Of a stretch of 34,383 nucleotides of DNA, positions 1-34,383 are shown one piece after another; the stretch's first letter is position 1, and each line of letters starts with the position of its first letter. Made by a program: the position numbers and the translations under genes. The notes under the pieces are model-generated. The model searched no databases, was not told the origin of the DNA, and saw nothing but the letters and a program-made list of their open reading frames with translations. The stretch is from a virus. The stretch is taken from the IMG/VR virus record IMGVR_UViG_3300042430_001133, positions 1-34,383 of that record; one strand, 5' to 3'.

Positions 1-2
1 TC

Positions 3-1043
3 ATAAGCGCACCTGCAGTGGACTTCGACGCAGTTGATCGTGTCGTAAAAAATGATACCGATGTGATCTTTACTTGGGACTATTCACTCGCGCGACCACA
101 ATTGCGCAAGTTGTATGAGAAGGCAAAGAACAACCAGTGGAACGGTGAGACCGCACTTGACTGGAGTATTGACGTTGATGTAGAAAAGTCAGTTGTTGAA
201 GACTATGCCAACTTTGGCTCAAGCAGAGAGATGTCAGTATACGCCGGAAGTCCTGTAGAAAAGTGGGGCGATAAAGAATGGCTCGAGTTTGGTGTAAATA
301 GTCGAAGGTGGCTGATCTCGCAATTCATACACGGCGAACAAGCCGCGTTGATGTGCTCTGCAAAGTTGACGCAGTCGTGCCCGTGGTACGACGGAAAACT
401 CTACGCATCAACGCAAGTGGTAGATGAGGCGCGCCACGTTGAGGTATTTGCTAAATATGGAAAAGAAAAACTTAATGGAGTTCTTCCGTTCAACTGGCAT
501 ATTCAAAGTCTGGTAGATGACACGATCGCTGACAGCCGTTGGGACATGACGTACCTCGGAATGCAGATCATGGTTGAAGGACTAGGACTTGCGTCAATGG
601 CGTACACCCGTGAACTCACCAATGAACCTCTACTCAAACAACTACTTCGCAATGTTATGACAGACGAGGCTCGTCATATCTCGTTTGGCATTATCTCACT
701 TAAAGAAATATATGCCGAGATGAGCGATACCGAGATCATGGAACGTCAGCAGTTCGCGTATGAGGCAAGCGTCAAGCTAGGCGAAAGAATGCTTCAGCAA
801 GAGGTCTATGAGAAGATGGGAATAAAGACGCGTGATATCGCGCCGTATCTTCTTAAAGATCCAGCCCAGGCGTGGATCCGTAAGATGCTTGCCGCAAAGA
901 TCGTGCCAAACGTAAGCAAACTTGGACTACTTGATCGTAACGGCGGATGGCTTAGGAAGAAGTTTGAAGAGATGGGAACAATTGAGTTCGAACACCTTGG
1001 TGACTCTGAAGAAGAATTCTCGGAGTTTATCCACAGGTACTAA
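3..1043 (+). CDS. Ferritin-like diiron oxygenase/hydroxylase-type protein (5' end outside window)
   Basis: Probable non-haem diiron enzyme of the ferritin-like/R2-like superfamily. Seen: two E...DEARH helix pairs. Counting from the GTG at position 18, the ligand set is E107, E137/H140, E187 and E217/H220, the classic six-ligand carboxylate-bridged diiron site in a four-helix bundle. Such folds include ribonucleotide reductase R2, acyl-ACP desaturases, AurF-type N-oxygenases and other hydroxylases. The substrate cannot be chosen from sequence. The frame stays open upstream of the GTG to the window edge, so the gene probably starts outside and the GTG is likely internal. It is followed by a methyltransferase after a 2-nt gap and then by three 2OG oxygenases on the same strand, which suggests co-transcription in an oxidative tailoring operon. 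No R1-like partner is visible here, so a role as ribonucleotide reductase is not supported. Confidence 0.75.
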   Translation: MSAPAVDFDAVDRVVKNDTDVIFTWDYSLARPQLRKLYEKAKNNQWNGETALDWSIDVDVEKSVVEDYANFGSSREMSVYAGSPVEKWGDKEWLEFGVNSRRWLISQFIHGEQAALMCSAKLTQSCPWYDGKLYASTQVVDEARHVEVFAKYGKEKLNGVLPFNWHIQSLVDDTIADSRWDMTYLGMQIMVEGLGLASMAYTRELTNEPLLKQLLRNVMTDEARHISFGIISLKEIYAEMSDTEIMERQQFAYEASVKLGERMLQQEVYEKMGIKTRDIAPYLLKDPAQAWIRKMLAAKIVPNVSKLGLLDRNGGWLRKKFEEMGTIEFEHLGDSEEEFSEFIHRY

Positions 1044-1045
1044 TC

Positions 1046-1699
1046 ATGAAACATCCCAATGACTTTGGACTTCAAGACGTCTATTCATACGAAACATCTG
1101 ACGATCTGCGCAACTACTATAATGATTGGGCGCATGCGTATGATGACTTTGTGACGCAGACCGGGTACATACTTCCCGACAAACTTGCGGATTTCATAGC
1201 AGAAAATGTGCAAGAGCACGAAACAATGAATGTGCTTGATATTGGTTGTGGGACTGGCGTGCTTGGAAAAGCAATAGGCGACGTGCTGCCTAATCTAGTA
1301 ATTGACGGCATTGATATATCAAGTTCAATGCTGGAGATTGCAAGACAAGCAGAAAGCACAACCGGAAACAAGTACTACACAACTTTATACGAAGCTGATG
1401 TAACTCAGAGTATTCCGTGTCTTAAAGATAACTACGGCCTATTAGTAAGTACAGGCACGTTTACTCCAGGGCATCTTGACTGCGATCACCTGTTTTCATT
1501 TATTCCTTGTCTTAAACAGTACGGCGCTGCGTTTGTGAGTGTCAATAAACAACATTATATAGAAATGAACTTTGCCGAAAAAATAGATCAAGCGCAGAGT
1601 AGTGGTGTTATTGCTGGTTTTGCGTACAGAGAAGTCGAAGCATGGGCTAACGAAAACTACAGCATGAAGGCGATGTTGTTGTTTTTTGTTAAGATGTAG
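1046..1699 (+). CDS. Class I SAM-dependent methyltransferase (METTL27/WBSCR27-like)
   Basis: 217-residue Rossmann-fold methyltransferase. Seen: motif I VLDIGCGTGVLG at residues 63-74 (SAM-binding glycine loop), an acidic strand-2 end (GIDIS, about 88-92), and an N-terminal YNDWAHAYDD segment that resembles the Y-x-x-W-A-x-x-Y-D entry motif of METTL27-like and Methyltransf_25-type small-molecule or protein methyltransferases. The ATG lies 2 nt after the stop of the diiron gene, and the next oxygenase starts 4 nt after this stop, so it is tightly coupled in an operon. It has no DNA methyltransferase motif IV (DPPY or PC), so DNA is an unlikely direct target. The natural substrate is unknown; its neighbours suggest it methylates the same product that the oxygenases act on. 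Confidence 0.8.
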   Translation: MKHPNDFGLQDVYSYETSDDLRNYYNDWAHAYDDFVTQTGYILPDKLADFIAENVQEHETMNVLDIGCGTGVLGKAIGDVLPNLVIDGIDISSSMLEIARQAESTTGNKYYTTLYEADVTQSIPCLKDNYGLLVSTGTFTPGHLDCDHLFSFIPCLKQYGAAFVSVNKQHYIEMNFAEKIDQAQSSGVIAGFAYREVEAWANENYSMKAMLLFFVKM

Positions 1700-1703
1700 A
1701 CAG

Positions 1704-2612
1704 ATGGAACCTGTCGATCTTGGCGGCGGAGTTTTGCTGTTTAGACGAGTTATCAAGATAGACCAAGATTTTTTGATTCCATATCTTGCGGATCTACATG
1801 AAAAAGCTGTCAGTGAAGACTTTACAGTAATCAAGGATGATGACGGCAAAGAACTGTACGCAATAAACAGATCCGGTCATCGCTATAATGTCGCGGATAT
1901 CTATAGGGTAAATCGCATCATGGGATTTGCCACAGACGATGAAAACAGTAAACAACATAGATTTTTTAGTTCTTGCGAAGACGCAATCTACGCGTGCTTG
2001 CTGAGATATATAGAAAGATTTCCTATGATACTGCCTTCGCTATGGTGGAGAACTCAGGGGCATGTTGTTGCGTACCGTGCAGGAAGCGACATGGGTCTTC
2101 ATTCAGACAATGACGTCAACTACCAACCAAATGCTGCACCTGATATGCAGGTTGCAACAAGACACGTGCTTGGTGCAATCATGTATCTAAATGACTCTGT
2201 TGACATAAAAGATCAAATAGGCAAGTACGAATACACAGGCGGTGAGTTGGCATTTCAGTACTTAAACATAAAGTATAAGCCTAAGTCAGGTGACATCATT
2301 ATGTTTCCGTCTAACTACATGGGTACGCATAGGGTAGAACCGTGCAGCGGTAATTCTCGATATGCGTATATAGCTTACTTTTCTCATGGATCACCTGATG
2401 AAAAGCGCGGGATCGGTCCAATGAATAGATCTACCAAGATACAGTCTGCCCAGGTTTGGATGCCAGAGGTGTTTGACGACTATGCAAAGTACATAGAAAA
2501 AAAGTACGGAGATGATCTTGTAAATCACCCGCTTCTTACACTTCCTCTGAGTAGAATAAATAACAGCACTGGAACAATAGAAGAAGCGCTGGCCGAAAGA
2601 AACAAAGAATGA
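1704..2612 (+). CDS. 2-oxoglutarate/Fe(II)-dependent oxygenase, prolyl-4-hydroxylase-like (paralogue 1)
   Basis: Double-stranded beta-helix dioxygenase expected to couple 2-oxoglutarate decarboxylation to hydroxylation of an unknown substrate. Counting from the ATG at 1704, the iron ligands are H133-x-D135 (in LHSDND) and H209 (in MGTHRV), and the 2OG-binding Arg is R219, ten residues after the distal His as in prolyl-4-hydroxylase-like enzymes. An in-frame start at 1686 exists. I chose 1704 because it follows the upstream stop and puts the conserved LGGGVLLFRR segment near the N-terminus, as in the paralogues. It ends in a 4-nt ATGA overlap with the next oxygenase. It shares the WWRTQGHVVAYR and FPSNYMGTH blocks with four neighbouring genes, so the group arose by duplication. 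Confidence 0.85.
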   Translation: MEPVDLGGGVLLFRRVIKIDQDFLIPYLADLHEKAVSEDFTVIKDDDGKELYAINRSGHRYNVADIYRVNRIMGFATDDENSKQHRFFSSCEDAIYACLLRYIERFPMILPSLWWRTQGHVVAYRAGSDMGLHSDNDVNYQPNAAPDMQVATRHVLGAIMYLNDSVDIKDQIGKYEYTGGELAFQYLNIKYKPKSGDIIMFPSNYMGTHRVEPCSGNSRYAYIAYFSHGSPDEKRGIGPMNRSTKIQSAQVWMPEVFDDYAKYIEKKYGDDLVNHPLLTLPLSRINNSTGTIEEALAERNKE

Positions 2613-3472
2613 TATACAACGACGTGGACGCAGAACATCTAGGTGGCGGTATTATCGTTTTCCGCCGTGCAGTATCTTTTGACTCTCAATGGGCTGTTGA
2701 ATTCGCTGAACAACAGATAAGTACAGAACGCGCTGAGATGTACACATCTACGATTGATCCTGAGACCGGCAATCCTGCGTACCTAAATAAAAGTGGATAT
2801 GTGTTTGACGCGCGGGGGGTTGAAGAGATGCCTCGTCGCGGTTCGCAGATTCATAGAATTGATAGACAGGATGTCTTAGAATTTCTTGATTTTATTGAAG
2901 AATCAAAAGACAAGTATCTTCTAAAGTACTTTGTTAGGTTTCCTTTGGCGTACAAGAATGTTTGGTGGAAGGTAAAAGGACATCTGGTAAGTTACTCTGT
3001 GGAACACGGTGGTAAGTTTCTCGGACCTCACTCGGACACAAGCGCCGACTACGCATATGGAATGCCTGAACCTGTAGATCAACTTGCAACACGAAACACA
3101 ATCTCTTGCGTCGTGTACTTAAATGAAGACTTCATCGGTGGTCATCACTACTTCAACTATCTTGACATTGACTATGTTCCGCAGACAGGTGACATCTTGA
3201 TGTTTCCATCTAACTATATTGCTGCGCATGAGGTGACCCCAGTTGTGTCGGGAAGTAGATATAGCTATCTCGGCTGGTATGCGCACGGGACTGCAAATCC
3301 AGTTGTCAATGAGCATGTTGTCGATCCAGCTTTGCAACCTGACCTGGCGAGAAAAGCCACCAACGTGTATATGCCGTCATTACGACAAGACCTAAAAGAC
3401 TACCTCGATAAGATTGGTATCGACAAGTCTTCACATATTTACCAATTAGTAAGAAGCATGCACTCAACATGA
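2609..3472 (+). CDS. 2-oxoglutarate/Fe(II)-dependent oxygenase (paralogue 2)
   Basis: 287-residue member of the same family as its two + strand neighbours. Seen: the N-terminal LGGGIIVFRRA block; the iron triad H141-x-D143 (GPHSDTS) and H207 (NYIAAHEV); the 2-oxoglutarate-binding arginine R217; and a YLNEDFIGGHHYF strand typical of P4Hc-type domains. The start codon overlaps the previous stop (ATGA) and its own stop overlaps the next start (ATGA), so translation of the three genes is probably coupled. It is about as diverged from paralogue 1 as from paralogue 3, with different middle sections (residues 40-100). This suggests distinct substrates or distinct positions on one substrate. No signal peptide or membrane segment is visible, so it acts in the cytoplasm. 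Confidence 0.85.
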   Translation: MIYNDVDAEHLGGGIIVFRRAVSFDSQWAVEFAEQQISTERAEMYTSTIDPETGNPAYLNKSGYVFDARGVEEMPRRGSQIHRIDRQDVLEFLDFIEESKDKYLLKYFVRFPLAYKNVWWKVKGHLVSYSVEHGGKFLGPHSDTSADYAYGMPEPVDQLATRNTISCVVYLNEDFIGGHHYFNYLDIDYVPQTGDILMFPSNYIAAHEVTPVVSGSRYSYLGWYAHGTANPVVNEHVVDPALQPDLARKATNVYMPSLRQDLKDYLDKIGIDKSSHIYQLVRSMHST

Positions 3473-4212
3473 TAGTTACACACATGGGCAACGGAATAGT
3501 TAAGTTTGAAGACGCGCTTGCCATTGACAAAGAATATATGTCTGGGTTCTTTTCACGGCTCAATGGAGTTGATGTAAACTACGGCCAGATAATCGACGAA
3601 GAGCACGTCCGCACTGAAGGCCAATACAAACTAAATCGTGAAGAGGTGAGTAAAGCACCTGTTCGATTCACTGATCTCTACAAATTGCAAGCCGCAGAAG
3701 ACGTTGACTTTATCTCAAAGATGCGAGACGCGATCCACGACTGCGTTCGTGCATATGCGCGCATCTTTCCAGTAGTAGCCGAGTGTATCCGCTGGGGCAC
3801 GCATGGCTATGTAATTAGATACGAAAATGGCCAGTCAATTGGACCGCACTCAGACTGCAACATTGCGTACGAAGATGATGGAGTAACACCAATCAACACG
3901 TTTCCAATGCAAAACATATTGACATGTGGTTTGTTTCTAAATGATGACTTTAGTGGCGGAGATCTTCACTTTCGTCCGTGGGCCATTACGGTAAAGCCAA
4001 AACCTGGAACAATTGTTATCTACCCATCTTCATATCTTGGCTGTCATGAAGTGTCTCCGGTAACTGACGGACAGAGACATGCATATCTTATGTGGTACGG
4101 ACATGGTCCTATAGGTGGAATGAGTCATCGACCAGCAGACGATCTAAAAGATGTTGTCTCAAACCCTCAGCAGAAGTTTATACCTGTGGGACGGATTGAG
4201 TTGTATGAGTAG
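3469..4212 (+). CDS. 2-oxoglutarate/Fe(II)-dependent oxygenase (paralogue 3)
   Basis: 247-residue, compact version of the family. Seen: N-terminal MGNGIVKFEDAL; iron ligands H127-x-D129 (GPHSDCN) and H193 (LGCHEV); 2-oxoglutarate arginine R203; and the conserved LNDDFSGGDLHF strand between them. The start overlaps the previous stop by ATGA. The 3' end overlaps the convergent oxygenase gene on the other strand by 35 nt (4178-4212), so the two coding sequences read through each other's C-terminal codons and no bidirectional terminator can fit between them. The core is complete, so this is an intact enzyme rather than a decaying copy. The substrate is unknown. Confidence 0.85.
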   Translation: MIVTHMGNGIVKFEDALAIDKEYMSGFFSRLNGVDVNYGQIIDEEHVRTEGQYKLNREEVSKAPVRFTDLYKLQAAEDVDFISKMRDAIHDCVRAYARIFPVVAECIRWGTHGYVIRYENGQSIGPHSDCNIAYEDDGVTPINTFPMQNILTCGLFLNDDFSGGDLHFRPWAITVKPKPGTIVIYPSSYLGCHEVSPVTDGQRHAYLMWYGHGPIGGMSHRPADDLKDVVSNPQQKFIPVGRIELYE

Positions 4213-5224
4213 TTCCATACTGCGTCACGCATCTATTCTGAAATACTGGATTTGACCCAAGTTCTAAACCTTCTGTTGGTTTAGACCAGATCGAGTACTG
4301 AGACTTGCAATAACGTTCGTAGTCATCGTAGATATTGTCAAACCACACCGGGGCGCACCAGTCGCGACTTTCTGAACTTTCAACTATACGAATGTTTGCT
4401 TCGTAGTCTTCTCCGCCTTGACCAAAGAATGTTAGGTATGCGTATCTAGTTCCACCATGCATCTGTGTAACTCCATGACTGCAGATGTAGTTTGTTGGGA
4501 AAAAGATAATGTCGCCTTTCTTAGGCTTGTACTCAACATTTATATATGGAAACTTTAGACTTCCTCCGCAAAAGTTTTCACCGTTGAGCTCTTCCGGAGT
4601 GTCAACACAATCATTAAAATACGCAAGCGCGCCGGCAGTCTGCCGTGAGGCAACCATGCCTTTTGGCATGTATCGAACTCCGCCTGTAACTTTGTAGTTG
4701 GTGTCATTGTCTTGGTGCCAGCCAAGCATACCGCTTCCTTCATATCGAAGAACATGACCACGCGTTCTCCACCACAGACTTCCAACGACGAGTGGAAACA
4801 TATCAACATAGCGAATTAAGCACTTATATATTGCGTCCTCAAGCGCAACAAAGTAGTCAACCATCTTTTGCGGTGTATGCGGTTGATCTACGGGCGCAAG
4901 CAATCTTGTCGGTGCATTTGGCACATCTTCAAGTCGATATCTAAATCCATCTTCGTTGATGCCGTATTCAACGCCGTCTTCGCCTATGATGTACTTCCAG
5001 CGCTCACTTGCGACCTCAGCGACCCGCGCGTCAATGTGGTCAAGCGCAAACTTTTCTACACTAAACGCATTCTTGAAAACAATAAGTCCGTTGCCCAGAT
5101 CTTCATATTCAAGATTTGATATCTCAATAATTGCGCTATCATCAATTACAGGGGTAGAAGGAAGTACCGGCACCTTCATAAACTCAAGGTGCTCTTCTGG
5201 TGTTCTTCTCATTTCGCTATTCAT
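4178..5224 (-). CDS. 2-oxoglutarate/Fe(II)-dependent oxygenase (paralogue 4)
   Basis: About 348 residues. From the ATG at 5224 the iron ligands are H170-x-D172 (GWHQDND) and H250 (ICSHGV), with the 2-oxoglutarate arginine R260. The conserved LGNGLIVFKNAF block lies near residue 43. The frame is open to an earlier ATG at 5287. I prefer 5224 because its ATG overlaps the upstream gene's stop by only 8 nt; the extra 21 residues would merely be a shifted reading of that gene. Another ATG at 5212 is possible. It is most similar to paralogue 5: both carry LNGEN, a cysteine-containing (F/I)NDC segment and an NPVFQNR motif near the C-terminus. It has a longer C-terminal tail than paralogues 1-3, and its 3' end overlaps paralogue 3 tail-to-tail. 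Confidence 0.85.
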   Translation of the reverse strand: MNSEMRRTPEEHLEFMKVPVLPSTPVIDDSAIIEISNLEYEDLGNGLIVFKNAFSVEKFALDHIDARVAEVASERWKYIIGEDGVEYGINEDGFRYRLEDVPNAPTRLLAPVDQPHTPQKMVDYFVALEDAIYKCLIRYVDMFPLVVGSLWWRTRGHVLRYEGSGMLGWHQDNDTNYKVTGGVRYMPKGMVASRQTAGALAYFNDCVDTPEELNGENFCGGSLKFPYINVEYKPKKGDIIFFPTNYICSHGVTQMHGGTRYAYLTFFGQGGEDYEANIRIVESSESRDWCAPVWFDNIYDDYERYCKSQYSIWSKPTEGLELGSNPVFQNRCVTQYGTTHTTQSVPQV

Positions 5225-6269
5225 CGAATTTAAGATACTTTGGGTCGATTCTTCCGCGGAGTTTGTTGATCTCGATTCCGTTTTCATAGTAGTACGGAAT
5301 CTTTAGTCCTTCATCTCCTTCAAGTGCTCTATTCTGGAACACGGGATTTGGCTTTCTGTTTAGCTCATCTTCAGTCTTGCCAAACTCTTCTGTTATGCAG
5401 TACTTTGTGTAGTCATCATACAAGTTATCAATCCAATGCGCAGGTGACCAGCCTTTGCATTCGTGCGGTTCTACGATGCTAACGTTGTACTCTTCGTGAC
5501 TACTTCCCTGCGAAAAGAATTCTAGGTAGCAATACCTGTTGCCCGCGATGACCCTGCGTACTCCGTGAGTTGCCACGTAGTTTGTAGGAAAGATGACGAC
5601 GTCGCCAGCTTTAGGCTTTACCTCAATGTTTAGATATGGAAAGAATAATTCTCCACCTAGGTAGTTTTCGCCGTTAAGATCCTCTGGACTATCAGCGCAG
5701 TCATTTATATAGACAAGCGCAGCGACAACCTGTCGCATCTGTGACTGCCCGTATGGCACATACCTACGTCCGCCAGTTGCGCGGTAGTTTGCGTCATTGT
5801 CATTATGAATACCTAAAAAGTCTCCAGGCGCGTACCGAATAACATGTCCGCGTTCACGCCACCAGATTGTGCCGAGCACGAGAGGAAAATCGTGGATATA
5901 CTTGATTAGACACTTATAGATCTGATCTTCATAGTGATTAAAGACGTCAATCGCCCAATTTTCAGTGTTGGCATTTACGGGTTCAAGAACACGAACTGGC
6001 ACTTCTTCTAGATGCTTCATTGAAAACTTGTTGCCATCTTCGTTTATTGCATACTTATTTCCGTCAGCGTCAACATCGTATTTCCAGCGCTGCTCAGTTG
6101 CCCGTTGTGCATTCTCATCGATCCACGGTATGATCTTTTCTTTTTGCGTATCTACGGCATTAGAATACTGAACCACCGCTCCACCAAGATAGGTAGGTTG
6201 AATGGCGAGTATCTCTTCAATTTCTTTTCTACCGATCTTCGGAGTAGATCCATCGAAGATGTTACGCAT
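5217..6269 (-). CDS. 2-oxoglutarate/Fe(II)-dependent oxygenase (paralogue 5)
   Basis: 350-residue family member. Seen: YLGGAVVQYSNAV at about residue 27 (the family entry motif); WWRERGHVIRY at 136-146; iron ligands H155-x-D157 (GIHNDND) and H235 (VATHGV); and R245 for 2-oxoglutarate. A 35-residue charged C-terminal extension follows the NPVFQNR motif. It is first in a two-gene leftward operon with paralogue 4, with 8 nt of overlap if that gene starts at 5224. Its start is only 33 nt from the start of the divergent glycosyltransferase gene, so both must be transcribed from a very short divergent promoter region. The catalytic residues are intact and the substrate is unknown. Confidence 0.85.
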   Translation of the reverse strand: MRNIFDGSTPKIGRKEIEEILAIQPTYLGGAVVQYSNAVDTQKEKIIPWIDENAQRATEQRWKYDVDADGNKYAINEDGNKFSMKHLEEVPVRVLEPVNANTENWAIDVFNHYEDQIYKCLIKYIHDFPLVLGTIWWRERGHVIRYAPGDFLGIHNDNDANYRATGGRRYVPYGQSQMRQVVAALVYINDCADSPEDLNGENYLGGELFFPYLNIEVKPKAGDVVIFPTNYVATHGVRRVIAGNRYCYLEFFSQGSSHEEYNVSIVEPHECKGWSPAHWIDNLYDDYTKYCITEEFGKTEDELNRKPNPVFQNRALEGDEGLKIPYYYENGIEINKLRGRIDPKYLKFDE

Positions 6270-6302
6270 ATGTCAGATTTTATACTGGTTGCAGGATAAA
6301 AT
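6270..6302. promoter_or_regulatory. Divergent promoter region between oxygenase and glycosyltransferase operons
   Basis: Only 33 nt separate two divergent genes. A TATACT hexamer (6281-6286, + strand) and an overlapping TATAAA on the - strand (6279-6284) each resemble a -10 box. AGGA at 6293-6296 is the Shine-Dalgarno sequence for the rightward gene. The leftward transcript would be almost leaderless, which is common in actinobacteria. No -35 match was found. This is inferred from spacing and hexamers only. Confidence 0.35.
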
Positions 6303-7127
6303 GTGTTAATGGCCGAAAATGAAAATCCAAACACCACGCAGATAGTTATTCCTGCTGAGACCTTAAGCAGCTGGAATTTGTTTATTGGAGTTCCGTGCTA
6401 CGACAGTTCAGTGACAGAACCATTTATGATGTCACTGATCCGCACAATGCTGCACTTTGAGAAGATCGGCGTGCGGCTAACAATAAGTACATTGGCTGAT
6501 TCACTGATCTCTAGATCTAGAAACATGCTTCTTGCCAAGTTTATGGCAGACCCCGTATACACGCACTTTATGTTTATTGACTCAGATATTGGTTTTGCTC
6601 CAGAGTCAGTACTAAAACTTCTATGGCACGACAAAGAAGTTATCGCCGCAGCGTATCCAGTAAAAGAGATCAACTGGAAAAAGATTGAAGAACTAGTGTC
6701 AGACGGAATGCCGATCCAAGAAGCGGCAAAGAACTCGGCGCGCTTTGCGTTTAGCGCGATTCAACCAGGCCAAACCTCTGTTGAAGTCTCTAACGGAGCA
6801 CTTGCAGCATATGATCTTGGCACTGGATTTATGATGATCAAGCGTGAGACTGTTGAAAAGATGATCGAGGCTCATCCAGAGCTCAAGTACGACGATGACA
6901 CAGGCGGACTCAACGAGAAAGAAAAAGAGTTTGCGTATAACTTCTTCAATCCACATATTGACTCACGGTCACGGTACTTATCAGAGGACTACGCGTTTTG
7001 TCGATATTGGCAGCAACTTGGTGGAAAGACGTGGCTTGATCCCGACATCGATCTGACGCATGTCGGCAGATTTAGATACACCGGCAGCGCGCGAGCATAC
7101 ATCGACACTCTTATCGTAAAAGAATAA
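6303..7127 (+). CDS. GT-A fold glycosyltransferase (family 2-like)
   Basis: 274-residue glycosyltransferase-like protein. Seen: a VPCYDSS nucleotide-binding start (residues 30-36); ISRSRNMLLAKF (69-80), typical of phage glycosyltransferases that select a donor; a DxD-type metal and nucleotide-sugar motif in FIDSDIGF (D93, D95); the acceptor-side SEDYAFCRYW motif; and a C-terminal DLTHVG histidine. The start is GTG at 6303, 6 nt after AGGA; an ATG at 6309 is the alternative. It is followed 1 nt later by a second glycosyltransferase and then a methyltransferase, forming a three-gene operon divergent from the oxygenases. It could glycosylate a virion protein, the hydroxylated oxygenase product or a host surface molecule. 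The sugar and acceptor cannot be told. Confidence 0.75.
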   Translation: MLMAENENPNTTQIVIPAETLSSWNLFIGVPCYDSSVTEPFMMSLIRTMLHFEKIGVRLTISTLADSLISRSRNMLLAKFMADPVYTHFMFIDSDIGFAPESVLKLLWHDKEVIAAAYPVKEINWKKIEELVSDGMPIQEAAKNSARFAFSAIQPGQTSVEVSNGALAAYDLGTGFMMIKRETVEKMIEAHPELKYDDDTGGLNEKEKEFAYNFFNPHIDSRSRYLSEDYAFCRYWQQLGGKTWLDPDIDLTHVGRFRYTGSARAYIDTLIVKE

Positions 7128-7128
7128 G

Positions 7129-8883
7129 ATGAAGATCGCGGTATATACCATCGCGCTTAACGAAGCAAAGTTTGTCGAACCTTGGTATAACTCTGCAAAA
7201 GACGCTGACTATCTTCTTATCGCTGACACTGGGTCTACGGATGGAACAGTTGAGAAGGCAAAAGAACTAGGAATCAATGTTGTATCTATAAACATCAAAC
7301 CTTGGCGCTTTGATGATGCGCGTAACGCTTCGCTCGCTGTGCTACCTTCTGATATTGACGTGTGCATCTCACTTGACATGGACGAAGTACTTGTTGAGGG
7401 CTGGCGAGATCATCTTGAAAAAATGCCAGAGGGGACAACAAGACCTCGATACAAGTATGTGTGGAACTGGAACGCTGATGGATCGGAAGGCTTGGTGTAC
7501 GGAGCTGACAAGATCCACGCTCGTCATGGATACCGCTGGGTTCATCCAGTCCACGAGGTTATCTCTCCAACAGACGAAGAAGTACAGAACTGGATCGGAA
7601 TGGAGATTCACCACCACGCTGACTCAACAAAGTCGCGTGGACAGTACTTACCTCTTCTCAAGCGCGCGGTTGATGAGCGTCCAAATGACGACCGCAACGC
7701 GTACTATTACGCACGAGAACTGTATTTTTATGAAAAGCCAGAAGCGGCAGACGAGTTCAAACGACATCTAGCACTGCCAACAGCGCAGTGGCGGCCAGAA
7801 CGAGCCGCGTCAATGCGGTATCTTGCTAAGTTAGAAAAGCATGAAGCAGAGACATGGCTACTTCGCGCGTGCGCTGAGGCACCAGAATATCGCGAGCCGT
7901 GGCACGATCTTGCATTTTATTACTATGAAAAGAAGCAGTGGGAAAACTGTCTATCAGCGGCCAAGCGTGCGCTTGCGATAAAAGAAAAGCCACTTGCGTA
8001 TCTCAATGATGCCGCCGCGTGGGGTGCATCTCCACACGACCTCGCCAGTATTTCTGCGTGGAGCATTGGGCAAAGACATGAGGCCATCATGCATGTGCGT
8101 AACGCCATATGCGCAGATCCAAACAATGAACGTATGCAAGAAAATCTTGCAATGATGCTCCGGAATACATATCCAGAAAAGATCACAGCAATAATTCCAA
8201 CAAAGTCAAACATCTCCGGCGCGTTAGGCGTCATATCGCGTCTACAGAAAGATCCCCAGGTAGAAACAATTGTCGTTATTGCAGACGGAGATAAGGCCCA
8301 CGAGACGTACGAATCACTGCTAAAAGACAAAGAAAAGGTAGAACTTAGAAAGGTTGAACTTGGCGTAGGTATTCATGTGATGTGGAACATCGGAATAGAT
8401 ATCGCCAAAGAAAACGGTACCTCAGCCGCATTTGTAAACGATGATGTTACGCTTGGCGATAACTGTATAGGTACGCTTGCGTCACTTGTTGAGTACGACA
8501 AGCAGATCGGTCTTGTCTGTCCGACATATGACTATCGCAAGTTTGTTGACATATACCAAGACGTTGAAACCACAGCAAACGGACGATCAGACGGCACAGG
8601 TGGTCTTGGAGGATTCTGCATGGTTATTCCAAAAAACCTCACCAAAGAGTGGCGCTTTGACGAGTCAATGAAGTGGTGGTACGGAGATGATGATGTTCTT
8701 GCCTGGTGTAGACTTACAAAAAAACTTCGTGCGGTAATGACAAGTATCACGCGGTGTAGCGGAAATATATCGGCAACAATCAACAACGATCCTCCGCCTG
8801 GATTTGCAGATCTTGTAAGAGAAGATAGACGAATATTCATTGAAAAGTGGGAAAAACAAGGAGTGCCATGCATAGAGCGGTAG
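7129..8883 (+). CDS. Two-headed glycosyltransferase: GT2 + TPR-like + GT-A domains
   Basis: 584 residues with two separate catalytic-looking domains. Domain 1 (about 1-170) is a family-2 glycosyltransferase: YTIALNEAKFVEPWY start, IADTGSTDGT, and a DMDE metal motif (D83, D85), resembling the SunS/TPR-glycosyltransferase group. The middle (about 175-345) consists of paired amphipathic helices (RNAYYYARELYFYE, WHDLAFYYYEKKQWEN, LAIKEKPLAYLNDAAAW) that look like TPR repeats. Domain 2 (about 350-584) restarts a nucleotide-sugar fold (ITAIIPTKSN, VIADGD), with an NDD metal motif in AAFVNDDVTLGDN and a WYGDDDVLAW acceptor loop. This architecture suits sequential addition of two sugars, or a processive enzyme. 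Neighbours are a GT-A gene 1 nt upstream and a methyltransferase overlapping its end by 16 nt. Confidence 0.8.
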   Translation: MKIAVYTIALNEAKFVEPWYNSAKDADYLLIADTGSTDGTVEKAKELGINVVSINIKPWRFDDARNASLAVLPSDIDVCISLDMDEVLVEGWRDHLEKMPEGTTRPRYKYVWNWNADGSEGLVYGADKIHARHGYRWVHPVHEVISPTDEEVQNWIGMEIHHHADSTKSRGQYLPLLKRAVDERPNDDRNAYYYARELYFYEKPEAADEFKRHLALPTAQWRPERAASMRYLAKLEKHEAETWLLRACAEAPEYREPWHDLAFYYYEKKQWENCLSAAKRALAIKEKPLAYLNDAAAWGASPHDLASISAWSIGQRHEAIMHVRNAICADPNNERMQENLAMMLRNTYPEKITAIIPTKSNISGALGVISRLQKDPQVETIVVIADGDKAHETYESLLKDKEKVELRKVELGVGIHVMWNIGIDIAKENGTSAAFVNDDVTLGDNCIGTLASLVEYDKQIGLVCPTYDYRKFVDIYQDVETTANGRSDGTGGLGGFCMVIPKNLTKEWRFDESMKWWYGDDDVLAWCRLTKKLRAVMTSITRCSGNISATINNDPPPGFADLVREDRRIFIEKWEKQGVPCIER

Positions 8884-9386
8884 TTGATTGGGTTGCGTAT
8901 TCACTTGAGAAGCGCAGTACTCTTGAAAATGCAAAGATGGCAGGCAACCGTGTTCTTGAGATTGGAAGTCTTGACATCAACGGAAGCATCAAGTCAATGT
9001 TTGACGGTTTGACTTCTGAAGGTGGTTCGTATTTTGGCATTGATCTTCAAGACGGTCCAGGTGTTGATCTTGTGATTGATGCCGTGGCGTATAAAAGCAA
9101 CGAGCCATACGACATAATTGTCTGCGCCGAGGTGTTTGAGCATACCCCAGCGTGGAAGGCGATCATCTTAAATGCGCATTCTCTTCTTGTAGATGGTGGA
9201 ATGTTTATCGCAACGATGGCTGGTGAAGGACGACCACCGCACTCCGCGATTGACACAAACCCGATACGCAGTTGGGAGTATTACAGCAACATTACAAATC
9301 TTGAACTCGCAACGATGCTAGATGTATTTACAACGGCTGAGGTAAACGTGTTTTCAGATGACACCCGTTGTTGGGCAGTTAAGTAG
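8868..9386 (+). CDS. Class I SAM-dependent methyltransferase (Methyltransf_11-like)
   Basis: 172 residues from the ATG at 8868, which has AAGGAG at 8858-8863. An in-frame GTG at 8847 lies deeper inside the upstream gene and has no such site. Seen: NRVLEIGSLDINGS (motif I, with an unusual Ser/Leu after the first Gly); GIDLQDGPGVDLV (motif II acidic residue); YDIIVCAEVFEHT, the motif IV/post-I block typical of small-molecule and glycan methyltransferases; and LLVDGGMFIATM. It overlaps the double glycosyltransferase by 16 nt, so translation is coupled and it probably caps or modifies the sugar made by that enzyme. Its stop abuts the convergent WhiB gene with no spacer. Confidence 0.75.
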   Translation: MHRAVVDWVAYSLEKRSTLENAKMAGNRVLEIGSLDINGSIKSMFDGLTSEGGSYFGIDLQDGPGVDLVIDAVAYKSNEPYDIIVCAEVFEHTPAWKAIILNAHSLLVDGGMFIATMAGEGRPPHSAIDTNPIRSWEYYSNITNLELATMLDVFTTAEVNVFSDDTRCWAVK

Positions 9387-9878
9387 TTACTTTTTCTTCT
9401 TTTTCTTTTTCTCTGATTTTGCCTCGCGCTCAGCGTGGTACGCGTTTACCGCGTTGGCGCTAGTGCGACTTCTCCAATAGAACTCGCACTCGTCACAAAC
9501 AACAAGTTTCATCGTTGTCCAACGACCACCTTCAGGCGATTCAGCAATAACAACTCGAAGCTTGCTTGGTCGCGCGCCGCAGTGCGGACAGTTTGGAAAA
9601 CGTTTACGTCGAACCTCTTGCCCTGTGTGAGAAACAGACAAGGCTCGACGAATTTCACCTTCGTCTTTTCCACCCCACACTCCGTGTATCTGCTTATTGT
9701 CAAGCGCCCACTTAAGACACTGCTTGCGTACAGGACATGTGTAGCAAAGATTTTTTGCCTCGTATTTTTCTTTTGCTATCTTTGAAAAGAAGTATTGCTG
9801 TACTTTTTTATTTTCAGGCAATGCGCACGCGGCATCGTCCATCCACGACACATCGCTTAGACTTCCAGACTTCTTCAC
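9387..9878 (-). CDS. whiB-like: WhiB-family Fe-S transcription factor with extra C-terminal zinc ribbon
   Basis: 163 residues. The N-terminal part is a WhiB domain: WMDDAACAL, four cysteines C18, C45, C48 and C54 (C-x26-C-x2-C-x5-C) that bind a 4Fe-4S cluster, and the GVWGG turn at 66-70. WhiB proteins bind the host primary sigma factor and occur only in Actinobacteria and their phages. Phage versions such as WhiB of TM4 interfere with host WhiB2 and cell division. Unlike a normal 80-110-residue phage WhiB, this one continues into a C-x2-C...C-x2-C zinc ribbon (C97, C100, C128, C131) and ends in a seven-lysine tail, so it may also touch DNA. It is the last gene of the leftward series and overlaps the upstream gene by ATGA. 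It is probably a regulator of host or late transcription. Confidence 0.9.
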   Translation of the reverse strand: MKKSGSLSDVSWMDDAACALPENKKVQQYFFSKIAKEKYEAKNLCYTCPVRKQCLKWALDNKQIHGVWGGKDEGEIRRALSVSHTGQEVRRKRFPNCPHCGARPSKLRVVIAESPEGGRWTTMKLVVCDECEFYWRSRTSANAVNAYHAEREAKSEKKKKKKK

Positions 9879-10213
9879 GCGATCTCAACCCACACAACCT
9901 CGTGAATATCATCAACGTTTTCACCAAGTCGAGTTTCGCCATCTTCATCGCATACGTATTCTTCGTATGAACCGTCAACAGTTCCTGCATATCCGTATGT
10001 CGCTTCGGCAATTTCAACCTTCTTAAACGCATCTCCGAGTGAGTGAACAATTCCGTCGCGTTGAATAGCCGACGCAAGTGCTCGCTTAACTACTTCGTTT
10101 TCAAGATCGACATGATCTACTGTAAAAAAGACAACGGAGTTAGATTTAGTAGATCTATACCCCTCTCCCGTCCACTCTGACCAGAGACACTCGCCTTTTC
10201 TTGAATCCTTCAT
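9875..10213 (-). CDS. Hypothetical protein, acidic
   Basis: 112 residues, family not recognised. The protein is acidic, especially in its C-terminal third (VCDEDGETRLGENVDDIHEVV), with two cysteines and no membrane segment or signal peptide. It contains VVFFTVDHVDLENEVVKRALASA, which predicts a beta strand followed by a helix. It starts at the ATG at 10213 and ends in a 4-nt overlap with the WhiB gene, so the two are translationally coupled and it may work with or modulate the WhiB. A TACAAT hexamer sits 8 nt upstream of the start. Conservation is unknown, but the coding signal is supported by the clean overlap with its neighbour. Confidence 0.6.
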   Translation of the reverse strand: MKDSRKGECLWSEWTGEGYRSTKSNSVVFFTVDHVDLENEVVKRALASAIQRDGIVHSLGDAFKKVEIAEATYGYAGTVDGSYEEYVCDEDGETRLGENVDDIHEVVWVEIA

Positions 10214-10221
10214 GCGCGACT

Positions 10222-10227
10222 ATTGTA
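10222..10227 (-). promoter_or_regulatory. Candidate -10 element upstream of 9875-10213
   Basis: TACAAT on the - strand, 8 nt before the ATG, would give a nearly leaderless transcript. No -35 is visible. The surrounding gap (10214-10319) holds no convincing gene. Confidence 0.22.
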
Positions 10228-10319
10228 TCCCGCATTCTAGTGACTCGTGGTCATCTACAACAGGAATTGTGTGGTTACACCAGTCTTACATTTGCGATGT
10301 TCTAATGCAGTCTGGATGC

Positions 10320-10835
10320 TTATAGAACAGACTCTACGTAGCCGTCCTGATGTGGCCAGAGGTACGTATAGGTGTCGGGGGCAGAACCAGTATCTTCAGC
10401 CCAACCGAACTGTTTGTACCAGTCGTAGTTTTTGCATAGTAGTGCGGTGCGGTGAGTAGAACATAGGTCCTCGTAGTACTTTGCGTCTTGCATCCACGGC
10501 GGTAATAGTAGATCAGAACTAATGCGACCTAGCGATACCGCCTTGTCATATGTGCGGTAGGTCTTATCAAGAAGTGTTGACTTGTACCCGCGTGAGATCC
10601 ACTCAAAGTACGTTGCTGAGATGTACGAAACAAGCAATGTCTCGTAGCCTCGCCACATGCGAACTACGGGGTGATTTGACCAGCCCTTAGGATCTCGGTG
10701 GTTACCGTCTGGATCAAGATTACACATGTTGAGCAGGCACTGCCACGCCTCAAGAGTTTGCTTGTGCAGGCGCTTGTTGTCAAGATGCTGCGCCGTGAGC
10801 TCGAATGATTGGGTGTTTGTAAGAAATGATTGCAT
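10320..10835 (-). CDS. Pyrimidine dimer DNA glycosylase-family protein (MSMEG_6728 type)
   Basis: 171 residues from the ATG at 10835, which has AGGAC 5-6 nt upstream. The frame could extend to a TTG at 10859, but family members start with MQ(T/S)F, which matches 10835. Seen: MQSFLTNTQSFELTAQHLD with DNKRLHKQTLEAWQ, then SNHPVVRMWRGYETLL. These are the conserved blocks of the MSMEG_6728 group, assigned to the Pyr_excise family with T4 endonuclease V (known family). T4 endonuclease V uses its N-terminal Thr amine; here the second residue is Gln, so identical chemistry is not assured. Likely role: DNA damage or base-lesion processing in the phage. It is transcribed from its own candidate promoter at 10865. 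Confidence 0.75.
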   Translation of the reverse strand: MQSFLTNTQSFELTAQHLDNKRLHKQTLEAWQCLLNMCNLDPDGNHRDPKGWSNHPVVRMWRGYETLLVSYISATYFEWISRGYKSTLLDKTYRTYDKAVSLGRISSDLLLPPWMQDAKYYEDLCSTHRTALLCKNYDWYKQFGWAEDTGSAPDTYTYLWPHQDGYVESVL

Positions 10836-10864
10836 AAACCGTCCTGTGTCGTTTGTCAAGATCT

Positions 10865-10870
10865 ATTATA
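10865..10870 (-). promoter_or_regulatory. Promoter -10 element (TATAAT)
   Basis: A perfect TATAAT on the - strand in the gap upstream of the pyrimidine-dimer-glycosylase-like gene. It predicts a leader of about 23 nt, close to the spacing at 12176, 15666, 19867 and 24752. No clear -35 hexamer was found. Confidence 0.45.
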
Positions 10871-10879
10871 CAACCTAGA

Positions 10880-10894
10880 CACGCAAAACGCGTG
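10880..10894 (-). terminator. Small hairpin downstream of the cytosine methyltransferase
   Basis: CACGC/GCGTG perfect 5-bp stem with a 5-nt loop, 6 nt after the methyltransferase stop. There is no uridine run after it on the - strand, so termination strength is doubtful. Confidence 0.25.
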
Positions 10895-10899
10895 ACTGA

Positions 10900-12147
10900 T
10901 TATTCAGCCGGCGTAAGCCAGGTCTTCTTCGCGTAGCTACGGCTAAACCCTTTGTCCGTATCAAGTAACCACTCTCGTTCACCGATAAGCTCTCCTTGAG
11001 GACCATTAGGTTGGCCGTCAAGCGACGCTTTTGCAGCATTGGCGATCCAGTTAGCAGCCTGCACAGCAACCGCCTTACCCCACGTCGCGCCAAGCATTGA
11101 GTAGTTACGCGCATCTAAGAACTCCCAGCTATCAGGCAGTCCTTGAATTCGTGCGGCCTCACGGTGAGTAATTCTTCGCATAAGAGTCGGGTGGATCACA
11201 TGATCTAATGCACCGCCGGTAAGAACGTGCGCCCATGAATCAGAAGGCCAACGGTGTGGCATTGAGAATCCCATGTAGTAGTCACGCGCTCGTGCCTTTT
11301 CTTCTTGAGCGAGCCATGACTGTGGGAATCGATCACCATTTTTCTCAACAGCAATCTTAAGTGCTTGACCGGCATCAATTCGAGCTTTCCAGCCGTCATT
11401 GCCGATGATGTCAAAGATCTCTTGAATACGCACAGTGTCTTTGTTGTTCTTGTTCATGTGACCGTTTACGACGCCGCTTTCATTACGCAACGGTTGCGCC
11501 CACTTTGAAGCTTCTTTATTGTAGCGCTGTGGTTCCCACATGATCTCAAGATCTGTTAGATCTCCGATTACGTCCATGATCGTTGGAATTTCTTTCGGCA
11601 TCAACGCCTGCGCACCAAACGGCATTCCCCGTTCTGCGGCAACCCAGAAGTATCGAGGACGATATGAGAATCCGCCAACCTGAAGGTTATTCATCTTTAC
11701 ATGGTACAGGTCATATTCTTTACCTGAAAGTTCTTCAACCATCGTGCGATACTTCAGCATTGTGTCGCGTCCCTGCGTGTATGCCTGCTGTACACATTCA
11801 AAGATAATAATTTTTGGTTTTACGCGTGCGGCATATTTCATGAAGGCGCGCGTGTGTTCGTGCGCTTTTGCGTCAGGTCCACGATTGTCCATACCTGACC
11901 AAACAGACCAGCCAGAGCACGGTGGACAACCTACCACCATGTCGCACTTTGCGTCTGGCCATTCTGTTGCGTCATCAGAGAAAAATGCAGACCAGTTCTC
12001 GCCAAGATGCTTGCGGTTTAGTTCGGCAACAGGATTGCCAAAGTTAAGTGTACCAACGCGGGCGGTCATATCTACTCCGGCATTTACAAATCCTAGACTT
12101 AGAAATCCAGCAAGACCGTTGCAATCAACAAAAGTGGGGTTTGACAT
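10900..12147 (-). CDS. DNA (cytosine-5-)-methyltransferase
   Basis: 415-residue C5-methyltransferase. Seen in order: motif I FVDCNGLAGFLSLGF (6-20, SAM loop); motif IV GCPPCSGWS with catalytic C77; motif VI IIFECVQ, an ECV in place of the usual ENV; motif VIII SYRPRYFWVAA; motif IX RRITHREAARIQGLPDSW; and motif X GKAVAVQAANWIA near residue 375. All core motifs are in standard order, so the enzyme is probably active. The target-recognition region (about 190-300) is not recognisable to me, so sequence specificity is unknown. No restriction endonuclease is adjacent, so it is an orphan enzyme, probably used to evade host restriction or as part of the cytosine modification chemistry suggested elsewhere in the window. 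It has its own candidate promoter and a GGAG ribosome site. Confidence 0.9.
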   Translation of the reverse strand: MSNPTFVDCNGLAGFLSLGFVNAGVDMTARVGTLNFGNPVAELNRKHLGENWSAFFSDDATEWPDAKCDMVVGCPPCSGWSVWSGMDNRGPDAKAHEHTRAFMKYAARVKPKIIIFECVQQAYTQGRDTMLKYRTMVEELSGKEYDLYHVKMNNLQVGGFSYRPRYFWVAAERGMPFGAQALMPKEIPTIMDVIGDLTDLEIMWEPQRYNKEASKWAQPLRNESGVVNGHMNKNNKDTVRIQEIFDIIGNDGWKARIDAGQALKIAVEKNGDRFPQSWLAQEEKARARDYYMGFSMPHRWPSDSWAHVLTGGALDHVIHPTLMRRITHREAARIQGLPDSWEFLDARNYSMLGATWGKAVAVQAANWIANAAKASLDGQPNGPQGELIGEREWLLDTDKGFSRSYAKKTWLTPAE

Positions 12148-12175
12148 ATCTCTCTCCGTATGAGTAGGTGAGACA

Positions 12176-12181
12176 AATATA
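12176..12181 (-). promoter_or_regulatory. Promoter -10 element (TATATT) for the cytosine methyltransferase
   Basis: TATATT on the - strand, giving a leader of about 22 nt before the ATG at 12147, which is preceded by GGAG. No -35 element was seen. Confidence 0.4.
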
Positions 12182-12188
12182 TCCCGAG

Positions 12189-12202
12189 AGGTTGCAGAAC
12201 CT
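12189..12202 (-). terminator. Weak hairpin between 12207-12497 and the methyltransferase promoter
   Basis: AGGTT/AACCT 5-bp stem with a 4-nt loop, immediately after the upstream stop codon and before the next -10 box. No U-run follows, so it is possibly only an RNA-stability element. Confidence 0.25.
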
Positions 12203-12206
12203 GGTA

Positions 12207-12497
12207 CTACTTAGGTTCGCCAACCTCGTACCCGCACGCTGCGTATCCGGCAATATCAATCCACGTGTCTGGTTGAAACCCGGAGCGTGACGCGTATCGC
12301 GCAACCTTTACAGCAACCATCGCCATCGCGACATCTTCACGTGTAACCTCGATACCAAAGATCACTGACCAAAGCTTTGCGATTCGATCAAAGTTCTCTT
12401 CAGGTCCGCCGTACTGCGCGTCTCGAGCACCACTGATGATTGTCTGCGCCTCGTTTAGGCACTTCTCACGACCTTTAGTTGTCTTACTCAATTTCAT
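12207..12497 (-). CDS. Phage protein of the DUF6378 type
   Basis: 96-residue all-helical protein. Seen: EAQTIISGARDAQYGGPEEN, then RIAKLWSVIFG, VTREDVAMAMVAVKVAR and a final WIDIAGYAACGYE. These match the conserved order of the DUF6378 family found in many phages (GxRxxxYG, LW, DVA..M..lKvaR, D.AGYA). Its biochemical function is unknown. The placement of acidic residues and the neighbouring MazG/dUTPase-type gene invite comparison with the all-alpha NTP pyrophosphatase folds, but this is inference. It overlaps the upstream small gene by 14 nt, so it is in the same operon. Confidence 0.75.
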   Translation of the reverse strand: MKLSKTTKGREKCLNEAQTIISGARDAQYGGPEENFDRIAKLWSVIFGIEVTREDVAMAMVAVKVARYASRSGFQPDTWIDIAGYAACGYEVGEPK

Positions 12498-12684
12498 CTA
12501 CCTTTGTTCGAACATAGACAGTGGCCTTGTACTCATGTGCCGAGTGCGCTTCAATGTGAAACTCTGTGTCTGACGGCAGCTCAACTTCATCGTTTTCACT
12601 GATCTCTCGCCACGAACGCAGTGCCTCTTCTTTGATCGACGACAATGTCGAACCGTACACCTCAAATTCAATTGATGCCCTCAT
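12484..12684 (-). CDS. Small hypothetical protein, acidic
   Basis: 66 residues, family not recognised. Mostly alternating beta-type sequence (IEFEVYGSTL at the start, HEYKATVYVRTKV near the end) around a helix (SSIKEEALRSW), suggesting a small alpha/beta fold. It starts at the ATG at 12684 with a 4-nt overlap to the gene upstream and runs 14 nt into the DUF6378 gene. This tight packing, typical of phage early operons, is the main reason to accept it as real. Confidence 0.55.
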   Translation of the reverse strand: MRASIEFEVYGSTLSSIKEEALRSWREISENDEVELPSDTEFHIEAHSAHEYKATVYVRTKVDEIE

Positions 12685-12890
12685 GCTATGACCATCTTTT
12701 CTAAAACGTTAGGTGAGTGGTGAGTCTCTGAGAGAGACGGGGTTAGACCGTCGATACTGGAGACAATGACGTCACCGTCACGTATGTCAAGTACTTCACA
12801 GTATCTGCCGTTGTGGATTTCGCCAACAACTCCGCTGTACGAGTGCAGTTTTACCCGAACCATGTCACCTATGACTATGCTATTTGTCAT
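12681..12890 (-). CDS. Small hypothetical protein, SH3/KOW-like beta barrel candidate
   Basis: 69 residues from the ATG at 12890. The frame is open to an ATG at 12935, but that start would overlap the upstream gene and has no ribosome site, whereas 12890 follows GGAC closely. Seen: GDMVRVKLHSYSGVVGEI and GRYCEVLDIRDGDVIV, a spacing of Val/Gly-rich strands like KOW or SH3 barrels that bind nucleic acid or protein. The fold is inferred from the pattern only. The 3' end overlaps the next gene by ATGA. Function unknown. Confidence 0.55.
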   Translation of the reverse strand: MTNSIVIGDMVRVKLHSYSGVVGEIHNGRYCEVLDIRDGDVIVSSIDGLTPSLSETHHSPNVLEKMVIA

Positions 12891-12904
12891 TACATCTGTC
12901 CATG

Positions 12905-13366
12905 TTACTTGTGGGAACACTGCGCCTCCGGACATGTTGCTGTATCAAAGTCATCAAGTGCACGCGCGCATGACTGGCACTTCATACCTTCGGCCTTGAC
13001 TACGTAGCCTTTAAGTTGACGTTGACGATTTACTTCCATCTTGTTTACGTAGTATGCGTCAAGTTGCTCGTCTGTTCCGCCTACGGCGCAGATGATGTTC
13101 GCCACAAAGTGCAAGACATCGACGCACTCTTTGACAACGGCCTCACGGTTTACATATGGGTCATCGTGTTGCCAGGGCTTCCACGAGATCTCCTTACGGA
13201 TCTCAGCAAGCTCATCATCGATTGCAAGCATGTTCCAGCGTAGATACTCAATGATGTTATTGAGTGACTCTGGCGATTGACCTTCAAACTTGCTATAGTC
13301 AATCTTGTACGCTTCTGTTTGTAGTTTCTTGGTGTTACCAAGCCACTCGTTGAATAGTGTTCCCAT
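12905..13366 (-). CDS. All-alpha NTP pyrophosphatase, dimeric dUTPase/dCTPase-like, with Cys-rich tail
   Basis: 153 residues. Seen: the metal-binding helix pair of the MazG/dimeric-dUTPase superfamily, DDELAEIRKE (E52, E55), and KECVDVLHFVANI (E80, D83), separated by WKPW at 62-65. The VDVLHF string is the hallmark of dimeric dUTPases. T4 dCTPase/dUTPase (gp56) is a known member of this group, so the substrate could be dUTP, dCTP or both. The C-terminus adds C-x2-C...C-x4-C (C130, C133, C145, C150), a possible zinc site not typical of the family. It starts with a 1-nt TAATG overlap after a glycosyltransferase gene. Likely job: removing dUTP, or unmodified dCTP, from the pool. Confidence 0.75.
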   Translation of the reverse strand: MGTLFNEWLGNTKKLQTEAYKIDYSKFEGQSPESLNNIIEYLRWNMLAIDDELAEIRKEISWKPWQHDDPYVNREAVVKECVDVLHFVANIICAVGGTDEQLDAYYVNKMEVNRQRQLKGYVVKAEGMKCQSCARALDDFDTATCPEAQCSHK

Positions 13367-14379
13367 TATTTTCCTATAAGTCTTTCCAGTTGAACTGTTA
13401 GTTCTTCTCGTGTTGGTATGCTTTTGACGTATTGCTGCTTTTGAGTTACTGATAATTCATATCGATCGATCTCTGACATCTCTTCAATTCCACTTGCAAG
13501 ATGATCCCAAGCGTTTCCGATCTTCTTACTCTCACGCCAATCAGTTGCGATCGGAGTGCCGGCATTCAGTGCATGAACATATACCTGAGACCACCACGTC
13601 ATCTTGTCGCCGTGAGGCCCGATGATCGCACCCATACTTGAATTGAGCGCATCGAACAGATCACTACTTGTTCTGGCTTTTGTCTCGCGGATTGACATTG
13701 CCGGAGTTGATAGTCCATCAAGTGCATTCTTTGTCCACCGCGTCTTGTCGTTATCAACGATCCAACGCTTTACACGCGACGAGTTGAAGTTTGCGTTTTC
13801 AGTGACATTAAATGAATCAAGGTTGATCCCAATCATCGATGAATAAGCGTTCTCCGGTACACCAGAAAACGTACTTGCATCGCCGCCCCAAGGTAAACGC
13901 GGATATAGCGTCGCGGCCCACGGATCATTGCTAAGAAGCATGACAGCGTTCACGATGTGTTTGCGTATGTCTGCGTTTCCAGCAACCTGAAGATATCCCT
14001 TGCGCTTTGAGTAGAAGTCTTTGAACAACGTCTGACTGTTCTTTTCAATCGCCCTAAAGTTTGCAAATATCTTCCACGGCTCAGGTGCATCGATAAATGT
14101 CATGAGGCTATCTCGTCCCTCAAGTGTCTTGATCGCTGCAAGTGCACCGTATGCGGAGTTTGCTGTTACACTTAACGGAGGTGCGATTCCAACAAGAACC
14201 TTCTGATACTGCTTAAGATCGCGCGCTGACCAACTAAGTGATGGCTCGGAGAATGTGACAGTATAGCCCATCTTCTCTAACACCTGCGACAATGCACCAG
14301 CAAACGTCAGTGATCGATTTGCGATCGATGACGAATACTGCTGCGCGGTCGTTCCGGTGATAAGTACTTGTTTACTCAC
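13366..14379 (-). CDS. Putative GT-B-like glycosyltransferase
   Basis: 337 residues, start GTG at 14379 with a 4-nt GTGA overlap to the glycosyltransferase upstream. Seen: a Rossmann-like beginning (VLITGTTAQQYSS, then FAGALSQVLEKMGYTVTF), a second-half segment MGAIIGPHGDKMTWWSQVY followed by ALNAGTPIATDW, the pattern of a GT-B donor-binding domain, and a helical C-terminal end. No EX7E motif is clear, so the assignment relies on fold-like order and on pairing with the better supported gene next to it. Possible acceptors are hydroxymethylated DNA bases (given the replication-module context) or a virion component. Confidence 0.45.
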   Translation of the reverse strand: MSKQVLITGTTAQQYSSSIANRSLTFAGALSQVLEKMGYTVTFSEPSLSWSARDLKQYQKVLVGIAPPLSVTANSAYGALAAIKTLEGRDSLMTFIDAPEPWKIFANFRAIEKNSQTLFKDFYSKRKGYLQVAGNADIRKHIVNAVMLLSNDPWAATLYPRLPWGGDASTFSGVPENAYSSMIGINLDSFNVTENANFNSSRVKRWIVDNDKTRWTKNALDGLSTPAMSIRETKARTSSDLFDALNSSMGAIIGPHGDKMTWWSQVYVHALNAGTPIATDWRESKKIGNAWDHLASGIEEMSEIDRYELSVTQKQQYVKSIPTREELTVQLERLIGK

Positions 14380-15629
14380 GAAAAAGCACTGTCAATCATC
14401 GCCTGTGCTGTCTTTGCTGGAGAATTCATCTCACGCAATAGGGCACGGTTGTATCTTGCAATCTCAAGACGCTCTGCGTCTGGAATTGCAAGTGATTCTT
14501 TGACAGACTCTGCGATGCGCTTTGCAAGCTCAATGCCTTCTGGAAAGACAAGCTTCGCGTGTGTCGGCGATCGATCATAGTAATCAATGATGTTCATCTT
14601 GAACTCAGGGTCTGATAGGTGCTTAGGCGTAACACACATCGCGCCTGCCTCAAGAGCTTCCATCGTCGTAAACTCGCAGTGACCACTTGAGAAGTTGCCA
14701 GCCGTTAGGTTTAGGTGAACCCTAAAGCGCGAGTTTACAACAACAGGATCGTGATAGTTACCGAGGTAGCTGATCTCTGGCCCGTTTGGAACTTTAAGAT
14801 CCCAGTGATACGGCGTGATGACATTTCCGTCTTCGTCAAATCCAGGTTTACCCATGTTCTCTGCCTTAAGCACAGCATGACGTTTTCCTGTCGCGCCAAA
14901 GTGTTCCTTGAGTTGCTCATACACGAGGTACGTAGGCGATGGTCCAAGGCCGATTGAGCAGGCTCCCCAGATCTCCATTCGTACGTCTTCAGGTAAGAAC
15001 GCGCCAGCAACAGCGGCGAGTGGCTGTCCTTTGTTGTAAACAAATCGACCAGTGACGCCGACAACGTTGCCTGTTGGGATCTCGTCTTCAATGTTGTAGC
15101 GAGATAGGTACGGCAAACGCGCACGCACCCACTTCAATGATGCAAAGTAATCGTTTGCATCGCCTTCTGGGTTGTCGCGTGTTGTGACAAACGCAGCCGC
15201 GCGTGACGGCGATTCAAGCAGTGCGCCAACAAAAGGAATTTCTTTTTGGATGTAAGGTGTGCCATGAAGCGCGGTTGTCCAGCGTGTCTTGGTCTTACGT
15301 AACGCGTCAACATAATCAGGCAGAACGTTTTCGCCCTCTTTCAACGCCGTTTTGTCATGTGCAAGTACGCGGATCTCAGGCAATACAACAAGATCATATG
15401 TGTCAAGTACAGCGACAAGATCGCGCGTCTTCACAACAACGTCGGGTGAGTCGCCCCACCAACGTCCGCCAGGTTGCGATGTTCCCCACGACTTGCGTGT
15501 CTTACCGCTCTTTGTGAAAGACACCACCTGGCAGTCATGTCCTAATTGTTCAAATCCTTGGCGAAGGTTAAATGCAAACCTTGTCGGTCCTTTGACCCCT
15601 GGCTCTGGCTCAAGAATTGCTACGCGCAT
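14376..15629 (-). CDS. GT-B fold glycosyltransferase (family 4-like)
   Basis: 417 residues from the ATG at 15629, which has GGGAGA about 7 nt upstream. An extension to 15683 would include a low-information leader and the promoter. Seen: MRVAILEPEPGVKGPTRFA start with donor-side loop; VVGVTGRFVYNKGQPLA (start of the C-terminal Rossmann domain); MEIWGACSIG; and EFTTMEALEAGAMCVTPK containing the EX7E motif that holds the sugar nucleotide in GT4-like enzymes. It is first in a two-glycosyltransferase operon, preceded by a strong hairpin terminator and a candidate promoter, and lies between the ssDNA-binding gene and the dUTPase/dCTPase-type gene. This makes it a candidate for DNA-base glycosylation. 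Other acceptors remain possible. Confidence 0.75.
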   Translation of the reverse strand: MRVAILEPEPGVKGPTRFAFNLRQGFEQLGHDCQVVSFTKSGKTRKSWGTSQPGGRWWGDSPDVVVKTRDLVAVLDTYDLVVLPEIRVLAHDKTALKEGENVLPDYVDALRKTKTRWTTALHGTPYIQKEIPFVGALLESPSRAAAFVTTRDNPEGDANDYFASLKWVRARLPYLSRYNIEDEIPTGNVVGVTGRFVYNKGQPLAAVAGAFLPEDVRMEIWGACSIGLGPSPTYLVYEQLKEHFGATGKRHAVLKAENMGKPGFDEDGNVITPYHWDLKVPNGPEISYLGNYHDPVVVNSRFRVHLNLTAGNFSSGHCEFTTMEALEAGAMCVTPKHLSDPEFKMNIIDYYDRSPTHAKLVFPEGIELAKRIAESVKESLAIPDAERLEIARYNRALLREMNSPAKTAQAMIDSAFS

Positions 15630-15665
15630 AAAGTTCTCTCCCTTGATTATGAATGAATGAAATGT

Positions 15666-15671
15666 ATCATA
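15666..15671 (-). promoter_or_regulatory. Promoter -10 element (TATGAT) for the glycosyltransferase pair
   Basis: TATGAT on the - strand, 37 nt upstream of the ATG at 15629 and just after the terminator hairpin, so it likely restarts transcription after termination. Confidence 0.35.
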
Positions 15672-15682
15672 GACAAAACACA

Positions 15683-15716
15683 AACGGCGTGACTATCTTT
15701 CGACAGCCACGCCGTT
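15683..15716 (-). terminator. Intrinsic terminator after the ssDNA-binding gene
   Basis: Perfect 9-bp inverted repeat: AACGGCGTG at 15683-15691 pairs with CACGCCGTT at 15708-15716, with a 16-nt loop that can add two pairs after one mismatch. On the - strand it is followed by a T-rich tail (TTGTGTTTTG). It lies 22 nt after the stop of 15738-16283. The most convincing terminator in the window. Confidence 0.7.
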
Positions 15717-15737
15717 GCGTGCATTACTTCTTCGTTA

Positions 15738-16283
15738 TCAGAACGGAGAAGCGGGTGGCTGTTCTGCTGTTGGAGCAGGCGCTGCAGCTGGTGCTGGAGC
15801 AGGTGCTGGAGCAGGAGCAGGTGCAGGTGCAGGCGCAGGAGCTGCAGCAACAGGTGCTGGTGCTGCTCCAGTATTTGCTACTGAGTAGTACGCCTTGATC
15901 TCGTTCTTCTTCTGTCCCTGCCACGTGCGTGAACCTACTTGTGCACGGAAGGTCTTTTCCTTAAGTGCTGCTTCGATCTGCGCGTTGCTTGGGCTGGTTG
16001 CGAAGAACTCACGGCCAAGACCAAGTGCGTTCATCTTGCGGAAGAAGATTCCGAGTGCTGTTGGGTTGTCTGTTGAAACAACAAGGTTGTCCCAGATCAA
16101 ACGCTTTGCGTGCGCGCCGGTCTGAACTTGAGCCTTCACCGAGAACATGGTCTTACCAGACTGTGAGACCTTTGCGGTTGCTTCAACAACCTTGAGATCG
16201 TAGTCACCGTCCGGAAGTGGATCGTATCCGCCTGTTGATTCTCCAGCGTCTTTAATAAGATCGCCCCAATTGAGTGTACTCAT
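15738..16283 (-). CDS. Phage single-stranded DNA-binding protein (DUF669-like) with Ala-Pro linker
   Basis: 181 residues. The N-terminal 135 residues have the look of a phage ssDNA-binding protein (DUF669-like OB fold): YDPLPDGDYDLKVVEA near the start, FSVKAQVQTGAHAKRLIWDNLVVS in the middle, and FRAQVGSRTWQGQKKNEIKAYY as the last strands. Residues 140-172 are an Ala-Pro repeat linker, followed by TAEQPPASPF, whose terminal Pro-x-Phe recalls the protein-binding tip of bacterial SSB but is less acidic. The gene follows the Sak4-like ATPase by 9 nt, the usual pairing of phage recombination ATPase and ssDNA-binding protein. Expected role: coating ssDNA in replication and recombination. Confidence 0.75.
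   Translation of the reverse strand: MSTLNWGDLIKDAGESTGGYDPLPDGDYDLKVVEATAKVSQSGKTMFSVKAQVQTGAHAKRLIWDNLVVSTDNPTALGIFFRKMNALGLGREFFATSPSNAQIEAALKEKTFRAQVGSRTWQGQKKNEIKAYYSVANTGAAPAPVAAAPAPAPAPAPAPAPAPAPAAAPAPTAEQPPASPF
15768..15866 (-). repeat. Low-complexity Ala-Pro coding repeat
   Basis: About 99 nt of GC-rich imperfect 6-nt repeats (Gly/Ala/Pro-type codons) encoding alternating Ala-Pro in the ssDNA-binding protein. Likely to vary in length between relatives by slippage. Confidence 0.85.
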
Positions 16284-16292
16284 GATTGTTAC

Positions 16293-17069
16293 CTATTCTT
16301 TCTCTGTGTTTGTTGATGAGATTGCTTGTGCTGGACGAGGTCCAAACACGATGTCAAGCATTGCCTCTACTCCGAGATGCTGTTGCTCAACAATTTTTCC
16401 GAGGCGTCCTTGTACACGCTCGCCTGCTTCGTACTGATTTGTACGTTCTACGTACATGCGCCGTGCCTTGTACGGTGCCTGTGTTGGATCACCACTGAAG
16501 ATATCTTCAACAGTGATTGCGCCAAGGATGTCGTAGAAATATGGTGCTTGAATTGCAAGCTGTCCCTGTAGATATGGACGGTAGCGACCGTCTTTATCCT
16601 GTCGGGCCATCGCGGTAAGAACCACTGCTTCAAGCGGTGCTGTTGGGTGCATTGTTAAGTCACGAAGGTCACGCAACAACGCGCCCATGTGACGAAGAAG
16701 TTCACCCCACTGCTGCATCTGCATCTGGTTTGTGCCGGCAATATTATCCATGCACTTAACCTGAAGTTCAGATACGGAGTCGATGATCAACGACTTAAAT
16801 TGATGACGACCTAACTGCAACCACTGATACGCCTTGAGCACTGTGTCGTACTCAGTGACGTTTACAACGCAGGTGTCCCATGTGCCGTCGGCAACTGGTG
16901 GCTCCTCGCGTAGTGGGTCCCAATACCGAACGTTGATAGGTAGGAATCGATGCCCACCCTCAACGTCGAGCATGAGTCGCGGGTACGGTGCTGTGACCGC
17001 AAATGACGACTTACCGACTTTTGACTCGCCGTAGACCATGATGGTCAATGAGCGTTGTACTTGTCCCAT
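16293..17069 (-). CDS. RecA/Sak4-like ATPase (AAA_24-type recombinase)
   Basis: 258 residues. Seen: Walker A GESKVGKSS with K20; MLDVEGGHRF after strand 2; Walker B FKSLIIDSVSE with D97; and QMQMQQWGELLRHMGALLRDLR followed by VVLTAMARQDK, a pattern of the RecA-fold Sak4 single-strand annealing ATPases common in actinophages. Sak4 works together with a phage ssDNA-binding protein to promote strand annealing, and that protein is the next gene. It begins with a 1-nt TAATG overlap after the Cas4-like nuclease, so nuclease, ATPase and ssDNA-binding protein form one recombination unit. The C-terminal 25 residues are flexible (Ser/Thr/Glu). Confidence 0.8.
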   Translation of the reverse strand: MGQVQRSLTIMVYGESKVGKSSFAVTAPYPRLMLDVEGGHRFLPINVRYWDPLREEPPVADGTWDTCVVNVTEYDTVLKAYQWLQLGRHQFKSLIIDSVSELQVKCMDNIAGTNQMQMQQWGELLRHMGALLRDLRDLTMHPTAPLEAVVLTAMARQDKDGRYRPYLQGQLAIQAPYFYDILGAITVEDIFSGDPTQAPYKARRMYVERTNQYEAGERVQGRLGKIVEQQHLGVEAMLDIVFGPRPAQAISSTNTEKE

Positions 17070-18040
17070 TATTCATTTCCTTTCGCTTCATCTGTTTTGT
17101 AGTAACCATACGGGTCGGCGACCGCGTATATCTCGCTTATTGCATGTTCGGCGGCGCTACCGTCGTCGAACAGTGGGCAAATCGCAAAGAACTGACATTT
17201 CCACTTGCAATCTCTGCTTGGTCGTGGATAGGCGACTTCATAGTGATCTTGTCCTTCGTCAAGTGCGTTTCTCACTCTCAACATATCGCCAATGGTGCCT
17301 TTAAGGCGTGACGCAAACACGCGAAGTGCAAATTGGTTGTGACGGACTTCCATCTGCTCATAGAACGGAGGTTTTGCGTTTGCAGTGCGCTTAACCTTCT
17401 TGAGCATCGTAAAGATGCCGCCTTCACTTCGCTCCCCTGCATTCTTACCAAGTTCTGTATTCTGGTGGTCTTCAAGAAGCATGTACGTAAGGATCTGTTC
17501 GTTCATGTGTGCAAGACTTGCAAACTCTGCAAACGAACCACCAACTGTCTTAAAGTCGCGGAACATACGCACACCGTCACCCTTACGGCGAACACGCATG
17601 TCAAGTTTGCCTTGCAGTTCTACCTCACCGTCGAACATCGGCATTGAGATGATCTCTTCAGTTGAGATCATTTCAAGCTCTGCATCAATGCCGTTTTCAT
17701 CTACCCACTGCAGATAACCTTCGAGCATGATACGACCGAGCTCGGCTTCGCTGTCGAGATCCATTGTGTCGCGGTATGTGTCAATTAGCAGTTGCTTGTC
17801 TTTCTTGACAAGTTCCGCGTGTGCCTCAAGCAGTGGAACACCTTGGCCGTAGTACGCATCAAGCGCGCCGTGGATACGTGTACCAAGCGCAAGCGCGCCT
17901 GTCATGTTCTGTGATTTTGGTTGAAGTCGACGATAGTAGTTCAACCACCACTTACGACGACAGTCTTTGAATGTTTGGATCTCCGAGTTTGAGATCTTGA
18001 TTGGTCGCGGTGTAATCGCTACCGGAACTGACATGTCCAC
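17069..18040 (-). CDS. PD-(D/E)XK exonuclease, Cas4/RecB-like with Fe-S cysteines
   Basis: 323 residues. Seen: SNSEIQTFKDCRRKWWLNYY (N-terminal Cys C27 and the arginine helix of RecB-like nucleases); H57; catalytic acidic residue D147 in GKLDMRV; D162-F-K164 (motif III, DxK); the QxxxY motif Q182-Y186; and C288, C292 and C298 near the C-terminus (C-x3-C-x5-C). One N-terminal and three C-terminal cysteines make the 4Fe-4S staple of Cas4/AddB-type nucleases. Expected role: resection of DNA ends for recombination with the Sak4-like ATPase. The start is a GTG at 18040 sharing its G with the previous stop (TAGTG); an ATG at 18034 is the alternative. Confidence 0.85.
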   Translation of the reverse strand: MDMSVPVAITPRPIKISNSEIQTFKDCRRKWWLNYYRRLQPKSQNMTGALALGTRIHGALDAYYGQGVPLLEAHAELVKKDKQLLIDTYRDTMDLDSEAELGRIMLEGYLQWVDENGIDAELEMISTEEIISMPMFDGEVELQGKLDMRVRRKGDGVRMFRDFKTVGGSFAEFASLAHMNEQILTYMLLEDHQNTELGKNAGERSEGGIFTMLKKVKRTANAKPPFYEQMEVRHNQFALRVFASRLKGTIGDMLRVRNALDEGQDHYEVAYPRPSRDCKWKCQFFAICPLFDDGSAAEHAISEIYAVADPYGYYKTDEAKGNE

Positions 18041-19833
18041 TATGAACCTGCTTTCTCTGTCTTGAGCATGGCAAGCAATTGATCCTTATCGCGAACGATC
18101 TGTTCAAAGTTGTCTGCTTTTGTGTCGAGTACGTCGATGACGCGCTCCTCTATTGTTCCCTCAGTGACATAGTCCATGATCACGATTGAGTCATGGATTT
18201 CGCTGCCGATGCGGTGAACGCGATCCATCGCCTGCTTGTGATCCACAAGAGACCACGGACGTTGGAGCATTACCAATCTGCGCGCGGCTGTGAGCGTGAT
18301 TCCAACGCCACCTGCCTGTGCGGTAAACAAGACCCACTTGATCTTGCCTGACTGGAAATCATCTACCGCCTTCTGACGTTCGTCTTCGTCTTGGGCGCCG
18401 GTAATAAGACCGTGCGGGATCTTTGCCTTTGTCATTTCTTTGCTGAGCAACTCAATTAGCTGACGCGACACCGCGCAGACAGCGACTGAATCATCTCCAA
18501 AGTCACCGCTCGCAATATCGTCCATAAGCGCGTCAACCTTGCATGATGGACCGACAAGACGCACTTGGCTTTCGCCCGTAATCTCATCAACCTGCATCTC
18601 TGCAAACGAACTCGCAAACTGTAGTAGGCGTGTTGTCTGCGTGAGTGGACTTGGCGCAGTTACCGCAGATCCACCTTCAAGTTCTGCGATCATAAGATCA
18701 CGCATCTGGTCATACGCTTTCTTCTGTTTTGATGACATCTCAATGTCGCGGCGTTCCTTGAGTACAGGCGGAAGCCACGGAAGCACGCGTGCCTTAAGCA
18801 TTCTGCGCATACGAGGATTTATCGCGGCATAGAATTCTTCGTTCATGTGAGGCTTTACGCCGATCACAATCATTCCGCCAAACGCGTTGAGCATTGTGTC
18901 AACCATGCGATCGATCCAGCGTGTCTTACTTGGCCACTCACTTGGTGACAACCAGTGAAGGATTGGCCAGAGGTCAAGAACGTTGTTTGCGATCGGTGTT
19001 CCAGTGAGCGCAAAGCGAACGTCTGCATCGCCTGTTGCCGCCCATAGTGCACGCGTCTGCTTTGACTTTGGATCTTTAGAGCGGTGAATCTCGTCAGCAA
19101 CAACAACCTTGAAGTCGATACCGTTGAGTTCACGCTTGTGGATCTCACAACGATTTTCACTTACTTTTTCGTCGTGGCCACCGCAATCAGTGCAACGTGC
19201 TAGTGCAACAGAGCCATAAGGCGCCAGTCGCGAGTGTGAGCGCAATGACTCCCAGTTGATTACGTATACATCAGCCTCTGTATCGAATTGCTTGCGGCGT
19301 TGACCTGCTGAACCTTTGATGACCTGGACGCGAACGCCAGGCCACCACATCTTAAACTCACGTTCCCAGTTTTTCTTGAGCGTGTTAGGGCAAACAACCA
19401 AGGCAGGAAATACTTCTTCAGTCTCTGACAGTTTCTTAATTGCACGAATTGTCTGTGCTGTCTTACCAAGACCTGGTTCATCGGCGAGCAACGCGCGACG
19501 TGCAGTTGACAAGAACGCAACGCCGGCGCGCTGATGAGGAAACAGATCTTCATCGCCTTCAAAGGTGTCAAGATCACGTAGGGCGTTCGCCGGCGAGATT
19601 CTCGTTGCGAGTTCATTTGCGGCCCACGCCGACAGTTTTGGTCCAATTACAAGATCTGACCTAAATACCGATCGAAGTGCGAGGCACGATGACCAGCCCA
19701 GTGGCACGCGCCACGCTTGATCCGATGCTGACCATGTCGCACCTGGGATACTCTTGCATAATTCCTTAAAACGCCACTCTGTTTCAATACGGATGTGTTC
19801 TCCCGTACTGTTAAGATCTACATTTACTGGCAC
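18040..19833 (-). CDS. SNF2-family DNA helicase/translocase
   Basis: 597 residues. Seen: an N-terminal 60-residue segment (TEWRFKELCKSIPGATWSA...) resembling the HARP-like region of SMARCAL1-type annealing helicases; Walker A DEPGLGKT (118-125); motif Ia VVCPNTLKKNW; motif II DEIH (247-250); motif III LTGTPIANN; and helicase C-terminal motifs V and VI (AQAGGVGITLTAARR, QAMDRVHRIGS). Between Walker A and DEIH sits a CTDC...C-x2-H group (C214, C217, C229, H232), probably a zinc-binding insertion. The start is a GTG at 19833 preceded by AAGGA and an extended -10 promoter. Role: remodelling or unwinding branched DNA in phage replication. It leads the nuclease/ATPase/ssDNA-binding operon. Confidence 0.9.
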   Translation of the reverse strand: MPVNVDLNSTGEHIRIETEWRFKELCKSIPGATWSASDQAWRVPLGWSSCLALRSVFRSDLVIGPKLSAWAANELATRISPANALRDLDTFEGDEDLFPHQRAGVAFLSTARRALLADEPGLGKTAQTIRAIKKLSETEEVFPALVVCPNTLKKNWEREFKMWWPGVRVQVIKGSAGQRRKQFDTEADVYVINWESLRSHSRLAPYGSVALARCTDCGGHDEKVSENRCEIHKRELNGIDFKVVVADEIHRSKDPKSKQTRALWAATGDADVRFALTGTPIANNVLDLWPILHWLSPSEWPSKTRWIDRMVDTMLNAFGGMIVIGVKPHMNEEFYAAINPRMRRMLKARVLPWLPPVLKERRDIEMSSKQKKAYDQMRDLMIAELEGGSAVTAPSPLTQTTRLLQFASSFAEMQVDEITGESQVRLVGPSCKVDALMDDIASGDFGDDSVAVCAVSRQLIELLSKEMTKAKIPHGLITGAQDEDERQKAVDDFQSGKIKWVLFTAQAGGVGITLTAARRLVMLQRPWSLVDHKQAMDRVHRIGSEIHDSIVIMDYVTEGTIEERVIDVLDTKADNFEQIVRDKDQLLAMLKTEKAGS

Positions 19834-19866
19834 GTATCAAATTCCTTTTGTCGTTGCGTAGGTGTC

Positions 19867-19875
19867 ACTATACCA
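19867..19875 (-). promoter_or_regulatory. Extended -10 promoter (TGGTATAGT) for the SNF2 operon
   Basis: TGGTATAGT on the - strand, predicted leader about 27 nt before the GTG at 19833. A TTGACT lies only 10 nt upstream, which is too close to act as its -35; the TGn extension could compensate. Confidence 0.45.
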
Positions 19876-19925
19876 TATACTAAGTCAAAATTGCATTAGT
19901 TTTGGATAATTCTTTCTTAGTATTT

Positions 19926-20390
19926 TTATTGGAGCAGTCTTCGGGGTGTCCAGCCCTTTTTAGCAAGATAAAGCAGCCCGTGGCGGATTGCATCAAGGGC
20001 GTGACCTTCCCCGCCTTTATGCCAGTAGTCAAGCTTCTTGAGCGCCTCGTTTGGGAACATTCTCTTGGCGTCTACAGGACTTTGAAGCACAATCGACTCT
20101 GGACTTGCGCAGGTGGATTCACGCGCAAGATGCTTGAGAACGCCGATCTGCTCGAGTGAGTACGGTGCCTGCGAGTTCTTTGCGGTCTGCGCCGTGATAG
20201 TAAATCGCTCACAGGCGATCTCGAGATCTACCCGAGCATCAAGTGCCATGTCAAGTCCACGACGAACCGCGGTTGCAAACTCGTCTGCTTGGTATTCACC
20301 CGACCAAAGAAGCTCTGGCTCGCCATCTGAAAATGAAAATAGACAGATACCGCTGGCTTTACCAGGATCTACTGCAAGGATCAATCTCAT
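19926..20390 (-). CDS. RuvC-like Holliday junction resolvase
   Basis: 154 residues with the RNase H-like fold of RuvC. Seen: MRLILAVDPGKASG with catalytic D8; CERF with E61 at the end of strand 4; and GEGHALDAIRHGLLYL with H130, D133 and H137 as the C-terminal acidic/His cluster. The length is close to bacterial RuvC. It starts with a 4-nt ATGA overlap after the polymerase, so it belongs to the replication operon. Expected role: resolving branched DNA before packaging. The following gap (19834-19925) holds the SNF2 promoter. Confidence 0.8.
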   Translation of the reverse strand: MRLILAVDPGKASGICLFSFSDGEPELLWSGEYQADEFATAVRRGLDMALDARVDLEIACERFTITAQTAKNSQAPYSLEQIGVLKHLARESTCASPESIVLQSPVDAKRMFPNEALKKLDYWHKGGEGHALDAIRHGLLYLAKKGWTPRRLLQ

Positions 20391-22213
20391 AGGTACTTAT
20401 CTCCCCAACACTCAAGCGGACCGTCAACGTCTGCTGTTAATGGAACTGCCCAACCTTCACGCGTTGTCATGCACTCGCGAACAAGTTTCTTGATCTCTTC
20501 GGCGTCCTTACGCGGAGCATTGAGCACAATTTCGTCGTGCACCGGAACGATAAGAAGTTCCGTGAGATCTGCTTGATCGAGTTTTACAAGGTTGCTCTTG
20601 AATACCTCGGCCGCGCCGCCTTGAATCAGATAGTTGACAAGTGTATACACACGGCCATCGTCACATGGAAGACGTCGTCCGGTCCAGGTGTATACATATC
20701 CCTGTCCCTCGGACTTAAATCTACGCATGCCAACGTCTTCAATCTGACGTTGGAAGTGACTCATTCCTGGGAATCGCGAGTCAAACGCGTCAGACACTGA
20801 CTTCATCTGTCCCTCAAGCACGCCGGCGGTGATCGCCTGCTTTGCAACACCTGCGCCGTATAGGCGACCGTAGACCATGCTCTTGATGAGGTTACGACGT
20901 TTATCAGACTTCTTCATCGTTGGATCTTCGTACACCTCGCGACCAATCTCCGTAAACGGATCTGATCCTGTAGCGTCAGCAAGATGAAACAGGTTTACAA
21001 GGTTTTGATCTTGTGAGAGACTTGCAAACATGCGGAACTCAACCTGATCGAGGTCCGAGGTGATGATTACATGGTCCTCGTCTTTTGGAATAAACGCGCG
21101 ACGAACGACGTCATCGCCTTTTGGCAACGTTTGAAGTGCTGGGCTTGTAATCGACATGCGACTAGTACGAGCACCGAGAGTACGGACAGACGGATGAACC
21201 ACGCCGTCAATAGACTCAGTAAGGAAGTTCGAGAAGTATGTGTTGGCAAGTTTGTCGGCCTTTCGTTGTTTAAGTACTGTGTCAGCGAGGTTCTTTACCT
21301 CGTCATTTCCGTCACGGAGAAGAATCTTTAGCTGATCCTTTGTGCAGGACTTCTGTCCTGTCGGCGTATACTCCGTGATCTCTGCGCCGAGACTTTCAAA
21401 TAAACGTACAAGTTGAACGTTACTTGTGATTGACGTTCCGCTATAGGTTTGCTTTGCCCACGCCTTAACCTTCTCGGTATACGCAGTGAGTTCGTCAAAC
21501 TTTTGCTTAGAGTAGTCGAGGTTTACACGTGCTCCATTCAACTCCATGCGCGTCACAATTTTGCGCGTCGCCATCTCGAGTTCATACGCTTTTTGGTACG
21601 GACCATCAGGACCGCACTGCTTGTAGAACAACTCCCAGAGACGGGTTGTTAGCACACAGTCAAGCGCACCGTATGACCAATATGGTTGAAAGTTTGTTGG
21701 CACAGTTCCCCATGTCCAACCGTTCTTTGCAAGCTCAACGTCGAGTGTTTCCTGTAACGCAACCGCACGACTGTCAACATGCAATGCTGCAAGACGTTTT
21801 AGCGCGCCTGATCCTAGTGGATCGATGACGTGCGCCATAATCATTGTGTCATGCGCGCGGTGCCAAGGCATCTCCCAACGTGACTTGACAGCGAACCAAC
21901 GAGCCTCAAACGCGATGTTGTGGCAGATGATCGGGCCGTCAAACTTATCCATCGCTTCATAGAATACGCCGCCCCACTCGTTCCACGGAATTGACCAACC
22001 CTGTTCACCGTCGCCAACCTGCACAAGACGAAGTTGACCGTGCCACGGAGAGAACGCATGTTCACGCGGATTACCTGGAAGTTCTCCTGTTTCAGTGTCA
22101 ATTGAGATCGCGTCATACGGACGACGTTGACCTAGCCAATGAATGAAATCGTTGGCCTTCTGTGCTGAGTCAACGAGATGTAACTGAACATCTGAAAGAT
22201 TATTGGTTGTCAT
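20387..22213 (-). CDS. polA-like: DNA polymerase I-like family A polymerase with 3'-5' exonuclease
   Basis: 608 residues. Exonuclease domain: D39-x-E41 (SIDTETG), HNIAFEARW (98-106) and WSYGALDCVLT with Y181 and D185, so proofreading is intact. Polymerase domain: motif A SDLDQVEFRMFA with D387 and E392; motif B RRNLIKSMVYGRLYG with R440, K444, Y448 and Y452; and motif C VPVHDEIV with H559, D560 and E561. There is no 5'-3' nuclease domain, as usual for phage enzymes. Y448 sits at the E. coli F762 position; Tyr there (as in T7) is known to lower discrimination against dideoxynucleotides. It overlaps the dCMP deaminase and the RuvC-like gene by 4 nt each. Confidence 0.95.
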   Translation of the reverse strand: MTTNNLSDVQLHLVDSAQKANDFIHWLGQRRPYDAISIDTETGELPGNPREHAFSPWHGQLRLVQVGDGEQGWSIPWNEWGGVFYEAMDKFDGPIICHNIAFEARWFAVKSRWEMPWHRAHDTMIMAHVIDPLGSGALKRLAALHVDSRAVALQETLDVELAKNGWTWGTVPTNFQPYWSYGALDCVLTTRLWELFYKQCGPDGPYQKAYELEMATRKIVTRMELNGARVNLDYSKQKFDELTAYTEKVKAWAKQTYSGTSITSNVQLVRLFESLGAEITEYTPTGQKSCTKDQLKILLRDGNDEVKNLADTVLKQRKADKLANTYFSNFLTESIDGVVHPSVRTLGARTSRMSITSPALQTLPKGDDVVRRAFIPKDEDHVIITSDLDQVEFRMFASLSQDQNLVNLFHLADATGSDPFTEIGREVYEDPTMKKSDKRRNLIKSMVYGRLYGAGVAKQAITAGVLEGQMKSVSDAFDSRFPGMSHFQRQIEDVGMRRFKSEGQGYVYTWTGRRLPCDDGRVYTLVNYLIQGGAAEVFKSNLVKLDQADLTELLIVPVHDEIVLNAPRKDAEEIKKLVRECMTTREGWAVPLTADVDGPLECWGDKYL

Positions 22214-22710
22214 AGATATGTCGTTCCTTGAGGCGTGTCTCTGTCGATTGTTGTTACGAGTATTCCGCAGTTCCTGAGATATGTAACTGATGTCTCAGGA
22301 TTGCGATGCGCGTCCACTCCGCCTATTCTACATACAACTCGCTTGATTCCTGAGTTTGATATGAGCTTTGCACATTGCATACACGGAGGGCTGCTAATGT
22401 AGATAGTTCCACCCTCGCTCAACGAGCGATCTACATACAAAAGTGCGTTTGCCTCGGCGTGGATCGCAGGGCAGGCATCATACATATTGTCAAGTGGTGC
22501 AACGCCTTTTGCGCGATCGCACCAGTTGATGCACTCACCAGACTCTGGCCAACTTGCGGCAGGTCCATTGTAGCCTGTTGCGACGATGTGCTGATCGTGC
22601 GAAACAATTGCAGCACCCATCTGTGCACGGGTACAGCGTGATCGTTTTGCTACGGCGTCAACGACCGCAAGCCAGGTATCGTCCCAAGACGGACGATTGT
22701 CACTTGCCAT
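22210..22710 (-). CDS. dCMP deaminase
   Basis: 166 residues from the ATG at 22710. A longer frame to 22824 would overlap a small gene reading in another frame. Seen: the zinc/proton-shuttle motif H84-A-E86 in AIHAEANALLY, and SSPPCMQC with C110 and C113, plus further cysteines (C60, C64, C80) that may bind a second zinc as in T4-type enzymes. It converts dCMP to dUMP, the thymidylate precursor. It sits between the thymidylate-synthase homologue and the polymerase, overlapping PolA by 4 nt. If the phage makes modified cytosine, this enzyme competes for the same dCMP pool, a combination also known in T4. Confidence 0.9.
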   Translation of the reverse strand: MASDNRPSWDDTWLAVVDAVAKRSRCTRAQMGAAIVSHDQHIVATGYNGPAASWPESGECINWCDRAKGVAPLDNMYDACPAIHAEANALLYVDRSLSEGGTIYISSPPCMQCAKLISNSGIKRVVCRIGGVDAHRNPETSVTYLRNCGILVTTIDRDTPQGTTYL

Positions 22711-22876
22711 TCTGTTCCCTGTGGTTATTTGCCTCGTTGATTGTTCCGGCCATGATCCGAGCAAGTAGCTCAATCGCGTCGCGTCGTGAGAACCCAGCTG
22801 CCTTGAGCGTGATAAACAACTCATGCATGCTGATGGCCGCGTCTTTCATCGGTGAGTTGTACTCGTCTTTTGCCAC
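22700..22876 (-). CDS. Small helical protein (58 residues)
   Basis: A 58-residue frame filling the gap between the thymidylate-synthase homologue and dCMP deaminase. It starts at the GTG at 22876, 1 nt after the preceding TAA stop, and its TGA overlaps the deaminase start by 11 nt. Contents: MKDAAISMHELFITLKAAGF and RRDAIELLARIMAGT, two amphipathic helices joined by a GF(S)RRDA turn like a helix-turn-helix. No known function. The exact fit into the operon and the sensible helical composition argue it is translated. Confidence 0.65.
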   Translation of the reverse strand: MAKDEYNSPMKDAAISMHELFITLKAAGFSRRDAIELLARIMAGTINEANNHREQNGK

Positions 22877-22877
22877 T

Positions 22878-23738
22878 TTATTGTTCTTTCTTCTTGTTGT
22901 TCTCGATCGCCTTTGCCATAACGTCTGTGTACCAACGTTCGGCAGGAGTTAGACGATCGCGAAGTTCTGTCTGATACACAGCCTTGAGTGCGATCAGCGC
23001 AGACGATTCAACCTCGCGCCACGTACGACCTGTGATCTCTGGGTTCGCCTCGACCTTGTCTGTATACTTGAGTCCTTCCGCGGCTTCGTAGTGATCTGCG
23101 TAGATATGCAATGATCCAACGTGATGTGAATATGTACCCGGTTCGATCTGCAAAATAGAACAGATCGCAAGCTGCGCACGTGAGAACTGAAAGAAATCGT
23201 AAGCTGCGCCAAGCCACACATCGTTTGATCGCATGTACACACTCATGTTGAGCTTGTTCTTGCGGATACGGAACTGGTGTAGCACTGTGCACGGATAGTC
23301 ACGCTTGTTTTCTTGTGTATCGAGCTGTGGACTCCACATTGTGATTACGCCCTGACGGGTATCTGGGTCGCGCTTGAGACGCTCGATGATGATCTCATAT
23401 TGACCTTTTGTCCGCGTACCGTATGAGCCGTGGAACATTCCGTCATCTTCGATGTAGTTCTTAAACTGTGGGCCGATGTCAATTACGAGTTCAGGAATAC
23501 TTACGCCTGAGAGCAACTGCAGCGCCTCAACAGCACCGATACCTGAGACGGGGTTACGGTTCACATTGAGTGGAAGTGCCGCACGAATATCGTGGATATG
23601 AATTGTCGCGTCTTCAATCTCACGCGTCTTCATTCCACGAGGTGCAACCTCTTCGCCATGCTTAAGAACATGCTGGACAAGATCAACATAGCCGTTTACG
23701 CCGTCTTGAATCTCAATTGTCTTTATGGAAGTATCCAC
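22878..23738 (-). CDS. Thymidylate synthase-family enzyme, probable dCMP (hydroxy)methylase
   Basis: 286 residues of the thymidylate synthase fold. Seen: FHGSYGTR (folate/active-site loop); DPDTRQGVITMW (phosphate-binding arginine strand); DYPCTVLHQF with catalytic C150; YMRSNDVWLGAAYD (170 RSND, D181); and GSLHIYADHYEAA with H211 and Y213. In dUMP-specific synthases the residue after the LGxPF block is Asn (E. coli N177); here it is D181. Asn-to-Asp at this site is known to switch substrate to dCMP and is the natural residue in T4 dCMP hydroxymethylase and MilA. The PCH triplet is PCT here. Product could be hydroxymethyl- or methyl-dCMP. Start GTG at 23738 with AAGGAG. It overlaps the kinase gene by 16 nt. 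Confidence 0.8.
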   Translation of the reverse strand: MDTSIKTIEIQDGVNGYVDLVQHVLKHGEEVAPRGMKTREIEDATIHIHDIRAALPLNVNRNPVSGIGAVEALQLLSGVSIPELVIDIGPQFKNYIEDDGMFHGSYGTRTKGQYEIIIERLKRDPDTRQGVITMWSPQLDTQENKRDYPCTVLHQFRIRKNKLNMSVYMRSNDVWLGAAYDFFQFSRAQLAICSILQIEPGTYSHHVGSLHIYADHYEAAEGLKYTDKVEANPEITGRTWREVESSALIALKAVYQTELRDRLTPAERWYTDVMAKAIENNKKKEQ

Positions 23739-24721
23739 GGGTCTCCTTCTGTAGTTTCTTTATTTGCAAATCTTTCAAGTGCAAGTCCGTACTCTACCCG
23801 GTCATGGTGATGAAACCGGCGAACATACTGCGGGTGAGGTGCAACGACAATGTCTGCAGAACTTACTCCAGAGCGGAGTAGACGCTTCTCGGCCATTCGA
23901 CCAAGCGCGACAATCTGCGGCTGCCCCAGTGCCATCCACAGTTCAATGAATCTCATGTTCTTGACGTCATCAGAGTTTACAACTCCTACCTCACGCCAGA
24001 GTGTCTCGGGTAGCGCCGATAATAGGTAGTCGCCAGAGTTTCCGTTATACGGCATGAACGGAAGTATTGTGCCGTCTTTGTTGATGCGATCATCGCCAAC
24101 GAGGAGAGCCTTTGGCTTTACAGCTCCGATGTACTCTGGAAACTCGCGGAGAAACTCAGCGGCATATACCCGCTTTGTCGCGATCTCGATGAGCGCGGCT
24201 GCAAGATTCGGTATCTCGTCCATGCTGTCCGGCTGCGGCGTAATTGTTCCGGCAAGACCGTGGGTAGATTTAGCAGCTGTCGCGTATAGCCCAATGATTG
24301 TTTCCAGATCTTGTTCAGTTACATAGTCATCGCCACGCCCTCTCAGACGCATCTGGATGACATCTAAGGGCTGGTAAAGCCAGAATTGGGATACTCCACG
24401 GGACGCCAAAACCATCTCAACCCAACGCCACCCAGGGATACCAAGCAGTCCGTAGTTATCGTTTATACAGGTGTGAGGACGCTTGAGCGGTGCATATGTC
24501 GCCTCGCCCCAGTGCCAGCGATCCGCCACCCAGTATTCATTTAAGAAGTCAGTATTTTCAATGCTGGCGCCGTACTCGTTTAGCACCCAAAGGCGAGATT
24601 CTTCTTGGGGACGACCTTGATGAATTGTGCGCACAGGTCCGCGTTCTTCGAGCTGTCGCGCAATCTCTGCGCATAGAGAACTTTTTCCAGAGGCGTCTGT
24701 GCCTTCTACTGCGATAAACAT
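23723..24721 (-). CDS. dNMP (thymidylate-like) kinase fused to uracil-DNA-glycosylase-like domain
   Basis: 332 residues, two domains. Residues 1-195: MFIAVEGTDASGKSS P-loop (7-14), DRW at 67-69 and an RLRGRGDD lid, as in thymidylate kinase-like P-loop enzymes that phosphorylate dNMPs. Residues 203-332: ALLVGDDRINKDG...PFMPYNGNSGDYLL, VALGRMAEKRLL and a VVAPHPQ motif (H286). This order (VG, PF, G..G..LL, LG..A, HP) matches the uracil-DNA-glycosylase superfamily fold, with the first catalytic motif altered. It precedes the thymidylate-synthase homologue, so the kinase may take that enzyme's nucleotide to the diphosphate. The purpose of the second domain is unknown: base excision or nucleotide sensing. 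It is led by an extended -10 promoter. Confidence 0.75.
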   Translation of the reverse strand: MFIAVEGTDASGKSSLCAEIARQLEERGPVRTIHQGRPQEESRLWVLNEYGASIENTDFLNEYWVADRWHWGEATYAPLKRPHTCINDNYGLLGIPGWRWVEMVLASRGVSQFWLYQPLDVIQMRLRGRGDDYVTEQDLETIIGLYATAAKSTHGLAGTITPQPDSMDEIPNLAAALIEIATKRVYAAEFLREFPEYIGAVKPKALLVGDDRINKDGTILPFMPYNGNSGDYLLSALPETLWREVGVVNSDDVKNMRFIELWMALGQPQIVALGRMAEKRLLRSGVSSADIVVAPHPQYVRRFHHHDRVEYGLALERFANKETTEGDPWILP

Positions 24722-24751
24722 GTCTGTCGTCCTTTGGTCATTGTGGGTACT

Positions 24752-24760
24752 ACTATAACA
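24752..24760 (-). promoter_or_regulatory. Extended -10 promoter (TGTTATAGT) for the nucleotide/replication operon
   Basis: TGTTATAGT on the - strand, the same TGnTATAGT form as at 19867, with a leader of about 24 nt before the ATG at 24721, which has AAGGA. No -35 was found. Confidence 0.5.
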
Positions 24761-24776
24761 ATAAGTCGCCTTTGAT

Positions 24777-25262
24777 TTAGGGAATCATTTCTATTTTATA
24801 GATCGACTCAATTCCTTTATCTACCTGTGCAGATTCTTCAAGAAGTCTTTGCGCAACATTTGTTAGGTAGCGTGCGCCAGCATTGTCATACTTATACAGC
24901 GCCTCGAGCACAGCACCTGGATCTTCACTTACCTGCGCCCAGTAGCGATCTTTCTCTGGAAAGATAAGTCCAGCCTCGAGCCGTGGACCGCAGTCAGGGC
25001 AGGGCACAGCGTCTTGCTTGATCTCACTTGCTGGAATTTCTTGAAGACCGTATCGCTTAACTAGATGGCAGGCCGCGCCGTGAAAAGTAACGGATACGCC
25101 AACTCGAGAAAGTATGTACGCTCCGTTTTCTGTTCTATATAGCTCGAATTCGATCCAGCGCGTAGAACCGCTCTTCCATGAAGACGATTTGCCTAGTAAC
25201 TTTCCGTTAAACTGAAGCGTGCGTGAGCCATCTTTTACTTGAATCATTGGTCTATTTTCCAT
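24777..25262 (-). CDS. Hypothetical phage protein with zinc-binding cysteines
   Basis: 161 residues, family not recognised. The N-terminal half is beta-rich (MIQVKDGSRTLQFNGKLLGK, RWIEFELYRTENGAYILSRVGVS). A possible zinc group follows: HGAACHLVKRYG and, about 20 residues later, CPDCGPRL. The C-terminal third is helical (GAVLEALYKYDNAGARYLTNVAQRLLEE). The Cys/His arrangement looks like a short zinc-ribbon placed in a beta sandwich, perhaps nucleic-acid binding. It lies between a small coiled-coil protein and the kinase gene, with 46 nt before it and a promoter after it. The function cannot be stated. Confidence 0.6.
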   Translation of the reverse strand: MENRPMIQVKDGSRTLQFNGKLLGKSSSWKSGSTRWIEFELYRTENGAYILSRVGVSVTFHGAACHLVKRYGLQEIPASEIKQDAVPCPDCGPRLEAGLIFPEKDRYWAQVSEDPGAVLEALYKYDNAGARYLTNVAQRLLEESAQVDKGIESIYKIEMIP

Positions 25263-25308
25263 CTCTGTGTGCTTGTGTCAATAATATCAACAACTAAAAA
25301 TAATGATG

Positions 25309-25476
25309 TTACTTCTTCATCTGTGCAATTTGGTCTTGAAGTGTGCGGACTGTCGCCTTAAGAATAGCGTTATCTCTGGCGTAGTTTGCCACCTGAATAC
25401 TTAGCTCGTTTATGATCAACATCGGGCTGAGATCAGAAGGTATATCTTGTGCTGTTATTGGTGCAGGATTGCTCAT
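25309..25476 (-). CDS. Small coiled-coil protein (55 residues)
   Basis: 55-residue gene that starts at an ATG directly after the stop of the double 2OG oxygenase (TAAATG). Residues 1-18 are Pro-rich (SNPAPITAQDIPSDLSP). Residues 19-55 form a single heptad-patterned helix (MLIINELSIQV, NAILKATVRTLQDQI). Such short N-flexible, C-coiled-coil proteins are frequent in phage early operons with unknown function. The tight junction and even codon use favour a real gene. The 46 nt following (25263-25308) are AT-rich and hold only weak -10-like hexamers. Confidence 0.65.
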   Translation of the reverse strand: MSNPAPITAQDIPSDLSPMLIINELSIQVANYARDNAILKATVRTLQDQIAQMKK

Positions 25477-26826
25477 TTATATTCCGTTCGACGTTGACTC
25501 GATGTAGTTATACCAGCGAACAGCCGCGTATCGTGTGCCAGTGACAACGGGGTCTACGCGGTGCATGTTCTGAAATCCTGAACTAAACAAGACTATTTTT
25601 CCAGCCTCTCGCTTGATTGGTAGGTTGAAGTGTTGAAAATGCAGATCTCCACCGGTGTAGTCATCGTTGAGAAGCGCAGATACTGATAAGACGCGCTGGA
25701 ACTCAAAGCAATCATCAACGTGGTTATGAAATGATCCGCCACGCTCGTACCTGGTGATCTGCCAGTTATATGACTTAAGTCGAGGCACGTTGTACATTGC
25801 CCTAAAGTCTTCGACCATCGGCGCGATACCGGCCTCGAGACTTTCATACAGTCTTCGGATTGGATCGTGCGGATGGCAGCTTAGCTGCGTCTCATTGATG
25901 AACTTTACGTAGCAAGTTCGTGCATTATAGTTTACAGCAGCCTCACGCTTGTCATCGAGTACCTGTGCAGGCTCCCACTGACGAAAACATGAGTTTTGCG
26001 CAAGACCTCGAAGAAGATTGGCAGCTTCCTTTGTTGTCCTGTACGCGACAATTCCAGGTGCAAGAACCTCGCGGTCAACAATGGGTATATCAACAAGCTC
26101 AACCGGATCATCAACATAGTCACCAAGGATCTGGTCATAGAGAGACAAGACACCTGAGTACTCGTGACAACTGCATGTTGGCTGTTTTACTGGAGGATCT
26201 GGTAGAGGTATGTACCTGTTGCGATTGAAAAATCTAATGTCGCCGTCACTTCCATACCTTCCAATACTCTTTGGGCTTTTCTGAATCCAATGATCTGGAC
26301 GGGTAAAGTGCAAGAAAAGAACAGTTGTAAACCGCTCTTTACTCAATGTCGGGAACGGTGGTCGCGCGTGAATATGTTGTTGACCAGCAAATATAATAGC
26401 CTCGTTGTCGTGCTGCTCATATTCATTGCCTTCTACAATTAAGTTCCAGTTGGCTGTGTTCTCAATCGTGATGTCAATTGTTGTCTGTGTACCGTTCTGG
26501 TCAGTATGTGGCCATAGGTGCGGGACGCACCCGTCAACTGACTGATATCTTGTTGCAAAGAAGTAGGCCTTCTTTAGCGAGTCATCATTGAACAACTCCC
26601 TGGCGCGTTTGATCATGTATTCTTCAATATCCTGCGAAAATGACACAGGCGATTCCCAGCGGCCGATCATTGTGTGATACTGAAGTGGACCGCCCGGGCC
26701 CATCTTTAGGTTGTTTACAGTTTCTTTTACGCGAGCAAACATCTCGTCTGAAAAGAAAGACTTGATTACAACAGGCTCACTTATTAGTGGATCTGGAAGA
26801 TCAAACTGAATTTGTCCGTTGCGCAT
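25477..26826 (-). CDS. Tandem double-domain 2-oxoglutarate/Fe(II) oxygenase
   Basis: 449 residues from the ATG at 26826, which follows the upstream stop; the longer frame begins with TTG at 26859 and overlaps. Two oxygenase domains lie in one chain. N-terminal: H107-x-D109 (WPHTDQN), distal His H151 or H153 (in QQHIHAR) and R165. C-terminal: LAPGIVAYRTT (the family entry motif) at about 256, then H369-x-D371 (NHVDD), LNDDYTGGDLHF, H422 (NMHRV) and R432. Both carry a full iron triad and a candidate 2-oxoglutarate Arg. A Cys-containing linker (PTCSCHE) joins them. The C-terminal domain is closest to the five-gene oxygenase family at the left end. It could hydroxylate two sites, or one half may bind substrate. 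Confidence 0.85.
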   Translation of the reverse strand: MRNGQIQFDLPDPLISEPVVIKSFFSDEMFARVKETVNNLKMGPGGPLQYHTMIGRWESPVSFSQDIEEYMIKRARELFNDDSLKKAYFFATRYQSVDGCVPHLWPHTDQNGTQTTIDITIENTANWNLIVEGNEYEQHDNEAIIFAGQQHIHARPPFPTLSKERFTTVLFLHFTRPDHWIQKSPKSIGRYGSDGDIRFFNRNRYIPLPDPPVKQPTCSCHEYSGVLSLYDQILGDYVDDPVELVDIPIVDREVLAPGIVAYRTTKEAANLLRGLAQNSCFRQWEPAQVLDDKREAAVNYNARTCYVKFINETQLSCHPHDPIRRLYESLEAGIAPMVEDFRAMYNVPRLKSYNWQITRYERGGSFHNHVDDCFEFQRVLSVSALLNDDYTGGDLHFQHFNLPIKREAGKIVLFSSGFQNMHRVDPVVTGTRYAAVRWYNYIESTSNGI

Positions 26827-26827
26827 G

Positions 26828-27067
26828 TTACCACTTGCCAAGTGGACATTTTGCTCCAAGAAGTTTGGTCTTCATGTTCATAAAACATCCGCATTCTCGG
26901 CATTGTTTTGTGAGTGTAATTAGACGGTCACATTGGACGCAGATATCCATACGAGAGTTAGAAAGGTCTTCATTTGCGCGTGGAACATGCGGATTAAAGA
27001 AATCAAGCGGAGTTACATTGTCTCCGTATTTCTCCTTAAATTGCTCCCACCGTGACTTTGGCTTCAT
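26828..27067 (-). CDS. Phage zinc-ribbon protein of the DUF6171 type
   Basis: 79 residues. Seen: CVQCDRL and CRECGCFMNMKTKLLGAKCPLGKW at the C-terminus, the conserved signature of DUF6171-type phage proteins (two CxxC pairs plus a terminal CPLGKW). The N-terminal half (WEQFKEKYGDNVTPLDFFNPH) is a short helix with a Pro-rich turn that is often conserved. A single zinc is the likely ligand. The molecular role is unknown. It shares one nucleotide with the gene before it and lies directly before the double oxygenase, 1 nt away, which suggests the two are co-expressed. Confidence 0.75.
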   Translation of the reverse strand: MKPKSRWEQFKEKYGDNVTPLDFFNPHVPRANEDLSNSRMDICVQCDRLITLTKQCRECGCFMNMKTKLLGAKCPLGKW

Positions 27068-27492
27068 CAGACAACCCGTCCCATTCCGTCAATTCGACGT
27101 TCAACGCCGTTGATCGTCTGCATGATGTAAAAGCCTTCATCGTCGTGCTTCCAGCCTGTCGCAACCTGCCTACTTCGCTCGCGAGTTATACGAATCGCCT
27201 TAGCCTCACTAAGAAGTACAGCCGTAAACAGCTCGTTGAGAATAAGTTCAGTTATGCCATTCTCGTCTTCAACGCCGTACTCATCAGTGGCGCGAACGAT
27301 CTCAACCTCGTTTCCGTCGATTACCTCAGTAAACGAAGAGTATGTTGGATTTGTGAGAAAGAACGCACCCGCTGAAGGAGAGAATGCGTCTGCGTAGACG
27401 ACGTCTCCGTCAATGACAAACGCAATAGCGATGCCAGTCTGCTGCCCGTCGCGCTCAAGTGAATATATAACGTCTTGTGTAGTTAGTCTCAT
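27067..27492 (-). CDS. Hypothetical protein, alpha/beta
   Basis: 141 residues, family not recognised. Alternating beta strands in the first half (AIAFVIDGDVVYADAF, GAFFLTNPTYSSF, NEVEIVRATDEYGVE) and a helix-rich middle (ELILNELFTAVLLSEAKAIRI) before a last Gly-rich turn. There is no signal peptide, membrane helix or Cys. It is the first gene after the tail cluster in the leftward direction and starts 39 nt beyond the tail gene's stop. It may be a tail-associated accessory or the first gene of the small-protein operon. Transcription could come from read-through or from an unrecognised promoter in this gap. Confidence 0.6.
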   Translation of the reverse strand: MRLTTQDVIYSLERDGQQTGIAIAFVIDGDVVYADAFSPSAGAFFLTNPTYSSFTEVIDGNEVEIVRATDEYGVEDENGITELILNELFTAVLLSEAKAIRITRERSRQVATGWKHDDEGFYIMQTINGVERRIDGMGRVV

Positions 27493-27515
27493 GATGCTTA
27501 ATTTATCATCTAATC

Positions 27516-27537
27516 AAGTAAAAAAGCGAACTCACTT
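27516..27537 (-). terminator. Candidate terminator at the end of the tail gene cluster
   Basis: An AAGT...ACTT outer stem encloses a GAG-TTCG-CTT mini-hairpin with a UUCG tetraloop and a six-T run on the - strand. It overlaps the tail gene's stop codon. The stem is short and asymmetric, so it would be only a modest terminator separating tail and early genes. Confidence 0.35.
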
Positions 27538-29034
27538 AAATGTTGGCGGTGCTGTTACCGGCGGTGTCACTGGAGGAACTACCGGAGGAACTACCGGAGG
27601 AACTACCGGAGGAACTACAGGAGGAACTACAGGAGCGACAACAGGAGCAGGTGATGTGCACGTAGCGCCAGACGCCAGCGGACTTACACACTCGCCGACA
27701 TATGTACAGCTGTTGAATCCGATGTCACCAGGGTTGCAATACTTGTTGCTTGGGGCGACCGGTGCTGTCACAGGCGCTGTTACTGGCGCAGTTACTGGCG
27801 CAGTTACTGGCGCAGTTACCGGAGGATAGGTCATTGTTGAGCAGCCTGCGCCAGTTCCGTATCCGCAGTCGCCGTTGTTGTAGCAGCCTTCAAGGTTGGA
27901 GATGACGTTGGCAGGTGAGCAGATGTTAAACGGTTCTGGGGTAACCGGAGCTGTAACAGGCGCTGTTACCGGTGCTGTTACCGGTGCTGTCACAGGTGAA
28001 GCTGGTGTACACGAGGCACCGCTCGCGCCTACTTTACATTCACCAACATCATAGCATTCGTAAAATCCAATATCTCCTGGGTTGCATAAGTTATACGTAA
28101 CAACTACAGGTGACACCGGAGGTGTGACAGGTGACACTGGAGAAGATCCGCAGAGAGTGAGACAGTACTGCGTTGTTGTTCCCGCTTGATCTGTAATGTT
28201 GCAGTACAGCGTTGTGCCGTCATACGAGAGTGCGTATGTATTTGTATCGTTCTGCGCATCAAACCTGATACCGCCAGGAACAAGTTCTGTTTGATTTCCA
28301 GCCGCGTTATATGCAATCAGTCCGTCATATGTCAAGACAGAGACGTTTCCAGGATAGACACCGCCTGTAGGACCAACAATCAACGCGCCAGCAACCGCTG
28401 ATGTGTACGCGGCATCTCCAAGGTTGCCGATATACATATAACCAAGAAAACTTCCACCTGTGAACAAAGTGTCACCGACAATTGTCCAGCCGGCGATTGA
28501 ACTTCCTGTACCGCCAAAACCTTGACCAATCTGGATATCGATACCGGTGAGAGTTCCTACAGTGATGTTTCCAGCGTCAAGATTGGACACAGTGATGATG
28601 CTTGCATCAATACTTCCAGCGGTAATCTTGTTGGCGCTGACGCTCGCAATTGCGTGATCACCAAGTTCATTTGGCTGCCAGCCGGTGCCGGTCCAACGAT
28701 AAATTCTATTGTCATCGTCGGTGTCAAACCAAAGATCTCCAACCGCCGTGGCTGTTGGCGACTCTGGTTGATGAAACGCCTTGTTTTTTCCATTGGCTGT
28801 AGTTACAGCATTTGAGATGTCTGTTGATACGTCGTTCCCAAGTTTTGGACCAGTGACAGCGCCGTCTGCTAGTTCAATGGGCGTTACTGCGCCTTTTTCA
28901 ATTGCCCGTGAGGGTACAGACCGTGTCTGAATCTGCGTAGGTACAGATCTTTTTTGAAGAAGTCGAAGACGACTGTCCATCGATGTGACAAGTTTTCCGA
29001 CTGTCCGTAAACTTCTACGACGTATGCTAGCCAC
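27532..29034 (-). CDS. Tail/receptor-type protein with three Cys modules and PVT-repeat linkers
   Basis: About 500 residues, GTG start at 29034; the longer frame begins with TTG at 29043 and has no better site. Three parts. Residues 1-95 have VTxxKLGxDVS-type repeats typical of tail proteins. Residues 96-295 are a Gly/Thr-rich beta region (GDLWFDTDDDNRIYRW, SANKITAGSIDASII, ITVGTLTGIDIQIG), like tail-fibre shafts. Residues 297-500 hold three modules of four cysteines (C317/327/333/342, C372/384/390/398, C433/443/449/459), each C-x9-11-C-x5-C-x7-9-C, joined by PVTA and PVVPP repeats. The last part looks like small disulphide domains on stiff linkers. It comes after the Gp37-like and distal-tail genes, so it is probably on the tail tip. 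It may bind the host envelope. Confidence 0.75.
   Translation of the reverse strand: MASIRRRSLRTVGKLVTSMDSRLRLLQKRSVPTQIQTRSVPSRAIEKGAVTPIELADGAVTGPKLGNDVSTDISNAVTTANGKNKAFHQPESPTATAVGDLWFDTDDDNRIYRWTGTGWQPNELGDHAIASVSANKITAGSIDASIITVSNLDAGNITVGTLTGIDIQIGQGFGGTGSSIAGWTIVGDTLFTGGSFLGYMYIGNLGDAAYTSAVAGALIVGPTGGVYPGNVSVLTYDGLIAYNAAGNQTELVPGGIRFDAQNDTNTYALSYDGTTLYCNITDQAGTTTQYCLTLCGSSPVSPVTPPVSPVVVTYNLCNPGDIGFYECYDVGECKVGASGASCTPASPVTAPVTAPVTAPVTAPVTPEPFNICSPANVISNLEGCYNNGDCGYGTGAGCSTMTYPPVTAPVTAPVTAPVTAPVTAPVAPSNKYCNPGDIGFNSCTYVGECVSPLASGATCTSPAPVVAPVVPPVVPPVVPPVVPPVVPPVTPPVTAPPTFK
27544..27999 (-). repeat. PVTA/PVVPP coding repeats in the tail protein
   Basis: Three tracts of 12-nt tandem repeats: 27937-27999 (PVTA), 27754-27825 (PVTA) and 27544-27648 (PVVPP/PVTP). 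They lie between the cysteine modules. The DNA repeat unit is imperfect, so expansion or contraction between relatives is expected. Confidence 0.85.
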
Positions 29035-31036
29035 GAGTGTCAACCTGCCATTCAGAGATAAGGTTCAATGTTACAACCTCTGGAAACGTTGGTGTGTTCT
29101 CTACCCTAACTGAGTATGAGTCAATCTTTCGTACAATCACGGTATCACGAGGTTCAAGATCGCTTGCTAGTCTTGCGCGGATAAACTCGTCGTCTATATT
29201 TAGCGCGCACCAGTCTCCAGGTACGTACTCACCTACCTTTGGAGAAAGTGATCCGTTTACCGTTACCTGGATATCTGCAAGTGGAGGTCTAAACTCCGTG
29301 AGATATCTCTCCGCGTAGCCCTGTAACGCTTCTTCACTCGACGTGTCAACATACAGTTGGTCCTGTGTAAGCGACACGCTAACCTGGTCAGCTGATTCTT
29401 CAGCGTCAAGTAGCGGCCATCCGGCGGCAAGAAGCTCTGTTGAACTTGCAACGGAGTACGGCTGACTTGCGTCTTGGCCGAGGTCTCCAGTGCTACCAAC
29501 AATAAAGAAACGAGTCGCCGCGTTCTCTGACGACTCATCGATCTTTACTTCTTGGATACTTCCAGGATAGTCAAACACAAGTCTGTCAGCGCCAAAACGA
29601 CTGATCGGGGAAACCTCACCAGGCAACGGCGGATCTGGAAAATCAATTGGAATCATGACAAACTGACGCGTAAACGAATTGGTCAAGGCGTCGTATTCAC
29701 AGTCAATGCGGTACTCAAAGCCGTCAATGCTGTCTGAGTATTTATCGAGTTCTTCTCCAACTGATAGCAGCTGAAATCCTCGATATGTTTTATTTTTAAG
29801 GTTCTTTCCGCTGTATCCCAGATCTGAGTACGTCATGCCAATGTCAGAGTTGGCTGGAAACGGACCGTATGTTTTTACACTGATCGCCGGCGTAACAGTC
29901 GCCGTTCCTCCGACAACAGGCACAGGTAACACATCGGTGACGTAGGCTGTAACAAATGTAAATGTCGTGGGCGTAACAGCATCAATTGTGTGTGTTCCGT
30001 TAAACACCTCGTATGTCAATGTCGTATCGTCAACACCCGCCACCACGACAGTGTCATTGTCGCTAAACAGGTGCGGCGTTGACGTCGTAAGCATGGCCTG
30101 ATAACTGCTAAGTTGCTTGTAGGTCACTGTCTGTGTATTTGCTGTAATTGGCGTTGTGCCTACGTTTGCCGCAATAATGTCAAACGTAACTGTAAAAGCA
30201 TCAGGAATACTTGTTGCCTCGTATAGACCGTTAAGAGTATGACCGGCATTTACGATCTCAAATTGCTGACCAAGAATCAGACCATGCTCTGTTGACGTGA
30301 CCACAGTCCCTACGTTACTTGTAACCGAGTAGCTTACCATTGGGGCGTTATTTGATACACCAGGCTCAATTTCATAGTTTGGAAAGTCAATGTTTGTATA
30401 GTCAACAAACATTGTGTCAAGCAACTGACGTATAAAATCGTATGTATCAACACGAACATATACAGAGCAATTAATGTACGTGCCGTCGGGCAGAGACGGC
30501 AGTGAGATCGTACAAGTGTTTAGGGTAGGCGCGGTTGCAACCGTGTAGTAGCCGTTATAGATAAAGTCACCGACTTCATAAAATATGACCTGTACAGTTG
30601 AACCTATAGGAAACTCATAGTCAGAGATGTCAAGTGAGATCGTCGTTGTGCCTGCGGCCTTTGTTATCGTCGCCGCAAAGTCATGGGTATAGGTTTTCCA
30701 GATATTGCGATGATACAAATAGCTAGTAAACTCTGCGCCCTGCACAGTCATTGTTCGTGACTCTACCGAGTACGAGCGTGACCAGATGATGCCTCCCCAT
30801 ACGCACTGACCGTCACGGACAATGTACAGACCTGTCTTACCTGGCATTGTGGTCTCATACAGGTTAAATGGTACAGTATCTGGGATATACGGAATAGTCC
30901 CAGAAAACTTACCTGCACCTTTGATTGCGCGTTCGTACGTGACATTTGTAAACGGGATCTCAGCAATTACTGTGTTTGTCAACAGGTCAGTTGCAAAGTA
31001 CCTGTATATTGATGAGTATTCTGTTATCGTTGACAT
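29027..31036 (-). CDS. Tail protein, ReqiPepy6 Gp37-like, with inserted beta modules
   Basis: 669 residues. The flanks resemble the Gp37-like tail-hub proteins of siphoviruses: an N-terminal VRDGQCVWGGIIWSRSYSVE block (residues about 73-92), typical of the tail-hub fold, and a C-terminal block SLSPKVGEYVPGDWCALNIDD. Three related beta-sandwich modules sit inside: about 124-190, 233-302 and 305-381, each with a LTTSTxHxL...VxVAGV...FNGTHTI...TPTTFTF pattern. The same module occurs in the next tail protein (31060-32253). It starts at the ATG at 31036 with AGGGA. The last nucleotides overlap the Cys-rich tail gene. It is likely to form the tail tip with the distal tail protein. Confidence 0.75.
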   Translation of the reverse strand: MSTITEYSSIYRYFATDLLTNTVIAEIPFTNVTYERAIKGAGKFSGTIPYIPDTVPFNLYETTMPGKTGLYIVRDGQCVWGGIIWSRSYSVESRTMTVQGAEFTSYLYHRNIWKTYTHDFAATITKAAGTTTISLDISDYEFPIGSTVQVIFYEVGDFIYNGYYTVATAPTLNTCTISLPSLPDGTYINCSVYVRVDTYDFIRQLLDTMFVDYTNIDFPNYEIEPGVSNNAPMVSYSVTSNVGTVVTSTEHGLILGQQFEIVNAGHTLNGLYEATSIPDAFTVTFDIIAANVGTTPITANTQTVTYKQLSSYQAMLTTSTPHLFSDNDTVVVAGVDDTTLTYEVFNGTHTIDAVTPTTFTFVTAYVTDVLPVPVVGGTATVTPAISVKTYGPFPANSDIGMTYSDLGYSGKNLKNKTYRGFQLLSVGEELDKYSDSIDGFEYRIDCEYDALTNSFTRQFVMIPIDFPDPPLPGEVSPISRFGADRLVFDYPGSIQEVKIDESSENAATRFFIVGSTGDLGQDASQPYSVASSTELLAAGWPLLDAEESADQVSVSLTQDQLYVDTSSEEALQGYAERYLTEFRPPLADIQVTVNGSLSPKVGEYVPGDWCALNIDDEFIRARLASDLEPRDTVIVRKIDSYSVRVENTPTFPEVVTLNLISEWQVDTRG

Positions 31037-31059
31037 GTCATCGTCCCTAGGCTACTAAA

Positions 31060-32253
31060 CTAACCTATCCAGCCGGAGCGATAGTACACATCTAAAGTTG
31101 CAACACCCGTCGCGTCACCGTCGTCTGTGAAAGTGATCTCGTTGTCGCCAGGCTCAAGTCGGATCCAGTCAAGAAGAACCTCAAGCATTGAACGCGTGCC
31201 GGCGGTGATTCCGTTAAACGTTACCGAGTGATCATGCGTATCAATCTCAAGAACGTCAACGTCAATTGACGCGGTGCCGGACACACCCGCACTGGCGACG
31301 TTTGCGGCGATCTTTTCATACGTAAACGACGACGTAGTAGGCGTGCCTGTGATTACGTGTACACCGTTATATGTGGCGTTGACGCCGGCAACCGTGACAA
31401 TGTCGTCTATGATGAGGTTGTGTACCGCACTGGTTGTAAGTGTGGCAACATTACTTGTAAGCTGTGCGTTGGTGACACTGTGCGTTGTGGCGGCACGGAG
31501 TTGCTGGATGATCGTGATGAACTCATCATTTGCCGCGTTATAGATCGTTCCGGTGCCTGTCAGAGGGCCTGTGACGGTAAGCACCGCCGGTACCTTGATG
31601 TTTCCACCGTTGTTGATGACACGCGAACCTGTCTCTGCGACCGCGGTATTTGCTGACGGAATGTTCACAATCGTGTATCCGTCGGGATCGGCAGCGTTCC
31701 ACTCGTACTTGATCGGGTCAGCCGCACGGAGACCGATCGTAAAGTCAATTCTTCCGCGCGCGTTTACCGATGTAATTGAAGGTCGACCGCTTAGACGAAC
31801 CTTTGCAGCGCGGGTAGGTTCTTCATCGACCTTAAGCCAGCCATTACTGTAGACAAGACTTGTTGCCGCAATGAGAGTGTTTCGCGCCGCCGGCGCAAGA
31901 CTTGGATCTGGTGTAAGTATTGAACCGGTGAGTGTGATCTGACGCGCCAGCCAGCGGCCACGTACGTCATACGAGCCGTCACCATAGCCGCGTTCGATGT
32001 CAGGGACAGCGGGATCTGGATGTACCCACCAGCCATCGATATCTGTACAGACCCAGATAACTCCGTTTTCATCAATTGCATTTAAGACAAGATCTCCAAG
32101 CTGAATATCGTTCTTCAGCTTCATACCGGTGATCCACGGACGTGGAAGCGGTGTTAGAGCCTTGTTTACCTTTGATGTTTCATAGCCTTGCGTTACCGCG
32201 TCGACATACGCACCTGCGCCGTATAGTCCAGATCCATATGTTACTTCGGCCAT
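31060..32253 (-). CDS. Distal tail (Dit)-like protein with inserted beta module
   Basis: 397 residues. Seen: a Dit-like N-terminal half (GVIWVCTDIDGWWVHPDP, GRWLARQITLTGSILTPDP, AARNTLIAATSL) and a C-terminal EVLLDWIRLEPGDNEITFTDD strand with VYYRSGW, which matches the distal-tail galectin-like and end strands of siphophage Dit proteins. Residues about 258-330 are an inserted module of the same type as in 29027-31036 (LTTSAVHNL...VTVAGVNATYNGVHVITGTPTTSSFTY). AAGGAG precedes the ATG at 32253. It joins tail tube and tip. The exact Dit assignment rests on order and pattern, not on a database search. Confidence 0.7.
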   Translation of the reverse strand: MAEVTYGSGLYGAGAYVDAVTQGYETSKVNKALTPLPRPWITGMKLKNDIQLGDLVLNAIDENGVIWVCTDIDGWWVHPDPAVPDIERGYGDGSYDVRGRWLARQITLTGSILTPDPSLAPAARNTLIAATSLVYSNGWLKVDEEPTRAAKVRLSGRPSITSVNARGRIDFTIGLRAADPIKYEWNAADPDGYTIVNIPSANTAVAETGSRVINNGGNIKVPAVLTVTGPLTGTGTIYNAANDEFITIIQQLRAATTHSVTNAQLTSNVATLTTSAVHNLIIDDIVTVAGVNATYNGVHVITGTPTTSSFTYEKIAANVASAGVSGTASIDVDVLEIDTHDHSVTFNGITAGTRSMLEVLLDWIRLEPGDNEITFTDDGDATGVATLDVYYRSGWIG

Positions 32254-32262
32254 CGTAACTCC

Positions 32263-33489
32263 TTAACCAATGTTTCCAACGGTTGTTGCTGAGCCCATAT
32301 CTACGTACATGAAGTTACTTCCAACAACCGATGTCACTGTTCCAGCAGAGCATGTGAACACCAAACCGAGTCGTGTGTTTGCCACCGGAATGACCGTTCC
32401 TGTGATCTTCATCGCCATTGTCGCCGTGTCCGCAATCGAGTACGAAGCGGCTGAGGTTGTTGTTGCGGCACCTGTGGCGTTCATGTGAATGATGTTGCCG
32501 TTTGTACCAGTTGTCAATGACGCGCCCTGTGTAATAAGCGTAATCAGTGCGGTAAGGTCAAGGTTTGTCGCGGCTGAGTTATTCATCGAGACAGTGACGG
32601 TTCCAGCCGTCGCCTTTGTAAACTTCAGGTCATACTCAAAACGATACAGACGTCCGGCAAGAAGTGCTGGACGAACTGTGGCCGTAAAGAAGTGACCGCC
32701 AGAGGCAACAGACGCGCCAGTCGCAAGCTTGCCGTATTGAGGCGCCATGATGACGCCACGGCCTGTGCCGTTTGTCGTGTTACCGGTGATAAACATGTTA
32801 TTGCCGTCAAACTCAATTGCACCTTGAGTAGGAGATGTAAGGTTTGTTCCGCTTGTTAGAGTAAGTGCCGCGGCTGAGGTTGTTCCAGCAGAGATGATTG
32901 GCGCGGTGAGCGTCTTAGTTGTCAGTGTCTGCGAGTCAGTTGTACCGACGATTGTTCCAGTTGGTACCGCTTTTCCAAGAACCTGCGTTGCGCTAAGCAC
33001 AGTGCTTCCCGCAATTTCGTATACTTTTCCAGTGGCAAGGTTCAAGTCTTCAGATGATGTCCATGCCGCTGTTGAGCTTACCCAGTTAAATGTCTTGTCA
33101 GTTGCACCTTTGAGTGTGATTCCTCCGCCATCTGCCGTTACGTCTGTGGGCGTAGTAACGGAGCCAAGCTCGATGTTCTTATCGTCAACGGTGAGAGTCG
33201 TGCTGTTTACTGTCGTGGTTGTGCCGTTAACAGTGAGGTTGCCTGTGATCGTCACGGCACCGCTGACAGCTAACGTTGTAAGAGTGCCAACTGACGTAAG
33301 ACTCGAAGACACAACGTTTGATGAAAGTGTTGTCCCAACGATTCCGTTTGCCGCCGCCTTGATCGCCCACGTGTTTGAGCTCAAAAACGCAAAACGGTTG
33401 TCAATCGCGACAATCGCCGCGTTGAGGGTTGTACCCCAACCCGTGTCTCCGTTTGCCGGAATTTGTGTGCCGTCTATCAATGTTGCCAT
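32263..33489 (-). CDS. Phage tail fibre-like structural protein
   Basis: 408 residues rich in Thr, Val, Gly and Ser. Seen: N-terminal IDGTQIPANGDTGWGTTLNAAI; then VDDKNIELGSVTTPTDVTADGG and NWVSSTAAWTSSEDLNLATGK, phrases typical of fibre proteins in aquatic phages; and a C-terminal part (about 250-408) with GHFFTATVRPALLAGRLYRFEYD, which may be a globular tip. It stands between the tape measure and the Dit-like gene, an unusual place because these are normally adjacent. AGGAG precedes the ATG at 33489. Function: host contact or a decoration fibre on the tail. Confidence 0.75.
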   Translation of the reverse strand: MATLIDGTQIPANGDTGWGTTLNAAIVAIDNRFAFLSSNTWAIKAAANGIVGTTLSSNVVSSSLTSVGTLTTLAVSGAVTITGNLTVNGTTTTVNSTTLTVDDKNIELGSVTTPTDVTADGGGITLKGATDKTFNWVSSTAAWTSSEDLNLATGKVYEIAGSTVLSATQVLGKAVPTGTIVGTTDSQTLTTKTLTAPIISAGTTSAAALTLTSGTNLTSPTQGAIEFDGNNMFITGNTTNGTGRGVIMAPQYGKLATGASVASGGHFFTATVRPALLAGRLYRFEYDLKFTKATAGTVTVSMNNSAATNLDLTALITLITQGASLTTGTNGNIIHMNATGAATTTSAASYSIADTATMAMKITGTVIPVANTRLGLVFTCSAGTVTSVVGSNFMYVDMGSATTVGNIG

Positions 33490-33510
33490 GTCTGTTTTCT
33501 CCTATTCGAG

Positions 33511-34383
33511 TTATGCCATTCCGCGACTTAGTTGTACTGCCAGTTGTCGCGAAATCAACGAGGCAAGTTCTCTCTCATCCATACCAGGTGATGGCTGAAC
33601 GTTTATTGTAATACCTCCGCCGGCACCGCCAGCGAATGTCTTCATGATTGCGATATCGCGCTTTGAAAGACCGTCTTCGTTGAGTGGCTCGACGCGCTCT
33701 GGGCGACCCGCCTCGGCTATGCGTGCGAGAGTACCACCCGGCGACGGCATGACGACGCCTCCCTCAGCAAGTTCTGGAATGTCAGGAAGGCCAAGAGTAA
33801 ATCCGCCAACAGTCACTCCAAATATCTTTGCAGAAGGAATCTTAAACTCTAGTTTGTTCCAAGCTCTAATGATGAAGTTGATTGCACTCTTAAATGTGCT
33901 AATAATCGCATCGCCGATCTTTCCAAAGATCGACTTTGCTCCATTGACTACTCCAACAATGAAGTCCCACGCCTTCATAAATGCTGTTTTAATTCCGCCC
34001 CAGACTTTGCCCCAAATTTCGCCGATGAATCCAAAGACTGGCTTAATTACATTGTTCCAGTAGAATTGAACTAGCGTAGATACATATCTCCAAACAGTAG
34101 AGAACACTGCCTGAATACCGTTCCATATGCCACTCCATACAGTGCCAATGAGTCCAAAGACTGGTTTAATTATGTTGTTCCACACAAAACTAACTGAAGT
34201 TGCAATAATGTTCCAGGCCGTCTCAAATGCAACCTTCATTGCTTCCCAGACGGCACCAACGACTACACCAAAAATCTCAAACACTGGCTTAATAACGTTT
34301 TCCCAGGCCCATTGAATTGAGTTGTAGATCAGTGGCCACACAAGGTCCCACCCGGCTTTAATGCCTTTCCAAATTCCAATTAT
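33511..34383 (-). CDS. Tape measure protein, C-terminal part (5' end outside window)
   Basis: The last 290 residues of a tail tape measure protein; the frame is open to the window's right edge with no stop, and the GTG at 34341 is internal. Seen: a Trp/Ile-rich, membrane-like helical repeat with three copies of a 41-residue unit (VIKPVFG.IG..W..IW.GI...F...W.......F.WNN), then a helical IISTFKSAINFIIRAWNKL segment and a C-terminal GGVVMPSPGGTLARIAEAGRPERV motif common to tape measure ends. Tail length is set by the full protein, most of which lies to the right. It is first in the tail gene order here. Confidence 0.85.
   Translation of the reverse strand: MIGIWKGIKAGWDLVWPLIYNSIQWAWENVIKPVFEIFGVVVGAVWEAMKVAFETAWNIIATSVSFVWNNIIKPVFGLIGTVWSGIWNGIQAVFSTVWRYVSTLVQFYWNNVIKPVFGFIGEIWGKVWGGIKTAFMKAWDFIVGVVNGAKSIFGKIGDAIISTFKSAINFIIRAWNKLEFKIPSAKIFGVTVGGFTLGLPDIPELAEGGVVMPSPGGTLARIAEAGRPERVEPLNEDGLSKRDIAIMKTFAGGAGGGITINVQPSPGMDERELASLISRQLAVQLSRGMA
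33934..34302 (-). repeat. 123-bp coding repeat (three copies) in the tape measure gene
   Basis: The 41-residue unit starting at (E/N)N(V/I)IKPVF recurs three times with period 41 (residues 14-54, 55-95 and 96-136 counted from the GTG at 34341). It is seen both as protein and as similar DNA. Copy number would change tail length. Confidence 0.75.

Follow-up and report, generated by a model that had tools for sequence, protein, structure and literature searches.

A probable dCMP 5-hydroxymethylase behind the thymidylate synthase label in phages of the DSL-LC01 family

Which reaction is catalysed by a phage protein that belongs to the thymidylate synthase (TS) superfamily and carries an Asp in place of the Asn found at position 177 of Escherichia coli TS? 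This question is raised by a gene of the IMG/VR virus record IMGVR_UViG_3300042430_001133, of which positions 1 to 34,383 were analysed. This stretch of 34,383 nucleotides, a 34-kb fragment, is called the window hereafter, and its features are collected in Table 1. Our comparisons make it quite likely that the TS homologue is a folate-dependent dCMP 5-hydroxymethylase working like gp42 of phage T4, and glycosylated 5-hydroxymethylcytosine (hmC) is likely to be present in the phage genome.

Table 1. Features of the window and codons of key residues in the TS homologue (codon positions are given on the plus axis).
Feature	Position	Strand	Remarks
C5-cytosine DNA methyltransferase	10900..12147	-	Intact motifs; kept in DSL-LC01, IMG/VR relatives and Phendrix
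NTP pyrophosphatase, candidate dCTPase	12905..13366	-	PF08761, PHROG 18650, PHROG 173
X337, GT-B-type glycosyltransferase fold, candidate hmC-DNA glycosyltransferase	13366..14379	-	AlphaFold2 model, VIA-align; adjoins 12905-13366
GT435, second variable slot gene, possibly a glycosyltransferase	14376..15683	-	Sub-threshold PF13524, E 0.056
Family A DNA polymerase (PolA)	20387..22213	-	77/80 related loci; may incorporate the modified nucleotide
dCMP deaminase	22210..22824	-	PF00383; PHROG 174; 80/80 related loci
Predicted dCMP 5-hydroxymethylase (TS superfamily), 286 aa	22878..23738	-	GTG start
Thymidylate-kinase-like nucleotide kinase, candidate hm-dCMP kinase	23723..24721	-	PHROG 761; 77/80 related loci; putative substrate
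Codon E71	23526-23528
Codon Y106	23421-23423
Codon D147	23298-23300
Codon C150	23289-23291
Codon T151	23286-23288
Codon R170	23229-23231
Codon S171	23226-23228
Codon D173	23220-23222
Codon G177	23208-23210
Codon D181	23196-23198

The ORF encodes a genuine protein of the TS superfamily. It matches Pfam PF00303 with 86.3 bits (cut-off 24.3) and the TS families of PHROG, the best being PHROG 5131 at E 1.7e-44. The best structure matches of its AlphaFold2 model (pLDDT 93.4) are MilA, a CMP 5-hydroxymethylase, and proteins of the TS superfamily. MilA is the closest of these (Z 28.7), followed by 9iqc, a flavin-dependent monooxygenase with dCMP and FAD (Z 23.7), by 9iqu, the dCMP hydroxylase AfhB of phage HY126 (Z 22.8), and by the listed TSs (Z 20.8-22.1). 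Eight NCBIfam TS equivalog models also match, all under their cut-offs (the best with 81.7 bits versus 174.55), so that a 'thymidylate synthase' label would stem from annotation of the Pfam, PHROG or BLAST type. The initial annotation had expected most pipelines to give the gene this label; this holds for Pfam, for PHROG and for the records of DSL-LC01 and Gordonia phages, in which the label stands for the relatives, but not for the eight NCBIfam models.

In sequence alignments, C150 falls on C146 of E. coli ThyA and on C148 of T4 gp42, and D181, in the motif GAAYD, falls on ThyA N177 and gp42 D179. The Asp of MilA shares the column of D181 among the PDB matches listed (60 of 127). The alignment with T4 gp42, MilA and TS that had been proposed as a check was thus run, and position 177 is Asp and not Asn, as had been read from GAAYD; the claim that both the T4 dCMP hydroxymethylase and MilA carry an Asp there is likewise borne out. 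The catalytic Cys is retained and the residue after it is T151, so that PCH has become PCT exactly as first described. R128, S171, D173 and G177 are all kept in the window protein, and no C-terminal tail of the TS type was found by alignment comparison.

Relatives were gathered from IMG/VR with six search patterns, the best 80 of 115 being used. Together with the window locus they give 81 proteins, of which 53 are distinct, the window's own copy among them, with identities of 62-100%. D147, C150, T151, R170, S171, D173, G177 and D181 are invariant in these 53 ORFs. One of the six patterns contained Asp181 itself, and a second set was therefore gathered through a different gene, encoding a Sak4-like protein (80 of at least 599 matches). 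It contains 46 TS ORFs in 45 of the 80 loci, of which 28 are distinct and 10 are absent from the first set. Position 181 is Asp in 26 of the 27 aligned sequences, the 28th ORF being a fragment without the residue, and the single Leu belongs to an ORF (in L161) running out of frame. Position 147 is Asp in all 26 that have the residue (two of the 28 do not). These counts refer to loci or to distinct ORFs, as given; near-identical contigs occur within each set and the two sets overlap. Asp181 is not a chance substitution. Single-protein queries of the collection recovered four loci with AXL3 and one with Phendrix, while a peptide-pattern scan of bacterial genomes produced 11 pattern matches, none of them confirmed as a relative of the TS homologue.

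The chemistry was read with a ruler of three positions in reference proteins: the residue three before the catalytic Cys (Cys-3), the one after it (Cys+1) and position 177. The window protein reads D/T/D, as do T4 gp42 and MilA. E. coli TS shows L/H/N, the dUMP hydroxymethylases of Bacillus phage SP8 and of its relative Goe9 (the latter by annotation) show D/N/N, and AXL1, DLP4 and Mallos, which are kin of Xp12, show N/P/D. In the paper on the T4 ternary complex, the signature of water-activating hydroxymethylation is an Asp (or Glu) at Cys-3, where TS has Leu (PMC6400193), and MetaGPA links Asp at 177, together with position 147 (T151 in the window), to DNA with modified cytosine (PMC8670742). 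The initial annotation had proposed a dCMP methylase or hydroxymethylase; this finds support, and the D/T/D comparison would narrow the choice to the hydroxymethylase.

Two other hydroxymethylases were rejected on the same ruler. Enzymes of the SP8/SPO1 type, SP8 DNA containing 100% 5hmdU (PMC7653180), share with the window protein the Asp at Cys-3, the equivalent of E. coli D169 and an RSND motif, but have Asn both at 177 and at Cys+1, which means uracil and not cytosine; the Asp of the window protein at 177 speaks against a dUMP hydroxymethylase. MilA combines the closest solved fold with D/T/D, but it serves antibiotic synthesis and has Lys133 and Ala176 where the window protein has R128 and S171. 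Arg and Ser mark deoxyribose substrates according to the MilA paper (PMC5175136), and a CMP hydroxymethylase was set aside on these two residues.

T4 gp42 resembles the window protein in the catalytic Cys followed by Thr, in the Asp residues at 177 and Cys-3, in an MRSND motif and in having no TS tail. It differs in its overall sequence (23% identity) and two residues before the Tyr (Tyr-2), where the window protein has Gly (G104, present in 53/53 relatives) and T4 has Ser, so that the window protein lacks the Ser-x-Tyr signature of T4 (S94/Y96). Since Ala occupies this position in the enzymes of SP8 and Goe9, the Ser of T4 is not universal among hydroxymethylases. G104 weakens the likeness to the exact active site of T4 and leaves the other hydroxymethylase tests untouched.

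Asp at position 177 is also compatible with a dCMP methylase, in which the methylene would be reduced to methyl to yield 5-methyl-dCMP, as presumed for phages of the Xp12 type. The change from Asn to Asp was initially said to let TS take dCMP; this is stated in the literature, where the exchange at 177 alone makes a TS produce 5-methyl-dCMP (PMC8670742), and PDB entry 1njc is an N229D enzyme with dCMP. The cytosines of Xp12 are 5-methylcytosine (5mC), AXL1 and DLP4 are its close kin, and many restriction enzymes fail to cut the DNA of AXL1 (PMC9206674); Mallos is placed in the AXL1/DLP4 subfamily by the taxonomy of its record. The methylase-type residues are those of Xp12 kin, a type defined by kinship, and AXL1, DLP4 and Mallos would by the same kinship contain 5mC, as the restriction resistance of AXL1 also suggests for that phage. 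Their enzymes are phage TS homologues with Asp at 177, like that of the window, but they combine a TS-like tail and a neighbouring DHFR gene with Asn at Cys-3 and Pro at Cys+1, whereas the window protein has Asp, Thr and no tail.

Folate metabolism separates the two reactions further. A methylase turns its cofactor into dihydrofolate and needs dihydrofolate reductase (DHFR), whereas a hydroxymethylase releases tetrahydrofolate and does not. Eight family records were searched: the window, six IMG/VR records of 90-132 kb and the complete 129-kb genome of DSL-LC01, those other than DSL-LC01 being possibly fragments and the G001 protein being identical to that of the window. DHFR (PF00186) was found in none of the eight, the complete DSL-LC01 included. 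It is present in Mallos, Icarian and T4, which has a true TS besides, and AXL1 carries a gene annotated as DHFR that scores 24.1 bits, just below the cut-off of 25. Each of the eight records contains exactly one TS homologue, and ThyX occurs in one of them. A methylase of the Xp12 type was rejected on the Asp at Cys-3, the Thr at Cys+1, the lack of a TS tail and the lack of DHFR in the family records, and we regard a dCMP methylase in general as unlikely.

An ordinary TS, converting dUMP to dTMP despite an unusual substitution and fed by the adjoining dCMP deaminase, would agree with the database label, with the joint presence of TS homologue and deaminase in 80/80 loci and with the scarcity of ThyX (1/8 family records). 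Against this reading, T4 also retains a dCMP deaminase while making hmC. Asn177 is replaced in all relatives read in frame, the NCBIfam TS cut-offs are unmet, the TS tail is missing and DHFR was not found in the eight records. A canonical TS was rejected on the Asp for Asn177 and on the NCBIfam scores, and we consider this reading highly improbable.

A further alternative is a 5-hydroxy-dCMP synthase, which would place OH and not CH2OH onto C5, as in Mosigvirus, before glycosylation. Such synthases belong to the TS superfamily, and a sugar cluster likewise takes part in their pathway (PMC13390438), the sugar genes being linked in Mosigvirus; 9iqc and 9iqu are the next-best folds after MilA. 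The reference protein, from the Mosigvirus PhAPEC2, is annotated as similar to RB69ORF048c and owes its assignment as a 5-hydroxy-dCMP synthase to kinship with RB69. It shares with the window protein the Asp at 177 and the Thr at Cys+1, but has Glu at Cys-3 and no longer carries the residues that correspond to D169 and G173 of E. coli TS. In the window protein these are D173 and G177, both kept and invariant in 53/53 relatives, which favours a folate-dependent hydroxymethylase, with PhAPEC2 as the one reference protein for the type; we infer that loss of the two residues is type-defining. According to its title, PDB entry 1bjg is a mutant of the D169N type that fails to open the ring of the folate cofactor. 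The synthase was rejected on the retention of this Asp and Gly, and appears decidedly unlikely to us. Phage Thanatos has a dCTP pyrophosphatase, a dCMP deaminase and a TS-type hydroxymethyltransferase, and mass spectrometry found a deoxypentose on its cytosine (PMC12838424), a precedent for the hydroxymethylase reading. Sugars of the Thanatos type may sit on 5-hydroxycytosine rather than on 5-hydroxymethylcytosine, which counts against hydroxymethylation as the best explanation.

In a tree of 31 rows with several long branches, the window family groups with Gordonia-phage proteins (97/91). The TS, Xp12-like and Icarian enzymes form a group of their own (99/99), apart from the window family, which again argues against a dCMP methylase. 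D/T/D proteins of the AXL3/HTVC200P type join the TS-plus-methylase side (84/89), and the D/T/D pattern needs three changes on the tree; a single origin of the pattern is thus not demonstrated. T4 gp42 forms a very long branch, and because of the long branches we made no use of the points at which T4 gp42 and PhAPEC2 join. The sequences do not show common descent with T4 gp42, and the proposed reading does not require it.

The genes around the TS homologue belong to nucleotide metabolism and replication (Table 1). Further neighbours in the 80 related loci are a RuvC-like gene (74) and a helicase gene (70), both named after the DSL-LC01 annotation. The kinase shows a very weak UDG-like match in its C-terminal part and weak PDB matches. 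The candidate dCTPase lies approximately 9.5 kb from the TS homologue. T4 gp56 dCTPase matches the same three families (PF08761, PHROG 173 and PHROG 18650), and the protein is 43% identical to Phendrix 108, which is MazG-like (E 3e-31). Enzymes of PF08761 may act on dUTP, which counts against the best explanation.

Next to this gene lies X337, for which we found no Pfam or PHROG match and no match to PF09198 up to E 1, T4 beta-glucosyltransferase (BGT) itself scoring 325 bits against PF09198. The AlphaFold2 model of X337 (pLDDT 93.4) has T4 BGT entries as its top three VIA-align matches (Z 17.8, 17.7 and 16.9), 1qkj giving an rmsd of 3.7 with 293 aligned. The selenosugar enzyme SenB is nearly tied with BGT (Z 16.8) and T4 alpha-glucosyltransferase reaches Z 15.0. 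When Foldseek was run against the PDB, BGT was absent from the best 50 rows and other glycosyltransferases ranked first; among viral predicted structures, it ranked first an uncharacterised protein encoded by the Gordonia phage Phendrix (E 9.5e-20). Homology of X337 to T4 BGT by sequence was rejected, hhalign giving a non-significant probability of 1.2% and PF09198 giving no match. D97 of X337 is invariant in 24/24 aligned relatives and paralogues. Its context, FIDAPEP, is similar to the FTDIRLP around D100 of T4 BGT by sequence inspection; we take Asp100 to be the catalytic base of BGT, and PDB entry 1nzd names a D100A mutant of this enzyme. From the model, it is a fair call that X337 is a glycosyltransferase, and we infer that it may use a BGT-like acceptor, hmC in DNA.

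A tblastn search at E 1e-3 found X337 in 14 of 50,697 phage-collection records, namely DSL-LC01 and 13 records of eight Gordonia phages, and all 14 also carry this TS homologue. The six phages checked, DSL-LC01, Phendrix, GodonK, Forza, Sixama and GMA2, all have D/T/D (6/6); Mareelih, BlueNGold and Boopy, which also carry X337, stand outside this count. In a profile search of 17 records, X337 was found in three (DSL-LC01, Phendrix and GMA2) and was not found in T4, SP8, Goe9, AXL3, the Xp12-like phages and others among the 17. X337 thus looks like an actinophage enzyme and not a general partner of such TS homologues.

The slot to which X337 belongs is bordered by the dCTPase-like gene and by the gene at 15738-16283, and was scored in 50 loci, many of them near-identical. 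An X337 orthologue (at least 30% identity) is present in 49 of the 50, and the remainder of the slot varies, the Pfam names of its genes being taken from one representative each. GT435 stands alone in 2/50 loci and together with an APH-like kinase and an NTP transferase in 14/50, 11 of which also have a HAD-type ORF. A paralogue of X337 of 400-446 aa is found in 28/50 (one of them truncated, and the locus without X337 being among these 28), a paralogue of 345 or 364 aa in 4/50, and one of 349 aa with a UDP-galactopyranose mutase in 2/50. In DSL-LC01, two genes of the X337 family flank a UDP-galactopyranose mutase. In Phendrix, the glycosyltransferase, MazG, methyltransferase and WhiB genes form one cluster approximately 24 kb from the TS gene, so that the two blocks co-occur there without adjacency. 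The initial annotation had seen modified cytosine in the phage genome as implied by the enzyme; the gene sharing PHROG families with gp56, the protein with a BGT-like fold and the sugar genes of the relatives give this expectation a sequence-based backing.

Even with the enzyme acting as proposed, protection of the genome need not be what the modified nucleotide or the sugars are for; the glycosyltransferases might, for instance, act on virion proteins. This is compatible with the enzymology of a dCMP hydroxymethylase and does not exclude it. The fold of X337 is also near SenB and other small-molecule glycosyltransferases, and the acceptors of these enzymes are putative, which leaves room for such a role. 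In 49/50 loci, nevertheless, X337 lies in the interval bounded by the gene at 15738-16283 and by the dCTPase-like gene of the replication block, T4 BGT heads its VIA-align matches, and each of its 14 tblastn matches comes from a genome that also carries the TS homologue. We hold a function unrelated to protection to be unlikely.

The C5-cytosine methyltransferase of the window is 67% identical to its counterpart in DSL-LC01 and 34% identical to that of Phendrix; motif IV (PPCS), the Glu of motif VI and an RxRxF-type motif VIII are present in 27/27 aligned sequences. A conserved methyltransferase does not fit a full replacement of cytosine by hmC, and counts against the best explanation. Such an enzyme would be unable to act on hydroxymethylated cytosine, which suggests that replacement is incomplete, or that the methyltransferase has a different DNA target or is active at a different time. 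The window also encodes six 2OG-Fe(II) oxygenases. Each matches only PF13640 at E 0.01, and a route of the TET/JBP type, in which methylation is followed by oxidation, finds no support in them.

A folate-dependent dCMP 5-hydroxymethylase thus draws its support from D/T/D, from MilA as the closest fold, from the lack of both a TS tail and DHFR, from the dCTPase-like partner and from the co-occurrence with X337. By transfer of the published T4 mechanism, C150 would attack C6 of dCMP, D181 would recognise and protonate the cytosine, and the one-carbon unit of methylene-tetrahydrofolate would pass to C5. D147 would then activate a water molecule, converting the exocyclic methylene to hydroxymethyl with release of tetrahydrofolate, which would make DHFR unnecessary. 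In T4, the variants D145N and D179N, at the positions of D147 and D181, are reported to lose hydroxymethylation and the use of dCMP, respectively. The dCTPase-like enzyme may supply dCMP and lower dCTP, the adjacent kinase may take hm-dCMP towards the triphosphate, and PolA would incorporate it. X337 and a second, phage-specific set of sugar genes may finally glycosylate hmC in DNA, as a defence against host nucleases. The window genome resembles T4 in its dCTPase-like and BGT-fold partners, but differs in its PolA-type polymerase, in the lack of a significant BGT sequence match for X337 and in the presence of a C5-methyltransferase.

The strategy of combining a dCMP hydroxymethylase with sugar decoration is already known; what is newer here is X337 together with the swappable sugar slot. 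Brevibacterium phage LuckyBarnes was described in 2019 with a predicted dCMP-hydroxymethylase and two glycosyltransferases (PMC6588365), which is alike by description, but it is a 50.8-kb singleton phage. For the first Nanopelagicales phages, DNA protection via glycosylation was suggested from glycosyltransferase genes (PMC10202952); hydroxymethyl and thymidyl terms are absent from the main text of that paper. DSL-LC01 is a phage of Dishui Lake predicted to infect Actinomycetia. Its description names a methyltransferase ORF as DNA-modifying (PMC10611076), and the word 'thymidylate' is absent from its main text. Among the matches listed in our literature search, no title or abstract named a dCMP hydroxymethylase from phages of freshwater or of Gordonia, though this does not prove that there is none.

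A broader proposal is more tentative, and we would sooner doubt than assert it as a whole. At least 115 IMG/VR contigs and their cousins in Gordonia phages may carry hmC that is primed for sugar addition by X337, a previously unrecognised protein with a BGT fold. The swappable adjacent slot, with a second glycosyltransferase, with a sugar kinase, HAD phosphatase and nucleotidyltransferase, or with a UDP-galactopyranose mutase, might then give each phage its own DNA sugar, galactofuranose in some, and the C5-methyltransferase may join the pathway.

The residue at Cys-3 together with position 177 sorts phage 'thymidylate synthases' into likely TSs, dUMP hydroxymethylases, dCMP hydroxymethylases and dCMP methylases, the methylase class being that of the Xp12 kin. 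In the DSL-LC01 family and in cultured Gordonia phages, the TS annotation hides a likely pathway of DNA modification. If this is true, these phages may resist many host nucleases, and enzymatic and sequencing assays may give anomalous results with their DNA.

The C5-cytosine methyltransferase gene is kept jointly with those for the predicted dCMP 5-hydroxymethylase and X337 (a candidate hmC-DNA glycosyltransferase), and the cultured Gordonia phage Phendrix also has a counterpart (34%). Were all cytosine replaced, such an enzyme would be puzzling. The C-terminus of the kinase beside the predicted hydroxymethylase gives a very weak uracil-DNA-glycosylase-like match (PF03167, E 0.13).

A UDP-galactopyranose mutase adjoining an X337-family protein hints at galactofuranose on DNA. 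Members of the window family show this pairing, as does the T4-like Erwinia phage FBB1.

Six PF13640 oxygenases lie on the single 34-kb fragment. In the related lake phage DSL-LC01, genes with a collagen-like annotation are present.

Features discussed, with positions in the window or in individual phage sequences (L-numbers)
Feature	Position	Remarks
2OG-Fe(II) oxygenases (n=6)	1686-2612, 2609-3472, 3469-4212, 4178-5287, 5217-6269, 25477-26859	PF13640
PVTAP-like repeat protein	27532-29043	near the oxygenases
C5-cytosine methyltransferase	10900-12147	motifs intact
AurF-like (p-aminobenzoate N-oxygenase) protein	18-1043	distant; E 2e-5, under Pfam cut-off
Kinase	23723-24721	in 77/80 related loci
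UDP-galactopyranose mutase beside X337-family protein	L131:12446-13540	
Same	L137:6215-7309	
Same	L082:28957-30054	
Same	L204:3937-5001	Erwinia phage FBB1
'Thymidylate synthase'	L092:3974-4792	Pelagibacter phage HTVC200P; D/T/D
'Thymidylate synthase' gp319	L086:3001-4047	Bacillus phage G; D/T/D
'Thymidylate synthase'	L090:3998-4807	AXL3; D/T/D
TS homologue	L094:1701-2633	Microbacterium phage Icarian

The three 'thymidylate synthases' with D/T/D, the pattern of the window enzyme, T4 gp42 and MilA around the catalytic Cys and at E. coli position 177, are predicted to be dCMP hydroxymethylases. The Icarian homologue carries Ile at Cys-3, Met at Cys+1 and Asp at 177; its C-terminal tail is TS-like and a DHFR gene adjoins it. 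We predict that this protein is a dCMP methylase, and Icarian DNA may thus possibly contain 5-methylcytosine.
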